Positions 1-64,000 of a stretch of DNA of 64,000 nt are shown in pieces (the first letter of the stretch is position 1; each line of letters starts with the position of its first letter). Where the stretch lies: NCBI RefSeq assembly GCF_900104055.1, contig NZ_FNJQ01000011.1, positions 1 through 64,000 of the forward strand. The letters are read 5' to 3'. Source of the DNA: Pseudoselenomonas ruminantium. Lineage in GTDB: Bacteria > Bacillota > Negativicutes > Selenomonadales > Selenomonadaceae. The notes beneath the pieces were generated by a model. The model had not been told where the DNA came from. It saw nothing but the letters and a program-made list of their open reading frames with translations, and ran no database searches. A program made the position numbers and the translations under genes.

Positions 1-2
1 CG

Positions 3-59
3 TTGCTGGAAACTGAGCTGAACATACGCGCCGCCGGCCTGCCCGGCGCAGGTAACTAA
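3..59 (+). CDS. 3' end of an unidentified + strand gene (partial)
   Basis: Frame 3 reads an 18-residue tail, LLETELNIRAAGLPGAGN, ending in TAA at 57-59. The rest of the gene lies outside the window. The codons are GC-rich like the neighbouring genes, and the gene would converge on the rnf operon. The family cannot be recognised from so short a piece, and a chance open frame is possible. Positions 60-183 hold no gene or clear terminator that I can see. Confidence 0.35.
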   Translation: MLETELNIRAAGLPGAGN

Positions 60-183
60 AATAACGCGTACTACTGCTGGCGGGTCATTTAGTGAAGTGG
101 CGAAGAAGTATCCCCACCTCCGCCTCACAAATCTGTAACCAATTGCATTTAATCTCGCACCAACAAACTGCAATTTATATATG

Positions 184-759
184 TTACAACATTCCTGCGA
201 ACCCCAAGAAAGCTAACGACAGCATGCCTGCTAAGATAAAAGCAATGCCAATCCCCTGCAAAGGTTTGGGTACGTTGGCGTAGACCAGCTTTTCCCGCAG
301 GGAGGCCATGAGAATGATGGCGACGGCAAAGCCCAGGCCGGAGCCGATGGCAAAGACAATGCTCTTCAGGAGGCTGTAATTATTCTCTACGTTCAGAAGC
401 GGCACAGCCAGCACGATACAGTTGGTGGCAATCAGCAGCAGGTAGATGCCCCACATATTGTATAGGGCCGGGGCCTGCTTCTTGATAACCAGTTCCAGCA
501 GCTGCACAAAGCTGGCCGTGAGCACGACGAAGACGATGGTGGTCAGGAATGTCAGCCCCAAAGGTTCCAGCACGAAGAAATAGACAATCCAGGCCAGGAT
601 GGAACTCATGGTCATGACGGAAGTCACCGCCATGCCCATGCCCACGGATGCACTGAGGTTCTTGGAAATACCGAAGAAAATGCAGAGGCCTAAGAATTTC
701 GTCAGCACGAAGTTATTGACCACGACAGCGCCGATAAATAATGTTAAATACTCTCCCAT
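184..759 (-). CDS. rnfA: Electron transport complex subunit RnfA
   Basis: Membrane subunit of the Rnf complex, which couples ferredoxin:NAD+ oxidoreduction to sodium or proton pumping. The 191-residue protein is almost entirely hydrophobic, about six transmembrane segments, with the family start (MGEYLTLFIGAVVVNNFVL) and a conserved NNFVLTKFLGLC stretch. It is paralogous to RnfE, and the two form an inverted pair in the membrane. It is the last gene of the rnfCDGEA order here, 3 bases after rnfE. In many bacteria rnfB follows rnfA directly. No rnfB start is visible in the 183 bases left of this gene. Confidence 0.95.
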   Translation of the reverse strand: MGEYLTLFIGAVVVNNFVLTKFLGLCIFFGISKNLSASVGMGMAVTSVMTMSSILAWIVYFFVLEPLGLTFLTTIVFVVLTASFVQLLELVIKKQAPALYNMWGIYLLLIATNCIVLAVPLLNVENNYSLLKSIVFAIGSGLGFAVAIILMASLREKLVYANVPKPLQGIGIAFILAGMLSLAFLGFAGML

Positions 760-762
760 GAG

Positions 763-1401
763 TTAGGCCTCCTTTCCAGCTTTTAATTCCGCAATGCGGG
801 CTTTTTCTTCCTGCTTGGCATTCCATGTCTTGCAAGCCGCCACGAGATAACCGATCAGGATAAAGGCGCCCGGCGGCAGGATCATCATCAGCATGGGATC
901 GTACCCTTCGCCGAAGACCGGCATGCCTAAGATGGTGCCTGCGCCAATCAGCTCGCGGATAACCGCAATGGTCAGCATGGCCAGCGTAAAGCCGCACCCC
1001 ATGCCGAAGCCGTCGAGGAAGGACTTGAAGACGCCATTCTTTGACGCGAACACCTCAGCTCTGGCCAGGATGATGGCGAACACGACCACCAGCGCCAGAT
1101 AGATGCCCATGGCTTTATAGAGCACGGGGAAATAGGCCTGCAATACCAGTTGCGCGACAGTTACGATGGTCGCAATCGATGTGATATACACCGGCACACG
1201 CACCTTGGGATTCACCCATTTGCGCACGATGGAAACCACTACATTATTGGTGGTGATAACAAAGGTCACCGTAAGCCCCATGGTCAGGCCATTGATGACA
1301 GTGGTCGTTACGGCCAGCGCCGGGCACAGGGACAGGGCCAGAATGAAAATCGGATTTTCGGCAATCAAACCTTTACTGAATATCTGCCAATGTTCCTTCA
1401 T
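763..1401 (-). CDS. rnfE: Electron transport complex subunit RnfE
   Basis: Integral membrane subunit of the Rnf complex, about 212 residues with six hydrophobic segments. The N-terminus (GLIAENPIFILALSLCPALA) and the TTNNVVVS stretch are typical of RnfE/NqrD. The ATG at 1401 overlaps the rnfG stop (TGATG), and an AGGTG ribosome site lies inside the end of rnfG, so translation is probably coupled. An in-frame GTG one codon earlier is the alternative start. The C-terminal tail is charged (KQEEKARIAELKAGKEA) and cytoplasmic. Confidence 0.95.
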   Translation of the reverse strand: MKEHWQIFSKGLIAENPIFILALSLCPALAVTTTVINGLTMGLTVTFVITTNNVVVSIVRKWVNPKVRVPVYITSIATIVTVAQLVLQAYFPVLYKAMGIYLALVVVFAIILARAEVFASKNGVFKSFLDGFGMGCGFTLAMLTIAVIRELIGAGTILGMPVFGEGYDPMLMMILPPGAFILIGYLVAACKTWNAKQEEKARIAELKAGKEA

Positions 1402-1961
1402 CACTTAGCACCTCCCTCAGCCTGATAGGCGGCTACCGCCTCCACGGCCTCCCGCACGCCCTTGGTCACAGCGCGCGAGGAAATCGTAGCGCCCGTCATA
1501 GCCTGAATGTTTTCCCTGTTGCCCGGATCTTTGGTGACCTCCAGCTTATCGGCACCTTTGCCCGCAAACATCTGCCGAAAGGCAGGTTTCTGGGCGTTAT
1601 CCCCGAGCCCCGGGGTTTCGTTATGCTCCAAGATGGAAAAATCGATTACCTTGGCATCGGCCGTCACGGCCACGAGCATCTTGATCTTGCCACCATAGCC
1701 CTTGCTCTCGCCAGGCACGATATAGGCGATGGCTTTGCCGTCCTTTTCAGCCGCAAACCAGCCCTCATGACCGGCCACTTCCGTGAAGTGTTCCGCTTCG
1801 GGCACCAGGGATTTCATGGACTCCTGCTTCATTTCCTCGGCTTTCTGTGCTGCCACAGGCGCCGTCACAAAATACACGGAGCCGATGACGATGCCGGAGA
1901 TAAAGCAGGCCGCCGCCAGATTGAAGGCAATCTTGAACGTGGAATGTTCGTTATTCGCCAT
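1401..1961 (-). CDS. rnfG: Electron transport complex subunit RnfG (covalent flavoprotein)
   Basis: Carries a covalently bound FMN that passes electrons within the Rnf complex. The 186-residue protein has one N-terminal membrane anchor (residues about 12-33), an FMN-binding domain, and the attachment motif TGAT at 156-159, with T159 the predicted FMN-linked threonine. A longer open frame reaches 2051, but the ATG at 1961 has a good AGGAGGTG site and gives the family N-terminus. The rnfD stop and this start share one base (TAATG), indicating coupled translation. Confidence 0.95.
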   Translation of the reverse strand: MANNEHSTFKIAFNLAAACFISGIVIGSVYFVTAPVAAQKAEEMKQESMKSLVPEAEHFTEVAGHEGWFAAEKDGKAIAYIVPGESKGYGGKIKMLVAVTADAKVIDFSILEHNETPGLGDNAQKPAFRQMFAGKGADKLEVTKDPGNRENIQAMTGATISSRAVTKGVREAVEAVAAYQAEGGAK

Positions 1962-2971
1962 TATTTCGCACCTCCTGCCCCAAAGATCCGCGGTTTGCAG
2001 AACCGGTCGATCAGCGGCGTCACCGCATTCATCAGCAGCAGGGAATAGCAAACCCCTTCGGGATAGCCGCCCACCAGACGAATCAGCACGGTTAAGGCAC
2101 CTGCGCCCACTGCAAAAATCAGCTGGCCCTTAATGGTCATGGGAATGGTCACCATATCCGTTGCCATGAAGAAGGCCCCGAGCATCAGACCGCCAGCCAT
2201 CACATGGAACATGGGATCGCCGGTAAAGAGACCAGACGGCCCGAAAATCCAGGTCAGCACCGCCACCGTCGCAATCATGGTCACGGGCACCTGCCAGTTC
2301 ACATAGCCCTTCCAAATCAGGTACAGGCCACCGAGCAACAACAGCAGCGTGCTGGTTTCACCCAGTGAACCGTTTCTTGTGCCAATAAATAAGTTCCAGT
2401 ACAAGTCCGACTGGCTGCCAAAAGTCGCCACGAGGGCATCATAGCCCTGCATCTTGAGGATATTGAGCGGCGTTGCGCTGGTCATGGCATCCACGCCACC
2501 AGCAGCATCCCGCATCTTCGTCCAGGTAGTCATGGCCACCGGCCAGGACACCATCAGCGCCGCGCGCCCAATATGCGCGGGGTTGAAGATATTGAAGCCC
2601 AGCCCCCCCATGGACTGCTTGGCCACGATGATTGCGAGTAAAGAGCCAATGGCCACCATATAGGGTGGCAGCAGCGGTGACATGGACATAGCCAGAAGCA
2701 AACCTGTGATGCAGGCACTGCCATCAAAAGCCGTAATCGGCTGATGCATGCCCTTCTGCCAGAGGAATTCACCTAAAACTGCAAAGACCACACCGACAAG
2801 CATATTGATAAGTGCAGGGATACCAAACCACCAGATGGCAAAGACCGCGGCCGGCAAAAGCGCCGCATTGACCTGCCACATGATATGGCTGATGGTTTCA
2901 TCGTCACGGATATGAGGCGATACAGACACCGTAAAGAGTTCCGGTTCCTTCTTCATTACTTCCTCACTCAT
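1961..2971 (-). CDS. rnfD: Electron transport complex subunit RnfD
   Basis: Membrane flavoprotein subunit of Rnf, 336 residues, with about nine to ten hydrophobic segments. The SATP motif at residues 165-168 (predicted FMN-linked T167) is diagnostic of RnfD/NqrB. The early stretch HIRDDETISHIMW is also typical. It overlaps rnfC by four bases (ATGA) and rnfG by one base, so the operon is tightly coupled. Nothing in the sequence tells sodium from proton pumping. Confidence 0.95.
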   Translation of the reverse strand: MSEEVMKKEPELFTVSVSPHIRDDETISHIMWQVNAALLPAAVFAIWWFGIPALINMLVGVVFAVLGEFLWQKGMHQPITAFDGSACITGLLLAMSMSPLLPPYMVAIGSLLAIIVAKQSMGGLGFNIFNPAHIGRAALMVSWPVAMTTWTKMRDAAGGVDAMTSATPLNILKMQGYDALVATFGSQSDLYWNLFIGTRNGSLGETSTLLLLLGGLYLIWKGYVNWQVPVTMIATVAVLTWIFGPSGLFTGDPMFHVMAGGLMLGAFFMATDMVTIPMTIKGQLIFAVGAGALTVLIRLVGGYPEGVCYSLLLMNAVTPLIDRFCKPRIFGAGGAK

Positions 2972-4347
2972 TTGACCGCCTCCTTTTTCGCTTCCGCAGC
3001 TTCCTGAGCTTTCTTCTGCGCCTCAGCCGCCGCTTTGGCCTTCATCTGTTCGGCCCGGATCACGCCCTTGGCATTCTTGATATACTGCACGATATTGCGC
3101 TTGGCCGGGCACACAAAGGTGCAGCAACCGCATTCTACGCAATTCATCAGGCCGTAATCATCCCGGCAGGCCTCATAAGCCTGACGCTCCGACAAGATGG
3201 AAAGCATGCTGGGCACCAGTCCCATCGGACAGGCCTTGACGCATTTGCCGCAACGGATGCAGTTCATCTCCGGACCATGATCCACCTGTTTGGCAGTCAA
3301 AGCCAGGATTCCCGAGGAGCCTTTCATCACCGGGACTTCAGCTGTGGCCTGGGCCATGCCCATCATGGGACCACCGGCAATTAATTTCTTCGGCTGCTCC
3401 TTAAAGCCACCGCAGTAGTCGATTGCCGCCTGATAGGGCGTGCCAATGCGGATGCGCAGATTTTTCGGCTCGGCTATGGCATCGCCGGTTACCGTCGTAA
3501 TGCGCTCCGTCAGCGGCAGCCCATGTTCCACAGCATCGGCAATCGCCGCCACCGTGCCCACATTCTGCACCACCGCGCCCACATCCATGGGCAGACCGCC
3601 CATGGGTACTTCCCGGCCGGAAATCACTTTGATCAGCATCTTTTCCGCGCCCTGCGGGTACTTGGTCTTGAGCGCCGCCACTTCAATATCCGTTCCCTGC
3701 GCAGCCTTCTGCATGGCCTTGACGGCTTCAGGCTTATTGTCCTCGATGCCGATTACCGTACGTTTGACGCCCAAAAGTTTTTGCAGGATTTGGGTGCCTG
3801 TGATGATTTTTTCACCCTCTTCGAGCATCAAACGATAGTCGGCCGTCAGATACGGCTCGCATTCGGCGCCGTTCAGAATCAGGATATCCACGGGCTTGGC
3901 AGGCTTCAATTTGATATGGGCGGGGAAGGTTGCACCGCCCATGCCCACGATACCAGCAGATTGGATTGCCGCGAGAATCTCCGCATTCTCCATGGTCTGC
4001 CAGTTGCGCGTAAGCGGCAGGCCATCGGCCCATTCATCCTTGCCATCGCTGGCGATGACCACGCTCAGGCAGCTGCCCATACCCGAATGGGGCCTGGGCT
4101 CGATCTTCACGACCTTGCCGGACACCGGCGCATGGATATCTGCATGCATGAAGGCAGGACTTGTACCAATCAGCTGCCCGCGCTTGACCTCATCGCCGAC
4201 CTTGACCGTCGGCGCACAGGGGGCGCCGATATGCTGGCCCATAGGAACGACTAATTCCTGGGGCACCGGCATATTTTCAATCGGCTTGTCCTTAGCCAGT
4301 TCCTTGCCGTCCTTGGGATGAATACCGCCCAGAAAACTTCCGAACAT
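2968..4347 (-). CDS. rnfC: Electron transport complex subunit RnfC
   Basis: Peripheral subunit that carries the NADH/FMN site and iron-sulfur clusters of Rnf. The 459-residue protein has an N-terminal barrel-sandwich region (GQHIGAPCAPTVKVGDEVKR), a Complex1-51K-like core with a glycine-rich GMGGATFPAHIK stretch, a SLBB-like segment, and two 4Fe-4S motifs near residues 365-415 (CIRCGKCVKACP and CVECGCCTFVCP). The tail is a short Ala/Lys/Glu helix; long Ala-rich tails are common in proteobacterial RnfC, and this one is brief. It is the first rnf gene, 39 bases after rseC. Confidence 0.95.
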   Translation of the reverse strand: MFGSFLGGIHPKDGKELAKDKPIENMPVPQELVVPMGQHIGAPCAPTVKVGDEVKRGQLIGTSPAFMHADIHAPVSGKVVKIEPRPHSGMGSCLSVVIASDGKDEWADGLPLTRNWQTMENAEILAAIQSAGIVGMGGATFPAHIKLKPAKPVDILILNGAECEPYLTADYRLMLEEGEKIITGTQILQKLLGVKRTVIGIEDNKPEAVKAMQKAAQGTDIEVAALKTKYPQGAEKMLIKVISGREVPMGGLPMDVGAVVQNVGTVAAIADAVEHGLPLTERITTVTGDAIAEPKNLRIRIGTPYQAAIDYCGGFKEQPKKLIAGGPMMGMAQATAEVPVMKGSSGILALTAKQVDHGPEMNCIRCGKCVKACPMGLVPSMLSILSERQAYEACRDDYGLMNCVECGCCTFVCPAKRNIVQYIKNAKGVIRAEQMKAKAAAEAQKKAQEAAEAKKEAVK

Positions 4348-4386
4348 ACAATCACCTCTTGTAACTCTCCTAAAATACCATATGTA

Positions 4387-4812
4387 TCAAGACTGATGCT
4401 TGTCCAAAATCTCGACAATCACCGGTTTTAATGCCTGATTTTTCGCCGCCCGCCGGTCAAACTTCTTGATGACCATCAACGCGATAAGGAAGAAAATCAA
4501 TGCGCCCAAAACATAAGGCAGGCTGCCACTCGCGTCCAATAAGGGTGCTGCAAAATGACCAATCGCTGCCCCCACCGCGCCGAAAATCAGCGGCAGGATA
4601 AAGACCACGAAGGCCCCGGTCAGCACATTCTCCTCCCGGAACTCGAAAAGCACCTTGTCTCCGGCCCTGGCTTCCACAGGATTGACTGCTTCCACCACTA
4701 CCCGCTGAGCACCGCCGCAGGCCCCGCAAGAGCCGCATTCCTCATGGCGGGCAATGCGGACTTTTGCCATGCCATCAACGGTTTCCAAGACAATACCTTG
4801 TTCCTGCTTCAT
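4387..4812 (-). CDS. rseC: RseC/SoxR-reducing family protein
   Basis: Small membrane protein of the RseC family, 141 residues, found with rnf/rsx operons and, in enterobacteria, with reduction of SoxR. Cysteines at 26, 29 and 32 (CGSCGAC) form the N-terminal Cys-rich motif. Two transmembrane segments follow at about 68-88 and 94-115, and the C-terminus is basic. It is the first gene of the rnf transcript. Its exact role outside proteobacteria is not established; a part in Rnf assembly or redox poise is an inference from position. Confidence 0.85.
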   Translation of the reverse strand: MKQEQGIVLETVDGMAKVRIARHEECGSCGACGGAQRVVVEAVNPVEARAGDKVLFEFREENVLTGAFVVFILPLIFGAVGAAIGHFAAPLLDASGSLPYVLGALIFFLIALMVIKKFDRRAAKNQALKPVIVEILDKHQS

Positions 4813-4838
4813 TTATATCACCTCCACAAGGTACACAA

Positions 4839-4866
4839 TACATACTATTCGATTTCATACAGTCAA
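4839..4866 (-). promoter_or_regulatory. Candidate promoter of rseC-rnf operon
   Basis: On the - strand TTGACT (4866-4861) lies 16 bases upstream of TATGTA (4844-4839), about 25 bases before the rseC start. The -10 match is weak. The flanking DNA at 4870-4925 is very AT-rich, which fits an upstream element. Confidence 0.4.
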
Positions 4867-4925
4867 AGTCCTGTTTTTTATTTTTATTATTTTTTTATTA
4901 TTAAAGTCAATTTTTTATTCAGAAC

Positions 4926-4959
4926 ATTAAAAAGCTGCCCTCCCTGAGGGAGAACAGCT
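4926..4959 (-). terminator. Rho-independent terminator of the 4977-5942 gene
   Basis: Read on the - strand, AGCTG...CAGCT encloses a CTCCCTCAGGGAG core (4959-4933) and is followed by TTTTTAATG. It lies just after the stop at 4977. Confidence 0.75.
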
Positions 4960-4976
4960 ACAATTTTATACTTTTT

Positions 4977-5942
4977 TCAACGCTCTAACGCATCTTCTAC
5001 GGTCAATTTCTTGATGTCTTCTATATGGTTGATAATCTTTTCATTGACTTCTGCCTTCTTTGCCAGGGTTCCCTCCTGCGTTAAGTTGCCTTGCATTTCC
5101 AACGCAGAATCCCTGCCTTTATCCACCAATCTGCCGGTTTCATCCTCGGCTTTCTCAGCTCTGGCCTTGCCCTCTTCTACGGCTTCCTGCACCACATCCG
5201 CCGCAGTCGGCTGGCGTTTGCCGTTCTCATCTGCCTGTTTCTGTATCTGCTCGACAGCACGGGTAGTCATGGATGCCTCACTGTCCCGCAGTTCCAATTC
5301 CCCATTGCGAATTTTGGCTTTATTCGCAGCAATACCCAAATCCGCCCGCTCTTTCAAAGCCTGCTGTGTCAGGAAATCCTTCAGCTTCCCATCGCGGGTT
5401 ATATCTGCGGCAGCATTGTAGATTTTCCGATTCAGCTGGTCAATCTGCTTTTGCAGACCGGCAATATCCGCCGCCATATACTTGCCATCATTTTCCTCAA
5501 TGTTCTTCTCAATACCACGCTTCTTGTCATAAAGGGCATAGAGCTTGTCATCCAAAGTCATGCCCTTATCCTTGAGTTCATCCGCCTGCGCCTGCAAATC
5601 TTCCCGTTCCTTGTCCGTCAAGCTGGAATCTTTAGCCAGCCGCTCTTCAATCTCTGCTGCCTGCTTCCTATACTCTGCCTTGTCCCGTTCCTCCTGACTG
5701 AGTTTATACAGCTGCTTTTCTGCATCCGTCATAAAATCCGTCTGCGACAGCCGCTTCAAAGGGTCAAGTGCGTCCTCGCTAAGCTTGCGCCCTTCTTTGC
5801 TGATATAGACCTCCGCCGCCTTGCCGATAACCGTATCTTCCTTCTCCTTATGCGGGGAAGTATCCTTCTGCATCTTCTGCCAGACGGATTCTATCTGCAA
5901 TAAACTCTGCTTATCCTCTGCCACATGGGCAATCATTGCCAT
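4977..5942 (-). CDS. Coiled-coil protein of unknown function
   Basis: A 321-residue, highly charged protein (Lys, Glu, Asp, Gln, Ala) with no signal peptide or membrane segment. Nearly the whole length is predicted helix with heptad-like spacing, e.g. the stretches EIEERLAKDSSLTDKE and QIDQLNRKIYNAAAD, so long coiled coils are likely. No catalytic motif is visible and I do not recognise the family. The start follows an AGGGAGGGAG ribosome site. It has its own terminator and stands alone between rseC-rnf and the SNF2 gene. A scaffold or stress-related cytoplasmic filament protein is possible but not supported by any motif. Confidence 0.75.
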   Translation of the reverse strand: MAMIAHVAEDKQSLLQIESVWQKMQKDTSPHKEKEDTVIGKAAEVYISKEGRKLSEDALDPLKRLSQTDFMTDAEKQLYKLSQEERDKAEYRKQAAEIEERLAKDSSLTDKEREDLQAQADELKDKGMTLDDKLYALYDKKRGIEKNIEENDGKYMAADIAGLQKQIDQLNRKIYNAAADITRDGKLKDFLTQQALKERADLGIAANKAKIRNGELELRDSEASMTTRAVEQIQKQADENGKRQPTAADVVQEAVEEGKARAEKAEDETGRLVDKGRDSALEMQGNLTQEGTLAKKAEVNEKIINHIEDIKKLTVEDALER

Positions 5943-6031
5943 TTCTTCTCCCTCCCTTGACTAGACACTCTCTAATCATACTATCGGCGAAAGGGTAAAA
6001 TTCTTAATGGTAACTTGATTATGAACCAACC

Positions 6032-9000
6032 TTATTTCTGGAACAGCTCCCGTATCTCCTCATCCGTAAGCCGCGACAGGAAGTTTTCTCCGGGCTGGAT
6101 CATCTGGTCGATCAGGGATTTTTTCTTCTGCTGCAGCTCGTAGATCTTTTCCTCCACCGTGCCCTTGGCCAACAGGCGGATGACCTGCACGTTGTTCTTC
6201 TGCCCCAAACGGTAAGCACGATCAGTGGCCTGATCTTCCACTGCGGGATTCCACCAGGGATCGAAGTGGATGACCATATCGGCCCCGGTAAGGTTCAGCC
6301 CTGTGCCGCCCGCCTTGAGAGAAATCAGGAACACTGGCGTCATGCCCTCATTGAAAGCCTTGACCAGACGGATGCGCTCTAAAGACGGTGTCGAACCATC
6401 CAAATAGTAATAGGAAATCCCCAGCTGCTTGAGCCGCTCGCCGATATGCGCCAGCATAGTCGTGAACTGCGAGAAGATCAGGATGCGGTGGCCCCCCTCG
6501 ACAGCTTCGCCCACGACTTCTTCGAGCTGGTCGAGCTTGCCCGAACCGCCGGTATAACCTTCCAGGAACATCGCCGGATCACAGGCAATCTGCCGCAGGC
6601 GCGTGAGGATGGCCAGTATCTTGATGCGGCTGTCCTCGCCGGAAGCCAGCTGCTGGGCAAATTCCTTCTGACTCTTGAGGAACCAGCCCTGATAGACCTT
6701 CTCCTGCTTCGGCGTCATAGAACTGACCATCTTGCGCTCCACCTTATCGGGCAGTTCCGTGAGTACATCCTTTTTCATGCGCCGCAGGATAAATGGCATC
6801 ACATGGCGCTTCAGATCCTTCAGGCTGCGCTCGTCCTGCTCCCGCACGATTGGCGTTTCATAGCGGTCCTTGAATTTCTTGTGGCTCAGCAGATAGCCCG
6901 GCATCAGGAAATCAAAGATGGACCATAATTCTGTCAATGTATTTTCAATCGGTGTACCCGTCAGCGCAAAATAGCCACTGGTCTTGAGCCGCTTGACGGC
7001 CCTTGCATTCTGCGTGGTGGGATTCTTGATATGCTGGGCTTCATCCAAGAATGCATAGCGGAAACGCCGCTTTTCGTACATATCGATATCCCGCTTGAGC
7101 ATATTATAGGTCGTAATCAGAACATCGAAGCTGGCATCAGCCTCTGCCAGCAGCTTTTCCCGCTCCGCCTTTGTTCCGGCTACAGCACAGGCCTTGAGCT
7201 CCGGTGCAAAGCGCTCGATTTCATCGAGCCAGTTATACATCAGCGAGGTCGGTGCTACTACCAAAGATGGCGGCTGCTGGTAATCCTGCTTGGCGAGCAG
7301 GAAAGTGATGACCTGCAGGGTTTTCCCTAGCCCCATATCATCGGCCAGGATGCCGCCCAGATGGTAATCAGCCAACGAGGATAGCCAGCTGTACCCCGTG
7401 ACCTGATAGTCGCGCAGTATGCCCTTGAGGCTCTCCGGCACTTCTGCTGTATTATCCTCAGGATGGCGGATATCCCGCACGATAGCTCGGAACTCACGGC
7501 TGCGCTCCAAGCGCAAGGATTCATCCGCCCGGGCCAGCTCATCTAAGTACATGGCCTGCGAGATTGGCAGCTCCACCTTCATACCATCCGCTTTCGCCTT
7601 GCCAATGCCCGTGTTGTCCACAAAATCGGCAATAGCCTGCATCTGCTGCTCGCCCAGCGTGATAAATGTCTTATCCTTCAGTCGGTGATATTTGCGCTTT
7701 TGCCGATAGGAATCGAGGATTTCCATGAGTTCATTGAAATCCAGGTCCTTGGCATTGAAGGTAACTTCCAAAAGATCCGTATCGTTGACACTGACACCGG
7801 CCGTGACCTTCGGCATTGGCCGCACGGGCCGGTTGGCAAAGGCATCGGAATAGAACACCTCTACCCAATCCGGCAGGTTCGGTAATTCTTCCACCAGGAA
7901 GTCATAGCTTCTTTCCTCATCTTTCTGTACCAGCTGGTCCCGCTTTTTCTGGAAGCCATAGTGTGTAAGCCGCAGCAGGAGCTCCTCCTCACTGCGTTCA
8001 TCCCGTACGAGCTTGCGCCCGTCCCGCAGGGGCGGTTCCTTTTCCACCAAAGGATTGAAGCTGGCATCTCCATAGGCAAATTTCGGCCGTACGGCAATGC
8101 CGTCCCCTTCATAGTCGATATAAAGCTCTGCGGCCAGCGGCTGTACCACATACTGTTCCTGAAACTTCGGTGCGATTTCCACCTCAGCAGCCAGTTCCAT
8201 CTGCGGCAGGACCTGACCAAAGAAAGCCGCCAGATCCGCCGTATTGATGTCAATGGCAGTGCTGCTGTCAAAAGTGCGCTTCAATGGCCTGAACCCTCGG
8301 GCAAATTTGGCATCCGTCTGGTAGATCACGCCCTCTTTGTAAACGATCTGCCCATCCTCACTCAGGCACAGCACCTCACCATCCTTGATGCGCAGCTGTC
8401 CATGGCCTTTGTTTTCCCGCAGCTCCATCACCAGCCGGGGATTGCCCTGGCGCGTGGTGACCGTTTCCCAATCCCCGTTTTCAATGCGCATATCAAAGGA
8501 TGTATCGCCCATGATTGCCAAGAATTCCCTGAGCGACTCATCCGTCAGATTAAACTGCTTCTGATCAAAGAGATAGGAGTGAGTGCCCATATAATAGTAA
8601 CGATTGGCTGAACCCGCCGCAAACATGCCCTGCTCCAGACGGCTGTACTTTTGGATCAAGGCGTAGATTTTGGCCGATATTTCATCGCCCCAACGCACAT
8701 TCCCGAGATTGACCTGATTCTTCGTGCCCAGCTGCCAATCATCACCACGTTCCATCGCCTGAAGAAAATTACCGATATTCTTCACCACATAGAGCTTATC
8801 CAACCCAAAACGAAATTCCAGCCACAAGCGGTTATTGCCATAATAGGAATCAAAGCCCAACCGGGGCACTAGATGCCCAAACTCTGCCTGAGTCCCGTGC
8901 CTCCTCGCCCGATCCTCGTCAGCAGCTTCCCGGAAGGCTTCAAACATCCGCTGCACCGCCATGGACTGCTTCCCGTTTGCTGACCATGCCTCCTTTTTCT

Positions 9001-9397
9001 CCAGCATGCTGCGCGCGGTTTCAATCCCCATTTCTTCCATCACACCGCGCAATATCTCCTTGGCCGACTGAGACCTTGCAAACCGTGGTGTGATATCCGC
9101 CTGCGACTCCTGCTCTTCCTGTATCGCCTTCAGCACCGCCACCACATGCTTGCAGGCCCCCAGATACTGCTCTGCTGCCGGACAATCGCATTCATAGCGT
9201 TCCACATTGTCCCCTTTTTGACTCAGCTTTACATGAACATGATAATCCTCTGAGCCATAAACCGTAGCCGCCCACTCCGTAGCCGCAGGGTTCAAAGCCT
9301 CCACATCATCTACCCGGTAATCATTATAATAATCAACCCCGCGCCGATACACCGTCTCACTGCTGGCCAGAGATTTTATCGTGATATCTTTTAACAT
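6032..9397 (-). CDS. SNF2-family DEAD/DEAH helicase with N-terminal SWIM zinc finger
   Basis: Swi2/Snf2-type ATPase that probably translocates on DNA and remodels DNA-protein complexes. It has 1121 residues. A SWIM zinc finger (CxCx9CxH, C70, C72, C82, H84) is at the N-terminus, followed by a long linker resembling the bacterial SNF2-associated domain. The Snf2 core begins near 670: Walker A DDMGLGKT about 682-689, Walker B DEAQ about 784, TGTPIEN, then the C-terminal helicase domain with HFDPWWNPAVEDQATDRAYR. The start follows AAAGGGAACGGG. It is divergent from the GT9 gene and appears monocistronic. A role in DNA repair or transcription recycling is an inference from the family. Confidence 0.93.
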   Translation of the reverse strand: MLKDITIKSLASSETVYRRGVDYYNDYRVDDVEALNPAATEWAATVYGSEDYHVHVKLSQKGDNVERYECDCPAAEQYLGACKHVVAVLKAIQEEQESQADITPRFARSQSAKEILRGVMEEMGIETARSMLEKKEAWSANGKQSMAVQRMFEAFREAADEDRARRHGTQAEFGHLVPRLGFDSYYGNNRLWLEFRFGLDKLYVVKNIGNFLQAMERGDDWQLGTKNQVNLGNVRWGDEISAKIYALIQKYSRLEQGMFAAGSANRYYYMGTHSYLFDQKQFNLTDESLREFLAIMGDTSFDMRIENGDWETVTTRQGNPRLVMELRENKGHGQLRIKDGEVLCLSEDGQIVYKEGVIYQTDAKFARGFRPLKRTFDSSTAIDINTADLAAFFGQVLPQMELAAEVEIAPKFQEQYVVQPLAAELYIDYEGDGIAVRPKFAYGDASFNPLVEKEPPLRDGRKLVRDERSEEELLLRLTHYGFQKKRDQLVQKDEERSYDFLVEELPNLPDWVEVFYSDAFANRPVRPMPKVTAGVSVNDTDLLEVTFNAKDLDFNELMEILDSYRQKRKYHRLKDKTFITLGEQQMQAIADFVDNTGIGKAKADGMKVELPISQAMYLDELARADESLRLERSREFRAIVRDIRHPEDNTAEVPESLKGILRDYQVTGYSWLSSLADYHLGGILADDMGLGKTLQVITFLLAKQDYQQPPSLVVAPTSLMYNWLDEIERFAPELKACAVAGTKAEREKLLAEADASFDVLITTYNMLKRDIDMYEKRRFRYAFLDEAQHIKNPTTQNARAVKRLKTSGYFALTGTPIENTLTELWSIFDFLMPGYLLSHKKFKDRYETPIVREQDERSLKDLKRHVMPFILRRMKKDVLTELPDKVERKMVSSMTPKQEKVYQGWFLKSQKEFAQQLASGEDSRIKILAILTRLRQIACDPAMFLEGYTGGSGKLDQLEEVVGEAVEGGHRILIFSQFTTMLAHIGERLKQLGISYYYLDGSTPSLERIRLVKAFNEGMTPVFLISLKAGGTGLNLTGADMVIHFDPWWNPAVEDQATDRAYRLGQKNNVQVIRLLAKGTVEEKIYELQQKKKSLIDQMIQPGENFLSRLTDEEIRELFQK

Positions 9398-9492
9398 CGC
9401 CCGTTCCCTTTCTCTTGGACATTTTCCCCTTGCTGTGCTAAGATAAATCTATTCCTTAATTGTACTATGAACGAAAGGTAAAACCAACCTCT

Positions 9493-10554
9493 ATGGAAAA
9501 TAAACACAGGAGTCAAATCCTTATCCTGCGCCTCTCTGCCATCGGTGATGTACTCCACGCCACCCCTGTAGCCCGGGAGCTCAAGAAACTGCAGCCCAAC
9601 GCACATATCACCTGGATGGTCAGCCCGCCGGCAGACAAACTCTTAGCAGAAAATCCCGATATCGACGAAGTACTGGTCTGGGACCGAAGGCCTCTGGACA
9701 AAGCCTTTGCCAGTTTTGACCTGCCCACCGCATACCGGGAACTAAAAAAAGCCCGCGCCCTGTTAAAGGCACGGAACTTTGATCTGGTTCTCGATATTCA
9801 GGGATTATTCCTGACCGGCCTGCTGGCCAGGCTGTCGGGCGCAAAACGCCGCATTGGCATCCACGAGCGCCACGAAGGCAATCCCTTCTTCATGAGCGAG
9901 ATGGCGCCCAATATCGAAAGCCCGCATAAGGTGCTGCGCTACCTGAGCGCCCTGATGCCCTTAGGCTTTGACCTGAAGAACTTTACACCGGGACTGACGC
10001 TGAACCTGCCGGAAAGCCTCAAAGGCTTTGCCGAAAATTTTTGGCAGGAACATGGCATCGATCCCCAGCGCCCCATCCTGATGGTCACCATCCGCACCAC
10101 CTGGCCGGACAAGAACTGGGAACCGGAAAACTTCGGCAAGGCTTTGAAAGACCTGCCGGAACATGTGCAGATTGTCTTCTGCGGTGCACCCAGCGATGAA
10201 GTCTTCATCAAGGAAGCCCAGTCCCAGATGGACCGCACCAGCATCTCCATTGCCGGGCAGACCAGCCTGCTGGAACTTGCAGCCCTGCTGCAGTCCGCCA
10301 CGCTGCTGCTCTCCTGCGACACCGGCCCCCTGCATATCGCCGATGCCATCGGCTGCCGGACGCTCTCCCTCTGGGGCCCCACCCAGCCGGATGTATACGG
10401 GCCGCTGACCAAAGGCCACGAATTCATCCTCACGCCCCACGAATGCAAACGCTGTCTCAAGACAAAATGCAAGTACAAGACCAACGCCTGCATGAAGGCT
10501 ATCACGCCGGAGATGACCGCAGAGAAACTCAAAAATATTTTTGACATTAAATAA
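9493..10554 (+). CDS. Glycosyltransferase family 9 (heptosyltransferase-like)
   Basis: ADP-heptose:LPS heptosyltransferase-type enzyme that would add sugars to the lipopolysaccharide core at the inner face of the inner membrane. The 353-residue protein shows the GT9 N-terminal signature ILRLSAIGDVLHATPVAREL, the central SCDTGPLHIADAIG nucleotide-sugar motif and LWGPTQPDVYGP. The C-terminus has a Cys-rich stretch (CKRCLKTKCKYKTNAC) that is unusual and might bind a metal. An in-frame ATG at 9460 exists, but the one at 9493 has a plausible AAGG site and the family N-terminus. Whether it is WaaC, WaaF or another core transferase cannot be told. Its presence supports a diderm envelope. Confidence 0.9.
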   Translation: MENKHRSQILILRLSAIGDVLHATPVARELKKLQPNAHITWMVSPPADKLLAENPDIDEVLVWDRRPLDKAFASFDLPTAYRELKKARALLKARNFDLVLDIQGLFLTGLLARLSGAKRRIGIHERHEGNPFFMSEMAPNIESPHKVLRYLSALMPLGFDLKNFTPGLTLNLPESLKGFAENFWQEHGIDPQRPILMVTIRTTWPDKNWEPENFGKALKDLPEHVQIVFCGAPSDEVFIKEAQSQMDRTSISIAGQTSLLELAALLQSATLLLSCDTGPLHIADAIGCRTLSLWGPTQPDVYGPLTKGHEFILTPHECKRCLKTKCKYKTNACMKAITPEMTAEKLKNIFDIK

Positions 10555-10560
10555 AACAAA

Positions 10561-10596
10561 GCCCGGGGACTCATTACCAGTCCCCGGGCGTCTTTT
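10561..10596. terminator. Bidirectional terminator
   Basis: GCCCGGGGAC at 10561-10570 pairs with GTCCCCGGGC at 10580-10589. TCTTTTC follows on the + strand, and TTTGTTTTATTT on the - strand. It separates the convergent GT9 and DAK2 genes. Confidence 0.85.
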
Positions 10597-10615
10597 CATA
10601 TCGATGTAAACCTAA

Positions 10616-11872
10616 TTATTTTGCTTCTTCTGCCGCTTCCCGCATCACGATGGCATTTTCCACCGCTGTGAGATTCGGATCGAAGGCTTTGATGGCTGCG
10701 GCCTGCTGCTGTTTGCTTTTGCAGAGCACCAGCTCGATGCGCTCGCCTAAGAGACGCTTCACCTGCCGGAAGGCCTGCCAGAAATCGCGATTCCAGGCCA
10801 CCATCACATAGGCATAGGCCAAATCGCTATGGGCAGCATTGACCAGCTCTGCCACCGACGGGCTTTCCGCCTCGCTGCCCGTTACCAATATCTGCACCCC
10901 CTGCTCCTGTAATTCCTTGGCCTGCACTTTGTTTTCTGCTACGGCCAAAAGAGCTACCTTCATCACGGCATCATGGGCAGATAAGCTATGCGGCTCGCTC
11001 ATATTCGTGACATGGATACCCTTGAGCGGTCCCCAGCCAATAGCCTGCTCGATGACCTTGCCAGGGTGGTCGGTATGCAGGTGCACATCCACACCAGTTG
11101 CCGCCCGCTCTACCAGCGCAAAGGACGAAAATTCCTTGAGATGCGCCTCCAATTCCTTCATATCCACCTGCACGTTCTTCACGGAAAAACGCACACAATA
11201 CGGACGGACCACATCAAAGCGGGGATCTGGGAGTCCCGCCTGCTGCGCTTCAAGTCCCAGAGAAAGACTTACTGCTGGCGAAACGAAATTGCCATCCAGC
11301 CCCTTCAGGCATCCTTGCAGGAAGGCAAACATGATCCGCGCCCCTGCATCTTCTTCCCCAATCTTTGCCAAAGCCCTTTCACCAGCGGCAATAGCCGTCT
11401 CCAATATCTCGGAGATGGGCTTGTTAGCCCGCACGGCATGATAAGCACCCTTAGCCACTTCCTTGGCCAGCGTGATGATGGGACGCTCCGGCTGTTCCGG
11501 AATCACACGCTGAGCGTAGAGAATACCATACTGGAAGGCCTTGCCAAACTCTGTGGACGTAGCATTGTGCTTGCCCAAGAGTCCCTTGCCCAAACCACGG
11601 AACATCTGCGCCAGCACCACGCCGGCACTGCCCCGGGCACCGAAGAGCGCCCCAGAAGCCACCCGGCGAGCCAGACCGCCGATGCTGTCATCTTTGGCAT
11701 CCTTGAGCGGCATGATGGCCGCCCCCATGGTCCGCAGCACATGCGTGCCGGGCATGCTGCCCGCGCCCTGCATGCGGTTGATCTCCTCATACTCCAGCAA
11801 GAATTCACTGTAGGCCCCGGAGACCATGCGCTTAAAATCACTGCCCGTAATAACTTCTCGATTTCCTGTCAT
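10616..11872 (-). CDS. DAK2/DegV-kinase-like (FakA-related) protein, degenerate
   Basis: Resembles the FakA/YloV family: an N-terminal DAK2 (DhaL-type) domain and a C-terminal region found in fatty acid kinase proteins. It has 418 residues, whereas FakA is usually about 550. The conserved GARGSAGVVLAQMFRG loop (residues about 78-93) is present. The magnesium/ATP motif normally written PDGDTGTNM is replaced by GAGSMPGTHVLRTM at about residues 36-49, so the usual aspartates are absent. It also has an ATGVDVHLHTDHPGKV segment typical of the family. Catalysis as a kinase is therefore doubtful. It may be a structural or regulatory relative. It is monocistronic and divergent from the FtsA-like gene. 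Confidence 0.75.
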   Translation of the reverse strand: MTGNREVITGSDFKRMVSGAYSEFLLEYEEINRMQGAGSMPGTHVLRTMGAAIMPLKDAKDDSIGGLARRVASGALFGARGSAGVVLAQMFRGLGKGLLGKHNATSTEFGKAFQYGILYAQRVIPEQPERPIITLAKEVAKGAYHAVRANKPISEILETAIAAGERALAKIGEEDAGARIMFAFLQGCLKGLDGNFVSPAVSLSLGLEAQQAGLPDPRFDVVRPYCVRFSVKNVQVDMKELEAHLKEFSSFALVERAATGVDVHLHTDHPGKVIEQAIGWGPLKGIHVTNMSEPHSLSAHDAVMKVALLAVAENKVQAKELQEQGVQILVTGSEAESPSVAELVNAAHSDLAYAYVMVAWNRDFWQAFRQVKRLLGERIELVLCKSKQQQAAAIKAFDPNLTAVENAIVMREAAEEAK

Positions 11873-11995
11873 AGTATCACACTCGTTTCTATAACTGTTT
11901 TCATAAGATTTTCGGCAAAAAACAGGATTATAATGTATATTTCGCGAAATAATAAAAATAACCTTTTAAAATTACGCAAAGTGAGGAGTTTTTTT

Positions 11996-14575
11996 ATGCC
12001 AACAATCAAGAAAAACACCACTGATATACAAACTGCAGAAAAAGCCTCTGCGCCAAAAAAAACCACGGCCCGCTCGGCCAAAAAAGCCAAACCGGTGGAA
12101 AGTCCCACGGAAGAGCTGCGGCCGGAAGTTGTCGAGGCTATCAATGTTATTAAAACACCGCCTCCCAAAGCTGTCAAGGAGCATGAGCGGATTTTTGCCC
12201 TGGACATCGGCACACGCAGCGTCATCGGCATTGTCGCCGAAGAAGGCGATGACGAAAATCTCCATGTCATCGCTACAGACCGATTGGAGCATAAGACCAG
12301 GGCCATGCTGGACGGCCAGATTCATGACGTCCCGCAGGTAGCCGCCGTGATTGAAAAGGTCAAGAACTCCCTGATTGAGAAAACCGGCCCCATCAAGACC
12401 GCGGCTGTAGCTGCCGCTGGCCGTGCCCTCTACACCATGACCGCCGAAGCGGAGATGGAAGTCAATGGCCTCATAACCGCCGAGCAGCAGCGCAACCTCG
12501 ATTTTGCCGGTGTGCAGGCCGCACAGGCCGCCCTCGCGGAAAGCCACACGGTGGACGATCCCACCCGCTATTACTGCGTGGGCTACAGCACCATCCGCTA
12601 TGTGCTGGACGATATCCAGCTCAAGATGCTGATTGGGCAGCGTGGCAAGAAGGCCAAGGCCGTGGTTATCGCCACCTTCCTGCCCCGGCAAGTCATCGAC
12701 TCCATGCAGTCAGCCCTGCACGCCACGAACCTTGAGATGCGCGCCCTAACCTTGGAGCCAATCGCAGCCATCAACGTGCTGATTCCGCCCACCATGCGCC
12801 ATCTGAATCTCGTGCTTGTAGATATCGGCGCAGGTACCTCCGACGTGGCCATCACCAAAAACGGCTCGGTCATCGCCTATGGCATGGTGCCGCTGGCCGG
12901 TGATGAAGTCACCGAGGCCATCAGTCAGCGTTTCCTATTGGACTTCAATATCGCTGAACGCATCAAACGGCAGGCTTCCGTGGGCGAAGATGTACATTTT
13001 ACCGATATCCTGGGCGTGGAATACAATCTTTCCGCCGCCGATATCCTCGATCCGGTAATGCCCAATATCGAAAACCTGGCCAACGCCATTGCCAAACAGA
13101 TCTTCGAACTCAACGGCGATACCCCGCAGGCCGTGATGCTGGTAGGCGGCGGTTCGCTTACGCCAGGACTGTCCCACTTCGTGGCCGATGCGCTGGGCAT
13201 GCCGGAAAACCGCGTGGCCGTACGCAAACCAGATGCCGTCAACGGTATCGTGGATATTCCCGAGGAACTGCACTATCCGGATGCAGTAACCCCCTTGGGC
13301 ATCCTGAAGATTGCCTCCCTGAACACCCTGCACTTCCTGTCCGTCTATGTCAACGACGAGGAATACAGCCTGTTCAATTTCCGGGAACTCACGGTGTCCG
13401 ACGCCCTGCTGAATGCCGGCATCAACATGCGCAAGTACAATGGTCACCCAGGACTCGGCCTGATGGTCAACATCGGTACCGAGAAAAAATTCTTCCCGGG
13501 CACTTTGGGCACCTTTGCCAGGATCACGCTGAATGACGAAGAAGCTGACCTCGATACCGTGATTCGCGACGGCGCCCGCATCACGGTTATCCCCGGCGAG
13601 AACGGCACAACGCCGACCGTACGGTTAGGCGACCTCGTGACCGCCGGACAGGAATACACCATCTACATCAATGGCCGGGAAAAACATATCCGTCAGAAAG
13701 TCACCGTCAACGGCAAGGAAGCGGAAGCCGACCAGCTTTTGGCCGACGGCGATGTGATTGAGAGCCGGGAGTTCAAAAGCCTCGGCGAAGCCTTGCTAGC
13801 CGCCGGCTATCCGCCCACTGGGCGCAAGATCCACTACACCCTGAACGGCAAGGAAACCACCTATAGCTGCACACCGGAAATCCTCCTGAACGATATCCCC
13901 GCCAGCATCTCCATGCCCATCCACGAGGGTGACCATGTGGAATACATGGCTGATGAAGATCCGAAACTCGGTGACATCCTGAATATCAAGAACTCCGATA
14001 CCTCCGTGATGATCTATTACGAGGGCAAGGAATTTGCCATTCCCTCCGCCAATGTGGAGCTGATGGTCAACGGCCGTACCGCCAGCCCCGGCACCATCAT
14101 CGATGACGGCTGCGAGGTGACCTACCACACATCTGAACGCATGACGACTACCGTCAGCGATGCCCTGCTGGCTGTCAACTTCCAGCCTCCCGCTGCTACC
14201 AGCCGCGTGAACTTCACCATTCTCGTCAATGGCCAGCCCGTGGACTTCATCGATCCGGTGAAGAACGGCGATACCTTGGAAGTAAAACTGACCAGCCGGG
14301 ATGTGCCCATTACGCCATCCCTGTCGGCCACAGCAGCCGGAGCCGCCGTACCACCGGAGACCAGCGCTGCTTCCGTCCCCATAACACCGGCACCTGCTTC
14401 CATCCGCGGCGTCCCCACCCTTTCCACCATCAATGCTGCCGATGCTGCGCCCATGCGTCACGCCGAACCCAGCAAACATATTCCGGGACTGGCTGAAGCC
14501 ATTGGCCAGACCAATGCTGCACCAGCTGAAAAACCCGTACGCCGCTCCATCGCCGATTTTATCCGTCGCGACTAA
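11996..14575 (+). CDS. FtsA-like ATPase with long C-terminal extension
   Basis: Actin-fold protein of the FtsA/PilM group, 859 residues (FtsA is about 400-450). Residues 1-65 are a basic, Lys/Ala/Thr/Pro-rich tail. The ASKHA core runs from about 66 to 430: phosphate-1 ALDIGTRSVIGIV (68-80), an SHS2-like 1C insertion, phosphate-2 LVDIGAGTSDVAI (about 273-285), adenosine motif VGGGSLTPGL (about 382). The remaining 400 residues hold several segments built around VNG or INGRE followed by DGD, suggesting small repeated beta domains, and then a Pro/Ala-rich tail. A longer open frame starts at 10988, but GTGAGGAG lies 7 bases before the ATG at 11996. A cell-envelope or division role is inferred from the core alone. 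Confidence 0.8.
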   Translation: MPTIKKNTTDIQTAEKASAPKKTTARSAKKAKPVESPTEELRPEVVEAINVIKTPPPKAVKEHERIFALDIGTRSVIGIVAEEGDDENLHVIATDRLEHKTRAMLDGQIHDVPQVAAVIEKVKNSLIEKTGPIKTAAVAAAGRALYTMTAEAEMEVNGLITAEQQRNLDFAGVQAAQAALAESHTVDDPTRYYCVGYSTIRYVLDDIQLKMLIGQRGKKAKAVVIATFLPRQVIDSMQSALHATNLEMRALTLEPIAAINVLIPPTMRHLNLVLVDIGAGTSDVAITKNGSVIAYGMVPLAGDEVTEAISQRFLLDFNIAERIKRQASVGEDVHFTDILGVEYNLSAADILDPVMPNIENLANAIAKQIFELNGDTPQAVMLVGGGSLTPGLSHFVADALGMPENRVAVRKPDAVNGIVDIPEELHYPDAVTPLGILKIASLNTLHFLSVYVNDEEYSLFNFRELTVSDALLNAGINMRKYNGHPGLGLMVNIGTEKKFFPGTLGTFARITLNDEEADLDTVIRDGARITVIPGENGTTPTVRLGDLVTAGQEYTIYINGREKHIRQKVTVNGKEAEADQLLADGDVIESREFKSLGEALLAAGYPPTGRKIHYTLNGKETTYSCTPEILLNDIPASISMPIHEGDHVEYMADEDPKLGDILNIKNSDTSVMIYYEGKEFAIPSANVELMVNGRTASPGTIIDDGCEVTYHTSERMTTTVSDALLAVNFQPPAATSRVNFTILVNGQPVDFIDPVKNGDTLEVKLTSRDVPITPSLSATAAGAAVPPETSAASVPITPAPASIRGVPTLSTINAADAAPMRHAEPSKHIPGLAEAIGQTNAAPAEKPVRRSIADFIRRD

Positions 14576-14591
14576 ATGACAGCATAACAAA

Positions 14592-14627
14592 AGCTCTCGC
14601 AGGATTCAACTCCTGCGAGAGTTTTTC
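14592..14627. terminator. Bidirectional terminator
   Basis: CTCTCGCAGGA pairs with TCCTGCGAGAG (14594-14621). TTTTTCTATTT follows on the + strand, and CTTTTGTTA on the - strand. It serves the convergent FtsA-like gene and hcp. Confidence 0.85.
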
Positions 14628-14637
14628 TATTTCAGCA

Positions 14638-16272
14638 TCAACCAATCATCTTTTTGATATCTTCTTCCACCGTGGAAATGGTGCCGATACCGAAGTTTTC
14701 CACCAGTACTTTTGCCACATTCGAAGAGAGGAACGCCGGCAGCGTCGGCCCCAGATGGATGTTCTTCACACCGAGGTGCAGCAGAGCCAGCAGCACGATC
14801 ACGGCCTTCTGCTCATACCAGGCGATATTGTAGGCAATGGGCAGTTCATTCACATCAGCCAGGCCGAATACTTCCTTGAGCTTCAGCGCAATCAGGGCCA
14901 GGCTATAGGAGTCATTGCACTGGCCGGCATCCAGCACGCGGGGGATGCCGCCGATATCGCCCAGATCCAGTTTGATGTACTTGTACTTAGCGCAGCCTGC
15001 CGTAAGGATAACCGTATCCTGCGGCAGGGCTTTGGCAAACTCTGCATAGTAATCACGGCTCTTCATGCGGCCATCGCAGCCAGCCATCACCACGAACTTC
15101 TTGATGGCACCGCTCTTTACCGCCTCGACTACCTTATCCGCCACAGCGAAGACCTGCTCATGGGCAAAACCACCCACGATCTGTCCCTGCTCGAGTTCCG
15201 TCGGTGCTGCGCACTTCTTCGCCAGTTCAATGATGGCCGAAAAATCCTTCGTGCCATCAGCCTTGGCCTCGATATGCTGGCAGCCCGGCACGCCCGTAGC
15301 CCCCGTGGTGAACAGGCGTTCCTGGTAGCTGGCCTTCGGCGGTACCACGCAGTTGGTAGTCATGAGAATCGGGCCGTTGAAAGCCTCGAACTCTTCCTTC
15401 TGCTTCCACCAGGCATTGCCGTAGTTGCCCACGAAATTCGCATACTTCTTGAACTTCGGATAATAGTGGGCCGGCAGCATTTCACCATGCGTGTAAACAT
15501 CCACGCCCGTGCCCTGCGTCTGTTCCAGCAGCATTTCCAGGTCCTTGAGATCATGACCGGAAATCAGGATGCCCGGATTATTGCGCACGCCCAAGTCCAC
15601 CTTAGTGAGCTCCGGATTGCCATAGGTTTCCGTGTTGGCCTTGTCCAGCAGAGCCATGCCATCCACACCCCACTTGCCTGTCTCCAGCGTCAGTGCCGTC
15701 AGCTCATCGGCCGTCAGGCTGTCATCCAGCAGTTTTCCGAGTGCCGACTGCAGGAAGGCATCAATGGCCTCATTCTCATACCCCAGGACATTGGCATGCT
15801 TCTGATAAGCAGCCAGACCTTTCAGCCCATAGGTAATCAGTTCACGCAGGCTGCGGATATCTTCATTCTCCGTGGCCAGCACGCCAACCTTGGCAGCCTT
15901 GGCTGCAAATCCATCTTCCGTATCATGCCACAGAGCTGCATCCGGCAGATTTTCCCGGTCAGCCAGCTGCGCCAGAAGTTCCTGCTTCGTCTGCAAAGTC
16001 TGAGCCACGCGGGCAGCAATGGCCTCCTGATCGAAATTGGCATTGGTGATGGTGATGAACAGGTTGATGGTAATCAGGTAATTCACCTCAGGGCTGACCT
16101 TTTTCCCTTCTGCCCGCAGACGGGTGGTAACTGCTGACAAGCCCTTGGTCACATAGATCAGCAGATCCTGCATGGCTGCCACTTCCGGCTTCTTGCCGCA
16201 GACACCCACCTGGGTGCAGCCTTTGCAGCCAGCAGTTTCCTGACACTGATAGCAAAACATTTTCATTTCCAT
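14638..16272 (-). CDS. hcp: Hybrid cluster protein / hydroxylamine reductase
   Basis: Cytoplasmic iron-sulfur-oxygen protein that reduces hydroxylamine in vitro and is linked to nitric oxide detoxification in anaerobes. It has 544 residues, the usual size. Cysteines C7, C10, C16, C19 and C25 lie in the N-terminal cluster motif ([20 protein letters not shown]). Downstream, [40 protein letters not shown] and [14 protein letters not shown] carry the hybrid-cluster ligands. The start at 16272 follows GAGGAG; an in-frame ATG eleven codons earlier lacks one. No hcr reductase gene is adjacent. A Crp/Fnr-like palindrome precedes the promoter. Confidence 0.96.
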
Positions 16273-16316
16273 AATACACTCTCCTCGCATACACGCTTTC
16301 GTCATTCACTGACTTC

Positions 16317-16359
16317 ATTATAGCGATAGCGAGGCCTGCCGACTGTAACGCTTGTTACA
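16317..16359 (-). promoter_or_regulatory. hcp promoter with Crp/Fnr-family (HcpR-like) operator
   Basis: On the - strand a perfect TATAAT (16322-16317) predicts a start near 16310. There is no good -35 box. Instead a perfect palindrome TGTAAC-GCTT-GTTACA lies at 16344-16359. Its centre is 41.5 bases upstream of the predicted start, the position of class II Crp/Fnr activators. This suggests activation by an HcpR-type nitrosative stress regulator. Confidence 0.65.
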
Positions 16360-16377
16360 CCTTGCCTCAATAAATAA

Positions 16378-16405
16378 AAAGGCCGCAAACCGAAGTCTGC
16401 GGCAA
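16378..16405 (-). terminator. Terminator of the 42-residue-repeat gene
   Basis: On the - strand GCCGCAGACTTCGGTTTGCGGC (16403-16382) is followed by CTTTTTATTTATTG. It lies 13 bases after the stop codon. Confidence 0.8.
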
Positions 16406-16417
16406 AATAAACCTGTC

Positions 16418-17038
16418 TTAAGCAGCGATGTCAACCTTCCCCCCTGGGGCTGGTTTGGGCTTGTAATTGCTGATCTGGGCATTCGCCTGTTGGAAACGGC
16501 TATGCCCGAGGTTCGTCTCCGTACCGAACTGAGACACACGCGTCACATCGAGGGCTGCTTTCATGCTGTGCGCCGTGTTTTCCTCACCTTGTTTAGCAAC
16601 TGCCTTGGCCTGCTGCTGGAACTTACTGGAACCTAATTTGGTTTCATTACCAAAATTCGACACCTCATAGTAGGACTTCGCCTTATCCATGATCTGCGAG
16701 GTATTCTTCATACCCACATTATTGGTCTTCTGGTTGTCACGCTGGAAGGCACTCGTGCCGATTTTGGTATTGTTACCAAGGTTGGACGCCTTATAGATAG
16801 CCGCTGTTTCCTTTGCAATCTGCGAGGTCTCCCGCTCACCGATGCTGATGACGGTATCGTTATTGCGCTGGAACGGACTGGAACCTATCTTGGTTTCATT
16901 GCCGAACTGCGATACTTTGCTATAAGACGCTGCCTGGTCGCTACGCTCTTTAGTCGCTTGCATTCCCACAGAATGAACCTCGCGATTGATTTGCGGGAAA
17001 CTCGAAAGCGTCGTAGCCCCTACACCCGAGATACCCAT
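16418..17038 (-). CDS. Repeat protein of unknown function (42-residue tandem repeats)
   Basis: A 206-residue protein made of tandem repeats with an exact 42-residue period. The core FGNETKxGSSxFQ recurs with its Phe/Leu-Gly at 45-46, 87-88, 129-130 and 171-172, and a degenerate copy (VGATTLSSFPQ) lies near residue 6. Between cores each repeat has a helix-like stretch ending in VSQFG, ASNLG or VSNFG. There is no cysteine, signal peptide or membrane segment. I do not recognise the family. The protein is alone in its transcript, with a terminator just after the stop. A structural or surface-attached role is possible but unsupported. Confidence 0.8.
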   Translation of the reverse strand: MGISGVGATTLSSFPQINREVHSVGMQATKERSDQAASYSKVSQFGNETKIGSSPFQRNNDTVISIGERETSQIAKETAAIYKASNLGNNTKIGTSAFQRDNQKTNNVGMKNTSQIMDKAKSYYEVSNFGNETKLGSSKFQQQAKAVAKQGEENTAHSMKAALDVTRVSQFGTETNLGHSRFQQANAQISNYKPKPAPGGKVDIAA

Positions 17039-17186
17039 AATCGATCCCTCACTTTCCCTGAGACATTCCTTAATCCTTTATATATAGGTATACAGCCCTA
17101 ATATAATTATAAACAGTTTTTGTCTATGTTGCAAGTGGTTGAACGATATTTATTATTGTTTATTAGTGTACTCGTAGCAGCCGGAA

Positions 17187-17750
17187 TTAAAATAACGCCT
17201 GAATCAGGCCTAATGTCCCAAAAAGAATGAACAGACCTGCCGAAATCTTCTGCATGGTGGCCGTAGAGACTTTTTTCTGCAGATAATTACCTGCCACCAG
17301 GCCCATGCCATCGGCCAGGATCATGCCCGCGACAACCCCGGCAAAAACCATCAGCCAGCTGCCATAGTCAGCCGCCAAGGCCACTGCCGCGAGCTGTGTC
17401 TTATCCCCCATCTCGCCGATAATGAAGGTCAGCGCCACTGTCACCACCGGGCCAAAACGGCTGGTCTGGCATTCTTCTTCCTCATCGCCATCCTCACCCT
17501 TCAGCGACCAAAGGCCGAAGCAGATAAAGAGAATCGAGGCTGCAATGGCCATTTTTTCCGCGGGCAGGAAGCTGCCGATAGTTGCACCTAGCAGCACCGC
17601 CAAGGCATGTACCACGATGATTCCCAAAGTCATGCCAACAAACACCCGGCGGCTGTCATACCGACCAGCCAGCGCCATCACGAGGAACTGCGTCTTATCC
17701 CCCATCTCGGCAAAAAAAATCAACAAAAACGCCGCCCAAAAGGCTTCCAT
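17187..17750 (-). CDS. GDT1/TMEM165 (UPF0016) family cation transporter
   Basis: Inner-membrane protein of the GDT1 family, whose members export manganese or exchange calcium for protons. The 187-residue protein has six or seven transmembrane segments in two homologous halves, each carrying the signature E-x-G-D-K-T (AEMGDKTQF near residue 18, GEMGDKTQL near 118). An acidic loop (GEDGDEEEECQ) separates the halves. The ATG at 17750 follows TAGGAG; an upstream in-frame ATG at 17777 has no site. No yybP-ykoY manganese riboswitch is visible upstream. It appears monocistronic and divergent from the AGCS symporter. Confidence 0.9.
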   Translation of the reverse strand: MEAFWAAFLLIFFAEMGDKTQFLVMALAGRYDSRRVFVGMTLGIIVVHALAVLLGATIGSFLPAEKMAIAASILFICFGLWSLKGEDGDEEEECQTSRFGPVVTVALTFIIGEMGDKTQLAAVALAADYGSWLMVFAGVVAGMILADGMGLVAGNYLQKKVSTATMQKISAGLFILFGTLGLIQALF

Positions 17751-17789
17751 GAAATCCACTCCTAAATTTTTACACAAATGATAGCTCTC

Positions 17790-17819
17790 ATTATAACGCT
17801 ATTGTTGAGATTTTGTCGA
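17790..17819 (-). promoter_or_regulatory. Promoter of the GDT1-type gene
   Basis: On the - strand TCGACA (17819-17814), an 18-base spacer and TATAAT (17795-17790) lie 39 bases upstream of the start codon. Confidence 0.6.
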
Positions 17820-17913
17820 TAGGATTTTACAGCATCAATATGCAAAACAGCCTGTATGCGCACAGACTACAAAATACACAGCACAAACACCAATATCCAT
17901 ATTATATCGAGTG

Positions 17914-17922
17914 TGCTACAAT
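17914..17922 (+). promoter_or_regulatory. Candidate extended -10 promoter of the AGCS symporter gene
   Basis: TGCTACAAT (17914-17922) is an extended -10 element. No good -35 is seen. It lies about 65 bases before the start codon. Confidence 0.35.
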
Positions 17923-17986
17923 TGAGACAACAATTCTGGCAGTCATCCGGCTGCTTATCTAAACGTGTCACAGGAGGTCTTAATTC

Positions 17987-19543
17987 ATGTATGAACTAAT
18001 CGGCAGCATTTGTGCTGTCTTCCAGAATCTTGCCGATCTGGTCTGGGGATTCCCCACGAATCTGGAATGGTATGCCCGGCTCCCCATCATCGGAGAATTG
18101 CCATTGGTCATCATTCTCTTAGTGGGAACTGGCATTTATTTCACCCTGCAGTTGGGTTTTGTGCAGGTCAAATATTTCCGCTATGGTCTGAACACCCTGA
18201 TACATAGCCAAAAGACGGAGCAGGGCATCAGCCCTTTGGCCTCATTCCTTCTCTCTACAGCCATGCGCGTAGGCCCCGGAAATATCCTGGGCGTGACGGG
18301 CGCAGTTTCCACGGGTGGTCCCGGCGCCTTGTTCTGGATGTGGTTCTCCGCCTTCTTCGGCATGGCCACGGCTTTTGTCGAATCTACGCTCTCGCAGATT
18401 TACAAGGATAAGCAAGGGGATGAATATGTCGGCGGCCTGCCCTGCTATGGACGGAAACTTTTGGGTGGTGCTGCCATCATCGGCGGGACTTTGAGTCTGC
18501 TGTATATCGTCTATGCCTTGCTCTGCATTCCAGCTCAGGGTTTTAATACCATATCGGCCATGACGGCCATCACGCAGAATATAACAGGCGTGGAGCTGGC
18601 CGCTGACAGCACGCTTGTCTGGATTTTCTTCCTGCTGCTGATGGGCGTAACCACGTTCTCCATCTTCGGTGGACTGCGCCGCATTACCAAAATCACCGAT
18701 GTACTCGTCCCCATCATGGCCGTTATCTATGTGGCCGCCGTTGTGATTATGGTCGCTCTGAACCTTGACCGTCTGCCCTGGTTCTTCTATGTGGTTGTAA
18801 CCGAAGCCTTCCATCCCGAGCCAATTTTCGACGGTGCTTTGGGTATTGCCCTCTCACAGGGTATCAAACGCGGCCTCATGAGCAACGAGGCCGGACAGGG
18901 CACGCTGTCCATGCCCGCTGCAGTCTCCCATGCCAAACATCCCTGCGACCAAGGCATCATTCAGGCCATCGGCGTCTTCCTTGACACCATGGTCATCTGC
19001 ACGCTGACAGGCTTCGTCCTCATCATGGGACAAGCATGGCTCGGCAATGGCGCTGCGGCTTGGATGGAAATGGGCCGTCTGGAAAAATTCCTGTTCTCCT
19101 GTGCACAGCTCTTAGGCGGTGGTGTTGGTTATGGGCTGGCTACGCTGGTTATCAGCATCTGCTTTGGCATCTTCGCCTTTACCTGCCTGCTGGGTTTCCT
19201 GTCCTTCTCGGAAATCTGCGCCCGGCAGATTTCCCATAACAAGATGTTCATTGCCTCCGTCCGTCTGGTGAATTTGACGGTACTGGCCTTCGGCATGGTC
19301 ACCAACATTGCCGGCTTTGACCTCAGCGCACTCTGGAACCTCAGCGACTTTGCCAATATCGTCATGGTCTGCTGCAACCTGCCGTTGCTCTATCTAGGTT
19401 TCGGCAAAGTGCAAAAAGCCTTCGCCAATTTCGAAGACCAGAAGGAAGAATTCAATTCTGAAACATTTGGTACGCCCGTGCCAGTTTGGGACGAATGCAG
19501 CACAGCATCAACTTTGCACATGATAAAGGATGCCCAGAGTTAA
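17987..19543 (+). CDS. Sodium:alanine/glycine symporter (AGCS family)
   Basis: Secondary transporter that imports alanine or glycine with sodium. The 518-residue protein has about eleven transmembrane segments and the family motifs GPGNILGVTGAVSTGGPGAL (about residues 94-113) and GIKRGLMSNEAGQGT (about 287-301). AGGAGG lies 9 bases before the ATG. The 3' end overlaps the convergent DUF3592 gene by 36 bases, so the last 12 codons are shared between opposite strands. Substrate choice between alanine and glycine cannot be read from the sequence. Confidence 0.93.
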   Translation: MYELIGSICAVFQNLADLVWGFPTNLEWYARLPIIGELPLVIILLVGTGIYFTLQLGFVQVKYFRYGLNTLIHSQKTEQGISPLASFLLSTAMRVGPGNILGVTGAVSTGGPGALFWMWFSAFFGMATAFVESTLSQIYKDKQGDEYVGGLPCYGRKLLGGAAIIGGTLSLLYIVYALLCIPAQGFNTISAMTAITQNITGVELAADSTLVWIFFLLLMGVTTFSIFGGLRRITKITDVLVPIMAVIYVAAVVIMVALNLDRLPWFFYVVVTEAFHPEPIFDGALGIALSQGIKRGLMSNEAGQGTLSMPAAVSHAKHPCDQGIIQAIGVFLDTMVICTLTGFVLIMGQAWLGNGAAAWMEMGRLEKFLFSCAQLLGGGVGYGLATLVISICFGIFAFTCLLGFLSFSEICARQISHNKMFIASVRLVNLTVLAFGMVTNIAGFDLSALWNLSDFANIVMVCCNLPLLYLGFGKVQKAFANFEDQKEEFNSETFGTPVPVWDECSTASTLHMIKDAQS

Positions 19544-19942
19544 TAACGTCATCAAGGTAAGACTCCACCCCACCAACCGAAAAATCATAATCAAGCGATC
19601 ATAGTTCCCAATGTTGGCATAAAAATTGCTTGGATTACCCGGTTCATAGTACAAGACGGTCTCAGCATATAATTCGCCTTGTTCCGATAAACCGACAGAT
19701 GATTTCTCCTCATAGTGCTTTCCCTGTACGTCATAAGCATATACCGGAAACCAAAAGTAATCCGTTGCACTACCATAATCATGCGCGACTCTTTCATGCG
19801 ACCAGCGAACCACCGTCCCCTTTGTCTCTGCCGTACAAACCGCTAATTTCTTTTTTATCTTCCATTTTATACCGACGGCTACCAATATGAATATAACGCC
19901 TACGAGCATAATAAACGCTGGCGCTAATAACCACTCAGACAT
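19508..19942 (-). CDS. DUF3592 domain membrane protein
   Basis: A 144-residue protein with one transmembrane helix at each end (about residues 5-28 and 118-140) and a soluble middle domain of DUF3592 type, including FPVYAYDVQGKHYEEKSSVG and VLYYEPGNPSNFY. The function of this family is unknown. The ATG at 19942 follows GAGGAG, and an in-frame start five codons earlier is less likely. The C-terminal codons overlap the end of the AGCS gene on the other strand, so the two transcripts must run through each other. Confidence 0.8.
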   Translation of the reverse strand: MSEWLLAPAFIMLVGVIFILVAVGIKWKIKKKLAVCTAETKGTVVRWSHERVAHDYGSATDYFWFPVYAYDVQGKHYEEKSSVGLSEQGELYAETVLYYEPGNPSNFYANIGNYDRLIMIFRLVGWSLTLMTLLTLGILYHVQS

Positions 19943-19974
19943 ATTTAATCTCCTCACATATGATATACATGGAA

Positions 19975-20009
19975 ACGGCTTGCAGATTTCTCTGCAAGCC
20001 GTCTTTTAT
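19975..20009. terminator. Terminator after the atp operon
   Basis: ACGGCTTGCAG (19975-19985) pairs with CTGCAAGCCGT (19992-20002). It lies 10 bases after the atpC stop. The T-rich tract is better on the + strand (CTTTTATT) than on the - strand (TTTCC), so it may work mainly as a strong hairpin end for the atp mRNA. Confidence 0.65.
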
Positions 20010-20012
20010 TGC

Positions 20013-20456
20013 TTATTTCAGATTCTCTATTTCCGTTCCCGTTGCTCTGAGGCGGGCGATGGCACGCCGCAGGGCCAGCTGAGCACGTTCGATATCGATG
20101 TTTCTGGCTTCGTCGCCTCCCTGATGGAAAGCAGCGATACGCTCTTTGGCGCGGTCCATGGCACGCTGAGCACGATTGATGTCGATATCAATGGGCTGTT
20201 CAGCGGCGGTGGCCAGCACCGTGATCTTTTCCGGCGTGACTTCCATGAAGCCGCCGGACACAGCGATAAGCTGTTCGTCCCTGTCGGAACCATTGAGGCG
20301 CACGCGCATGGCATGGGGCAGAAGGCCCGTCACCAAGGGAGCGTGCTTGGGCAGGATACCGAGCTCGCCGCCCGTGGAACGGACGATCAGCATGCCGATA
20401 TCTGCAGCATAAACCACTTTATCCGGGGAGACAATCTCTAGCTGAATCGTAGCCAT
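20013..20456 (-). CDS. atpC: ATP synthase F1 epsilon subunit
   Basis: Central-stalk subunit that links the rotor to gamma and can inhibit ATP hydrolysis. The 147-residue protein has the N-terminal beta-sandwich (MATIQLEIVSPDKVVYAADI, GELGILPKHAPLVTGL) and a C-terminal two-helix domain (AQRAMDRAKERIAAF, RAQLALRRAIARLRA). It is the last gene of the atp operon, three bases after atpD, and is followed by a strong hairpin. Confidence 0.96.
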   Translation of the reverse strand: MATIQLEIVSPDKVVYAADIGMLIVRSTGGELGILPKHAPLVTGLLPHAMRVRLNGSDRDEQLIAVSGGFMEVTPEKITVLATAAEQPIDIDINRAQRAMDRAKERIAAFHQGGDEARNIDIERAQLALRRAIARLRATGTEIENLK

Positions 20457-20459
20457 AGA

Positions 20460-21884
<1,425 letters not shown>

Positions 21885-21895
21885 TTACGATGCCC

Positions 21896-22747
21896 TTATT
21901 TCAGAGCTTCGGCACCGCCAACGATCTCGGTGATTTCGTTGGTGATACCTGCCTGACGTACCTTGTTGTAGTAGAGGTCCAGTTTGCTGATAAGCTCTTC
22001 TGCGTTGTCCGTTGCATTGCTCATGGCGTTCATGCGGGAGCTGAGTTCGCTAGCCGCAGACTGCAGGAGCGCTGCATAGATCGTGGTGTAGAGATACTGC
22101 GGCAGCAGGCTCCCCAACACCGTAGCTGCATCCGGTTCATAGATGTACTCGGTATGCGGCCCTTCCGCCTCAGACTCTGCCTCAAAAGGCAGGAGCTTTA
22201 AGACCTGGGGTTCACAGTTGATGGCCGAGATGAACTTCGTATAAACCATCTGCACTTCGCGGATCTCGCCGGTCTTGAAACGTTCCACCAGATCATCGGC
22301 CAGTTTCTTGGCCAGATCGAAGTTGGGGCGCTCGCTGACGCCGATAACGCTCTTTACTACATCGTAACCACGATTCTTGAAGTAGCTGGCACCCTTGCGG
22401 CCGACGATGACCATCGGGGTGTTTGCCTTATCCTCTACCAGTGCTTCCGCTGCCTTGCAGGCGTTGGATGAATAAGCACCGGCAAGGCCCTTGTCACTGG
22501 TGACAAGCAAAATGAGCTTTTTGCCGTCCTCATGCTTAGTCAGCAGGGGATGGGAAAAATCATTTCCCGCGGTAGCAGCAATCTGCTGTACCACCTGCAC
22601 GACCTTTTCTGCATAAGGTTTGTTGGCAAGTGCTGCCTCTTTGGCATGACGGAGACGCGAAGTCGCCACCATGTTCATGGCACTGGTTATCTGCTTGGTA
22701 CTCTTTACGCTCTTAATGCGATGGCGGATGTCCTGTAAACTAGCCAA
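21896..22747 (-). CDS. atpG: ATP synthase F1 gamma subunit
   Basis: Rotor shaft of F1, 283 residues. The N-terminal helix (ASLQDIRHRIKSVKSTKQIT) and the C-terminal helix with SSRMNAMSNATDNAEELI form the coiled coil that turns inside the alpha/beta ring, with a Rossmann-like middle (VTSDKGLAGAYSSN). It sits 20 bases after atpA and 23 before atpD. Confidence 0.97.
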   Translation of the reverse strand: MASLQDIRHRIKSVKSTKQITSAMNMVATSRLRHAKEAALANKPYAEKVVQVVQQIAATAGNDFSHPLLTKHEDGKKLILLVTSDKGLAGAYSSNACKAAEALVEDKANTPMVIVGRKGASYFKNRGYDVVKSVIGVSERPNFDLAKKLADDLVERFKTGEIREVQMVYTKFISAINCEPQVLKLLPFEAESEAEGPHTEYIYEPDAATVLGSLLPQYLYTTIYAALLQSAASELSSRMNAMSNATDNAEELISKLDLYYNKVRQAGITNEITEIVGGAEALK

Positions 22748-22767
22748 AAAGAATCACCTCGCTAACC

Positions 22768-24285
22768 TTATGCCATTTTGTATGTTACAGTTTCCTTGAA
22801 TTCTTCGATAGCTTTCTTGAGGTCAGCCTCAATCGCATCATCAAGTTTCTTCTGCTCGGCAATCTTGTCCCCGATATCCGGATGCTGAGCGCGCATGAAC
22901 TTCAGGAAGTCATTGTGGAACTCAACAACACGTTCTACCGGAATGTCTGCGAGGAAACCGCGGACAGCGGTGAAAATCACCATAACCTGTTCCTGTACGA
23001 GGAGCGGGCTATACTGTGCCTGTTTCAGGGTTTCAACCATGCGGGCACCGCGGTCGAGCTGTGCCTTCGTGGCCTTATCGAGGTCAGATGCAAACTGAGC
23101 AAATGCTGCCAGTTCGCGATACTGAGCCAGGTCAAGACGCATGGTACCAGCAACCTGCTTCATGGCTTTGATCTGTGCCGAGCCGCCTACGCGGGATACG
23201 GACAGACCTACGTTGATAGCCGGACGGATACCGGAGTAGAAGGCATCGGATTCCAGCATGATCTGACCATCGGTAATGGAGATTACGTTGGTCGGAATGT
23301 AAGCGGAAACGTCGCCGGCCTGGGTTTCGATGATCGGCAGGGCCGTGATGGAACCACCGCCCAGTTCGTCACTGAGCTTCGCTGCACGTTCGAGCAGACG
23401 GGAATGTAAGTAGAATACATCACCAGGATATGCTTCACGTCCGGGCGGTCTGCGGAGCAGCAGGGACATAGCGCGGTACGCAGCTGCATGCTTCGTCAGG
23501 TCATCGTATACGCAAAGGCAGGCTTTGCCCTGGTACATGAAGTGTTCGGCCATCGCAACACCGGCATAAGGAGCCAGATACTGCAGCGGCGCACTGTCAG
23601 CAGCCGTAGCAGCTACGACGATGGTGTACTTCATGGCACCGGCTTCTTCCAAGGTCTTAACCACACGGGCTACCGTGGAAGCCTTCTGACCGATGGCTAC
23701 ATAAACGCAGATACAATCCTGGCCCTTCTGGTTGAGGATGGTATCAACGGCGATAGCCGTCTTACCGATACCACGGTCACCGATGATGAGTTCGCGCTGG
23801 CCGCGGCCGATAGGTACGAGGGCATCGATAGCCTTCAAACCGGTCTGCAGCGGTTCATGTACGGACTTGCGGTCCGCAATGCCCGGTGCGCGGTACTCAA
23901 CGGGACGGAAGGTGTCGGCTTTGATGTCGCCCTTGCCATCGATCGGACGGCCGATAGCGTCAACAACGCGGCCGATCATGGCTTCGCCTACCGGCACCTG
24001 CATGATCTTGCCCGTGCGCTTAACCTGCGCACCTTCTTTGATCTGGGTTTCGCCGCCTAAGATAACGGCACCCACGTTGTCCTGTTCAAGGTTCAGGACC
24101 AAACCATATATATCATTACCAAAATCCAACAGCTCACCAGCCATGGCTTTTTCGAGACCATGGATATGGGCGATACCATCACCGATTTCGATAACCGTAC
24201 CAACTTCATCGACGTTCAAGTCTACTTCGTAGTTCTTGATTTGGTCTTTGATGATGGCCGTTATTTCTTCCGGATTCATTTTCAT
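22768..24285 (-). CDS. atpA: ATP synthase F1 alpha subunit
   Basis: Non-catalytic nucleotide-binding subunit of F1, 505 residues. It has Walker [10 protein letters not shown] near residue 170, the [11 protein letters not shown] stretch, and [15 protein letters not shown] carrying the arginine finger region. The ribosome site is weak; ATG at 24285 and ATG at 24279 are both possible starts. It lies in canonical order after atpH. Confidence 0.98.
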
Positions 24286-24309
24286 AACTTCGCTGTCACC
24301 CCAGTTTCA

Positions 24310-24852
24310 TCACTTGCTCGTCAGTAATTCTTTTTGCAGCGCCTGGAGGCGTCCGGCCACACTGCCGTCGATACGGCGGTCGCCGATCTTGACTACCACG
24401 CCGCCCAAAAGGGCCGGATTCTCGTGGAGTCTGAGTTCCACCTTTTTCCCGGTAACCTGCTGCAGTTTCTGAGCGATCTTTTCCTGCTGTGCCTTGGTTG
24501 CGGGCTGAGCCGTCGTCACATCGGCAATCACGATGCCGCGGGCGGCATTGGCCATTTCCCGATACTGTTCGGCAATCACGGGCAGCAAGGCAAAGCGGCG
24601 TTTATCCACCAAAAGGAACAGGAAATTGTAGATGTTCGGAGAAAGCTCCCCTTCATACATCTTCCTCACCAGTTCTTTTTTCGCCTTGCGCTCCACCTGC
24701 GGATTGGCAAAGAAAGCCTTGGCTTCCGGAACAGCTTCGAGGTCGTTCTTGACTTCGAGCAGCTCCTCGCCATATTTTTCCAATTTGCCTTCTTCTTCAG
24801 CCAGTTCAAAGATCGCACGGGAATATTTATGTGCAAGCTGTAAGTTTAGCAT
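24310..24852 (-). CDS. atpH: ATP synthase F1 delta subunit
   Basis: Peripheral-stalk subunit that ties the F1 head to subunit b. The 180-residue protein has an N-terminal helical domain (AHKYSRAIFELAEEEGKLEK) and the C-terminal family motif (HENPALLGGVVVKIGDRRID). Its start overlaps the end of atpF by seven bases, indicating coupled translation. Confidence 0.96.
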   Translation of the reverse strand: MLNLQLAHKYSRAIFELAEEEGKLEKYGEELLEVKNDLEAVPEAKAFFANPQVERKAKKELVRKMYEGELSPNIYNFLFLLVDKRRFALLPVIAEQYREMANAARGIVIADVTTAQPATKAQQEKIAQKLQQVTGKKVELRLHENPALLGGVVVKIGDRRIDGSVAGRLQALQKELLTSK

Positions 24853-25349
24853 GGCAGATCACCAATCTTATCCTTGTCCAGCTTATCCACAAATTCCGTG
24901 ATAAGCGCTTCGTTGTCAGCTGCATCCAGATTCTTGGCAATGATCTTGCCAGCAGCTGCCATGGAAAGTGCCACCATTTCGGTGCGCAGTTTCTCAACAG
25001 CCTTAGCACGGTCACGCTCGATATCTGCCTGAGCGGATTTCTTCATCTGCTCAATATCAGCTTTCACCTTCTGCTCCTCTGCCTCACGGAACTCAGCAGC
25101 ACGCTTCTCCGCATTCTTCTGAATCTCTTCAGCTTTCTTGGTAGCGGCAGCAAGTTTTGCCTTGTATTCGGCCAGCAGCTTGTCTGCCTCTGCCGCATCG
25201 GCATCGGCTTTATCAAGGCTTTCCTGAATCTTATCCTGACGGGCTTTGAGCATATTCACTACGGGCTTATACGCAAATGCACGGAGCAGAACAACCAGGA
25301 TCAGGAAGTTGATGATCTGTGCAAAAAACGTCCCATTTAATTCGATCAA
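24846..25349 (-). CDS. atpF: ATP synthase Fo subunit b
   Basis: Peripheral stalk of ATP synthase, 167 residues. One membrane helix lies at the N-terminus (residues about 7-27, FFAQIINFLILVVLL), followed by a long Ala/Lys/Glu-rich amphipathic helix (ARQDKIQESLDKADADAAEA onward) that dimerises as a right-handed coiled coil. Only one b gene is present, so the stalk is a homodimer. It lies between atpE and atpH. Confidence 0.96.
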   Translation of the reverse strand: MIELNGTFFAQIINFLILVVLLRAFAYKPVVNMLKARQDKIQESLDKADADAAEADKLLAEYKAKLAAATKKAEEIQKNAEKRAAEFREAEEQKVKADIEQMKKSAQADIERDRAKAVEKLRTEMVALSMAAAGKIIAKNLDAADNEALITEFVDKLDKDKIGDLPC

Positions 25350-25388
25350 TTCCTATGCCCCCTTTTTTATCAACTACATCAAAAATGA

Positions 25389-25640
25389 TTATTTGATGAG
25401 CGGGTTAGCATAGAGCATGATGAGGGCAACAACCGTTGCAATGATAGCCATGGACTCGATCAGACCAACGGAGATCAGGGTGTTGGTGAAGAGCGTGCTC
25501 TTGGCTTCCGGCTGGCGGGTGATACCTTCGATGAAGCGGCTCGTTACAAGACCATCACCGATACCAGCGCCGATTGCGGCAAGACCCATCGTAATACCTG
25601 CGCCAACCAGAGCAGCGGCTACCATAATTGCGTTTTCCAT
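25389..25640 (-). CDS. atpE: ATP synthase Fo subunit c
   Basis: Ion-carrying ring subunit, 83 residues, a two-helix hairpin. The RQPEAK loop is at 42-47. The ion-binding carboxylate is E62 in GLIESMAII. Helix 1 has IGAGIGDG with D29 where sodium-type rings have Gln. S63 follows E62, as in sodium-binding rings, but the Thr and Tyr that complete the sodium site are M64 and I67. Ion choice is therefore ambiguous. D29 corresponds to the mycobacterial AtpE aspartate of the GIGDG motif. AGGAGG lies 8 bases before the ATG. Confidence 0.97.
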   Translation of the reverse strand: MENAIMVAAALVGAGITMGLAAIGAGIGDGLVTSRFIEGITRQPEAKSTLFTNTLISVGLIESMAIIATVVALIMLYANPLIK

Positions 25641-25688
25641 GAAAAAATCCTCCTTAATACCTTTAACTTCAAAATTCCCAGTTTGGTT

Positions 25689-26363
25689 TTAGCCTTCCTC
25701 TTCGCTCTTCACTGCATTGGCCAGATATGCCATGGACAGCATGGTGAAGATGAAAGCCTGTACTCCGCCGATGAAGATACTGAACGCCAGCCAGATTACT
25801 GACGGGATCGGCATCCAAATTGGCATGAGCTGCAGCAGGATGATGATAAGGATTTCACCTGCCAGGATGTTGCCGAATAGACGGAAGGCCAGCGTAATGG
25901 GCTTGGCGACTTCCTCTATGGCGTTGATGATCACAAAGACCGGCGTGGGCTGGAAGAAATGAGCGATGTAATGACCGCCCTTCATATAAAGCCCCAGTCC
26001 GTGTACCATCACGATGACCAAGAGTGCAAGGCCTAAAGTGGTGTTCAAGTCATTTGTCGGGGATGCCATCTTTGGGATAAGCCCCAGCCAGTTGGAAACC
26101 AGCAGGAACATAAAGAGCGACACGACAAAGGGCGCCAGGAAGCGTCCGTTCTTGCCCATGGTCGCATCAATCTGTTCATGCAGCCAGACCACGATTGCTT
26201 CCACCACATTCTGCCAGCCGGTTGGTACCAGTTGCAGATTGCGGGTTGCCAATACTGCGATCAGCAGTACGATAGCCATCGTAATCCAAGTCATGACCAG
26301 AGTTTCCCAATTGAAGGTAAAGCCGGCAAACTGCACTACTTCGCGAACACCGATTTCATGCAT
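25689..26363 (-). CDS. atpB: ATP synthase Fo subunit a
   Basis: Stator channel subunit of Fo, 224 residues, five to six transmembrane segments. The essential arginine is in ITLAFRLFGNILAGEI (about residues 155-170), and the C-terminal helix carries FIGGVQAFIFTMLSMAYLA. The ATG at 26363 lies 9 bases after GGAGGAGG; a TTG at 26372 is an unlikely alternative. It is the second gene of the operon, after atpI. Confidence 0.97.
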   Translation of the reverse strand: MHEIGVREVVQFAGFTFNWETLVMTWITMAIVLLIAVLATRNLQLVPTGWQNVVEAIVVWLHEQIDATMGKNGRFLAPFVVSLFMFLLVSNWLGLIPKMASPTNDLNTTLGLALLVIVMVHGLGLYMKGGHYIAHFFQPTPVFVIINAIEEVAKPITLAFRLFGNILAGEILIIILLQLMPIWMPIPSVIWLAFSIFIGGVQAFIFTMLSMAYLANAVKSEEEG

Positions 26364-26397
26364 ATACCTCAACCTCCTCCCAGGAATTCCTGAGTTA

Positions 26398-26769
26398 CTA
26401 TTTGGCGCTATTCATGCGGATCATAAGAACCATAGCCCAGGCATAACAGAGGACGAAGCCCAGCGCTGTCATGCTGAACACCTGCGTAGAAATCTGGACT
26501 GCTGCGAACAGGACGATAAATAATACCAGTAGTCGCAAAACCAGCCCCCAAAGCATCTGCCGCTTCGCATTGCCAGCTGATAGCTGCGCGGCTCTCCACA
26601 GCCGCATGGACATGTTTCCTAAAAATACCAGGCCCGTAATGAAGCCAATGATAAGCGCCCCGATAAGCTCTGCCGTGCCATTTGCCACGAGCATGCTGCC
26701 TATCGCAAGGGTAATTACCCCCAACCCCATTATAAACCTTTTCATGAATATCGACAAAACTTCTTTCAT
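26398..26769 (-). CDS. atpI: ATP synthase protein I (AtpI)
   Basis: Small membrane protein at the head of many atp operons, thought to assist c-ring assembly or magnesium handling. The 123-residue protein has four transmembrane segments (about 12-30, 34-53, 72-92, 97-115). The sequence is poorly conserved in the family, so the call rests on length, topology and position just before atpB. The start follows a GGAGGAATATG context. Confidence 0.85.
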   Translation of the reverse strand: MKEVLSIFMKRFIMGLGVITLAIGSMLVANGTAELIGALIIGFITGLVFLGNMSMRLWRAAQLSAGNAKRQMLWGLVLRLLVLFIVLFAAVQISTQVFSMTALGFVLCYAWAMVLMIRMNSAK

Positions 26770-27009
26770 ATTCCTCCCTCGGCAAAAAAATTGCCTTTCA
26801 GTTGAATAATGAATATTAGGCTATTGCCCATCTTATACAATTCAACATAAAGATAAAAAACCCTTTTTTTAAAAAGAATTTTTATAAGTTTTTTTGCATT
26901 TTTTTCCATTGCCATAAAGGAATATTTATGGGATTTTTTTATGGAATTATTGATATTTATATTACGATAAATCAATTTTCCAACTTTGTCCCATTTGGTC
27001 GCAATGACT

Positions 27010-27038
27010 ATTATAGGCAAATTATTGTTAAAAGGCAA
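27010..27038 (-). promoter_or_regulatory. Promoter of the atp operon
   Basis: On the - strand TTGCCT (27038-27033), a 17-base spacer and a perfect TATAAT (27015-27010). The predicted start near 27003 leaves a leader of about 235 bases before atpI. Confidence 0.7.
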
Positions 27039-27110
27039 GAAATAATTAAAAATATGATTAAATTTATTTATTCTAATAATTTATATTTATTATTGCATAA
27101 AAAACCACAA

Positions 27111-27134
27111 AAAAACCTTCCCCTAAAGGGGAAG
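27111..27134 (-). terminator. Terminator of hsp20
   Basis: On the - strand CCTTCCCCTTTAGGGGAAGG (27134-27115) is followed by TTTTTTTG. It lies 23 bases after the hsp20 stop. Confidence 0.85.
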
Positions 27135-27157
27135 GTTAAGAAGAAAAGCTTATTCTT

Positions 27158-27619
27158 TTACCGGATATTGATTGTTGTCGAATGCTGTACTTCTGCGGCC
27201 TTCGGCATCTTTACCATCAATACGCCATCCTTGAATTCTGCATCGATCCTGCTTTCATCGATATTGTCGATGTAGAAGGAACGGCTGACCGAACCCATGC
27301 GGCGCTCCCGGCGGATGTAATTGCCCTTATCATCCTTGTCGCCGGACTCACTCTGCTGCTGGGCGGAAATGGTCAGATAACCATTCTGATAACTCAGGTT
27401 CACATCCTCTTTCTTCATGCCCGGCAGGTCTGCGGTGAGTTCATAATGATCGCCATTATCCTTGACATCCACCCGCATACCGCCGCCGGCACTGAAATCC
27501 GACATCGTGGGGAAGAAATCATCATGGAAGAACGGCTCATTGAACACATCCCAGATACTACGCGGAGCATTACCTGCTGCCAAATCCTTGCGACCGCCAA
27601 ATGGAACCAGACCAAACAT
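27158..27619 (-). CDS. Hsp20/alpha-crystallin family small heat shock protein
   Basis: ATP-independent holdase chaperone that binds unfolding proteins. The 153-residue protein has an N-terminal variable arm (FGLVPFGGRKDLAAGNAPRS), the alpha-crystallin domain (MRVDVKDNGDHYELTADLPG, EDVNLSYQNGYLTISAQQ, RRMGSVSRSFYIDNID, KDGVLMVKMPKA) and a short C-terminal IxI-like tail (INIR). The ATG at 27619 gives the usual MFGLVPF start. An upstream in-frame ATG is less likely. It is monocistronic, with tandem repeats overlapping its promoter. Confidence 0.95.
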   Translation of the reverse strand: MFGLVPFGGRKDLAAGNAPRSIWDVFNEPFFHDDFFPTMSDFSAGGGMRVDVKDNGDHYELTADLPGMKKEDVNLSYQNGYLTISAQQQSESGDKDDKGNYIRRERRMGSVSRSFYIDNIDESRIDAEFKDGVLMVKMPKAAEVQHSTTINIR

Positions 27620-27735
27620 AATCAGCAACCCCTTTCTCATATATACCGGCCAAGGGAGCTTGCTGTGCCTCTCTTGACTATTTGTAACATTTCCAACCAG
27701 GTGGCTTTCGCATTGCCTCTTTCCTGATTACAAGT

Positions 27736-27776
27736 ATATAATAACACAAATAGTCAAAAAGTCAATAGGTCAAAAA
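27736..27776 (-). promoter_or_regulatory. hsp20 promoter with tandem 8-bp repeat operator
   Basis: The + strand carries GTCAAAAA, GTCAATAG and GTCAAAAA in direct tandem at 27753-27776. Read on the - strand, the repeats supply TTGACT -35 elements, with an AT-rich -10 (ATTATA or TTATAT) about 17-18 bases downstream near 27736-27741. Half-sites GTCAA recall CtsR boxes, but the 8-base spacing differs from the CtsR consensus. Confidence 0.5.
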
Positions 27777-27800
27777 GAAAAGTTTTTTAAGGAAGGCTTT

Positions 27801-30101
27801 TTATTCCACGAGCATTTGAATCCTTTCCCAATTCTCTTCCTTCGCTGCGGCCTGTAACTCCAGCAGCACAGTGGCCTTCGCTTCCGGCAGGGTATAGCCT
27901 TCCAGGGTTTCCAGCATATAGTCCAGGCTGTCTTTGTCCTTTGCTTCGGCAATCTCACGCAGGGCTTCGATGGTTTCCAGCAGTTCCTCATCGCTGATGG
28001 GCGGCTTGTCTTCCTTTTCCGCCACAGGAACAGCCTTTTCACTCTTGACCGGCACCCAGTTCAGCACCCGCTGGTTGATCGTAAAGGAACATTCCGTCCC
28101 CTTGCCCAGTTCCGATTTCATCTGCAATTCACTGCCAAAGAGTTTCAGCAGCCTTTGGGTGACATTGAGCCCCAGTCCTGTTTCATTGAGCATATTGAGC
28201 GGCCTGTCCTCATCCAGGGAAAGCATTTTCCGGACAGACGCCAAATCATCTTCGGTAATGCCTACACCAGTATCCTTGACCTTCAGCTGGAGCTTCACAT
28301 CTGCAGGACCAATCTTCACCATCGTGAATGCCAGCTGGATCGTGCCTGCCACGGTATATTTCACGGAATTGCTCAGGATATTCAGGAGTATCTGCCGCAG
28401 GCGCAATTCATCGCCATAGAGTACACTGGGCATATCCGCAGGCATGTCCACCACGAAATCGAGTCCCTTGGCCTCGATTTCCTCCATCAGCTCATTTTTC
28501 AGATGGCGGATAAGGTCAGTGACCTTGTATTCCCCCTCATTGATGGCAAAATCCCCAGCTTCCATCTGCAAATAGTCAAAGATACGATGGATGATGCCAT
28601 AGACCTTTTCGCCGGCGATATAGCATTCTTTGGCATATCCTTGAATCTTTTCCTCCGTAGCCTCCTTGCGGATTTTCCGCTCCAGCGCAATCACATCGCG
28701 CAGTGGCTGAGCAATATCCCGGCTGACACTGGCCAGAAATTTATATTTGGCAATGCTGTTTTCCTCATTCTTTCTGGCAAACTCTGCCAGTTCCCGGTTG
28801 CTCTCGGCCAGTTCCCGGGTGATAGCATCCAGGAAGGCCGCCATGCGCGTGGAGAGCAGCATCTTGGTGTTCTCCGGTTCCTCTGCCGGCTCGTCGAAGA
28901 TATTGAGCGCGGATTTGTTGCGCCCTTCCCGGAAGCCTACAGCCACAAGCGCGCAATTGAGCAGTCCGCCATGCCCCTGATAGCAGTATATTTCACCGGT
29001 ACCGCTGGAGCAGAACAGCTGATTGGCAATGCGCTGATAATAGCGGATCTCTTCGCTTTCCTTCATCTGCAAGAACAGGCTGCGGGTGCCGCAGGCACTG
29101 ATATACATACCTTCCGGGGCAAACTGGCTCATCTTCTCGCTGGCCAGCTCTGTTTCATGCAGAAAGTCCTCACGCTCTCCATAGGTCAGACGTACGCGCT
29201 CGCCTATTTTCACGTCCCCATTGAAGAAAATACGCCCCTCTTCATCAAATCCCGGCGGCACACGGGCGATCAGGCATTCATCCCGATCAATGGTCAGCGG
29301 GAACTCGGCGATATTATAGACGAAATTCTCGTCAGGTTTCACCTTCAGATAGTGGCGATAGATATCCACGGCTGGCATATTATCCAACTTGCTGATCACG
29401 TTAGGCCCCATGGTTTCCGTAATGACCATTTCCTTGCCAATCGGCTTCCATCCCAGCACATAATCGGCCCGCACACTGAGATTTTCCCCGCAGAACACGG
29501 CCACAACCACGCCCTGCTCCACGATCTCACTGCCCAGCAGGAAATACTTCTGTTCACCGCGATGCAGCAGAGCACTGCCGGCAATAGATACTTCCTCGCC
29601 AAGATGTTTGACCGAGCCCGTCATGCTGCCAAAGACCACCACATTTTCATTGCCGCAGACAAAAGCATCCAAAAAACGGCCAAAGTCCGCATCCATCGTG
29701 CCCAGCACCAAAGCCGCCCGCACATCCTGCATGGCTGCAACCTTCTGCCCCAGCTCCAGGCCTGACTTCCCATAATCATCCAGCATGCCATTTTTCTCCA
29801 TCAACCGGATCTTGGCATTCTGGAAGAAGCTGCAGTTGATCCGCATATAGCCGCCAGGATCGCCGAAAAACAGGGTTTCCGTCATGCCCACGACCACAGC
29901 CCGGGGCAGGAAGGAACGAATCCTTTCCCGCACTCTCACCGCTTCATCCATGGGCATCTTATAGAACGACAGCTGCATGAAAATCGCATTGGCCTGCTTG
30001 CTGGCCGGCCTCATCGAAAGAGTCTGCAGCACCTTGTCCAATTTATCCCAGAATCCCTGATCGCCCGCACTCCAATTGAGCGTGTAATCATACTGAATCA
30101 T
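27801..30101 (-). CDS. FIST-domain sensor with degenerate histidine kinase core
   Basis: A 766-residue soluble protein. Residues about 30-220 match a FIST N domain (VVVGMTETLFFGDPGG, VVVFGSMTGSV) and about 230-370 a FIST C domain (VLGWKPIGKEMVITE); FIST domains are thought to sense small ligands such as amino acids. A kinase core follows: dimerisation helices with FLASVSRDIAQPL at 455-467, N box LRQILLNILSNSVKYT about 567-582, G1 DTGVGI about 610, G2 GLGLNVTQRL about 643. The usual SHE of the H box reads SRD, so the phosphoacceptor histidine is R461. A 70-residue helical tail ends the protein. ATP binding looks intact, but autophosphorylation at the usual site is not possible. No response regulator is adjacent. 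Confidence 0.88.
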   Translation of the reverse strand: MIQYDYTLNWSAGDQGFWDKLDKVLQTLSMRPASKQANAIFMQLSFYKMPMDEAVRVRERIRSFLPRAVVVGMTETLFFGDPGGYMRINCSFFQNAKIRLMEKNGMLDDYGKSGLELGQKVAAMQDVRAALVLGTMDADFGRFLDAFVCGNENVVVFGSMTGSVKHLGEEVSIAGSALLHRGEQKYFLLGSEIVEQGVVVAVFCGENLSVRADYVLGWKPIGKEMVITETMGPNVISKLDNMPAVDIYRHYLKVKPDENFVYNIAEFPLTIDRDECLIARVPPGFDEEGRIFFNGDVKIGERVRLTYGEREDFLHETELASEKMSQFAPEGMYISACGTRSLFLQMKESEEIRYYQRIANQLFCSSGTGEIYCYQGHGGLLNCALVAVGFREGRNKSALNIFDEPAEEPENTKMLLSTRMAAFLDAITRELAESNRELAEFARKNEENSIAKYKFLASVSRDIAQPLRDVIALERKIRKEATEEKIQGYAKECYIAGEKVYGIIHRIFDYLQMEAGDFAINEGEYKVTDLIRHLKNELMEEIEAKGLDFVVDMPADMPSVLYGDELRLRQILLNILSNSVKYTVAGTIQLAFTMVKIGPADVKLQLKVKDTGVGITEDDLASVRKMLSLDEDRPLNMLNETGLGLNVTQRLLKLFGSELQMKSELGKGTECSFTINQRVLNWVPVKSEKAVPVAEKEDKPPISDEELLETIEALREIAEAKDKDSLDYMLETLEGYTLPEAKATVLLELQAAAKEENWERIQMLVE

Positions 30102-30118
30102 CGCCCACCCTCCTTATG

Positions 30119-30152
30119 GCAAAAAATCCCTTACGGGGAAACGCAAGGGATT
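30119..30152 (-). terminator. Terminator of the asparaginase gene
   Basis: On the - strand AATCCCTT...AAGGGATT (30152-30125) is followed by TTTTTTG. It lies about 75 bases after the asparaginase stop and 18 bases before the FIST kinase start. Confidence 0.75.
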
Positions 30153-30225
30153 CTACATCATAACGACCATTATTTGTTTGTACTATTCGCCACGGAGAAA
30201 AAATTTTCCTTTATATAAGCGGGAA

Positions 30226-31218
30226 TTACGCAAGAAATTTCCGCAGGACCGCGGCATCCTTCCCACAGGCCAGCACCACCTGCAATAAGAGCCGTGCCTT
30301 GCGGGGATTCAGCAAACCGCTGGCGATAAAACCTGCCTGCTCGTAAGAAGCCTCCGCTTTCGTCACCATACCGGCTGCACTGCTGCTGGCGCGGATGACG
30401 ATAAGGCCAGCCTGAACGGCAGCCGCCAGTTCCTTTTCTACTCGTTCAGGGATACTGCCATTGCCCATACCAGCATAGACAATCCCTTTAGCTCCCTGTT
30501 CCATCACCATGCGCACCAAACGTCCATCATCATCACTATGTCCATAGAGAACGGGCACATAGGGCAAACTATCCCGCTTGGTCAATTGTTCGCTGACGCT
30601 CAGGGCATTGGACAGATGACAGCTGTCCGGACTATGATAGAACACCACCTGTCCGTCATTTACCGCGCCGAGTGCCCCACCGTTGGGCGACTGGAAGGTT
30701 TCCACTGCCATGGTAGAGAGTTTCGTCACCAGCCGGGCACTATGGATCTCATTGTTGAGCACCACGAGCACGCCCCGGTCGCGGGCACTGTCACTGGCAG
30801 CCACCCGCACAGTATCCAACAGGTTCAGCGGCCCATCGGCGCTCAGTGCCGTCGCCGGGCGCATGGCACCGGTAAGCACGACAGGCTTGTCCGCAAAATG
30901 CACCAGATTCAGCAGATAGGCACTTTCCTCCAATGTATCCGTACCATGGGTGATGACAACGCCATCCACGCTGCTATCCAAAAGCAGTTCCCTCACCCTG
31001 GCCACCAGTTTCAGCTGCAAACCTGCCGTGATGTCCTTGCTGTCAATGGCCGCCAGCTGCTCACCGGTGACTTCGGCGACCTGCTGTATCTGCGGCACAG
31101 CAGCCAGAAGGTCTGCCACGCCTACTGCCCCGGCCTGATAGCCGGTCGTCGCGGCACTGTCTCCGGCACTGCCCGCAATGGTTCCGCCCATCGCCAGTAT
31201 ATGAATTCTTTTCTGCAT
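30226..31218 (-). CDS. L-asparaginase
   Basis: Hydrolyses asparagine to aspartate and ammonia. The 330-residue protein has both catalytic threonine motifs: MGGTIAG near residue 13 and HGTDTLEESA near residue 88, plus STMAVETFQSPNGGALG. No signal peptide is seen, so it should be cytoplasmic; the sequence itself resembles the type II branch (ansB-like), so I do not assign a symbol. The ATG at 31218 follows AGGGGG. A longer frame to 31287 starts inside the promoter. The ribosome site is embedded in the arm of a terminator-like hairpin. Confidence 0.92.
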   Translation of the reverse strand: MQKRIHILAMGGTIAGSAGDSAATTGYQAGAVGVADLLAAVPQIQQVAEVTGEQLAAIDSKDITAGLQLKLVARVRELLLDSSVDGVVITHGTDTLEESAYLLNLVHFADKPVVLTGAMRPATALSADGPLNLLDTVRVAASDSARDRGVLVVLNNEIHSARLVTKLSTMAVETFQSPNGGALGAVNDGQVVFYHSPDSCHLSNALSVSEQLTKRDSLPYVPVLYGHSDDDGRLVRMVMEQGAKGIVYAGMGNGSIPERVEKELAAAVQAGLIVIRASSSAAGMVTKAEASYEQAGFIASGLLNPRKARLLLQVVLACGKDAAVLRKFLA

Positions 31219-31223
31219 AAAAA

Positions 31224-31279
31224 AGCCCCCTGTCCTTCGCACATTGCTTCTAAGCAACATTATACGAAGAACAGAGGCT
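31224..31279 (-). terminator. Terminator of the CsgG-like operon with nested asparaginase promoter
   Basis: On the - strand a long stem pairs AGCCTCTGTTCTTCG (31279-31265) with CGAAGGACAGGGGGCT (31239-31224), with an inner TTGCTTAGAAGCAA hairpin. A T run follows at 31223-31219, directly before the asparaginase ATG. The asparaginase -10 box lies inside the structure. Confidence 0.65.
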
Positions 31280-31287
31280 TTTCTCAA
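31259..31287 (-). promoter_or_regulatory. Promoter of the asparaginase gene
   Basis: On the - strand TTGAGA (31287-31282), a 17-base spacer and a perfect TATAAT (31264-31259). The predicted start near 31252 gives a leader of about 34 bases. Confidence 0.75.
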
Positions 31288-31304
31288 CCGTTCCTGTCTA
31301 TATC

Positions 31305-31991
31305 TTATTTTGCCATGGGCTGATGCTTGATGGCCAGCTTATCCAAAAGCTTGTCCATCGCACCTGTCAGTCCGTCTTCCACAGCATTGGTGAGCAGTCC
31401 CGTGGGAGTCGTTTCGTTCTTGAAATCAACCCCGCCAAAAATACTTGCCTGCGGCAGGCCACGCAGTATGCTCAGGACCGAACCGCTATTGCTTTCCGAT
31501 GAGCCATCCGCTGTGACCATACTGACCACGCTTCCGGTCTTCACATCGATCAGGTGCAGGGATATCTTGGCTACCGCTTTCGTGGTTTCCCTATCAAAGA
31601 TTGGATTGTTTTCATCGCTGTAATTGATGCCCATACCTACGATATTGCCACAAATCACATAATCAGCGTGCTGCAGTTTGCCAATCTTCAACGCGTCACT
31701 GTCCGCTATACTGCCAGATAATGCCAGCCCCTGCTCCTGCAGGATCTTCCCCCTGTCAGCAACCTCTGTGATATTCAGGCTGGTACTACGCGACAGATAA
31801 AACGCCGCGCTCTGGGTGGCCAGATCCGTCAGATTCTCCCTGATTTCACGATTGCTGCCATCTTCGCCCATATACCCGATTCCCACGATGCTGACAGATG
31901 CATCCGCGGGAATCCGTGGAAAAGCCAGCGTAACCTGTGTCGCCAGCATAAGCATACAGCAGGCCAGCAGCAAGATACGATACGATCTCAT
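31305..31991 (-). CDS. CsgG-like secreted protein (third in operon)
   Basis: A 228-residue protein with a signal peptide (hydrophobic residues 7-22, probable cut near VTLA). The mature part resembles the CsgG family: VSIVGIGYMG, KIGKLQHADYVICGNIVGM (the family ADYVIxG block), VAKISLHLIDVKTGSVVSMV. CsgG proper is an outer-membrane lipoprotein pore for curli subunits. No convincing lipobox is seen here, so a periplasmic or outer-membrane-associated partner is as likely as a pore. It is the last gene of a five-gene operon, followed by a terminator that contains the asparaginase promoter. Confidence 0.7.
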   Translation of the reverse strand: MRSYRILLLACCMLMLATQVTLAFPRIPADASVSIVGIGYMGEDGSNREIRENLTDLATQSAAFYLSRSTSLNITEVADRGKILQEQGLALSGSIADSDALKIGKLQHADYVICGNIVGMGINYSDENNPIFDRETTKAVAKISLHLIDVKTGSVVSMVTADGSSESNSGSVLSILRGLPQASIFGGVDFKNETTPTGLLTNAVEDGLTGAMDKLLDKLAIKHQPMAK

Positions 31992-32003
31992 CCTGACACT
32001 CCC

Positions 32004-32861
32004 TTACAAGAACAGTTTGTGTTCATCCAGATCCTTAACCATGCCCTTCACGACTTCCTGTGCTGCCTTGTCCAGGGCCTTCACATAATCCGTTTCATTC
32101 AAAGCTGCACTGTTTTTGGAATAGAGAGGCACATTGAGATTCTTTGTCTTCTTCACGCGTACCTGGCTGCGCTGATTCCAGACCACCTCGCCGTCAGCCG
32201 CACGAATCACGCGCATATCGACGATGACACCAAAGCCTGTATCCACCTTATTGGCATTTCGCAGCAAACCACCGCCAATGCTGCCAAACAAGCCAAGTCC
32301 CGGTATATTCTGCAATACGGTAGCCGCAAGCGACGTGCCACTCTTGAAGTCCGTATCTTCCCAGGTACCCTTGCCCAGATTTACGATCGTACCATGAATC
32401 AGATATTCCGCGTTGCTTTCCTTGCCAATACGGGAAGTCACAGCTGAAGCTACGATCTGTCCCTTGTCCGCCGTAGACAGCGTATTGGCCATCTCATCCT
32501 TGAAGGCCTGTCCTTCAAAGACCGCACTGAGGTCACCGGACTCAATGGCCCGTTTTGCATCCACGAATTCCTGACGACGCTCATTGTAGAGCATTTCTTC
32601 CATATCCTTGCCAATTGGCTTCTGCGTCTGCAGCTTGAAACGGCCGCTGTCCATCAATTTTTCCATGACCAGTTCTGCGAAGCGTTCATCCGATTCCAGT
32701 CCCTTGTAACGGGTATCATCGGAGAATTTCATGACCACGCAGTTGGGGCTTTGGCTTGCCGTTGCAGCAGGCTCAGCGGCCGCAGCTTCCGTATCCGTGC
32801 CGGGAAATATCAGGGCAGCCCCCAAAGCCATGACTGCCGCACATTTTAACATGTTCTTCAT
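32004..32861 (-). CDS. CsgG-like secreted protein (second in operon)
   Basis: A 285-residue protein with a signal peptide (residues 1-27, AAVMALGAALIFPG then TEAAAAE). The mature protein begins with an Ala/Thr-rich linker and has CsgG-family blocks: CVVMKFSDDTRYKGL, NAEYLIHGTIVNLGKG and VIVDMRVIRAADGEVVWNQR. A glycine-rich stretch (PGLGLFGSIGGGLL) near the middle might insert in a membrane. The ATG at 32861 has GAGAGGA 8 bases upstream. It lies 12 bases before the next CsgG-like gene and 18 bases after the upstream gene. Confidence 0.7.
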   Translation of the reverse strand: MKNMLKCAAVMALGAALIFPGTDTEAAAAEPAATASQSPNCVVMKFSDDTRYKGLESDERFAELVMEKLMDSGRFKLQTQKPIGKDMEEMLYNERRQEFVDAKRAIESGDLSAVFEGQAFKDEMANTLSTADKGQIVASAVTSRIGKESNAEYLIHGTIVNLGKGTWEDTDFKSGTSLAATVLQNIPGLGLFGSIGGGLLRNANKVDTGFGVIVDMRVIRAADGEVVWNQRSQVRVKKTKNLNVPLYSKNSAALNETDYVKALDKAAQEVVKGMVKDLDEHKLFL

Positions 32862-32879
32862 CCTAAGTCCTCTCATTCC

Positions 32880-33671
32880 TTACTTCTGCAGACTCTTAGC
32901 CTTCAAACCAGCAGGCATGCTCAGTTTGCTGCTGTCCGGCGTACCGGAAAAATCCATGATTTTCAGGATGCACTTGCGTCCCACCAGCTGACCTGCCCCA
33001 TTGCGGCTGTAAGAAGCAGACGCAATGCGCACGAGCTTCGTGCCATCAAAGTAATAGCGCACAGCTTCCAAACCAGCCGCACTGCTGGCCTTATAATCCT
33101 CATAGCTCTGGCCATTCGGCAGATTGCCGGCCCCCACATAGTTATAAACCGGCTGGCCTGCAGGAATACGGTCTTTAGGCAGCATCACGCCCAAAAGCCG
33201 GGAAACATCACTGGTGCCGAAGGACTCGCCATAGAGCAGTTCCTTTTCCGGCTGGAACTCGCTGGCCACCACTGTGGCTTTGCCATCGAAAGATTTCCAG
33301 GTTTCCTTGCCCTTCTTGACTTCACGCTTGAAGTCATAGACATCGCTGCCCTTTTTCAGCTGGCATTTGCTGTAATCGCCATAATTGGTCTCCACATAAC
33401 GGTCTTCTCCCTGCATGACCACCATGCCCTTGTAGCCCTTATGGGTATAGAGGGGCGGAGTAGACATCCGGCCAAAGGTGGCGGAAAGGTTGCTGCTGTC
33501 CCGATTGTGTTCCCGCTCAGCCGGGGTAATATTCTCATAGCTGATGGTACAATTCCGCTGAGCCAGCATGTTGCGGTAGGCATCCAGCTTACCGGCAGAT
33601 GCCATATTAAAAGGCAGGCACAGGGTAAATGCTCCCAGTACAGCCGCTGCCATCCATTTATTTCTGCGCAT
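32880..33671 (-). CDS. Secreted protein of unknown function (paralogue B)
   Basis: A 263-residue protein with a clear signal peptide (hydrophobic core AAAVLGAFTLCLPF, cut near ASA-GK). The mature N-terminus AYRNMLAQRNCTISYENIT parallels EYQNMLQQDFVLSYGYEGK of the upstream gene product, and the two are similar in length and probably paralogous. Two cysteines (NCTISYE and SKCQLKK) could form a disulfide. No known domain is recognised. Its 5' end overlaps the upstream gene by 14 bases, so both are translated from one mRNA with the CsgG-like proteins. Confidence 0.7.
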   Translation of the reverse strand: MRRNKWMAAAVLGAFTLCLPFNMASAGKLDAYRNMLAQRNCTISYENITPAEREHNRDSSNLSATFGRMSTPPLYTHKGYKGMVVMQGEDRYVETNYGDYSKCQLKKGSDVYDFKREVKKGKETWKSFDGKATVVASEFQPEKELLYGESFGTSDVSRLLGVMLPKDRIPAGQPVYNYVGAGNLPNGQSYEDYKASSAAGLEAVRYYFDGTKLVRIASASYSRNGAGQLVGRKCILKIMDFSGTPDSSKLSMPAGLKAKSLQK

Positions 33672-34437
33672 TCAATGCACCTCCCATAGTACCTTCCTCT
33701 ACCGGATTATCCAGCAGATCGTTGATATCGCCCAATTCCGCCTTGTACACCTTGACATCATTCAGCTTGGAGATGGCGCCCTCGTCCACGCCAGCCTTGA
33801 ACTCCATGATATCCAGAGTAGACAGGAGCTGCTGTTTGCCCTTGTAGAGCAGATACTTCTGGGCCTTCACCAGCTTGCCGTCCTTGTAAAGCAGGTTGTA
33901 AGCCAACTGGCCGGATACGCCGCCAGCCTGATTGCGAATATCACAGATGTACTGGTCGCAATCGTATTCATCGCTGCCCACCTGACGCTTGGAACTACCG
34001 CTGAACGCCGGCGCTCCCAGGCTCTGGGGATGGCTGGTCCACTTATCCTGCCAAGCGAGAACCGCTAATTCCTCCGGCAGTGCCAGACGATCTTTCTTCT
34101 CCGTCCACTTCTCATCCGGAGAAAGCTTATCGCTGCCAAGCATATTTAGTGGCAGGACCTTAGCCTTCGTAACTTTTTCGATATAAAACTGATAGATTTT
34201 ATCGTTGGTTCCCAGCACTTTGGGATACCATAAATTTTCCTGCAGGATTGCCGTCATCCGCTTACCTGCATCACCGGTAATACGGACCTTTTCCGTTTTT
34301 CCTTCATATCCATATGACAGGACAAAATCCTGCTGCAGCATGTTCTGATATTCAGCGGCTGCAGGCTGCTGAGCTGAAACTGTTCCCATCATCAGTCCAC
34401 AGGCAAAAACACCTGCAACTATTTTCTTCCAATTCAT
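33658..34437 (-). CDS. Secreted protein of unknown function (paralogue A)
   Basis: A 259-residue protein with a signal peptide (VAGVFACGLMMGTVSA then QQPAAAEYQ). The mature part is rich in beta-type and charged stretches (YGYEGKTEKVRIT, DEYDCDQYICDIRNQAGGVS) and has one close cysteine pair. I do not recognise a family. It resembles its downstream neighbour at the mature N-terminus and in overall layout. The start at 34437 follows GGAGAAAACG; an in-frame ATG 12 codons earlier would add a charged extension before the signal peptide. It lies 32 bases after the first CsgG-like gene. Confidence 0.7.
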   Translation of the reverse strand: MNWKKIVAGVFACGLMMGTVSAQQPAAAEYQNMLQQDFVLSYGYEGKTEKVRITGDAGKRMTAILQENLWYPKVLGTNDKIYQFYIEKVTKAKVLPLNMLGSDKLSPDEKWTEKKDRLALPEELAVLAWQDKWTSHPQSLGAPAFSGSSKRQVGSDEYDCDQYICDIRNQAGGVSGQLAYNLLYKDGKLVKAQKYLLYKGKQQLLSTLDIMEFKAGVDEGAISKLNDVKVYKAELGDINDLLDNPVEEGTMGGALNAQK

Positions 34438-34469
34438 CGTTTTCTCCAATCTATCCGAAATACGGCTTC

Positions 34470-35141
34470 TCACTTGCTCTTGCCATCCAGCTGGGACAAG
34501 ATCCCCTCCTTGCCATGAATGGCTTCCTTGACAGCCTTCTCTATCGCATTCTCACACTGCTCATCGCTGACATTGACGGAACCCAGCATGAAAATGTTTC
34601 CCTTTGCAGCTACAGCTCCGGCAGAGCTGTCTGACTTCCCCTTGCCTCGTCCATAAAGAACGATTCGACCGGTTTCCACATCGACAACCCTGATGAGTAC
34701 AGTTGCGGCAACCTTGTTCTTATGAAGGCCAGCAGCGCTATCGATTCTTCCGCTGTGCATAATGGCGCCGCTGCTCTTGGCTGTCAGACTGGCCACACTG
34801 CCCAGCACCAGATAATCTGCGCCGGAAAGCCTGCCTATTTCTGCTGCCGTAGCACGATCCACCATGCCCGTCATATTCAGGCTGTGTTCATCCATAAGCT
34901 TTTGCAAAGCTTCCCGCTCAATGCATTCAAACCGCATCGTTCGGTTCAGTTCAAAAGCCAGATTATCCGTGGCACTACCTGCATAATCGCCAAAATCATG
35001 CCAGTTTTCTGCCGCCTTGTTCTGCAATGGCAAAACCGCGACTCGAGGATAATCATCAATTCCCTTGACTTTTGCCAGCGCCATACTCGGTATCATCACC
35101 AGGACCAGCACCAGCAAGAGCAGCCATTTCCCTCTGTTCAA
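34470..35141 (-). CDS. CsgG-like secreted protein (first in operon)
   Basis: A 223-residue protein with a signal peptide (LLLLVLVLVMIPSMALA, cut before KVKG). The mature part follows the CsgG pattern closely: RVAVLPLQNKA, ELNRTMRFECIEREALQKLM, IGRLSGADYLVLGSVASL and VLIRVVDVETGRIVLYGRGK. It lacks the lipobox of E. coli CsgG. It is the first gene of the operon, about 110 bases after a good promoter that carries an 11-bp-spaced repeat array upstream. Function as a secretion pore, a pore partner or an envelope sensor cannot be told apart. Confidence 0.75.
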   Translation of the reverse strand: MNRGKWLLLLVLVLVMIPSMALAKVKGIDDYPRVAVLPLQNKAAENWHDFGDYAGSATDNLAFELNRTMRFECIEREALQKLMDEHSLNMTGMVDRATAAEIGRLSGADYLVLGSVASLTAKSSGAIMHSGRIDSAAGLHKNKVAATVLIRVVDVETGRIVLYGRGKGKSDSSAGAVAAKGNIFMLGSVNVSDEQCENAIEKAVKEAIHGKEGILSQLDGKSK

Positions 35142-35253
35142 AAGCCTTTTCCTCCTTCAATCTGTCCATACCTTACACGATCAGGCACCTTTTTGCAGAG
35201 AATCAGCGGTGCCGGGAAAAATGCCTGTTATCCGCTGCACTTTTCCAAGGACT

Positions 35254-35282
35254 ATTTTCCCTCTCATTCGATATCTTGTCAA
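35254..35282 (-). promoter_or_regulatory. Promoter of the CsgG-like operon
   Basis: On the - strand a perfect TTGACA (35282-35277), a 17-base spacer and GAAAAT (35259-35254). The weak -10 fits a promoter that needs an activator. Confidence 0.65.
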
Positions 35283-35298
35283 TGATTTTTTCATATTT

Positions 35299-35353
35299 CT
35301 TTAATATTTTCCTAAGGTATCCTTAATGTGTTCTTAAGATAGCCTTAAGAACA
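35299..35353. repeat. Five direct 11-bp operator-like repeats
   Basis: TTAA-type cores start at 35301, 35312, 35323, 35334 and 35345, exactly 11 bases apart (TTAA, CTAA, TTAA, TTAA, TTAA). The 11-mers from 35310 on share YCTTAAG-like cores. The array ends 16 bases upstream of the -35 of the CsgG-like operon promoter. An 11-bp direct repeat is the usual footprint of OmpR/PhoB-type response regulators. Confidence 0.6.
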
Positions 35354-35381
35354 AAAGAGAGGCCTGATTACCAGGCCTCTC
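35353..35381 (-). terminator. Terminator of the FlgT-like gene
   Basis: On the - strand GAGAGGCCTG...CAGGCCTCTC (35381-35357) is followed by TTTTGTTC. It lies 11 bases after the stop. Confidence 0.8.
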
Positions 35382-35391
35382 CCAGACGGCA

Positions 35392-36408
35392 TCAATGCAG
35401 GGACAGCTTCAATTCACTGTTACTGATTGCCAATATATAGATATTTAGTCCTACTTCTTTTAACATTCTCGCCAACACATGCGGCTTCTGCACGGATTCC
35501 ACATCGATGATGGCAGTTCCCCCATCCATGCTCCGCAGGATAACCTTCTGCACACCGGCCATATTACCCATCTTCTGCGTCAGTTCCTCCACCTTTTCCA
35601 GGCTGTCGGCCTTTACGGTCAACGTTATGCCCTGATGGATCTTCATGGCCGTTTTCTTGAACTTAGCTTCCAATTCTTTGGCCGCCTGAGCTGCGGCCTC
35701 CTTGCGAGCACGATTCCCTGCCAGTGCGGCACTGTTGTCAATCCCCCGGCCTGTGGTCTGGAAAGTGGCTACGATACTGCCCGTAGCATAATCCACCACA
35801 CGTACGGTAAGTTCTGCGGCTGCGGATTGCAGCGGCGTCGTATTATAACCACCCTGCCCATCCGGAACCTTTATCGCATAGGCATGAACCTCACTGGTGC
35901 CCAGTACCCGGTAATCCACCGGACGACTGTCAGACACCACATGATTGAAGCCCACTACCAGCAACTGTTCGTTCAGCGCCTGTTCCGTCAACAGATCATG
36001 GCTGCTGCCATTTCCCAGCTCTTTATCCAGGATCTCCACATGAATGCGGGGATCATTGAGCAGGGCCACCGTATTCAGGCGGCTGAGCAGCTTGGAATCC
36101 GCACTGGTATCCACATCTACCTGCGCCCGGATATGCCATACCTGCCCTTCCTGCCCGCTGGACATAACTTCCATACCAGTTACAAAGCCCTGCGCCTGCG
36201 CATAGATCTCATCGAGCTGCGTAACATAGTTCTCCACCAGCGTCTTCGAGGCAATATAAGTTCCTGCCACCTGTTCCACAGCCTGCCGGGCTGCGTCCCG
36301 ACGAGCTGCATTCTCATCCACACCATATCCATCCACTGTCACCGTCTGTGCTGCTGCCGTCTGCACCAGCATCAGCCATACAGCCAAAAGGACAAGCAAT
36401 CTTTTCAT
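35392..36408 (-). CDS. FlgT-like secreted protein
   Basis: A 338-residue protein with a signal peptide (LLVLLAVWLMLVQTAAA, cut before QTV). The first mature domain matches the FlgT N-terminal type: GYGVDENAARRDAARQAVEQ, TQLDEIYAQAQGFVTGMEVM and VWHIRAQVDVDT. A second domain resembles the FlgT/CsgG-type fold (NDPRIHVEILDKELGNG, AAAELTVRVVDYATGSIVA), and a C-terminal BON-like or ferredoxin-like part follows (KIHQGITLTVKADSLEKV). FlgT in Vibrio builds a ring around the flagellar base. Here the neighbours are CsgG-like, so an envelope role is likely. The ATG at 36408 follows GAGGAAT; a longer frame to 36522 has no site. Confidence 0.65.
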   Translation of the reverse strand: MKRLLVLLAVWLMLVQTAAAQTVTVDGYGVDENAARRDAARQAVEQVAGTYIASKTLVENYVTQLDEIYAQAQGFVTGMEVMSSGQEGQVWHIRAQVDVDTSADSKLLSRLNTVALLNDPRIHVEILDKELGNGSSHDLLTEQALNEQLLVVGFNHVVSDSRPVDYRVLGTSEVHAYAIKVPDGQGGYNTTPLQSAAAELTVRVVDYATGSIVATFQTTGRGIDNSAALAGNRARKEAAAQAAKELEAKFKKTAMKIHQGITLTVKADSLEKVEELTQKMGNMAGVQKVILRSMDGGTAIIDVESVQKPHVLARMLKEVGLNIYILAISNSELKLSLH

Positions 36409-36463
36409 CAACAATTCCTCCAACATAAGGTATTGATTCTCTGCCCGTCCATCATAGCACAAG

Positions 36464-36850
36464 TCATTTATGCGGGGCAACCGCTTTTCTGCCGGCCAGC
36501 GCTTCTTTTTTTCGCAGCCCATGGCGGGTGCGCCACTCTATCAGCATATGCCGCAGAGCCATCAGGGGATGATGCAGGAGCATCCGCGGCCCGCCATAAC
36601 GCATCATCTCCCGGATCTTTGCCCCTTCCGCCTTGCCATAGCAATGAATAGGACAAACACTGCAAAAACTCTTGATATCCATCCGGGGACATTTCGCCAG
36701 CTTCCCCAACGCATAGTCAGCCATCGCCCGGCATTCCGGACAGAGGTCCTCCCCTGCCGCCCGCAGATGCTTGTGCCCCCGGCAATAAATCCTGATGATT
36801 TCTCCTACCGTCAACAATTCCTCCTGCCGCCGCTTATCCACATCAACCAT
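36464..36850 (-). CDS. ygbA: YgbA-type nitrous oxide-stimulated promoter family protein
   Basis: A 128-residue cytoplasmic protein with conserved cysteines (LCPECRAMADYA and FCSVCPIHCYGKAEGAKIRE), matching the YgbA_NO family. In enterobacteria ygbA responds to nitric oxide through NsrR. Its biochemical role is not known; the Cys pattern suggests metal or cluster binding. hcp, another NO-stress gene, lies 20 kb away in this window. The ATG at 36850 follows GCGGGGGAT, a ribosome site that sits in the arm of a long hairpin. Confidence 0.8.
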   Translation of the reverse strand: MVDVDKRRQEELLTVGEIIRIYCRGHKHLRAAGEDLCPECRAMADYALGKLAKCPRMDIKSFCSVCPIHCYGKAEGAKIREMMRYGGPRMLLHHPLMALRHMLIEWRTRHGLRKKEALAGRKAVAPHK

Positions 36851-36855
36851 TGTCA

Positions 36856-36911
36856 AAATCCCCCGCTTCTCATGATTTTTTCTCCATTCTATCATGAAAA
36901 ACGGGGGATTT
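36856..36911 (-). promoter_or_regulatory. Long hairpin enclosing the ygbA ribosome binding site
   Basis: On the - strand AAATCCCCCG...CGGGGGATTT (36911-36856) encloses a second inverted pair TCATGAT/ATCATGA. The 3' arm contains the ribosome site, six bases before the start codon. It could occlude translation or act as a weak terminator. Confidence 0.5.
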
Positions 36912-36933
36912 CTGCTACAAATGTTACTAACTC

Positions 36934-37018
36934 TGTGGATAAATGTGGATAACTTATCATTTTCGCCACAGGTTATCCACAGAATTCACAGGTTTATACA
37001 CAAGCTATCTGTGGATAA
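36934..37018. other. Cluster of five perfect DnaA boxes
   Basis: TTATNCACA matches occur at 36934-36942 (-), 36944-36952 (-), 36973-36981 (+), 36994-37002 (+) and 37010-37018 (-), five in 85 bases. The orientation is mixed and neighbouring boxes can pair as inverted repeats. No dnaA, dnaN or other replication gene is nearby, and the genes on both sides run in the same direction. This looks like a DnaA-titrating or DnaA-regulated site more than a proven origin. Confidence 0.6.
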
Positions 37019-37060
37019 CCGTGTCAAGTCATAATTTTCCCTTTGCACTGCTTTCTTCCA

Positions 37061-37097
37061 TAAAAAAGCGGCCGCTATTTCCACACAGCGGCCGCTT
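37061..37097 (-). terminator. Terminator of the 37105-37764 gene
   Basis: On the - strand AAGCGGCCGCT...AGCGGCCGCT (37097-37067) is followed by TTTTTTA. It lies 7 bases after the stop. Confidence 0.85.
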
Positions 37098-37104
37098 CAG
37101 AATC

Positions 37105-37764
37105 TCATTCATCCATTTTAGCGGTTTGTTTCACGCCCATCTCTTCATACAACTTGTTGAAGCGATTGGTGATCTCATCATGGGTATCCTTGGTGATCTG
37201 AGGCATGTCATCCTGTCCCATCTCATCCTTCCAAACGATACCAGCCTGTTTGAACCCTTCTTCTACTGCGGCCTGCATCTGCTGCAGTTTTTCCGGATCG
37301 CCGCCGGCAATGGCCGTTGCCATGTCCATGATGCGGGATGCAACGCTATCCACAGAATAAGCGCCGCCTTCGCCAATGGCCTCCGCTGCTTCTTCCGGCG
37401 TGGTCCCTACTGGCGGCAAGGCAAATTTGTCCGTGCCGAACAGGATACCGTCAAAGTTCAGCTTGCCGATACCTTCATCAAGATACCCTTGCAGCTTGGC
37501 ATTCTGCTCGGTAAGCGTCTTGATCATCAACTGATAGCTCTTGTTAATGCCATCCTGCAATGCATCGACCTGCTCACTGGTGAGTTTGTCCAATGCCGTG
37601 GAAGCTTTCTTGGCTTCAGCAGAGATATCCACCGAAAAAGCCTCGTTAGTAGTAGTTGTGGTTTCCTTCGTCGCTTCATTCGTGGTAGTGGTGGTGCTCT
37701 TCGTATAGCTGGCCTTCACCGCTGCAGTCTGTTGCGACAAAGAAGAAATCGTATTGACATCCAT
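37105..37764 (-). CDS. Hypothetical protein with Thr-rich N-terminus
   Basis: A 219-residue soluble protein. Residues about 20-42 hold two copies of a Thr/Glu-rich stretch (STTTTTNEATKE and TTTTTNEAF). The rest is mostly helical (AEAKKASTALDKLTSEQ, DGINKSYQLMIKTLTEQNAK) and ends acidic (EEMGVKQTAKMDE). There is no signal peptide, membrane segment or cysteine. The family is not recognised. The ATG at 37764 lies 9 bases after AGGAGG; the one at 37770 lies only 3 bases after it. The gene is monocistronic, with a GCGGCCGC hairpin terminator. Confidence 0.7.
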   Translation of the reverse strand: MDVNTISSLSQQTAAVKASYTKSTTTTTNEATKETTTTTNEAFSVDISAEAKKASTALDKLTSEQVDALQDGINKSYQLMIKTLTEQNAKLQGYLDEGIGKLNFDGILFGTDKFALPPVGTTPEEAAEAIGEGGAYSVDSVASRIMDMATAIAGGDPEKLQQMQAAVEEGFKQAGIVWKDEMGQDDMPQITKDTHDEITNRFNKLYEEMGVKQTAKMDE

Positions 37765-37901
37765 GTTCATCTTCCTCCTTTATCCATGAACCAAAAATGC
37801 AGATAAGGTTCCTATTTACATTATCGGTGAAAACCACGGAAAAAGCAAGCATTATTTAAAGATTTGCGCGACTTTTTTCATTTGTTCAACCATATTCTTT
37901 T

Positions 37902-39077
37902 TTACAGCGTATGCCGTACGATCCGCAAGGCCTGACAGGCCACATAAAGCCGGCATAATAGATCCGCCCGGTTAAGGCTCACCCCCATCACCGTTTCCAC
38001 TTTCTTCAGCCGGTTGCGCATGGTGTTGGCATGGATAAACAGTTTTTCCGCCGCCTGGCTCAGGGACTCACCTTCCTGAAAGTAAATCTCCAGCGTATGC
38101 AAAAGCTCTGTGCCGTTCTGGCTGTCATACGCCATCAGCGTCCCCAGGGTTTCCTGCGCAAAGTCATCCAATTCCTCCGTACGGATATGGGATAAGAGCT
38201 TCAAGACACCCAAATCTTCATAGCAGGTGATGCCATTTTCCGGCTGGCGGAAACGCCCCAGGCTGAGGGCCTGCCGGGCCTCCTGAAAGCTGCGGCAGAT
38301 TTCCGCCACCGAATAATGCAGCCGGCCAATGCCCACAGAAAATGGCGGGATTGCAGGAAATGCCTGCTTGATCTGTGCCATAGCACCAGTCATGATCTCT
38401 GCCAGCTCACTCTGGCTGCGAGGCGGCGTACGGGATTCCTCAAAGAGAATGACCAACTGCATCCGCAGGAGCATCAGGATTGGCTGGACAAACCGGGCCG
38501 AAAGCACCCGTGTCCATTCCTTGTCCAGTTCGGCCAGCAGAATTTCCTGCTTATCCCCCTGCAATGGCCGGTCAAACTCCACGACCACCACATGATGCGG
38601 CCTGTCCAGGCGCATATTCCAGTTTTTCCCCATCTCGATGACTTCATCTGAGGAAGCAAAATTATGATAAAGGACATCATAGAGGAACTGCTCCCGATGC
38701 CTGCGCACCATGGCATTGATCTCCCCCTCATGCCAAAGCAGGAAGGTCAGCTGCAAGCTCAGCTCCAGAAACAGACAGTACGCATTTTCCGTCATATCCG
38801 CCTGCGGGCAGTCTGCCGCCAGCCAACCCCAAAGCTGCTTATTCTGCACCAGCGGCCGCACCGTAAGCCCCGTAAATGGCGCAAAATCCTGCTGCTGCAA
38901 AGCCTGCCGCTTGCGCCGCAGCAGGGACAGGCTCTCCTCACGAACCCCGGGAGTTGCTCCCCGCAAGTCCCCCAACCTGTCCAGCAGCACCATTTCCAGC
39001 CCTGTATAGCCATGAACTACCCTCAGCTTGCCTGCAATATCTTCTGCCTGCCAAAGTTCTTCCTTATCTTTTTCCAT
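37902..39077 (-). CDS. PucR/CdaR-family transcriptional regulator
   Basis: A 391-residue DNA-binding regulator. The N-terminal 150 residues resemble a sensory domain of the PucR/CdaR group. A GGDEF-like fold follows (VVVVEFDRPLQGDKQ, PFSVGIGRLHYSVAEICRSF, EARQALSLGR), and the C-terminal HTH is clear (LSQAAEKLFIHANTMRNRLK, about residues 335-360). Members respond to purines, sugar diacids or related metabolites; the ligand here is unknown. Its start overlaps the end of the upstream iron-sulfur protein gene by 14 bases, so the two are co-translated. Confidence 0.88.
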   Translation of the reverse strand: MEKDKEELWQAEDIAGKLRVVHGYTGLEMVLLDRLGDLRGATPGVREESLSLLRRKRQALQQQDFAPFTGLTVRPLVQNKQLWGWLAADCPQADMTENAYCLFLELSLQLTFLLWHEGEINAMVRRHREQFLYDVLYHNFASSDEVIEMGKNWNMRLDRPHHVVVVEFDRPLQGDKQEILLAELDKEWTRVLSARFVQPILMLLRMQLVILFEESRTPPRSQSELAEIMTGAMAQIKQAFPAIPPFSVGIGRLHYSVAEICRSFQEARQALSLGRFRQPENGITCYEDLGVLKLLSHIRTEELDDFAQETLGTLMAYDSQNGTELLHTLEIYFQEGESLSQAAEKLFIHANTMRNRLKKVETVMGVSLNRADLLCRLYVACQALRIVRHTL

Positions 39078-39618
39078 CTCGATCCTCCCGCCAAAAACAA
39101 AGCGGCTGCCGGGCCTTGATAAACTTCAAGGACGGCTGCGTATAACGCACCAGCGGATAATCCTGCCACCCGATGCCCTCTCCTTCGATATTGCAAAGGC
39201 GCAGTGCCTCCACGGGACAAGCCTCCACGCATTGCGGCTGCCTGCCCGCTGCCAATCGCTCCTGACACATATCACACTTAGCTGCCTTCCCCGTATGCGG
39301 GAGAAGCCGCGGCGCATGGAACGGACAGGCACCGACACAGCGCCCGCAGCCGATACACTTGGCACTGTTATGCAGAACGATGCCATCACGGCGCTTTTCA
39401 TAACAGCCCATAGGACACACCCGCATACACTCCGGCGAAGTACAATGATTGCAGGACATGGATAAAAAACCCTGTTCCCGCCGGTCACCATCCCACTCAT
39501 CCACATGACGGAACGCCCGCGGCAAATCCGGATGCTTATGCTGGCAGGCCTTCTCACAAGCCCGGCAGCCCACACACCGGGACAAGTCAACCTGAAACCC
39601 CAGCTGCTGCGGCTCCAT
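39064..39618 (-). CDS. DmsB/NrfC-type 4Fe-4S ferredoxin subunit
   Basis: Electron-transfer subunit of the molybdopterin oxidoreductase type, 184 residues. Four Cys motifs bind up to four 4Fe-4S clusters: CVGCRACEKACQ (about 15-26), CNHCTSPECMRVCP (about 56-69), CIGCGRCVGACP (about 88-99) and CDMCQERL...CVEACP (about 115-136). No catalytic or membrane-anchor subunit lies beside it; the only molybdopterin enzyme in the window is 22 kb away. It is followed, with a 14-base overlap, by a PucR-type regulator. It may serve another enzyme or act as a redox input. Confidence 0.88.
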   Translation of the reverse strand: MEPQQLGFQVDLSRCVGCRACEKACQHKHPDLPRAFRHVDEWDGDRREQGFLSMSCNHCTSPECMRVCPMGCYEKRRDGIVLHNSAKCIGCGRCVGACPFHAPRLLPHTGKAAKCDMCQERLAAGRQPQCVEACPVEALRLCNIEGEGIGWQDYPLVRYTQPSLKFIKARQPLCFWREDRDGKR

Positions 39619-39782
39619 AAAAAAATCCCCCTTTGCGCACCTACTTTACTATATGATACCACAAGGAAGAATTTTTTCACCTGCTAATTTTAGCGGATAA
39701 CAAAGGATTTCCCCCATCCCCCTTCCATTCTATGATTAATAGCTACAAGAGCCCCAGCATGCTATAATATGGTCTGCCAAAA

Positions 39783-39818
39783 TACAAAAAAGGGTTCCAG
39801 CTAAACGCTGAAACCCTT
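39783..39818 (-). terminator. Terminator of the tRNA operon
   Basis: On the - strand AAGGGTTTCAGC...GGAACCCTT (39818-39790) is followed by TTTTTGTATTTTGG, 8 bases after the tRNA-Arg CCA. Confidence 0.8.
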
Positions 39819-39826
39819 GAATTTAC

Positions 39827-39903
<77 letters not shown>

Positions 39904-39912
39904 GATTTGAGA

Positions 39913-39989
39913 TGGTCGGGATGACAGGATTCGAACCTGCGACATCCTGCTCCCAAAGCAGGCGCGCTACCAAACTGCGCTACATCCCG
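39913..39989 (-). tRNA. tRNA-Pro (anticodon TGG)
   Basis: 77 bases with encoded CCA. The acceptor stem CGGGATG pairs with CATCCCG, the discriminator is A, the D-arm is GCGCAGTTTGGTAGCGC, the T-loop is TTCGAAT, and the anticodon loop TTTGGGA reads TGG. Confidence 0.95.
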
Positions 39990-40003
39990 CAAATCACTTG
40001 TCT

Positions 40004-40032
40004 ATTATAGCGAAAAAACATATCCCTGTCAA
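40004..40032 (-). promoter_or_regulatory. Consensus sigma-A promoter of the tRNA pair
   Basis: On the - strand a perfect TTGACA (40032-40027), a 17-base spacer and a perfect TATAAT (40009-40004), 14 bases before the tRNA-Pro 5' end. Confidence 0.9.
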
Positions 40033-40043
40033 ATAATTTTTCT

Positions 40044-40823
40044 TTAACGCAGACAATTCACCATGCGCTGCTGACAGAAGGTCACGGGCATCAGGCCAAT
40101 GCTTTCCGCAAAATCGCAGGCCAGCTGCATATGTGCTCCGATGGCATCAGCACCATGGGCATCGGAACCGAGGGTGACAAAGTGACCGCCCATTTCCTTG
40201 TAGCGGCGATAGACAGGCTCCAGCTTTTCCAGTGCTTCCCTATCTCCCAGACGGCGGGTGTTTAACTCCATGACCGTATCCGTCACGATGGCTGTCCTGA
40301 GTACCGCATCGATTTCATCGGCGAAATCCTCATAAACGATATCCGGATCTTCATAGGGCGCATAGCGGCAGATATAGTCGATATGTCCCAGAGTATTAGC
40401 AAAGCTATGGGCTTTGAGATTCTCCGCCATCTGTACGAAGTAGCGGTGATAAGCTTCCTGTTTGTCCTTGCCTTCATAATAATCCGGATAGTAGATATCG
40501 ATATCGTCCACCAGATGCTGAGAGCAGATGATCATATCGAAGGGCACCCGCCGGGAAAATTCCTCGCTGAAATCACGGGTGCTGGCGCGCATGCCGATTT
40601 CCACGCCCAAGCGCAGGTTATCCCCCCGCAGGCGGCTGTAAGCCTGCCAATAGGCATGGGGTGCAAAGGAGAAGGCCTTGCCATCCTTGGCCGTGAAATT
40701 GGCATCCAGATGTTCGGTGAAAACCAGGCCGATTCCCTGTTTCTCTGCCACGGCCAGAGCCTCTGCCGCCTTCATTTCCGAGTCGGCCGAAAACTCCGTA
40801 TGAATATGACTGTCAAATAACAT
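40044..40823 (-). CDS. PHP-domain phosphatase (HisJ/HisK-type histidinol-phosphatase)
   Basis: Metal-dependent phosphoesterase of the PHP fold, 259 residues. It has the metal-binding motifs DSHIHTEFSADS (residues 4-15), FTEHLD (about 35-40), ICSQHLVDD, ANTLGHIDYICRYAP and TLGSDAHGADAIG. Members of this length hydrolyse histidinol phosphate in histidine synthesis. No other his gene is near, so a related monophosphate is possible. It is downstream of, and probably co-transcribed with, the TSCPD gene. Confidence 0.85.
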   Translation of the reverse strand: MLFDSHIHTEFSADSEMKAAEALAVAEKQGIGLVFTEHLDANFTAKDGKAFSFAPHAYWQAYSRLRGDNLRLGVEIGMRASTRDFSEEFSRRVPFDMIICSQHLVDDIDIYYPDYYEGKDKQEAYHRYFVQMAENLKAHSFANTLGHIDYICRYAPYEDPDIVYEDFADEIDAVLRTAIVTDTVMELNTRRLGDREALEKLEPVYRRYKEMGGHFVTLGSDAHGADAIGAHMQLACDFAESIGLMPVTFCQQRMVNCLR

Positions 40824-40857
40824 AGATTCACTCTTTCCAAATCACTCAGGGATAAAC

Positions 40858-41121
40858 TCAGCCAGCCTGCTGCGCCTCGTAAGCTTCCCGCAGGGCAATG
40901 GCCAGCTGATCCGGGCAGGACGTAGGACGCGGGCCGCAGGTATTGCCTGCGAAACGTTCAATCACATGGTCAATATCCATGCCCACGACGAGTTTGGCAA
41001 TGCCGGACAGATTGCCGGCACAACCGCCTTCGAACTTCACGGACTTGATAATCTTGCCATCCAGCTCCACTGTGATTTTCCGGCTGCAGGTTCCCTGGGT
41101 TTTGTATTCGTATATGCTCAT
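40858..41121 (-). CDS. TSCPD domain protein (TIGR03905 type)
   Basis: An 87-residue protein with the TSCPD signature (GNTCGPRPTSCPDQLAIAL, residues about 58-76) and a GGCAGNLSGIAKLV stretch. Four cysteines could bind a metal. The domain also occurs at the C-terminus of some class II ribonucleotide reductases; stand-alone copies are of unknown function. It lies between the small secreted protein and the PHP phosphatase on the same strand. Confidence 0.85.
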   Translation of the reverse strand: MSIYEYKTQGTCSRKITVELDGKIIKSVKFEGGCAGNLSGIAKLVVGMDIDHVIERFAGNTCGPRPTSCPDQLAIALREAYEAQQAG

Positions 41122-41142
41122 TATGCTCTCCTGAATCTTATT

Positions 41143-41601
41143 TTATTTCTTGGGTGCAGGCTTTGCCTTATCCTGTGGTTTCTGAGGGGCCTGCTGTTTC
41201 TGCTTGATTGGCTGCAGGGCAAAGTTCAGCATATTGCCCTTCTGGTCAAAGATGAATACGCAGCGCACAATCGGTTCTTTTTCAAAGGACATGAGGTACA
41301 TCATCTGGCATTGGTCAAGGACTGTCCAGCTGACAAAGCGTGCTCCCTTGAATTTGCCCAGATTCTTGGCCATCTCCTTGCTCACGTCCGTAATCTTTTT
41401 CGCCGTGATTTCCTTCTGTGCTTCGCTGCTCATCAGCTTCAGGGCATCGGTCGGTTTGTTTTTCACCAGCATGACATCCGTCCAGGCTGCCACTTTGGCC
41501 TGCTGGGCCGACATCATCTCGGCCTCTGGCGTAGCGGCCATCGCCATCGCGGAAAAACTCATCATCGCACCTAAGACCAGTGCCACAACTTTCTTCTTCA
41601 T
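41143..41601 (-). CDS. Small secreted protein of unknown function
   Basis: A 152-residue protein with a signal peptide (KKKVVALVLGAMMSFSAMAM, cut near AMA-ATP). The mature part has a pattern like DUF3887-type domains (WTDVMLVKNKPTDALKLMSS, GKFKGARFVSWTVLD, VRCVFIFDQKGNMLNFAL) and a Lys/Pro/Gln-rich tail. The ATG at 41601 follows GAGGTGATGACG; two earlier in-frame starts are possible. It is 19 bases after the neighbouring 269-residue membrane protein gene. I do not assign a function. Confidence 0.7.
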   Translation of the reverse strand: MKKKVVALVLGAMMSFSAMAMAATPEAEMMSAQQAKVAAWTDVMLVKNKPTDALKLMSSEAQKEITAKKITDVSKEMAKNLGKFKGARFVSWTVLDQCQMMYLMSFEKEPIVRCVFIFDQKGNMLNFALQPIKQKQQAPQKPQDKAKPAPKK

Positions 41602-41620
41602 CGTCATCACCTCATCAAGA

Positions 41621-42430
41621 TTACAGGACGACGTCTATTACCACGCCATCCTTCGTATAAACATAAATGCTCTTGCCGTTATGGTTGAATACGTACTGCT
41701 TGAGATTCTGGCCTTCGCCCTGGGTGACATTCACCCGGACGGGTTCCCCCATAGCGGCTGTTATATTATCTTCGCTGTCACCGGGGTGAATTCCTCCATA
41801 TTTTCCCTGACTTAATTTTTCCGCATGCTTCTTGGCGTTTTCCTTGTCCAGTTTCGCCTCTTTGGCCGCTTCCTCATTCATGGAGATGATCAGGCGCTGG
41901 AACGGCACGATCTTGTCGGCCAATTTGCCCTTATACCCCTGCGGCATGTCCTGGACGATGGACAAGAGCTTGCGGTCCCCCGCCACATCCTTGTTGGTCA
42001 TATGCCCCCGATAGGTGGCCACCTGGTTCATGGCTTCAGCATAGGCCAAAAGTACCGGCGCGTCCGGACAGGCCCCGTCCAGAGAAGCCACGACCTGTTC
42101 ATCGTCAAAGTCCCGCAGCAGCTTCACCGCCTCTTCCGTCTTTTCCCGGTCCGGATGGGCAAAATTCAGCTGATTGAGGATATTCACGGCCTGTTCATAG
42201 CGGCGCGTCATGTTCTCTTTCTGATCCCGGTCAAAATTGGAAACCGTGCTCTCCTTCGCGCGGCCGTCCATTTCCTGATAGCCCCGGATGCCGCCGATCG
42301 CCCCCACGGCCACCGCCAGGCAGACAAACAATATGGTCATCTTTATTCTCCGGTGCCGGAAGCTGCTGAAAGCCAACAGCAATAACAGCACAGGACAGAC
42401 TAACAACAAACAGAGTGAGTATACTGACAT
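41621..42430 (-). CDS. Membrane-anchored protein of unknown function
   Basis: A 269-residue protein with two N-terminal transmembrane segments (about 3-21 and 30-48) and an outside domain. The middle is helical with DREKTEEAVKLLRDFDDEQV. The C-terminal 55 residues resemble a small SmpA/OmlA-like module (GGIHPGDSEDNITAAMGEPV, LKQYVFNHNGKSIYVYTKDG). The family is not recognised as a whole. It sits in a run of small genes of unknown function between the TSCPD gene and a zinc-ribbon gene, but a terminator separates it from the latter. Confidence 0.7.
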   Translation of the reverse strand: MSVYSLCLLLVCPVLLLLLAFSSFRHRRIKMTILFVCLAVAVGAIGGIRGYQEMDGRAKESTVSNFDRDQKENMTRRYEQAVNILNQLNFAHPDREKTEEAVKLLRDFDDEQVVASLDGACPDAPVLLAYAEAMNQVATYRGHMTNKDVAGDRKLLSIVQDMPQGYKGKLADKIVPFQRLIISMNEEAAKEAKLDKENAKKHAEKLSQGKYGGIHPGDSEDNITAAMGEPVRVNVTQGEGQNLKQYVFNHNGKSIYVYTKDGVVIDVVL

Positions 42431-42475
42431 GAAATTCCCCCTAAATATCTTGCAATAACTTCCTTATAAATTATA

Positions 42476-42503
42476 ACAAAGCCTTCCCCTGGGGGGAAGG
42501 CTT
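42476..42503 (-). terminator. Terminator of the zinc-ribbon gene
   Basis: On the - strand AAAGCCTTCCC...GGAAGGCTTT (42503-42479) is followed by GTTATAATTT. The hairpin is strong but the T tract is short. It lies 3 bases after the stop. Confidence 0.65.
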
Positions 42504-42506
42504 TAT

Positions 42507-43151
42507 TTATCCTTGTACCTTATATTCCCGGAAAGAGGTGATGGTCCCGTTGGTGATGCCGACGATCAGCTCCCTGATGATCTGCGGATCGGAATAATCC
42601 AGCGGCAGGAAGCAATGGTCAGCCAGATTATAATAGCTGCGCACTTCATTCTCCACCCCGCGGATATCGGCCTCCAGCTGAGCCTTGCGCCGCTCATAGG
42701 CCTTGCCGGCCTGGATATAGCCGATGCTCGTCACTCCGAGCCACACCGCAAAGAAAAAGGTCCAGGGCACGGACGGGAAAAAGCCCGTGAGGATCAGGTA
42801 GAAGAACAACGTCGCCAGACAGCCGCCCAACGTATAATTGGCCAGCCTCGGCTCATCGTTCTGGGATTGCATCAGCCAGAGATCGCCCAAGGTGGCATAT
42901 TTCCCCCGGATATGCGAAAAATATCCCTGCAGGCGGTTCAGCTCTCCAATCAGCCGTTCCTTATCGCCCGGCACTTCCGCCAGCTCATGCAGCCCGACCA
43001 GCGTCGGTATATTTGCCCGGATGTCTTCCGCCGTGCTGTCTCCAGCAAAGGTGTTCAGCAGGTCATCACTGCTGAGCTCTGCCGGCTCACCGCAAAAGGT
43101 ACAAACCTTCGCTCCCGTTTCGACTATACAGCCGCATTTCTTACAAATCAT
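42507..43151 (-). CDS. Zinc-ribbon membrane protein of unknown function
   Basis: A 214-residue protein that starts with a zinc ribbon (MICKKCGCIVETGAKVCTFCG, paired CxxC at 3-6 and 17-20). A soluble helix follows, then two transmembrane segments around 100-140 (CLATLFFYLILTGFFP, WTFFFAVWLGVTSIG) and a charged C-terminal coil (RRKAQLEADIRGVENEVRSY). I do not recognise a family beyond the zinc ribbon. The ATG at 43151 follows AGGAGG; the frame extends upstream without a site. Confidence 0.75.
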   Translation of the reverse strand: MICKKCGCIVETGAKVCTFCGEPAELSSDDLLNTFAGDSTAEDIRANIPTLVGLHELAEVPGDKERLIGELNRLQGYFSHIRGKYATLGDLWLMQSQNDEPRLANYTLGGCLATLFFYLILTGFFPSVPWTFFFAVWLGVTSIGYIQAGKAYERRKAQLEADIRGVENEVRSYYNLADHCFLPLDYSDPQIIRELIVGITNGTITSFREYKVQG

Positions 43152-43263
43152 TGTTCTTCCTCCTTTCTCACCACATATCAATCCTTTTGATATATATCGG
43201 CGAATTTAACCAATGATTCAGCGTTCAGATAAAATTTTTTTGATACTAGTATTCATTCGTGAC

Positions 43264-43296
43264 AAAAAGAAAAATCCCTGCCGCAACAGAGATTTT
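43264..43296 (-). terminator. Terminator of the MATE gene
   Basis: On the - strand AAATCTCTG-TTGCGG-CAGGGATTT (43295-43272) is followed by TTCTTTTTG. It lies about 60 bases after the MATE stop. Confidence 0.7.
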
Positions 43297-43357
43297 CCTG
43301 CACATTTGTTACACTTTTAATGTAGTTTTAATCTAAATCACGAAATTTCTGTTATGT

Positions 43358-44704
43358 TTACACCCGAATCAGCTTGATATGTCCCCGGCAGTAACGATAG
43401 AGGATGCCGATAAAGATGCCCGTGATCAGCCAGCTCACCGGATAGCAGGCCATCAGCGTGCCATAGGTGGGACTGGCGGGGAACAGCGTATAGAGCCAGG
43501 TGATGCGCACGCCGCAGATGCCCACCAGCGCGAGCAGTGCCGGCGGCAGCGAAAAGCCATAGCCGCGCAGTGCCCCGGACAGCACATCGATGAATACCTG
43601 CAGGAACTGCGGTGCCACAATGTACCAGAAGCGGATGATGCCCAGCTCCACCACGGTCTCGTCCGCATTGAAGATCGCAAAAAACTCCCGCGCAAACACG
43701 ATGACAATCGTGGCCATGCAAAGCGTACACGCAATATCCAGCAGCAAGCCTACCTTGGTAATCGCAAAGCAGCGCGGCAGATTGCCCGCCCCATAATTCT
43801 GGCTCACGAAGGTCGTCGTCGCCTGCGCAAAGGCATTCAGGAAGCAGTAGACATTGACCTCGATGGCAAAGGCCGCCGCTGAAGCCGCCATAGCATCCGG
43901 CCCCAGACTGTTCACCGCCGCCTGGATGAGGATGTTGGAAAAGGAAAAGACCATGCCCTGAATCCCGGCGGGCAGGCCGATGGCTGCAATCTCCCGCAGC
44001 ATTTTCCGGTCAAAGGCAAAATCCTTGAACTGCAGACGCAGGATATCCTGCGAATGCGTGAGGGACCAAAAGAGGATAAAGGAACTTACCCCCATGGCGA
44101 TGATCGTGCCCAAGGCCACGCCCATAACGCCCCAGCCCCAGCTCACGAAGAGCAGGTCCAGCGCGATATTGACCACACTGGCTGCTGCCAGCGCCACGAG
44201 CGGCGTGCGGGTATCGCCCCTGGCCCTCAGGATGGCCGCTTCAAAGTTATAGATACCGATAAAGGGCAAGCCGAGCAGATACACCCGCAGATAGGTTTCC
44301 GCCATTCCCTCCACTTCCGCCGGCACTTCCAACCAGTCAATGATGGGGGCAGCGAGGATTTCTCCTACTGCCAGCAGCAGGAAACCTGTGAGTATAGCCA
44401 GCGCAAAGGAAGTCTGCACCGCTGCGCCCACCTTTTCCGGCTTTTTCGCCCCGATAAAACGGGCGATGATCACATTTGCCCCCAGCGACAGCCCCATGAA
44501 CAGATTGACCAATATCCCAATCACCGAAATATTATTGCCCACCGCGGCCATGGCGTTCTTACCCACGAACTGCCCGAGCACCGCCACATCTGCCGCATTG
44601 AACAGCTGCTGCAGTACGCCCGTCAGGGCCAATGGTATGGCAAAGATGATCAGCTTATCCCAAAATGAGCCATGAAGCATGTCCATGTCCCGTGTGTTTA
44701 ACAT
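43358..44704 (-). CDS. MATE-family efflux transporter
   Basis: Inner-membrane multidrug/organic cation exporter driven by sodium or protons. The 448-residue protein has about twelve transmembrane segments in two halves, beginning GSFWDKLIIFAIPLALTGVL, with the family features GQFVGKNAMAAVGN and ARGDTRTPLVALAAASV. The ATG at 44704 lies 7 bases after GAGGTG; an upstream GTG overlaps that site and is unlikely. It is the leftmost gene of the - strand run before the mscS divergence. Its substrate cannot be read from the sequence. Confidence 0.92.
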   Translation of the reverse strand: MLNTRDMDMLHGSFWDKLIIFAIPLALTGVLQQLFNAADVAVLGQFVGKNAMAAVGNNISVIGILVNLFMGLSLGANVIIARFIGAKKPEKVGAAVQTSFALAILTGFLLLAVGEILAAPIIDWLEVPAEVEGMAETYLRVYLLGLPFIGIYNFEAAILRARGDTRTPLVALAAASVVNIALDLLFVSWGWGVMGVALGTIIAMGVSSFILFWSLTHSQDILRLQFKDFAFDRKMLREIAAIGLPAGIQGMVFSFSNILIQAAVNSLGPDAMAASAAAFAIEVNVYCFLNAFAQATTTFVSQNYGAGNLPRCFAITKVGLLLDIACTLCMATIVIVFAREFFAIFNADETVVELGIIRFWYIVAPQFLQVFIDVLSGALRGYGFSLPPALLALVGICGVRITWLYTLFPASPTYGTLMACYPVSWLITGIFIGILYRYCRGHIKLIRV

Positions 44705-44856
44705 GTATTTCACCTCATAAACCTTACCTAAATCGTAAACACGTCGAGGAATTATTATAACGCTAATGGTCGGATTTTACCATAGGAAATATAGCAAAAT
44801 CTAATTCTCCTGATGTATAATAGAAGATATTGTGAACACACAAGGGAGGAATTACT

Positions 44857-45915
44857 TTGCCGAATACAGACTGGATGAGCTGGATTGACTGGACTCATCT
44901 CCTAGAAATGCTGATTGTGCCCTTTTGTATCCTGATTGCCGCCCTGACCGCCGGCATCACCCTGAACCGCATGATCAAGAAACGGGTGCTGAACCGGCTG
45001 GCCAGCGACGAAACCAACTGGCAGAACATCTTCATCAACGCCCTGCAGGGCGTGCCCATCTCCTTCTGTCTCGTGGTGGGACTCTACTGGATCGTCAATA
45101 CCATCGACATCATCGAACCGTTGGTCAAGATCTTTTCCTATATATTATTCACGGTGATCATCCTGACCATCACCCGGGTTATCGCCCGCACGATCAGCGG
45201 CGTCATCGATATGCAGATTGAGCGTTCCCAGCAGAAGATGCCCAAGACCACGCTCTTGAATGCCATCGTCAACGGCATCATCTATGCCATGGGCATCCTC
45301 GTCGTGCTGCAATACTACGGCATCTCCATCGCCCCGATTCTCACCGCTTTGGGTGTTGGTGGTATGGCCGTGGCGCTGGCCCTGCAGGAAACCCTGGCCA
45401 ATATCTTCTCCGGCCTGCATCTGATTCTCTCCAAACAGCTGCGGCTCGGCGATTACGTCCATCTGAGCTCCGGTGAGGAAGGCCGCGTCACGGACATCAC
45501 CTGGCGTTTCACCACCATCGTCCCCGTAGGCGAGGGCAATATGGTCGTCATCCCGAATCAGAAGATTGCCTCCTCCATCATCACTAACTACAGCATGCCC
45601 CGCCACGACATCCTGATCAAGATTCCCGTGGGCGTGGCCTATAACAGCGATTTGGAAAAGGTCGAGGAAGTAACTCTTGACGTTGCCCGGCAGGTGCTGA
45701 CACAGCTCAACGAGCGCCTGGACAAAGACCGCCAGCCCGCCGTGCGCTTCTACAACTTCGGCGACAGCAGCATCGACTTCAACGTCCTGCTGCACTCCGC
45801 CCGCTTCGACAACCAATTCCTGCTCAAGCACGAATTCATCAAGGCCCTGACCGCCCGCTACCGCGAAGAAGGAATCGAAATCCCCTTCCCGATCCGGACC
45901 ATTGTACAGCAATAA
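44857..45915 (+). CDS. Small-conductance mechanosensitive channel (MscS family)
   Basis: Tension-gated channel of the inner membrane that protects against hypo-osmotic shock. The 352-residue protein has three to four N-terminal transmembrane helices, a pore helix rich in Gly/Ala (LGVGGMAVALALQETLANIF, about 166-185), the MscS beta domain (RLGDYVHLSSGEEGRVTDIT) and the cytoplasmic alpha/beta cage. The start is TTG at 44857, supported by GGGAGGA 6 bases upstream; ATG at 44872 is the alternative. A terminator made of two DnaA-box sequences follows. Confidence 0.92.
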   Translation: MPNTDWMSWIDWTHLLEMLIVPFCILIAALTAGITLNRMIKKRVLNRLASDETNWQNIFINALQGVPISFCLVVGLYWIVNTIDIIEPLVKIFSYILFTVIILTITRVIARTISGVIDMQIERSQQKMPKTTLLNAIVNGIIYAMGILVVLQYYGISIAPILTALGVGGMAVALALQETLANIFSGLHLILSKQLRLGDYVHLSSGEEGRVTDITWRFTTIVPVGEGNMVVIPNQKIASSIITNYSMPRHDILIKIPVGVAYNSDLEKVEEVTLDVARQVLTQLNERLDKDRQPAVRFYNFGDSSIDFNVLLHSARFDNQFLLKHEFIKALTARYREEGIEIPFPIRTIVQQ

Positions 45916-45938
45916 GAAAAGTACAGGTAGAACCTTCC

Positions 45939-45986
45939 AATTATCCACAAATTGCCAAGCCGGTAATTTGTGGATAACTTTTTTTC
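45939..45986 (+). terminator. mscS terminator formed by two inverted DnaA boxes
   Basis: TTATCCACAAATT (45941-45953) pairs perfectly with AATTTGTGGATAA (45965-45977), followed by CTTTTTTTTC. Each arm contains a perfect DnaA box. Confidence 0.75.
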
Positions 45987-46020
45987 GGCCCATTTTACAA
46001 GGTTTGCCGCCCCTTTCCTT

Positions 46021-46029
46021 TGTGGATAA
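46021..46029 (-). other. DnaA box
   Basis: A perfect TTATCCACA on the - strand, 35 bases upstream of the nrd promoter. With the two boxes in the mscS terminator this makes three within 89 bases. Confidence 0.5.
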
Positions 46030-46063
46030 CCCCGTGCATAAACAACTACATCTAGTATTTCTA

Positions 46064-46092
46064 TTGACTAACAGCCATACATATTGTATAAT
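46064..46092 (+). promoter_or_regulatory. Promoter of the nrdG operon
   Basis: TTGACT (46064-46069), a 17-base spacer and a perfect TATAAT (46087-46092). The leader of about 75 bases contains a perfect palindrome ACCACCAATGGTGGT near 46106-46120. No clear NrdR box is seen. Confidence 0.75.
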
Positions 46093-46172
46093 TTCCTTAC
46101 ATTCACCACCAATGGTGGTTCAAACGGACGCCCCCCTGACGGGTACAATAAATAAAAGGATAGGTGATTATC

Positions 46173-46460
46173 ATGATGGTAAATGATGTAGCAGTAACTG
46201 TCGATGGTCTCAGTGATGTAACGGAGGCAGAGATTGCCCAGTACATTGGCTATGTGGAAGAGCAGACCAACGAAAAACTGAATGAGCTGACGCTGACTCC
46301 GGCTGCTGACGGCCAGATTCATCTGGACTATGTACTGCAGCCCCAGAAATTCGAGCGCATCCGCCGCATCACCGGTTACCTGGTCGGTACCATCGACCGT
46401 TGGAATGATGCCAAGCGCGCCGAAGAACATGATCGCGTAAAGCATACCGTCATGCACTGA
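46173..46460 (+). CDS. Stand-alone NrdD C-terminal-tail-like protein
   Basis: A 95-residue protein whose last 35 residues (FERIRRITGYL...RWNDAKRAEEHDRVKH) match the extreme C-terminus of anaerobic ribonucleotide reductase NrdD (RRVxGYL...FNxGKxxEVxxRVKH). The zinc-finger cysteines and the glycyl-radical loop of NrdD are absent; the protein has no cysteine. The first 60 residues form an unrelated helix-rich part (VTEAEIAQYIGYVEEQTNEK). It ends two bases before the nrdG start (TGATATG), so translation is coupled. A role as an NrdD/NrdG adaptor is an inference. The ATG at 46173 follows AGGATAGGTG. Confidence 0.75.
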   Translation: MMVNDVAVTVDGLSDVTEAEIAQYIGYVEEQTNEKLNELTLTPAADGQIHLDYVLQPQKFERIRRITGYLVGTIDRWNDAKRAEEHDRVKHTVMH

Positions 46461-46461
46461 T

Positions 46462-46956
46462 ATGAGGATTCGCATTGCAGGTATCGTGGATGAATCCATC
46501 GTCGATGGCGATGGCCTGCGGCTCACAGTCTTCACACAGGGCTGCCCGCACCATTGCCCCGGCTGCCATAATCCCGCCACACACCCTGCCACCGGCGGCA
46601 GGGATGCCGATACCGATGAGATTCTCTCCCTCATCGACGCCAATCCCCTGCTCGACGGCATCACCTTCAGCGGCGGCGAGCCCTTCCTGCAGCCTGCTCC
46701 CCTGACAAAACTAGCCCGCCAGGCCCATGCCCGCGGGCTTGATGTATGGAGCTACACCGGCTTCACGCTGGAAGACCTGCTATCCAGGAACAATCCCGCC
46801 ATCGATGCTTTATTGAAGGAAATCGATGTGCTGGTAGATGGCCGTTACGAGGAGAAACTGCGGGATCTGACACTGAACTTCCGTGGCTCTGCCAATCAAA
46901 GAGTCATCGATATGAACGCCTATCGCAAAACCGGCATCATAAAAACCCTATACTAA
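46462..46956 (+). CDS. nrdG: Anaerobic ribonucleotide reductase activating protein (radical SAM)
   Basis: Generates the glycyl radical on NrdD using S-adenosylmethionine and a 4Fe-4S cluster. The 164-residue protein has the cluster motif C28-x3-C32-x2-C35 (GCPHHCPGC), the SAM-binding GGEPFLQ (about 72-78), and family features VDGDGLR and WSYTGFTLEDLL. nrdD itself is not in the window. The gene follows the NrdD-tail-like gene with coupled translation and ends at a bidirectional terminator. Confidence 0.93.
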   Translation: MRIRIAGIVDESIVDGDGLRLTVFTQGCPHHCPGCHNPATHPATGGRDADTDEILSLIDANPLLDGITFSGGEPFLQPAPLTKLARQAHARGLDVWSYTGFTLEDLLSRNNPAIDALLKEIDVLVDGRYEEKLRDLTLNFRGSANQRVIDMNAYRKTGIIKTLY

Positions 46957-46994
46957 AAAAGCCGACCAGACTTTTGAGCTGGTCGGCTTTTTGC
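46955..46994. terminator. Bidirectional terminator
   Basis: AAAAAAGCCGACCAG (46955-46969) pairs with CTGGTCGGCTTTTT (46979-46992), with T runs on both strands. It separates nrdG from the convergent stress-protein genes. Confidence 0.9.
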
Positions 46995-46997
46995 TGT

Positions 46998-47411
46998 TCA
47001 TTTCACAACCAGAACAGGGCATTTTGCCTGTTCCACGATATACTGGCTGACACTGCCCAGCAGTACGCCCTTCACGATTCCCAGGCCACGACTGCCCATG
47101 ATGATCAGGTCAATATCATTCGAGGCTGCAAAATCCAGGATCACTACGGCCGGCGAGCCGGTTTCGGAATAAGCTTCCTTCTCGATTCCGGAGGGTACCA
47201 TTTCCATGGCCCGGTCCAAGATCACATTGCCAGCCTTCGTGACTGCTTCGAGAATGGCATCAGACAGGCAGGCATTGATGGCCAGCTGATTGATATTGGC
47301 CACATAGAGGAAGTTCAGCTTTGCCTCGCAGATCTCTGCCATGGCAATGGCCTCTGCTACCGCACGGTCCGAACCTTCCGAACCATCTACCGGCACAAGA
47401 ATATTTTTCAT
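46998..47411 (-). CDS. Universal stress protein (UspA family)
   Basis: A 137-residue cytoplasmic protein of the ATP-binding Usp type. It has the N-terminal ILVPVDGSEGSDRA and the C-terminal nucleotide loop GSRGLGIVKGVLLGSVSQYI, matching G-2x-G-9x-G(S/T). The ATG at 47411 is preferred; two ATG codons just upstream are in frame. It is downstream of a second Usp gene, 22 bases apart, and probably in one transcript. Confidence 0.9.
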   Translation of the reverse strand: MKNILVPVDGSEGSDRAVAEAIAMAEICEAKLNFLYVANINQLAINACLSDAILEAVTKAGNVILDRAMEMVPSGIEKEAYSETGSPAVVILDFAASNDIDLIIMGSRGLGIVKGVLLGSVSQYIVEQAKCPVLVVK

Positions 47412-47433
47412 CATCAAGATTACCCCCTCAAAA

Positions 47434-47862
47434 TCATTTAACCACCATTACAGCCGTTTGGGCCCGCTCCACCAATTCCTGACTGACACTGCCGGCAAAG
47501 AAGCCTTCCACGACGCCTAAGCCCCGGCCGCCGGTCACGATGAGATCCGGCAGGCTTTCCTCAGCAAATTGCAGGATTTCCTCCACCGGCATCCCCGTAC
47601 GACAGTGGTATTCATACTTGAAATTCTCCGGCATACACCGCTTGATCATGGCCTGCGTCGCCACCTCATCGCTGCGCACATCCCCGACGACATCATCCGG
47701 CAGCCAGGTATCCTCCTGTGCATCCGTTTCGCTGGTGAAATACGTCACATGCAGGACATCCAACCTGGCCTCCATCTCCTCAGCCAGATTGATGGCGAAC
47801 TTCAGCGCCCGGCTGGAAGTATCCGACGCGTCCACCGGCACCAAAATACGGGATAACTTCAT
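47434..47862 (-). CDS. Universal stress protein (UspA family)
   Basis: A 142-residue Usp protein. It has ILVPVDASDTSSRA at the N-terminus and GGRGLGVVEGFFAGSVSQEL as the ATP-binding loop, both intact. Its central region (TETDAQEDTW-like acidic stretch) is longer than in its downstream neighbour. The two Usp proteins are distinct paralogues. AGGGGAGGT lies before the ATG. Confidence 0.9.
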   Translation of the reverse strand: MKLSRILVPVDASDTSSRALKFAINLAEEMEARLDVLHVTYFTSETDAQEDTWLPDDVVGDVRSDEVATQAMIKRCMPENFKYEYHCRTGMPVEEILQFAEESLPDLIVTGGRGLGVVEGFFAGSVSQELVERAQTAVMVVK

Positions 47863-47945
47863 CTAAACATACCTCCCCGTAATACGATATACTTAATATT
47901 TCGCGCCTGCCCCAATAAAATCCTGCCCTAGCCGCATAAAATACA

Positions 47946-47975
47946 TTGACATTTCTCAGCGGATAGTGATACACT
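47946..47975 (+). promoter_or_regulatory. Candidate promoter of the threonine dehydratase gene
   Basis: A perfect TTGACA (47946-47951), an 18-base spacer and TACACT (47970-47975), about 77 bases upstream of the start codon. Confidence 0.5.
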
Positions 47976-48052
47976 AAATAGAACACTTTATTAGAAATAA
48001 ATGCCTAAAAATCAAATATGTGTAAACAGAGAGTATCAAAGGAGGCCCACCC

Positions 48053-49303
48053 ATGTCCAAAGAAAAAGCCAGCCGCCCCAATAATGCCGAGATCGTCGCC
48101 CAAACCACCATCGCCGGAGTCTATCAAGCCGCCCGCAACTTAGAAGGCGTAGCGAAAAAGACACGCCTGATCGAAAGCGACTTCTTCTCAGAACTGTCCG
48201 GCAACCAGGTCTTCTTGAAACCCGAAAACCTCCAGCATACGGGCGCCTTCAAGCTGCGCGGTGCTTACAATAAAATCAGCCAGCTCACGCCCGAAGAACG
48301 CGCCAAGGGCGTCATCACCTCGTCCGCCGGCAACCATGCCCAGGGCGTGGCCTTTGCGGCGCAGAAGCTCGGCGTCAAGGCCGTGATCTGCATGCCCGCC
48401 ACCACGCCAATCCTCAAAGTCGAAGGCACGAAAGCCTTGGGCGCAGAAGTCGTGCTGCATGGTGACGGCTTTGACGACGCCTATGCCTACAGCCTCGAAC
48501 TGCAGAAACAGCATGGCTATGTCTACATCCATCCCTTCAACGACCTGCAGGTGCTCTTAGGCCAGGGCACCACGGCTCTGGAAATCATCGATGCCTGCAA
48601 GGATATCGATGCCATCCTCGTGCCCATCGGCGGCGGCGGCTTCGCTTCCGGCGTGGCGCTGGCCACCAAGCTCGTCAATCCCGATATCAAGGTCATCGGC
48701 GTGGAACCAGAAAATGCCGCCTGCATGAAGGCCGCCCTTGCCAAGGGAAAAGTCACGACGCTCAAATCCGCCGACACCGTAGCCGATGGCTGCGCCGTCA
48801 AGACCGCCGGCACGCTGACCTACGAATTCTGCAAGAAATACCTCGACGACATCATCACCGTTTCCGAAATGGAAATCATGGGCGCCCTGCTGTCGCTTAT
48901 CGAAAAGCACAAGCTCATTGCCGAAGGCGCTGGCGTCCTGTCGCTGGCCGCCCTTTCCAAGCTCCCGTTCAAGGGCAAGAAAGTAGCCGCCATCGTGAGC
49001 GGCGGCAATATCGATATTTCCACGATTTCTGCCCTGATTGAGAAGGCCAAGATTGCCCGTGGCCGCGTCTTCTGCTTCGGCGTCCTGCTGCCGGACAAAC
49101 CCGGCCAGCTTTTAAACGTTTCCCGCATCCTCGCCGAAGAGAACGCCAACGTCATCGAACTCAACCACAACCAGTCCAAGGTCACCAACAGCTTCAAGAA
49201 AGTAGTCCTCGAAGTCACCTGCGAGACCAATAACGAAGAACACATCCAGCGCATTGTCAAGGCACTGCACGATAACGGATATGAACTAGAACGGATTTAC
49301 TGA
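48053..49303 (+). CDS. Threonine ammonia-lyase with ACT domain
   Basis: PLP enzyme that deaminates threonine (and serine) to 2-oxobutanoate and ammonia. The 416-residue protein has the PLP lysine K67 in GAFKLRGAY, SSAGNHAQG (about 90-98), the glycine-rich phosphate loop PIGGGGFASG (about 190) and a C-terminal ACT domain (about 335-416, CFGVLLPDKPGQLLNVSRIL). Length and one ACT domain fit the catabolic/short type (tdcB or short ilvA) rather than the two-ACT biosynthetic enzyme. GGAGG lies 9 bases before the ATG. It is monocistronic. Confidence 0.92.
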   Translation: MSKEKASRPNNAEIVAQTTIAGVYQAARNLEGVAKKTRLIESDFFSELSGNQVFLKPENLQHTGAFKLRGAYNKISQLTPEERAKGVITSSAGNHAQGVAFAAQKLGVKAVICMPATTPILKVEGTKALGAEVVLHGDGFDDAYAYSLELQKQHGYVYIHPFNDLQVLLGQGTTALEIIDACKDIDAILVPIGGGGFASGVALATKLVNPDIKVIGVEPENAACMKAALAKGKVTTLKSADTVADGCAVKTAGTLTYEFCKKYLDDIITVSEMEIMGALLSLIEKHKLIAEGAGVLSLAALSKLPFKGKKVAAIVSGGNIDISTISALIEKAKIARGRVFCFGVLLPDKPGQLLNVSRILAEENANVIELNHNQSKVTNSFKKVVLEVTCETNNEEHIQRIVKALHDNGYELERIY

Positions 49304-49317
49304 TTGAGATTCTTCCC

Positions 49318-49346
49318 TTGACCTTCTACCACTGTATTGCTATAAT
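49318..49346 (+). promoter_or_regulatory. Promoter of the structured RNA / PBECR4 leader
   Basis: TTGACC (49318-49323), a 17-base spacer and a perfect TATAAT (49341-49346). It lies 14 bases after the threonine dehydratase stop. Confidence 0.8.
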
Positions 49347-49352
49347 CAAAGT

Positions 49353-49544
49353 ATAGAGAACTGGCAACACAGAGTGTCAGTATGGGCTAGGACTCCAAGA
49401 AGCGTGTCAGGAAGCGGGACTTGGATAGCTCCATGAAGGGTTTGGCCGTGTAACCTCAACCTGACTAGATGCACCTCGTTGTGCAGACAGAAAAACGGCC
49501 AAATTGCAGAAAAAGCTCTCGGCTTCTCACCAAGAGCTTTTTTT
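49353..49544 (+). ncRNA. Structured non-coding RNA or attenuator leader
   Basis: About 190 bases between a good promoter and a T-run terminator, with no open frame that has a ribosome site. By eye it folds into three stems. CTGGCA/TGTCAG spans 49361-49380. A long stem pairs TATGG, GCTA and TCCAAG (49381-49399) with CTTGGA, TAGC and CCATG (49420-49435), around a loop with AAGCGTGTCAGGAAGCGGGA. The third stem, TTTGGCCGT/ACGGCCAAA (49441-49503), encloses TGCAC...GTGCA. I do not recognise an Rfam family; it does not look like 6S, SRP or RNase P RNA. The PBECR4 gene starts 35 bases after the terminator. Confidence 0.6.
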
Positions 49545-49545
49545 G
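49512..49545 (+). terminator. Terminator of the structured RNA
   Basis: AAAGCTCT (49512-49519) pairs with AGAGCTTT (49533-49540), followed by TTTTG. Confidence 0.8.
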
Positions 49546-49578
49546 TTTGCATTAAGAAATCAAGGAATAACCATTGCT

Positions 49579-50277
49579 ATGAGTACCGATATTTTAAGAG
49601 ATGCTGCTTCTACCTTCCTTCACCTGACCAACTACGAATATCACATTATATTGGGCAGAAAAATGAAGCAAACGCATTTAACCATCAGATTCCTGCCAGA
49701 TAATTTTTACCATTTAGCAGGTCTGCAAAAACTAAAATCTGCCTATCCATTCCAGAACCTAGCTCATGATAAGGTATTTCGACAAATACTTTCACAGAAA
49801 ATAACTGCTAATGATATTTCCAAGGACAAAGCCTTCCCACTCATAAGTGACCGCTTAAAAGTATTAGCACACCTTGATACTATACTGGATAGCAATTTTT
49901 CCAACTTTTTTCGCTATGACAAGAATAAAATCCCTTTTTATTCCGCACTTTCTGCAGATTATATCGTGAAGGGAACCACACCACAAAGCATCATTACTTT
50001 TGCCACCTTCGTAAATAACAATAATGTATTTTATGGAAACTCCATATTTCCATTAAGCAATTTTGATTATTCAAAAGGACAGATGCAATATACTGTCCTG
50101 CTAAAGGAAAAACTTAATCTAAAGACCAATGAAGTAACAACATTGTTCCATCATAAAAAATACCATCTTGATGAAATACCAAACGCCGAAACCATCAAAG
50201 CTATGAAGGAAGTAAACACGTGCACAGACCTTGTTGGCCCATTTCATGCTATCGATGATTTAATGGATGAACTCTGA
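49579..50277 (+). CDS. PBECR4-type (phage barnase/EndoU/colicin-like nuclease 4) domain protein
   Basis: A 232-residue protein whose N-terminal half resembles the PBECR4 domain: YEYHIILGRKMKQTHLTIRF, FYHLAGLQKL and KVFRQILSQKIT. The domain is predicted to belong to a nuclease-like superfamily found in phages and mobile elements. The gene is clearly AT-richer than its neighbours and full of AAA/AAT codons, which suggests transfer. It lacks a signal peptide and has no adjacent antitoxin-like gene. The ATG at 49579 has AAGGAA about 12 bases upstream. The leader contains a structured RNA with a terminator. Confidence 0.7.
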   Translation: MSTDILRDAASTFLHLTNYEYHIILGRKMKQTHLTIRFLPDNFYHLAGLQKLKSAYPFQNLAHDKVFRQILSQKITANDISKDKAFPLISDRLKVLAHLDTILDSNFSNFFRYDKNKIPFYSALSADYIVKGTTPQSIITFATFVNNNNVFYGNSIFPLSNFDYSKGQMQYTVLLKEKLNLKTNEVTTLFHHKKYHLDEIPNAETIKAMKEVNTCTDLVGPFHAIDDLMDEL

Positions 50278-50315
50278 TACATCCTCAAACTGACAACTAT
50301 AGCAATCAATTCTAA

Positions 50316-50352
50316 AAATAAGAGCACTGCAGCCAGCAGTGCTCTTTATTTT
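50316..50352. terminator. Bidirectional terminator
   Basis: AGAGCACTGC (50321-50330) pairs with GCAGTGCTCT (50336-50345), with TTATTTTC on the + strand and TATTTTTAG on the - strand. It serves the PBECR4 and flagellin genes. Confidence 0.8.
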
Positions 50353-50368
50353 CTCTCACAGCTAGCAC

Positions 50369-52438
50369 CTATTGCAACAGTCTCAATACTGCTCCCCTGT
50401 TTTGATTAGCCTGTGCCAGCATGGCTTGGGATGTTTGCGTTAGGATATTGTCCTTAACATAATTCATCATGGATTGAGCCATATCGGCATCGCGGATAAC
50501 GCTCTCCGCACTGGTGACATTTTCTTCGGCTGTCGTGTTGTTGTCTATGGTATATTGCAGTTTCTTTTGGTATGCCCCCATACGGGTTATTTCATTCAAG
50601 GCATAGTCCAAAGCTTCATCCAGCTTGCCCATAGCTTCCCGTGCTTTTTCCATGGGATCAATAACCACATCGTTCAGCCCCATAGCCTTGGTGTGCATAT
50701 TGTTGATATACACCCGCAAATGCTGATTTTGCTTTGGCCCATAATGGATAATCAAAGGATTCCCCTCAACGCGCCGCCCCTTATGCCCCTGCTCGTTATC
50801 GTCGGGATTATGTGGGGCAGGTTCTGGTGGGTCAGGTTCCGGCGGGTCGGGTTCTGGCGGGTCAGGTTCTGGTGGGTCGGGTTCCGGCGGATCGGGTTCT
50901 GGCGGGTCAGGTTCTGGTGGGTCGGGTTCCGGCGGATCGGGTTCTGGCGGGTCAGGTTCTGGTGGGTCAGGTTCTGGTGGGTCGGGTTCCGGCGGATCGG
51001 GTTGTATTTGTGCTTCTTCTTCCCCTCCACCACTAAGACTCCCTATTCCACCATTATATACTATCATAGGCAGATCTATTTTTAAGAAACTATAGTTACC
51101 AGTATTTTCATCCTTAAAAAAAGTCACACCATGATATTCTGCTAACATTAAATTTTTATCAGATTCATTTCTAATACCATTTGCAGCATTAGCTGCCTTT
51201 ATCCCTTTAAATATATTTTCTAAAACCTCCTCCTGCGTACAAGGTTCCGAACCTATACCCACAACATAAACTTGTGCACCTCTATAAAGTCCTTGATATG
51301 ATGGATCTGACCTATAGAGTACCCCCGTTCCAGCTTCTCTGCCAGTTTCTAATTTTATCCCCACATACTGAAGACAACCCGGACACAAAATCGTTACACT
51401 TTGATTATTCAAATCAGACGGGTAATTTAATGCACGCCCTTCTTTAGTAGCTCTGCTAAAATCTAAATCAGCTTTATAATATGACGCCCCCTGTGAGATA
51501 TCTACATTATTTTGTGATATTATCATCTGGTCAGAACCGTTTGTATAAAAATAACATGGAGTATATGTATATGTGCCTGTTTTCAAATAAACTGTTTGAC
51601 CATTTTGTGGCATATTTCTAACTGTATATTCTGATGTCCCGCTTGCTGTTCTTTTATATAATGGTGGCTTAAAAGTACCATTTGAAGTTATTACCATTCT
51701 TGTATTCGACCCCAACGAAAAATAATCCAAAGCTTGCTCAGGACTATAACCTGTTATCCCCCAAGCAGATGTCCCCAAAGGCGATGTCGGAAACAAATTC
51801 TGAATACTGTTTTCAACTACTGGTGTATTGGGTTCCAATTTAGGCACATCACTAGCACTATTAAGTAATATCTTCGTTTTTGTCAACTGTGGCTTTCCCC
51901 AAACAGAATTAAAACTAGCCGACTGATTTTTGTCAAGTTTGAACGATGTCATTAATGTATTGGTTTGCGTGTCCCAATTTTCAGCGGTTATACCATCATA
52001 CTCCTTGTACCAATACCGTCCATCCATCAAAATTTTACCATTGTAATTGGTAGTCGCCGCAATATTATCAATCCCTGCCATACGCGAAGCAAACTCTTTT
52101 TGCAGTATTGCCCGATCTGCATCACTATTATGCTCGTTGGCTGAATCAATGGCCATAGCCTTCATATCTCTTAGTTGGTCAACTATGTTTTGCATTCCTT
52201 CTTCGGCAATCTTTACAAGATCTATCCCTTTCTTGGCATTTTCAATATCCTGTCCCAAGGAGCGAATCATCACCCTCATCTTCTCAGAGACAGCATACTC
52301 CGCCGCACCATCCCCAGCACCATTTATCTTCATCCCACTGGATACTTTTTGTAAATCTTTCGATAATTTATTGGAATTTTTGTCATTTTCATGGAGCGCC
52401 TGCATAGCCGCTCCATTATTCATGATGACCATAGACAT
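50369..52438 (-). CDS. Flagellin with large variable domain and DPPEP repeats
   Basis: Filament protein, 689 residues, far longer than common flagellins (270-500). The N-terminal helices (LQKVSSGMKINGAGDGAAEY, GQDIENAKKGIDLVKIAEEG) and the C-terminal helices (TSAESVIRDADMAQSMMNYV, LTQTSQAMLAQANQNRGAVL) are conserved D0/D1 parts. Residues about 140-470 are a variable, AT-rich domain with aromatic and Thr-rich stretches. A Pro/Glu/Asp-rich tract of twelve DPPEP units follows (residues about 480-540), then a His/Gly-rich piece. The start is atypical (MSMVIMNN rather than MRINHN). It is downstream of an XRE regulator in the same transcript. No other flagellar gene is in the window. Confidence 0.9.
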   Translation of the reverse strand: MSMVIMNNGAAMQALHENDKNSNKLSKDLQKVSSGMKINGAGDGAAEYAVSEKMRVMIRSLGQDIENAKKGIDLVKIAEEGMQNIVDQLRDMKAMAIDSANEHNSDADRAILQKEFASRMAGIDNIAATTNYNGKILMDGRYWYKEYDGITAENWDTQTNTLMTSFKLDKNQSASFNSVWGKPQLTKTKILLNSASDVPKLEPNTPVVENSIQNLFPTSPLGTSAWGITGYSPEQALDYFSLGSNTRMVITSNGTFKPPLYKRTASGTSEYTVRNMPQNGQTVYLKTGTYTYTPCYFYTNGSDQMIISQNNVDISQGASYYKADLDFSRATKEGRALNYPSDLNNQSVTILCPGCLQYVGIKLETGREAGTGVLYRSDPSYQGLYRGAQVYVVGIGSEPCTQEEVLENIFKGIKAANAANGIRNESDKNLMLAEYHGVTFFKDENTGNYSFLKIDLPMIVYNGGIGSLSGGGEEEAQIQPDPPEPDPPEPDPPEPDPPEPDPPEPDPPEPDPPEPDPPEPDPPEPDPPEPDPPEPDPPEPAPHNPDDNEQGHKGRRVEGNPLIIHYGPKQNQHLRVYINNMHTKAMGLNDVVIDPMEKAREAMGKLDEALDYALNEITRMGAYQKKLQYTIDNNTTAEENVTSAESVIRDADMAQSMMNYVKDNILTQTSQAMLAQANQNRGAVLRLLQ
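50820..50999. repeat. Twelve tandem 15-bp repeats in flagellin
   Basis: Units of the form GGTTCYGGYGGRTCR repeat twelve times without interruption (50820-50999). Read on the - strand each codes DPPEP. Sequence variants alternate in blocks (a three-unit pattern recurs), suggesting duplication of larger segments. The unit is a multiple of three, so copy-number change keeps the frame. Confidence 0.9.
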
Positions 52439-52465
52439 GATGACGCTCCACCTTCCCGTGATCCC

Positions 52466-52750
52466 CTACATATCGGTATATGGTTTGTAACTCCACATAT
52501 TCTTTTCCAATCCCGTAAATGTTGTCAGCAATGACGGATCGATTTCCAAGCCCTCGGCAATGTCCAACAGCATGGCGATTGATATATTTTCTCCGTACTT
52601 GCCCCGTTCGATACGACTCAGGGTGCTTTGACTGATATGTATCTTATCCGCCAGTTGGCTCTGCTCCATGCCGTACAGTGTGCGATAATATGCGATTTTT
52701 GCTCCGATCTGCCGATAGAAAATATCCCGACGAATCCCCAAAACCTTCAC
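52466..52750 (-). CDS. XRE-family HTH regulator upstream of flagellin
   Basis: A 94-residue DNA-binding protein. The HTH spans about residues 13-68 (IGAKIAYYRTLYGMEQSQLA, IHISQSTLSRIERGKYGENI), followed by a short tail ending YKPYTDM. The gene ends 27 bases before the flagellin start on the same strand. The start is GTG at 52750 or TTG at 52741; the AGAGG site favours the latter by spacing. It may control the flagellin gene, the divergent XRE gene or itself. Confidence 0.8.
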   Translation of the reverse strand: MKVLGIRRDIFYRQIGAKIAYYRTLYGMEQSQLADKIHISQSTLSRIERGKYGENISIAMLLDIAEGLEIDPSLLTTFTGLEKNMWSYKPYTDM

Positions 52751-52970
52751 CTCTTTAACTTTTGCCTACTATTATTATCGCATTTAATAACCGGTTAGTT
52801 TGGCATATAGTCGCCGTATTGTGTCAAATATATTCATCTTTACCAAATAGTGATTTGAGTTATTATTAAATTATATTATAGTGTTTTTCACTGAGCATTG
52901 CAAGATATTTACTTTTTAATTATTGATTTTCACTATATAATTTTCTATACTTTTATCTAGGAGGGATTAT

Positions 52971-53339
52971 ATGAGCATCGGCTATCGCTTAAAGACAATC
53001 CGCAAGGCACTCGACCTGAACCAAACAGATTTCGGCGCCCGCATCAATCTAAGCCAGACAACCATCGGCCAATACGAAAAAGAGACACGTCCCATTACAG
53101 AACGTGTCATTTCCCAGCTTGTCGCTGAATATAATATCAATGAAGAATACCTGCGCCATGGCACAGGGGAGATGTTTGTAAGCCACCGTGCCGACCTGGT
53201 ATCGGAACTGGCCCAAAAACTGCAGCTCTCCGAACGGGAACAGCAGCTTCTGCTTGCCTATTCCACCTTTCCTGCTGAACAGCGCGCGATGGTACTCGAT
53301 TTTGCCCGTGATTTATTCAAGAAAATGCAGGAGAGTTAA
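52971..53339 (+). CDS. XRE-family HTH regulator
   Basis: A 122-residue regulator with an N-terminal XRE HTH (YRLKTIRKALDLNQTDFGAR, LSQTTIGQYEKETRPI, about residues 5-60) and a C-terminal helical part (ELAQKLQLSEREQQLLLAYS) typical of phage-type repressors without a protease domain. AGGAGGG lies 7 bases before the ATG. It is divergent from the flagellin-linked XRE gene across a 220-base AT-rich region and 31 bases before the tyrosine phosphatase gene, probably co-transcribed. Confidence 0.85.
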   Translation: MSIGYRLKTIRKALDLNQTDFGARINLSQTTIGQYEKETRPITERVISQLVAEYNINEEYLRHGTGEMFVSHRADLVSELAQKLQLSEREQQLLLAYSTFPAEQRAMVLDFARDLFKKMQES

Positions 53340-53370
53340 GTTAAGAAAAAGAAGTTGGAAGGAGCAAACG

Positions 53371-53835
53371 ATGAAAAAAATACTTTTTTTATGTCATGGC
53401 AATATCTGCCGTTCGACAATGGCCGAGTTTGTCATGAAGGAACTCGTGCGTCAGGCCGGAAAGGAAACGGAAATCCTCGTGGATTCCAAAGCATGCCGCA
53501 CCGATGAGATTGGCAGTGACACGCACCCGGGCACGAAAGCCGCCCTCACCGCCCATAACATCCCCTTCACCAAGCGAAAAGCCCGCCAGATCCAGCGGGC
53601 TGATTACGATGTTTATGATTACCTTGTCGCCATGGATGACGAAAACATGCGCGACCTGATGCGCATGACCGGTAATGATCCGCAAGGCAAATGCCACCTG
53701 CTTCTCTCCTATGCCGGTGAATCCCGCGAAGTTGCCGATCCTTGGTACACAGGCAACTTCGAAGTGACCTATCAGGATGTGGACAAAGGCTGCCGGGCAT
53801 TGTTGCAGCAACTTACAGACGGCGAGCGGCAATAA
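53371..53835 (+). CDS. Low-molecular-weight protein tyrosine phosphatase
   Basis: Cytoplasmic phosphatase, 154 residues. The P-loop CHGNICRS (C8-R14) fits CX5R(S/T), and the general acid is in DPWYTG (about residue 124). In bacteria such enzymes often act on tyrosine-phosphorylated proteins of polysaccharide export; no such gene is near. The ATG at 53371 follows AAGGAGC, and the frame open upstream overlaps the XRE gene. Its last 23 bases overlap the end of the convergent rpiR gene. Confidence 0.92.
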   Translation: MKKILFLCHGNICRSTMAEFVMKELVRQAGKETEILVDSKACRTDEIGSDTHPGTKAALTAHNIPFTKRKARQIQRADYDVYDYLVAMDDENMRDLMRMTGNDPQGKCHLLLSYAGESREVADPWYTGNFEVTYQDVDKGCRALLQQLTDGERQ

Positions 53836-54658
53836 CTTCACGCATCTTCTGCAAGTTGGCATGGTACTGCTCCGGCATTTTCATGGCCAGGCAGGTGTAG
53901 AGGATATCGCCGATGGCCATATGCACCAGACGGGAGGCCGCCGCTTCCGATCGGTAATGGACTTCCCGCCCCATGCCCACGAGGGCAATATCTGCACTGC
54001 GCGCTAATTCCGATTGGGCATAACTCGTAATGGCGATGACCTTCGCCCCATTCTGGCGGGCTATGCGCAAAGATTCCAGAATATCCTTGTTAGCGCCCGT
54101 ATGAGAAACAGCAATCACCACATCGCAGGCATCCAGCAGTGCGGCTGAGGTCACCTGCATATGCACATCGCTGAAGGCCTGCACAGCCATGCCAAAGCGC
54201 AGCAGGCGCGTTTCCATGTCCTGGCAGACCGTGGCGGAATTGCCAAAGCCATAAATGGCCACCCGGCGGGCCGACTTCAATAAATCCACGGCTGCTGCAA
54301 TCAGGGAAAAATCCAGGATCTTCAGGGTATCCTGCAGACCGTCGGTGATGTTGCGGAAAATCTTGCCCGCCACAGCTGCCTCATCATCATTCTTATGAAT
54401 GTCCTGATAGGTCTGCTCCCCTGCCGCTGACAATTCCGAGGCCAAAGCAATCTTCAGCCCCTGCAGGCCGCTGAACCCCAGCTTCTTGCAAAAGCGGGAA
54501 ATGGTGATTTCCGAGTTGGCGGTGTTTTTGGCGATTTCCGCCACCGTCTGCCCCATGATTTCATCCTTATGGCCGGTGATATAATCGGCTATTTTTTTTT
54601 CCGACTTGGTCAGATCTTCATAAGCGCTGCGCAAAATCGGTAATACCTGTTCCTTCAT
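53813..54658 (-). CDS. MurR/RpiR-family transcriptional regulator
   Basis: A 281-residue repressor/activator. The N-terminal HTH_6 domain (LTKSEKKIADYITGHKDEIM, NSEITISRFCKKLGF, residues about 1-78) is followed by a SIS sugar-phosphate-binding domain (ARRVAIYGFGNSATVCQDME, VVIAVSHTGANKDILESLRI, about 118-245). It lies next to the gluconate operon, so its likely ligand is gluconate-6-phosphate or a related sugar acid phosphate. The ATG at 54658 follows AGAGGAATG. A terminator separates it from gntP. Confidence 0.9.
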   Translation of the reverse strand: MKEQVLPILRSAYEDLTKSEKKIADYITGHKDEIMGQTVAEIAKNTANSEITISRFCKKLGFSGLQGLKIALASELSAAGEQTYQDIHKNDDEAAVAGKIFRNITDGLQDTLKILDFSLIAAAVDLLKSARRVAIYGFGNSATVCQDMETRLLRFGMAVQAFSDVHMQVTSAALLDACDVVIAVSHTGANKDILESLRIARQNGAKVIAITSYAQSELARSADIALVGMGREVHYRSEAAASRLVHMAIGDILYTCLAMKMPEQYHANLQKMREVIAARRL

Positions 54659-54714
54659 ATCATTCCTCTTTTCTAACATCCTTCATGGATATTATACATG
54701 ATTTTTTCCTATGT

Positions 54715-54745
54715 AAAAAGCCTTCCAGCAACGGAAGGCTTTTTA
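54715..54745. terminator. Terminator after gntP
   Basis: AAAAAGCCTTCC pairs with GGAAGGCTTTTT (54715-54745), with T runs on both strands. On the - strand it ends the gntK-gnd-gntP transcript. Confidence 0.85.
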
Positions 54746-54755
54746 CATCAGGATG

Positions 54756-56078
54756 TCAGATGATTGCTTCGAGAACCAGGACGCCGGCCAGGCCCATCAC
54801 GGAAATGATGGTTTCCAACACGCACCAGGTGCGCACGGTCTGCTTGACGGTCAGGCCAAAGAATTCTTTGAAGAGCCAGAAGCCGGGATCATTCGGGGGA
54901 CTGAAAATCAGGCTGCCAGCACCTGTAGCCAGCACCATGAGTTCAGGATTCACGCCGGTCACGGCCACCACAGGTGCGGCGATACCGCCGGCTGTCAGGG
55001 CGGCTACGGTTGCACTGCCGCAGGCCGTACGGATCACTGCTGCCACCGTCCACGCCAGCAGCAGGGGGGATAACTGGGACTTGGCGGCAATCTCACCGAT
55101 GTAATTGCCAACGCCGCTGTCGATGAGAATCTGCTTCAGGGCACCACCGCCGCCCACGATCAGGAGAATCATGGCGATGGTCAGCACGGCGCTTTCGCAG
55201 ATCTTCATGATTTCCGGAATGGATTTGCCCTGCCGCAGGCCAAAGGTGTAGATGGCCGTAGCCACAGCGATGGTCAAAGCCATATCCGGCGTGCCCAGAA
55301 AAGTCAGCCACTGATAGAGGGATGATGCGGGAGCCAACGTCAACTTGGCGATGGCCGAAGCGGCCATCAATACGACCGGGACCATAGCGGTGAACACGGA
55401 GATGCCAAAACCGGGCATCTCGTTATCCGCAAAAACCTTGCTGCTCTGCATGCCCTCGGGCACTTCCGGCTGGATATGCTTCGTGGTATTGGCAAAGACG
55501 GGACCGGCCACGATGGCCGTGGGGATGGCAATGATCGCACCATAAAGCAGGGTCAGTCCGATATCGGCATTATAGATGATGGAAATCGCCGTAGGGCCGG
55601 GATGTGGCGGCAGGAAACCATGGGTCACGGATAACGCCGCCGCCATGGGGATGCCTACTTCAAGCAGGGGAATCTTTGCCGCCGTGGCTATGGTGAAGAC
55701 CAGGGGAATCAGCAGTACGAAGCCGATTTCATAGAACAGGGCAATGCCGACGATGAAGCCGGTCAAGGCCACAGCCCATTTGACCCAGCGGCGGCCAAAT
55801 ACGTCAATCAGCGTGGTGGCAATGCGCTGAGCACCGCCACTTTCTGCCATGAGCTTGCCCAGCATAGCGCCGAAGGACACGACGATGGCCAGGCCCCCCA
55901 GGGTTCCGCCCAGGCCTTTTTCAATCACGGGAATGATCTGGCCCTCAGGCAGCCCTTCGGCATAGCCCACCAGACCGGCAACCAGCAGCAAGGCCAAAAA
56001 GCTGTTGAGCCGTACCTTCACAATCAGGAAAAACAAAAAGAGAATACCAACTGCCAAAATGATAAGCGGCATAATCAT
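54756..56078 (-). CDS. gntP: Gluconate:H+ symporter (GntP family)
   Basis: Imports gluconate. The 440-residue protein has about twelve to fourteen transmembrane segments with GntP signatures (GFLPPHPGPTAISIIYNADIG near 151-171, FSPPNDPGFWLFKEFFGLTV near 395-415). It ends the operon after gnd, 31 bases away. Together with gluconokinase and 6-phosphogluconate dehydrogenase it completes uptake and oxidation of gluconate to ribulose 5-phosphate. Confidence 0.92.
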   Translation of the reverse strand: MIMPLIILAVGILFLFFLIVKVRLNSFLALLLVAGLVGYAEGLPEGQIIPVIEKGLGGTLGGLAIVVSFGAMLGKLMAESGGAQRIATTLIDVFGRRWVKWAVALTGFIVGIALFYEIGFVLLIPLVFTIATAAKIPLLEVGIPMAAALSVTHGFLPPHPGPTAISIIYNADIGLTLLYGAIIAIPTAIVAGPVFANTTKHIQPEVPEGMQSSKVFADNEMPGFGISVFTAMVPVVLMAASAIAKLTLAPASSLYQWLTFLGTPDMALTIAVATAIYTFGLRQGKSIPEIMKICESAVLTIAMILLIVGGGGALKQILIDSGVGNYIGEIAAKSQLSPLLLAWTVAAVIRTACGSATVAALTAGGIAAPVVAVTGVNPELMVLATGAGSLIFSPPNDPGFWLFKEFFGLTVKQTVRTWCVLETIISVMGLAGVLVLEAII

Positions 56079-56109
56079 AGACCTCCCTTGTCAGATATGA
56101 ATGCGAATT

Positions 56110-57522
56110 TTAGAAATTTTTCTTCCATTCATGGTGGAATGAACCTTCCGCATCGATACGCTTGAACGTATGCGCCCCGAAATAATCCCGCTGGGCCTGA
56201 ATCAGGTTCGCCCCCAAATGCGTGCCACGCAGGGCATCGATGTATTCCACTGCACAGGCCAGCGCCGGCACGGGGATCCCCCGCTGTACGGCACTTGCCA
56301 CCGTCTGCCGCAGTGCTGTGAGATTGTCATTGACCTTCCCGGCGAAAAAGTCATCCTGCAGCAGATTGTCCAGCTGTGGCCGAGCCGTAAAGGCCGCCGT
56401 GATCCGACTCAGGAAATCTGCCTGAATGATGCACCCTGCCCGGAAGATGGCCGCAATCTGCCCCAAGTCCAACTGCCAGCCATAATGATCTGCCGCCGAA
56501 CGATAGAGAGCAAAGCCCTGAGCATAAGCGGCAATCTTGCCCAAATACAGGCTCTGACGTACCATTTCCACGAAGTCACCGTCCGCCTTTTTATCCACAC
56601 AGGCAGACTGGATGATGCTGCCCAGAGCCTGCCGTTCGGCCAGCAGATTGGACATTACCCGGGCATTGCAGGCCGCCGTGATCAGGGAAGTATTCACGCC
56701 CTGCCGCAGGGCCTCGATACTGGTCCAACGCCCAGTTCCCTTCTGTCCGGCACTGTCCACAATCTTATCCAACAGCTGCCCGCCCGCCTCATCATCTTCA
56801 GCGAAGATATCGGCGGTGATGCCAATCAGGAAGCTTTTGAGTTCCCCTTGGTTCCACTGATGGAAAATCTCAGCAATCTCCTTATTGCTGCAGCCCCCGG
56901 CGTATTTCAGCAACAGGTAGGCTTCCGCAATCAGCTGCATATCGGCATATTCGATACCGTTATGCACCATCTTCACATAATGTCCGGCACCATCCGTGCC
57001 GATATAACTGCAGCAGGGCTGACCATCCGCCTGAGCCGCCACTGCCTCATAGATGGGGCGCACATATTCGTAAGCAGCTTTATCGCCCCCCGGCATGATG
57101 CATGGGCCTCTGCGGGCACCATTTTCCCCGCCGGAAATCCCGACCCCGAAATAATGGATGCCGGATTGCTGCAGTTTTTCCTGCCGTCGCCGGGTATCCC
57201 CAAAGTAAGAATTGCCCCCATCGAGAATCATATCGCCCGGTTCCAAAAGCGGCGTAAGTTGCTCAATCATGGAATCCACCGGGGCCCCCGCCATAATCAG
57301 CAGCATGATGCGGCGGGGCTTCTGCAGGGAATCTACAAACTCCTGCAGATTGAAAAAGCCATGCATATGCTCATGGGGATGCTCCCGCAATACTTTTTCC
57401 GTCAAATCCGGCGTATAATTGTAGCAAGCTACATCAAAACCATGATCTGCCATATTGAGGGCCAGATTGCTCCCCATCACGGCCATGCCGACCATGCCGA
57501 TATCCATTTTCTTCTCCATCAT
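56110..57522 (-). CDS. gnd: 6-phosphogluconate dehydrogenase, decarboxylating
   Basis: Oxidises 6-phosphogluconate to ribulose 5-phosphate and CO2 with NADP+ or NAD+. The 470-residue protein is full length. It has the Rossmann loop IGMVGMAVMGSNLALNMA (about 8-25), the substrate motif VGISGGENGARRGPCIMPGG (about 126-145), KMVHNGIEYADMQLI, and a C-terminal HLGANLIQAQRDYFGAHTF. AGGAGG lies before the ATG pair. It lies 9 bases after gntK. Confidence 0.97.
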   Translation of the reverse strand: MMEKKMDIGMVGMAVMGSNLALNMADHGFDVACYNYTPDLTEKVLREHPHEHMHGFFNLQEFVDSLQKPRRIMLLIMAGAPVDSMIEQLTPLLEPGDMILDGGNSYFGDTRRRQEKLQQSGIHYFGVGISGGENGARRGPCIMPGGDKAAYEYVRPIYEAVAAQADGQPCCSYIGTDGAGHYVKMVHNGIEYADMQLIAEAYLLLKYAGGCSNKEIAEIFHQWNQGELKSFLIGITADIFAEDDEAGGQLLDKIVDSAGQKGTGRWTSIEALRQGVNTSLITAACNARVMSNLLAERQALGSIIQSACVDKKADGDFVEMVRQSLYLGKIAAYAQGFALYRSAADHYGWQLDLGQIAAIFRAGCIIQADFLSRITAAFTARPQLDNLLQDDFFAGKVNDNLTALRQTVASAVQRGIPVPALACAVEYIDALRGTHLGANLIQAQRDYFGAHTFKRIDAEGSFHHEWKKNF

Positions 57523-57531
57523 CCTGCCTCC

Positions 57532-59082
57532 TTATGCCTGTGCCTTCTGAAATGCTGCGATAGCCGCCAGTTCCGGCTGCAGCTTCCAATACAGCTGGTC
57601 ATAGATCTGATAAAGTTCCTGATAAACTTTGACATCCTCCTTGTCCGGACGGATTATGCGCTTGGGCTTGACCAAATCCCGGGTTGCGCCGATACCTGTC
57701 AGTTCATGGCTGGCAATAAAGCCCAGCACTGCTGCCCCAAAGGCTGCGCCCTCGCTGTTGTCGGGCAGGATCAGTTCTTCATTGAGCACGCTGGCCAGAA
57801 TCTGCAGCCAGAGTTCCGACTTCGTGAAGCTGCCACTGACCCGGATATCCTTGATTTCCCCAAAATCCCGCAGGGCCAGCATCACCGCATTCATGCTGTA
57901 GGCAATGCCCTCCATGCAGGCGCGAATCATATGGGAACGGCTGTGGTTCAGCGACAGGCCAAAAAACATGCCCCGCAATTCCGAATTCCAGTATGGTGCC
58001 CGTTCCCCGGTAAAGCTCGGCAGCATGACGAGACCGTCAGCTCCGGCCGCCACATGAGCTGCCTTCATGGTCATGAGGTCGTACCCATCCACATCGAGAT
58101 TCTCCAGATGATGGGGGGTATAGTGGCAAACCTTGTCCCTTACCCAACGCAAGATCATGCCGCCATTGTTGATGGCTCCGCCGGCCACCCACATATCATC
58201 CACGAGATTGTAGCACCAGGTACGCATCTTCTTATCCGTCAAGGGTTTGTCCGTCAGCATCCGCAACGCACCGCTGGTACCGATTGTGGCACTCAGCTGA
58301 CCTGGCTGCACGGCTCCGATGCCTACATTGACCAGCACGCCGTCCGTTGCGCCGATAACCACCGGCAGGCCTGCGGGCAGCCCCATGGCACCGGCCGCAC
58401 TATCCTGCAGCTTCTCCATATGGGTCGTGGAAACCACAGGCGGCAACTGGGACTTTTTCAGGCCTGCATAAGCGAGGATCTCCTCATCCCAATCCATCTG
58501 CGCTTCATTGTAGAGGCCACTGGTGCTGGCCGCCGAATGGTCAATCAGCCATTTTCCCGTCAGTCCGTAAAAGATGTAATCCTTCAATGAACCCACATAA
58601 CGCATCTGCCGGAACATATCCGGATGATTCTTCCGCAGCCAGAGGATTTTGGCCAACGGATAGGATGCATGGATGGGGCAGCCGGTCTTCTCATAAAAAC
58701 GGCGGCATAAACCTTCGTCTGCCTTCATCTCCCGCACGATTTCCGCGCTACGGCTGTCGGCCCAGGTCTGCATATCCATCAGCGGCTGATAATTGCCGTC
58801 CAGCCCGGCAAAACTGTGCATGACCGTGCTTAGAGAAAGGCCCGCCAGCTGGCGGCTCTTGTACCGCAGGTCTGCCGCAGCCTTGCCGACCACCTCCTGA
58901 ATTGCCGCAAAGATCTGCGCCGGATTTTCCTCCGCCCAGTCCGGATGCGGTGTCAGCAATGGATAAAAAGCCTCTGCTGCCGCGACTTTCCGACCGGTAA
59001 TATCATAGGCGATAGCACGAACCCCGGTGGTTCCCACATCAATACCGATCCAAACAGCTTCCTGACGATATTGAATATTCAC
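57532..59082 (-). CDS. gntK: Gluconokinase (FGGY family)
   Basis: Phosphorylates gluconate to 6-phosphogluconate. The protein is about 516 residues of FGGY fold, with phosphate-1 GIDVGTTGVRAIAYD near the N-terminus, GATDGVLVNVGIGA near the middle, and GTSGALRMLTDKPL and GGAINNGGMILRWV in the C-terminal domain. GTG at 59082 has AGGAG 8 bases upstream; ATG at 59088 is only 2 bases from that site and less likely. It is the first gene of gntK-gnd-gntP. The family also includes xylulokinase-type enzymes; the operon supports gluconate. Confidence 0.9.
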   Translation of the reverse strand: MNIQYRQEAVWIGIDVGTTGVRAIAYDITGRKVAAAEAFYPLLTPHPDWAEENPAQIFAAIQEVVGKAAADLRYKSRQLAGLSLSTVMHSFAGLDGNYQPLMDMQTWADSRSAEIVREMKADEGLCRRFYEKTGCPIHASYPLAKILWLRKNHPDMFRQMRYVGSLKDYIFYGLTGKWLIDHSAASTSGLYNEAQMDWDEEILAYAGLKKSQLPPVVSTTHMEKLQDSAAGAMGLPAGLPVVIGATDGVLVNVGIGAVQPGQLSATIGTSGALRMLTDKPLTDKKMRTWCYNLVDDMWVAGGAINNGGMILRWVRDKVCHYTPHHLENLDVDGYDLMTMKAAHVAAGADGLVMLPSFTGERAPYWNSELRGMFFGLSLNHSRSHMIRACMEGIAYSMNAVMLALRDFGEIKDIRVSGSFTKSELWLQILASVLNEELILPDNSEGAAFGAAVLGFIASHELTGIGATRDLVKPKRIIRPDKEDVKVYQELYQIYDQLYWKLQPELAAIAAFQKAQA

Positions 59083-59131
59083 TATCATCACTCCTTATAT
59101 AAAATGTTAGTTATCTTTCAATCGCAAACTC

Positions 59132-59160
59132 ATTATAACACGACCAACTATCATTTGCAA
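59132..59160 (-). promoter_or_regulatory. Promoter of the gluconate operon
   Basis: On the - strand TTGCAA (59160-59155), a 17-base spacer and a perfect TATAAT (59137-59132). Palindromes lie just upstream: GTATATATAC at 59161-59170 and GATAT/ATATC near 59190-59203, candidate sites for the RpiR-type regulator. Confidence 0.7.
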
Positions 59161-59213
59161 GTATATATACAATAGTTTATTTTATTTTTGATATAAACAT
59201 ATCATTATAGAAC

Positions 59214-59242
59214 CAAAAAAGAGCTGCTATTTTTTTAGCAGC
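59214..59242 (-). terminator. Terminator of the ECF S-component gene
   Basis: On the - strand GCTGCTA...TAGCAGC (59242-59223) is followed by TCTTTTTTGG, 19 bases after the stop. Confidence 0.8.
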
Positions 59243-59260
59243 CCTTCAATACCTATGAAA

Positions 59261-59788
59261 TCACAGACGGCTTTGCAGCAGCTTCTCCAACGGTTTGATG
59301 ACCGCATAGAAGGCCAGGATATTGACTGCGCCCTCAGCCAGAAGTCCCGGTGCCGAAGCCAAGCCGGCCTCAATGCTGTCATAGAGCACCGCACCAAAAG
59401 CCGTATAACCTGCCGCCATCACGAGGCAGGCCAGAATCAAGGCCAGCAAAGTGCGGGGCGCGGTAACAAAGTCCTTACCCGATAATTTTGCTGCGTGCAG
59501 AAAGGTTTCGGCCATAGCCCATTTGATCACCAGCGTCGGCCCTATCCACAGGGGAAAACCGCCCACGAGGTCCGCCAGCATGGAACCCAGGCAGGCCGCA
59601 GCCAAAGCTTCCCGGCGCCAGCCCAGACAAAGCAGCACGAAGATTCCCGCATCCCCCAGATGCGCATATCCCAGAGGTATGGGAATCTTCGGGACAAAAG
59701 TCAACAAGAACACCCAAGCCGTCATGACTGCCGTGAGCGTAAGATCCCGCGCCGTCCAGCGGCTTTTTTCCATATGTAATGCATGCAT
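59261..59788 (-). CDS. ECF transporter S component (substrate unknown)
   Basis: Membrane substrate-binding subunit of an energy-coupling factor vitamin transporter. The 175-residue protein has five to six transmembrane segments and resembles the PF12822-type S components (PIPLGYAHLGDAGIFVLLCL, GSMLADLVGGFPLWIGPTLV). Relatives transport thiamine precursors, pantothenate, folate or pyridoxine; the substrate here cannot be told. No ECF A or T gene is in the window. The ATG at 59788 lies after GGGGGAG; a longer frame lacks a site. It is divergent from a BASS transporter gene. Confidence 0.85.
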   Translation of the reverse strand: MHALHMEKSRWTARDLTLTAVMTAWVFLLTFVPKIPIPLGYAHLGDAGIFVLLCLGWRREALAAACLGSMLADLVGGFPLWIGPTLVIKWAMAETFLHAAKLSGKDFVTAPRTLLALILACLVMAAGYTAFGAVLYDSIEAGLASAPGLLAEGAVNILAFYAVIKPLEKLLQSRL

Positions 59789-59818
59789 GATAACTCCCCC
59801 TTTAGCAAATATGAACAT

Positions 59819-59859
59819 ATTGTAACACTTTACATCACCTATTTCAATGCTAGGTGTAA
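59819..59859 (-). promoter_or_regulatory. Promoter and operators of the ECF S-component gene
   Basis: On the - strand TTGAAA (59847-59842), a 17-base spacer and TACAAT (59824-59819). A perfect palindrome TGTAA-CACT-TTACA (59821-59834) overlaps the -10, and CACCTA/TAGGTG (59837-59857) flanks the -35. Confidence 0.6.
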
Positions 59860-59899
59860 AAAATATTCCCTTATATAAATACAATCATCCATATTTACC

Positions 59900-59935
59900 T
59901 TGACTTTTCTGCTTTACAACTGTAATATTGTAAAC
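59900..59935 (+). promoter_or_regulatory. Promoter and operators of the BASS transporter gene
   Basis: TTGACT (59900-59905), a 17-base spacer and TAATAT (59923-59928). TTACAACTGTAA (59914-59925) is a palindrome overlapping the spacer and -10, and TTGTAAAC follows at 59928-59935. The half-sites match those before the divergent gene. Confidence 0.55.
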
Positions 59936-59959
59936 ATCATAAAGGAAAGGATTGGTCTT

Positions 59960-60919
59960 ATGCATTATCTGGAAAAACTAAGTGCTTTCATCTCCAAGTA
60001 TATGGCGGTATTCGTTATCGCCATCGCCGCCATCGCCCTTATTGAGCCTGTAAGCTTCAAATGGGTGGCGCCGAATATCACCCTGCTCCTGGGCATCGTG
60101 ATGTTCGGCATGGGCATGACACTCAAGCTCTCGGACTTCAAACTGGTCTTCCAGCGTCCCCGCGATGTCTTCATCGGGGCGCTGGCGCAGTTCACCATCA
60201 TGCCGCTGCTCGCCTATATCCTGGCCACGGCCTTCGGCCTGCCGCCGGAACTGGCTGCCGGTGTCATCCTCGTGGGCACCTGCCCCGGCGGTACCTCCTC
60301 CAACGTTATGACCTACCTGGCCCGCGGGGATGTGGCTTTGTCGGTATCCATGACGATGACCACGACGATCCTGGCACCGATTGTCACACCGCTGCTGACC
60401 TGGTGGCTGGCCGGCGCCTGGGTGGAGATTTCTCTAGCGGCCATGATGATGTCCATCGTGCAGGTCGTAATCCTGCCGATTGTCGCAGGGATCATCATCA
60501 ATTCATTCTTTGAGACGCAGGTGCAGAAGGTCGTCAAAGTCCTGCCGCTCGTTTCCGTAACCGCCATCGTGCTGATTGTGGGCGGCGTAGTAGCCGTAAG
60601 CTCCCAGAAGATCATGGAAACAGGCCTCCTGATCATGGCTGTCGTCATGTGCCATAACCTCTTGGGCTACGGCACGGGCTTCCTGCTCGCCAAGGCCCTG
60701 CATATGGACCTGGCCAAGGCCAAAGCCATCTCCATCGAGGTCGGCATGCAGAACTCAGGGCTTGCTACGAGCCTTGCCATGCTCCACTTCGGCCCTGCCG
60801 CCGCCATTCCCGGTGCCATCTTCAGCGTCTGGCACAATATATCGGGGTCACTTGCAGCCAACTACCTGTCCAGCCGCATGAACAAGGAAGAACTGCCGGA
60901 AGTACAGACCGCAAAGTAA
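59960..60919 (+). CDS. Bile acid:sodium symporter (BASS) family transporter
   Basis: Secondary transporter, 319 residues, nine to ten transmembrane segments. Family motifs include FGMGMTLKLSDFKLVFQRPR (about 50-69), GTCPGGTSSNVMTYLARGDVA (the sodium-site region, about 108-128) and SIEVGMQNSGLATSLAM (about 258-274). Bacterial members carry organic anions such as pantoate or bile acids; the substrate here is unknown. The ATG at 59960 follows AGGAAAGG. Divergence from an ECF S component and shared operators suggest a common vitamin-related regulon. Confidence 0.88.
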   Translation: MHYLEKLSAFISKYMAVFVIAIAAIALIEPVSFKWVAPNITLLLGIVMFGMGMTLKLSDFKLVFQRPRDVFIGALAQFTIMPLLAYILATAFGLPPELAAGVILVGTCPGGTSSNVMTYLARGDVALSVSMTMTTTILAPIVTPLLTWWLAGAWVEISLAAMMMSIVQVVILPIVAGIIINSFFETQVQKVVKVLPLVSVTAIVLIVGGVVAVSSQKIMETGLLIMAVVMCHNLLGYGTGFLLAKALHMDLAKAKAISIEVGMQNSGLATSLAMLHFGPAAAIPGAIFSVWHNISGSLAANYLSSRMNKEELPEVQTAK

Positions 60920-60935
60920 TATCATGTCTATCGAT

Positions 60936-60968
60936 AAGTCTGGTCATATGGCCAGGCTTATTTTATTT
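60936..60968 (+). terminator. Terminator of the BASS gene
   Basis: AAGTCTGG (60936-60943) pairs with CCAGGCTT (60952-60959), with one G-T pair, followed by ATTTTATTT. Confidence 0.65.
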
Positions 60969-60996
60969 GTCAAACCGTCATGGACAGCGGTATAAT
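60967..60996 (+). promoter_or_regulatory. Promoter of the ferredoxin/molybdopterin operon
   Basis: TTGTCA (60967-60972), an 18-base spacer and a perfect TATAAT (60991-60996), overlapping the tail of the preceding terminator. Confidence 0.6.
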
Positions 60997-61029
60997 GTAG
61001 AAAACTATCTTTGAAAGGTGGCCCATTCC

Positions 61030-61878
61030 ATGCCCCAGCGCCATATCGACCTCAATCGCTGTCTGTTCCACTACACCAATATCAGTTGCAGCCGCTGTCA
61101 GGACATCTGCCCGCAACAAGCCATCACGAACCGGGAAATCGATGCGGAAAAATGCGATAACTGCGGCCTCTGTACAGCCATCTGTCCCACCGGCGCCATC
61201 CAAAGCGACTCAGACTATGATGCCGCCCTGACCGCCACGCAGAAGCTCACGCCGCAGGTGCTTATGTGCCGGAAGGTATCACCCGCCGGCATGCCCTGCC
61301 TCGGCGCCCTGAACCGACGCCTGCTCTGGGCTCTGGCCGAAAATCAGCCGCTGTCCATCGACACGAGCCGCTGCGCCGCCTGCAATCCCGCGGTTGCTAA
61401 GTGGCTGGACACGGAAATCGCCGCCTGCAATGAAGCCCTGCAGGCGGCAGGCAAACCACTGTTGAAGCTCGTTCACGTGAAGGAAACTGCGCCCGCGCCA
61501 ACCCCCGTGGCCCGCCGTTCCTTTTTCCGCTCCCTGTTTCATGCTGCCGCCGATACCGCCACGGAGATTGCCGAGGCACAGACGCAGCGGCAGTACGCCT
61601 TTGATCCGGTAATCTGGCTGGAAAAACAGGCCGCCTCCCCCTGTGCATTGTTTCCCGGAATGACCGTGCAGGCTTCCTGCACCGCCTGCGGCCTCTGCAC
61701 CATGCTCTGCCCGGAAAAAGCACTGGCCATCTGCAATACAGAAACAGGCAAGGCGCTGACATTCAATCCCGTAAAATGCACGGCCTGCGGGCTTTGCATC
61801 AATAACTGCCCCCAGACCGCCCTAAGATTACAGCCCCTATTTGACGGGCAGATGCAATTCTCCCTGCAAAAGGGCTGA
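61030..61878 (+). CDS. 4Fe-4S ferredoxin-type protein with two cluster regions
   Basis: A 282-residue cytoplasmic iron-sulfur protein. The N-terminal region has CSRCQDICPQQA and CDNCGLCTAICPTGA (two 4Fe-4S motifs). The middle holds further cysteines (CRKVSPAGMPCLGAL, CAACNPAVAKW), perhaps for another cluster, and the C-terminal part has CTACGLCTMLCPEKA and CTACGLCINNCPQTA. It lies 22 bases before the molybdopterin oxidoreductase gene and is the probable electron-transfer partner. The ATG at 61030 follows AAAGGTGG; a GTG at 61018 overlaps that site. Confidence 0.85.
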   Translation: MPQRHIDLNRCLFHYTNISCSRCQDICPQQAITNREIDAEKCDNCGLCTAICPTGAIQSDSDYDAALTATQKLTPQVLMCRKVSPAGMPCLGALNRRLLWALAENQPLSIDTSRCAACNPAVAKWLDTEIAACNEALQAAGKPLLKLVHVKETAPAPTPVARRSFFRSLFHAAADTATEIAEAQTQRQYAFDPVIWLEKQAASPCALFPGMTVQASCTACGLCTMLCPEKALAICNTETGKALTFNPVKCTACGLCINNCPQTALRLQPLFDGQMQFSLQKG

Positions 61879-61900
61879 CAAAAAAAGGAAAGGAGTCCCC

Positions 61901-63898
61901 ATGTTCTTCCACGACGATTACCAGGTCACCCGCCATATCTGCCCCCGCAACTGCTATGACTCCTGCCCCATGCTGGCCTATACCCGTGGCGGAAAGATCG
62001 AATTCATCACCGGCGACAAAAAAGCCGGCGCCTCCGGCCGCCTTTGCAACAAGAAGGAAGAAATCCTGGGCACAGTCTACCATCCCCGCCGCCTGCTCTA
62101 CCCTCAGCGCCAGCTGGGACGTGGTTCCGGTCACTGGCAGCGGATTTCCTGGCATGAAGCCATCGATACCATTGCCCACAAGATCCTGGAGCTGAAGGAA
62201 CACTATCATTCCACGCTGCCCCTGTGTCTCAACAAGTATTCCGGCAATTTCGGCCTGCTCCACTACGCCGCCGAAGGGATGTTCAACAGCCTTGGCCCTA
62301 CCACGCAGACCACCGGTACCCCCTGTTTTTCCTCGGGGCTGGATGCCCAGCGGCTGGATTTTGGCGCCAATGTCGCCGCCGATATCCGCCAGATGCTGGA
62401 AGCGAAGCTGATCATCCTCTGGGGCATCAATCCGGCCTGGACCTCCGTCCATACCATGCCCATCATCTATGCGGCCCAGGAGCGCGGAGCCAAGGTCGTG
62501 GTAATCGATCCGGTCTACACGGAAACCGCCCACAAGGCCGACTACTATATCGAACTGCGCCCCGGCGGGGATGCCGCCCTGGCCGTCCTGCTGCTGCAAA
62601 AACTGGCCCAGGACGGAAAACTGACCTACAATCCCGACCAAACCACGGGCGCCGCTGAACTGATTGCCTCCGCCCGGCAGATGCCCACAGCCCCCTTGCT
62701 GAAGGATGCAGGGCAGACAGCTGAAACCGTCGCTTTCCTGGCGGATCTGCTGGCCGAAAACCATCCCACGCATATCTGGTGCGGCTTTGGCCTGCAGCGC
62801 CACGTTCAGAGCGGACTGACCATCCGCCTGATCGATGCCCTCTCCCTGCTCACCGGCAATGTCGGCATCCCGGGCGGCGGCGTGAACTTTGCCGACAAGG
62901 GCATGGATATTTTCCCCTACCGTATCATGCAAAAGCGCCAGGATACCCGATTTGTCAATATCAATTACTTTGCCCGCAGCCTGAAAACGCTGGACGATCC
63001 GCCCATCAGATTCCTCTGGGTGTCCTGCCGCGATCCGCTGCGTCAGGACGTGGGGCTGATGGAATTGATGCAGTTCTGGCCGCAGCTGGAAATGGTAGTC
63101 GTGGCCGATAAATTCATGACGCACTCAGCCCAATTGGCCGACATCGTCCTGCCGGTCACCACCGAATTTGAAGAACTGGATGTTTACGGCAGTTACTTCC
63201 GCCATTGGGTGGGACTGAACGAACCTGCCGTTCCCCCGCAGGGTGAAGCCAAAAGCGACCTGGAGATTGCCCGCCTGCTGACGCGCCGTCTCAATGAGCT
63301 GGCACCTGGCACCAGCAATTTTCCCTGCCACCACAGTAATGAAGAATTTCTCACCGCCGAATTCACGCCCGAAGTCTGTCAGGCTCTGCATATCGAAAAA
63401 TGGCAGGACCTCTATCAAGGCCCTGCCCGCTTCCGCCATCATCCCTATCCCTGGCAGGATGGCCGCTTTGCCAATCCGGACGGGAAGTTCCACTGCTGTA
63501 CATTGCCGGCTGATTTTCCCCAGCTGCTGCCCACCCAGAAATATCCGTTCCACTTCCTGACGCCCCATGCCCAGGACCATATCAACGGCCAAAACTATCA
63601 TAAGCACCATATCATGCCGGAATATCCCATCGTCTATATCCATCCTGACGTGGGGAAAAAACTCCAGCTGCAGGACCTGCATCCTGCCGTCGTCTGGAAC
63701 GAACAGGGGCAGATCACCGTCAGCGTCAAATTCCGCACGGACCTTGCCCCGGACATCATCCTGAGCCTGCAGGGCGCCAGCCAAAAAGGCGGTCTCAACG
63801 TGCTGAATTCCGGCCTGCCAACCGACCTGGGCACGCTCACCACCGACGCCTCCGGCGTGGCCTTCTACGATGTCTTCGTCAATATCGCCCCGAAATAA
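61901..63898 (+). CDS. Molybdopterin oxidoreductase catalytic subunit
   Basis: Member of the DMSO reductase superfamily, 665 residues. The N-terminal 4Fe-4S site is CPRNCYDSC plus GRLCNKK (C-x3-C-x3-C...C). The molybdopterin-binding domain includes NKYSGNFGLLHYAAEG, IILWGINPAWTSVHTM and VIDPVYTETAHKADYY, and the C-terminal dinucleotide-binding domain contains FHFLTPHAQDHINGQNYHKH. No Tat signal is seen, so it should be cytoplasmic. The molybdenum ligand may be the Ser in KYSGN, but this is uncertain. No Sec codon is apparent. The reaction is unknown; related proteins reduce sulfoxides, N-oxides or oxyanions. Confidence 0.9.
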   Translation: MFFHDDYQVTRHICPRNCYDSCPMLAYTRGGKIEFITGDKKAGASGRLCNKKEEILGTVYHPRRLLYPQRQLGRGSGHWQRISWHEAIDTIAHKILELKEHYHSTLPLCLNKYSGNFGLLHYAAEGMFNSLGPTTQTTGTPCFSSGLDAQRLDFGANVAADIRQMLEAKLIILWGINPAWTSVHTMPIIYAAQERGAKVVVIDPVYTETAHKADYYIELRPGGDAALAVLLLQKLAQDGKLTYNPDQTTGAAELIASARQMPTAPLLKDAGQTAETVAFLADLLAENHPTHIWCGFGLQRHVQSGLTIRLIDALSLLTGNVGIPGGGVNFADKGMDIFPYRIMQKRQDTRFVNINYFARSLKTLDDPPIRFLWVSCRDPLRQDVGLMELMQFWPQLEMVVVADKFMTHSAQLADIVLPVTTEFEELDVYGSYFRHWVGLNEPAVPPQGEAKSDLEIARLLTRRLNELAPGTSNFPCHHSNEEFLTAEFTPEVCQALHIEKWQDLYQGPARFRHHPYPWQDGRFANPDGKFHCCTLPADFPQLLPTQKYPFHFLTPHAQDHINGQNYHKHHIMPEYPIVYIHPDVGKKLQLQDLHPAVVWNEQGQITVSVKFRTDLAPDIILSLQGASQKGGLNVLNSGLPTDLGTLTTDASGVAFYDVFVNIAPK

Positions 63899-63937
63899 AG
63901 AATGACCAGTCAAACGACTGGTCATTCTTTATTTATT
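63893..63937. terminator. Bidirectional terminator
   Basis: AAAGAATGACCAGT (63897-63910) pairs with ACTGGTCATTCTTT (63917-63930), followed by ATTTATT; on the - strand AT-rich sequence follows. It serves the molybdopterin gene and the convergent partial gene. Confidence 0.85.
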
Positions 63938-64000
63938 CTGATACTTATAGCCCACCCACAGGCACAAGAGCCATACCGGCAGGATGTAGACCGCCAGGTC
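63929..64000 (-). CDS. 3' end of a membrane-protein gene (partial)
   Basis: The - strand reads DLAVYILPVWLLCLWVGYKY then QNK and a TAA stop at 63931-63929. The tail is one hydrophobic helix followed by a short basic end. The rest lies outside the window, so the family is unknown. It converges on the molybdopterin gene and shares its terminator. Confidence 0.5.
   Translation of the reverse strand, partial: DLAVYILPVWLLCLWVGYKYQNK

Follow-up and report, generated by a model that had tools for sequence, protein, structure and literature searches.

What do six co-oriented genes for secreted proteins contribute to the envelope of Pseudoselenomonas ruminantium? The genes, here termed T-B-C-D-E-F, lie on the minus strand at positions 31305-36408 of a 64,000-nucleotide stretch of contig NZ_FNJQ01000011.1 (the window; Table 1), and each of the six open reading frames of the initial annotation is present there. 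The signal peptides that it had assigned to all six products are also borne out, as every one of them starts with a Sec-type signal peptide that has an A-X-A-like site (read by eye), and a simple lipobox rule flagged 10 of 376 related ORFs but none of the six products. It had been suggested that the set could form a dedicated outer-membrane secretion or envelope-stress device. Our analysis supports a conserved, dedicated module, apparently an undescribed one, but gives poor support to a CsgG-like secretion pore in the outer membrane.

Table 1. Genes and putative non-coding elements of the six-gene set, by position in the window
Feature	Position	Strand	Description
T	35392-36408	-	secreted, 338 aa; weak FlgT_N, LPP20 and CsgG traces
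B	34470-35141	-	secreted, CsgG domain; TTG start behind GGAGG
C	33658-34437	-	secreted; D paralogue; putative LolA fold, by homology to D
D	32880-33671	-	secreted; predicted LolA/RseB fold
E	32004-32861 (or 32876)	-	secreted; predicted FlgT/PelC/CsgG fold; constant partner of C-D
F	31305-31991	-	secreted; CsgG domain
Terminator-like hairpin	35355-35383	-	13 pairs; directly after T; consensus scan
11-bp direct-repeat array (MTTAAG-type)	35296-35350	-	four copies by score (35307-35350), fifth by eye (35296-35306)
Promoter-like TTGACA-17-GAAAAT	35254-35282	-	ahead of B; consensus scan

The initial annotation had made its proposal depend on these genes staying together outside this strain, and the gene neighbourhoods of relatives show that they do. 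For 62 of 69 D copies, C, D and E adjoin one another in the same orientation (59 loci in 49 of the 52 D-positive genomes, a set that leaves out G074, G086 and G112, where the G112 match is a 42-residue fragment), and the position in the operon is kept in 148 of the 150 best between-locus matches. A list of 19 six-gene runs leaves out the window itself, where an antisense ORF was picked between B and T. The cassette is patchy, with D present in 52 of 380 class-level genomes, all from two Negativicutes families, and in 2 of the 22 genomes of its own genus, and the attribution to diderm Firmicutes was thus too broad. G207 has a weak D match only (E 4.2e-5), together with a diverged C-like gene at the same locus (L099). 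A tblastn search of a plasmid collection with D gave no match, and no relative is encoded at any of 170 pattern matches in IMG/VR.

Three of the products had been described as CsgG-type, and this stands for B and F (90.1 and 44.2 bits against PF03783, cut-off 20.8), whereas E falls below the cut-off at 17.9 bits and is CsgG-like only in its structure model. The latter (pLDDT 72.9, with the first hairpin region helical and of low confidence) matches FlgT best (Z 14.3), followed by PelC as the second-best fold group (Z 13.7) and CsgG (Z 12.3), and hence E is predicted to have a FlgT/PelC/CsgG fold. The B profile matches solved CsgG chains (E 7e-6) but aligns only up to residue 172 of the 262-residue chain. 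The second membrane hairpin of CsgG, which we take to lie beyond that residue, corresponds to a region that is very variable in 18 B-type proteins, with some ten residues at one extreme and a long acidic repeat at the other.

These similarities to CsgG, the curli secretion channel, and to LpoB would suit a curli-like pore in which B, E or F exports a subunit, as would the secreted proteins, one of them an Asn-rich repeat protein, that adjoin the cassette at one locus (L043). However, the cassette differs from the CsgG system in having three paralogues per operon, no lipobox by the simple rule, a very variable second hairpin region, and no curli partners. The absence of the latter, noted at the outset for this locus, extends to the whole genome, in which curlin repeats, CsgE and CsgF gave 0 matches with the E. 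coli control positive each time. A curli system proper is therefore rejected, and a curli-like pore, which would also leave C and D unexplained, is quite unlikely. Much the same features bear on a PelC-like ring that guides an exported polysaccharide. The predicted fold of E resembles that of PelC, which forms the outer-membrane ring of the Pel system, but no lipobox was flagged in the cassette proteins, neither Pel genes nearby nor a glycan synthesis gene was noticed in the cassettes read, and C and D would again have no role, all of which makes such a ring very improbable.

The likeness of T to FlgT, also claimed earlier, exists as a sub-threshold match to FlgT_N (19.8 bits, cut-off 28.8). 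Together with the LPP20 trace in T and the rank of FlgT as the best fold match of E, it recalls the FlgT and LPP20-FlgP flagellar ring proteins and raises the question of whether the cassette supplies a component of the flagellar H/T-ring. The P-ring gene FlgI is indeed present in 41 of the 52 D-positive genomes, but it is absent from all seven D-positive genomes of the second family, three of which are 98-100% complete, as well as from four own-family genomes of lower completeness (68-91%). Moreover, T is kept with the cassette in at least four of the seven second-family carriers that lack FlgI (L093, L094, L095 and L098). As a general role a flagellar ring is largely refuted by this second family, and a flagellar ring component is exceedingly improbable.

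The two-member family that could not be placed from the initial annotation consists of C and D, which profile-profile comparison identifies as paralogues (probability 97.6, E 2.8e-12), a kinship that is visible only with profiles as BLASTP finds no similarity between them. Neither protein has a Pfam family, PF03548 (LolA) and other LolA-type Pfam models match none of 23 D and 17 C proteins (E up to 1), and a PHROGs search with both returned only families of unknown function. A relation of D to the T2 proteins, which had been drawn into an iterated D profile, was dropped, as a clean profile matched neither D nor C to separate T2 proteins. The D profile likewise has 0 matches among PDB sequences, and the link to LolA therefore comes from the structure model (pLDDT 80.3), which gives VIA Z scores of 9-12 with LolA-type chains. 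Its individual scores are 11.8 for 4mxt (LolA-type), 10.9 for P. gingivalis LolA, 10.1 for RseB and 7.9 for LprF. Foldseek with the same model ranked an unrelated PNGase chain first (E 2.8e-4) and RseB third (E 7.5e-4), with low TM-scores (0.36). We predict a LolA/RseB fold for D and, by homology, a LolA fold for C. In one relative the two are naturally fused into a C-D protein of 520 aa, which has one signal peptide, at its N-terminus, and whose D part is matched from profile position 27.

Fold alone shows no function, and the superfamily that D resembles as a secreted, soluble protein (LolA/RseB/LppX) comprises periplasmic handlers of both lipids and lipoproteins. C and D differ from its known members in that they lack a PF03548 match, are paired paralogues, are encoded with CsgG-fold genes and are patchy in distribution. 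One reading of the RseB matches is that C and D sense mislocalized lipid or protein in the manner of the envelope-stress sensor RseB/MucB, for which the 11-bp repeats and the promoter-like sequence that precede B would suggest separate control. Against this, D aligns with residues 26-211 of the 284-residue RseB chain so that the second RseB domain is unmatched, no anti-sigma or sigma gene was found among the five window neighbours scanned, and the three CsgG-fold partners are left unexplained; we regard a sensor as decidedly improbable. Rather, the placement of C and D in the LolA/RseB fold makes periplasmic carriers with ring proteins a likelier mechanism than a secretion pore.

Candidate clients for such carriers are found nearby in some relatives, where the cassette contains or adjoins autotransporter-type genes. 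Autotransporter-type barrels within 15 kb of D account for 27 of the 74 matches listed versus 1.4 expected, with a query that was biased. The independent Pfam profile PF03797 places 10 of the 150 matches listed near D versus 2.2 expected, in a search of 44 of the 52 D-positive genomes (leaving out G074, G086, G112, G116, G118, G135, G207 and G229). Three full-length autotransporter-like proteins (L043, L065 and L054) are without a Pfam match at E 0.01, and when nine barrel ends were compared with PF03797 only that of L043 matched. In the window and at L035-L041 we saw no autotransporter cluster gene next to the cassette. Within the order, 71 of 144 D-negative genomes also have such barrels, and hence they do not need the module.

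Based on the gene order, the position-specific paralogues, the C-D fusion, the autotransporter neighbours and the predicted folds of D and E, we tentatively propose that the operon encodes a periplasmic carrier-and-ring module dedicated to the construction of the outer membrane or cell surface. In this scheme C and D would act as a LolA-fold pair that shields a hydrophobic cargo in transit, which may be a lipid, a lipidated protein or the amphipathic segments of an outer-membrane protein, and would hand it to E, with B and F. The CsgG/PelC/FlgT-fold proteins B, E and F may assemble into rings on the inner side of the outer membrane, with T as an accessory related to FlgT and LPP20 and the neighbouring surface proteins as putative clients.

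Such a module would be of particular interest in the Negativicutes. According to passages of three papers (PMC5007114, PMC10665443, PMC5491611), this class is without Lol components, LolCDE and LolB being reported absent among them, and how material reaches the outer membrane when LolA, LolB and the usual outer-membrane lipoproteins are all missing is left open in print. In agreement, no PF03548 gene is present in any of the 21 genomes searched (the own genome and 20 relatives). With a LolA-shaped pair in a lineage thought to be without LolA, the module may be the missing outer-membrane delivery route. A rival reading is a Lol-like lipoprotein route, in which C and D would replace the missing LolA and carry acylated lipoproteins outward to E, B or F as a LolB-like acceptor. 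The predicted fold of D and the absence of PF03548 would fit, but the patchiness of D in both class and genus argues against a general lipoprotein route, as does a passage in one of the three papers in which no acyl modification was seen on outer-membrane proteins of Veillonella, and we consider it unlikely. A rather speculative extension of the carrier-and-ring module is that Negativicutes have in C and D their first recognized LolA-fold carriers and that, with three CsgG/PelC-fold acceptors that lack a lipid anchor, the pair constitutes a separate delivery route to the outer membrane, built up independently of Lol and curli, whose load would be lipidated or autotransporter-type surface proteins. 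The operon, with its LolA-fold and CsgG-fold proteins, offers a concrete, knock-out-ready candidate for the delivery question, and possibly a factor that assists surface proteins in oral and rumen selenomonads. A shuttle vector is reported for Selenomonas sputigena (PMC12089946).

Within the window T is probably its own transcription unit. Terminator-like sites in the region do not exceed the level of shuffled sequence (4 found versus 5.1 expected), so that the hairpin after T is favoured by its position and stem length only, and promoter-like sites number 8 versus 5.1 expected. The 11-bp array is a possible regulator site. A three-copy pattern of the repeat has 6 matches in the window versus 0.19 expected, all of them at the array, and 6 in the own genome (up to two mismatches), five at the array and one elsewhere, although the backwards control pattern gave 4, so that the case for genome-wide uniqueness is not strong. 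An array of the TTAAG type was not found in that form upstream of other cassettes, where five upstream regions have repeat scores of z > 3 with sequences different from the window array.

The initial annotation had singled out six minus-strand genes, here T, B, C, D, E and F, as a possible dedicated envelope system, and a gene-neighbourhood check across Negativicutes genomes bears this out in that the genes stay together elsewhere, with C-D-E contiguous at 62 of the 69 D-labelled copies (D being flanked on its strand by C immediately before and a CsgG-type gene immediately after; of the remaining seven, two are cut by a contig end and one is a C-D fusion). The mapped set comprises 59 loci (L-numbers) in 49 of the 52 D-positive genomes, that is, the window and the neighbourhoods of 48 other genomes, and as several loci share one genome or belong to close relatives the counts are not independent events. 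An unbroken B-C-D-E-F run is present at 30 of the 59, and T is next in line at 19. For 148 of the 150 proteins in these 30 runs the best match in another locus holds the same operon position, which indicates, by sequence comparison, three separate paralogues, B, E and F, retained alongside C and D. C-D-E occurs alone at some loci (L056, L066, L072 and L074) and as two tandem sets at others (L059-L062 and L065), and the unit of conservation is C-D-E. With a single sequence as query, D turns up in 44 of the 189 Selenomonadales genomes (the order) and in 2 of 22 of its own genus, and a profile search finds it in 52 of 380 Negativicutes, 45 in its own family, Selenomonadaceae, and seven in a second family. 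The named carriers (18 loci) include Selenomonas ruminantium, S. bovis, an oral Selenomonas and rumen Selenomonadaceae.

In the window, a Sec-type signal peptide was read by eye at the N-terminus of all six products, and a simple lipobox rule flagged none of them. Genes B to F are closely packed, C and D overlapping by 14 bases and D and E (in its longest reading) being 3 bases apart. Because the 250-base spacer between T and B contains a hairpin resembling a terminator, an 11-bp direct-repeat array and a promoter-like site (TTGACA-17-GAAAAT), B-F is probably a transcription unit of its own. Over the whole region, consensus scans find no excess of promoter-like (8 versus 5.1 expected) or terminator-like sites (4 versus 5.1). 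The repeat array (z 8.5 versus shuffles of its own region) is possibly a response-regulator site; upstream of the cassettes in relatives no array of this form was seen. The flanks are ordinary, encoding upstream a YgbA_NO-family protein and a regulator of the PucR type and downstream an asparaginase and a FIST/histidine-kinase protein, and these genes form no cluster in common with the first 40 loci.

Coordinates of features in the window and at relatives' loci
Sequence	Feature	Position	Strand	Remark
Window	T-B-C-D-E-F	36408 down to 31305	minus	six genes
Window	11-bp direct-repeat array	35296-35350		ahead of B's promoter-like site
Window	FIST sensor domains fused with histidine-kinase-type ATPase domain	27801-30101		downstream of cluster
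Window	221-aa protein	37105-37770		near cluster; no Pfam match
L102	C-D fusion	1050-2612
L055	C-type/T2-type hybrid	13230-14624
L043	T2	7429-8397
L044	T2	7003-7908
L043	secreted repeat protein, highly rich in Asn/Asp/Ser	5309-6391		directly after cassette
L057	secreted ricin-lectin/dockerin protein	4594-6288		adjoining cassette
L057	large VWA/C-type-lectin/RTX-like protein	157-3630		adjoining cassette

C and D are mutually paralogous and have no match in Pfam or NCBIfam; a Pfam search of 23 D and 17 C relatives up to E 1 gives nothing of LolA type, the sole matches being those of single relatives to unrelated families. The predicted structure of D (mean pLDDT 80.3, pTM 0.74) matches LolA-type and RseB structures, namely 4mxt (Z 11.8; 175 residues, 3.7 Å), P. 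gingivalis LolA (Z 10.9) and RseB (Z 10.1), and Foldseek with this model is weaker, with a PNGase chain on top (E 2.8e-4), followed by an ependymin-like protein and then, in third place, RseB (7.5e-4). One relative has C and D as a single in-frame natural fusion of 520 aa with one signal peptide, the D part lacking its own, which argues that C and D function jointly. At L055 the first ~180 residues of a C-type protein continue into a protein of T2 type that has an internal stretch resembling a signal peptide, suggesting past recombination there. T2 is a secreted protein of ~300 aa, related to the N-terminal domain of T and weakly to LPP20, that many relatives encode 2-3 kb downstream of their cassette and that was not seen at the window's own.

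We favour a carrier-and-ring reading in which C and D would shield hydrophobic cargo within the periplasm and hand it over to CsgG-fold rings beneath the outer membrane. It is supported by D's predicted fold, by the natural fusion of C with D and by how strictly C, D and E are linked; the cargo, the direction and the rings we infer. An RseB-like sensor, to which the RseB match of D would point, is a weaker reading, as is a Lol-like lipoprotein route. A general lipoprotein route is probably not the answer, D being too patchily distributed, although no LolA-family gene was found in the genome or in 20 relatives, and the available portions of published work describe Negativicutes without Lol components and do not settle which route is used (PMC5007114, PMC10665443, PMC5491611).

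On the ring side, B and F have a CsgG domain, and the B profile matches solved CsgG chains (E 7e-6). E scores under the CsgG cut-off, and its predicted structure (mean pLDDT 72.9, pTM 0.65) matches FlgT (Z 14.3), PelC (13.7), CsgG (12.3) and TolB (10.3). T has weak traces of FlgT_N, LPP20 and CsgG, and its profile matches a chain named 'Lipoprotein, putative' (E 7.7e-5). A curli-like pore, to which the CsgG domains would point, is weaker than the carrier reading, and the cassette is probably not a curli system: none of curlin, CsgE and CsgF was found in the genome, in agreement with the earlier statement that no curli subunit or chaperone is present, no lipobox was flagged by the simple rule, and the region of the second hairpin varies widely among 18 B-type proteins. 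Nor is it probably a flagellar ring, the FlgT likeness notwithstanding; the P-ring gene FlgI is found in 41 of the 52 D-positive genomes and is missing from all seven of the second family, three of them 98-100% complete. A PelC-like polymer ring, consistent with the PelC match of E, is also weaker. Among the papers listed on Negativicutes or Selenomonas with LolA, CsgG, FlgT, Lol or autotransporters, and among those listed on the superfamilies, none has a title or abstract opening that describes such an operon, and no paper was found on CsgG in Selenomonas or on the CsgG family with LolA-like proteins; subscription papers and preprints lay outside these searches, and the result does not prove absence from print.

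Genes for autotransporter-type beta-barrels lie within or next to the cassette in some relatives: between E and F (L054), between E and T (L065), immediately before C (L056) and immediately after F (L096; PF03797, 108 bits). No barrel gene of this cluster was seen adjoining the cassette in the window or at L035-L041. Taken singly, only one of the nine barrel ends aligned in A7 passes PF03797 (36.3 bits), the other eight being placed by alignment with it (19-43% identity). Barrels occur in 43 of 45 D-positive versus 71 of 144 D-negative genomes of the order (Fisher p 2e-9, kinship ignored), and of the 74 matches listed for D-positive genomes 27 are no more than 15 kb away from D versus 1.4 expected, figures biased by a profile built from cassette neighbours, by the counting of listed matches only and by the relatedness kept in. 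With the independent PF03797 profile (44 of 52 genomes), 10 of the 150 matches listed are near D versus 2.2 expected.
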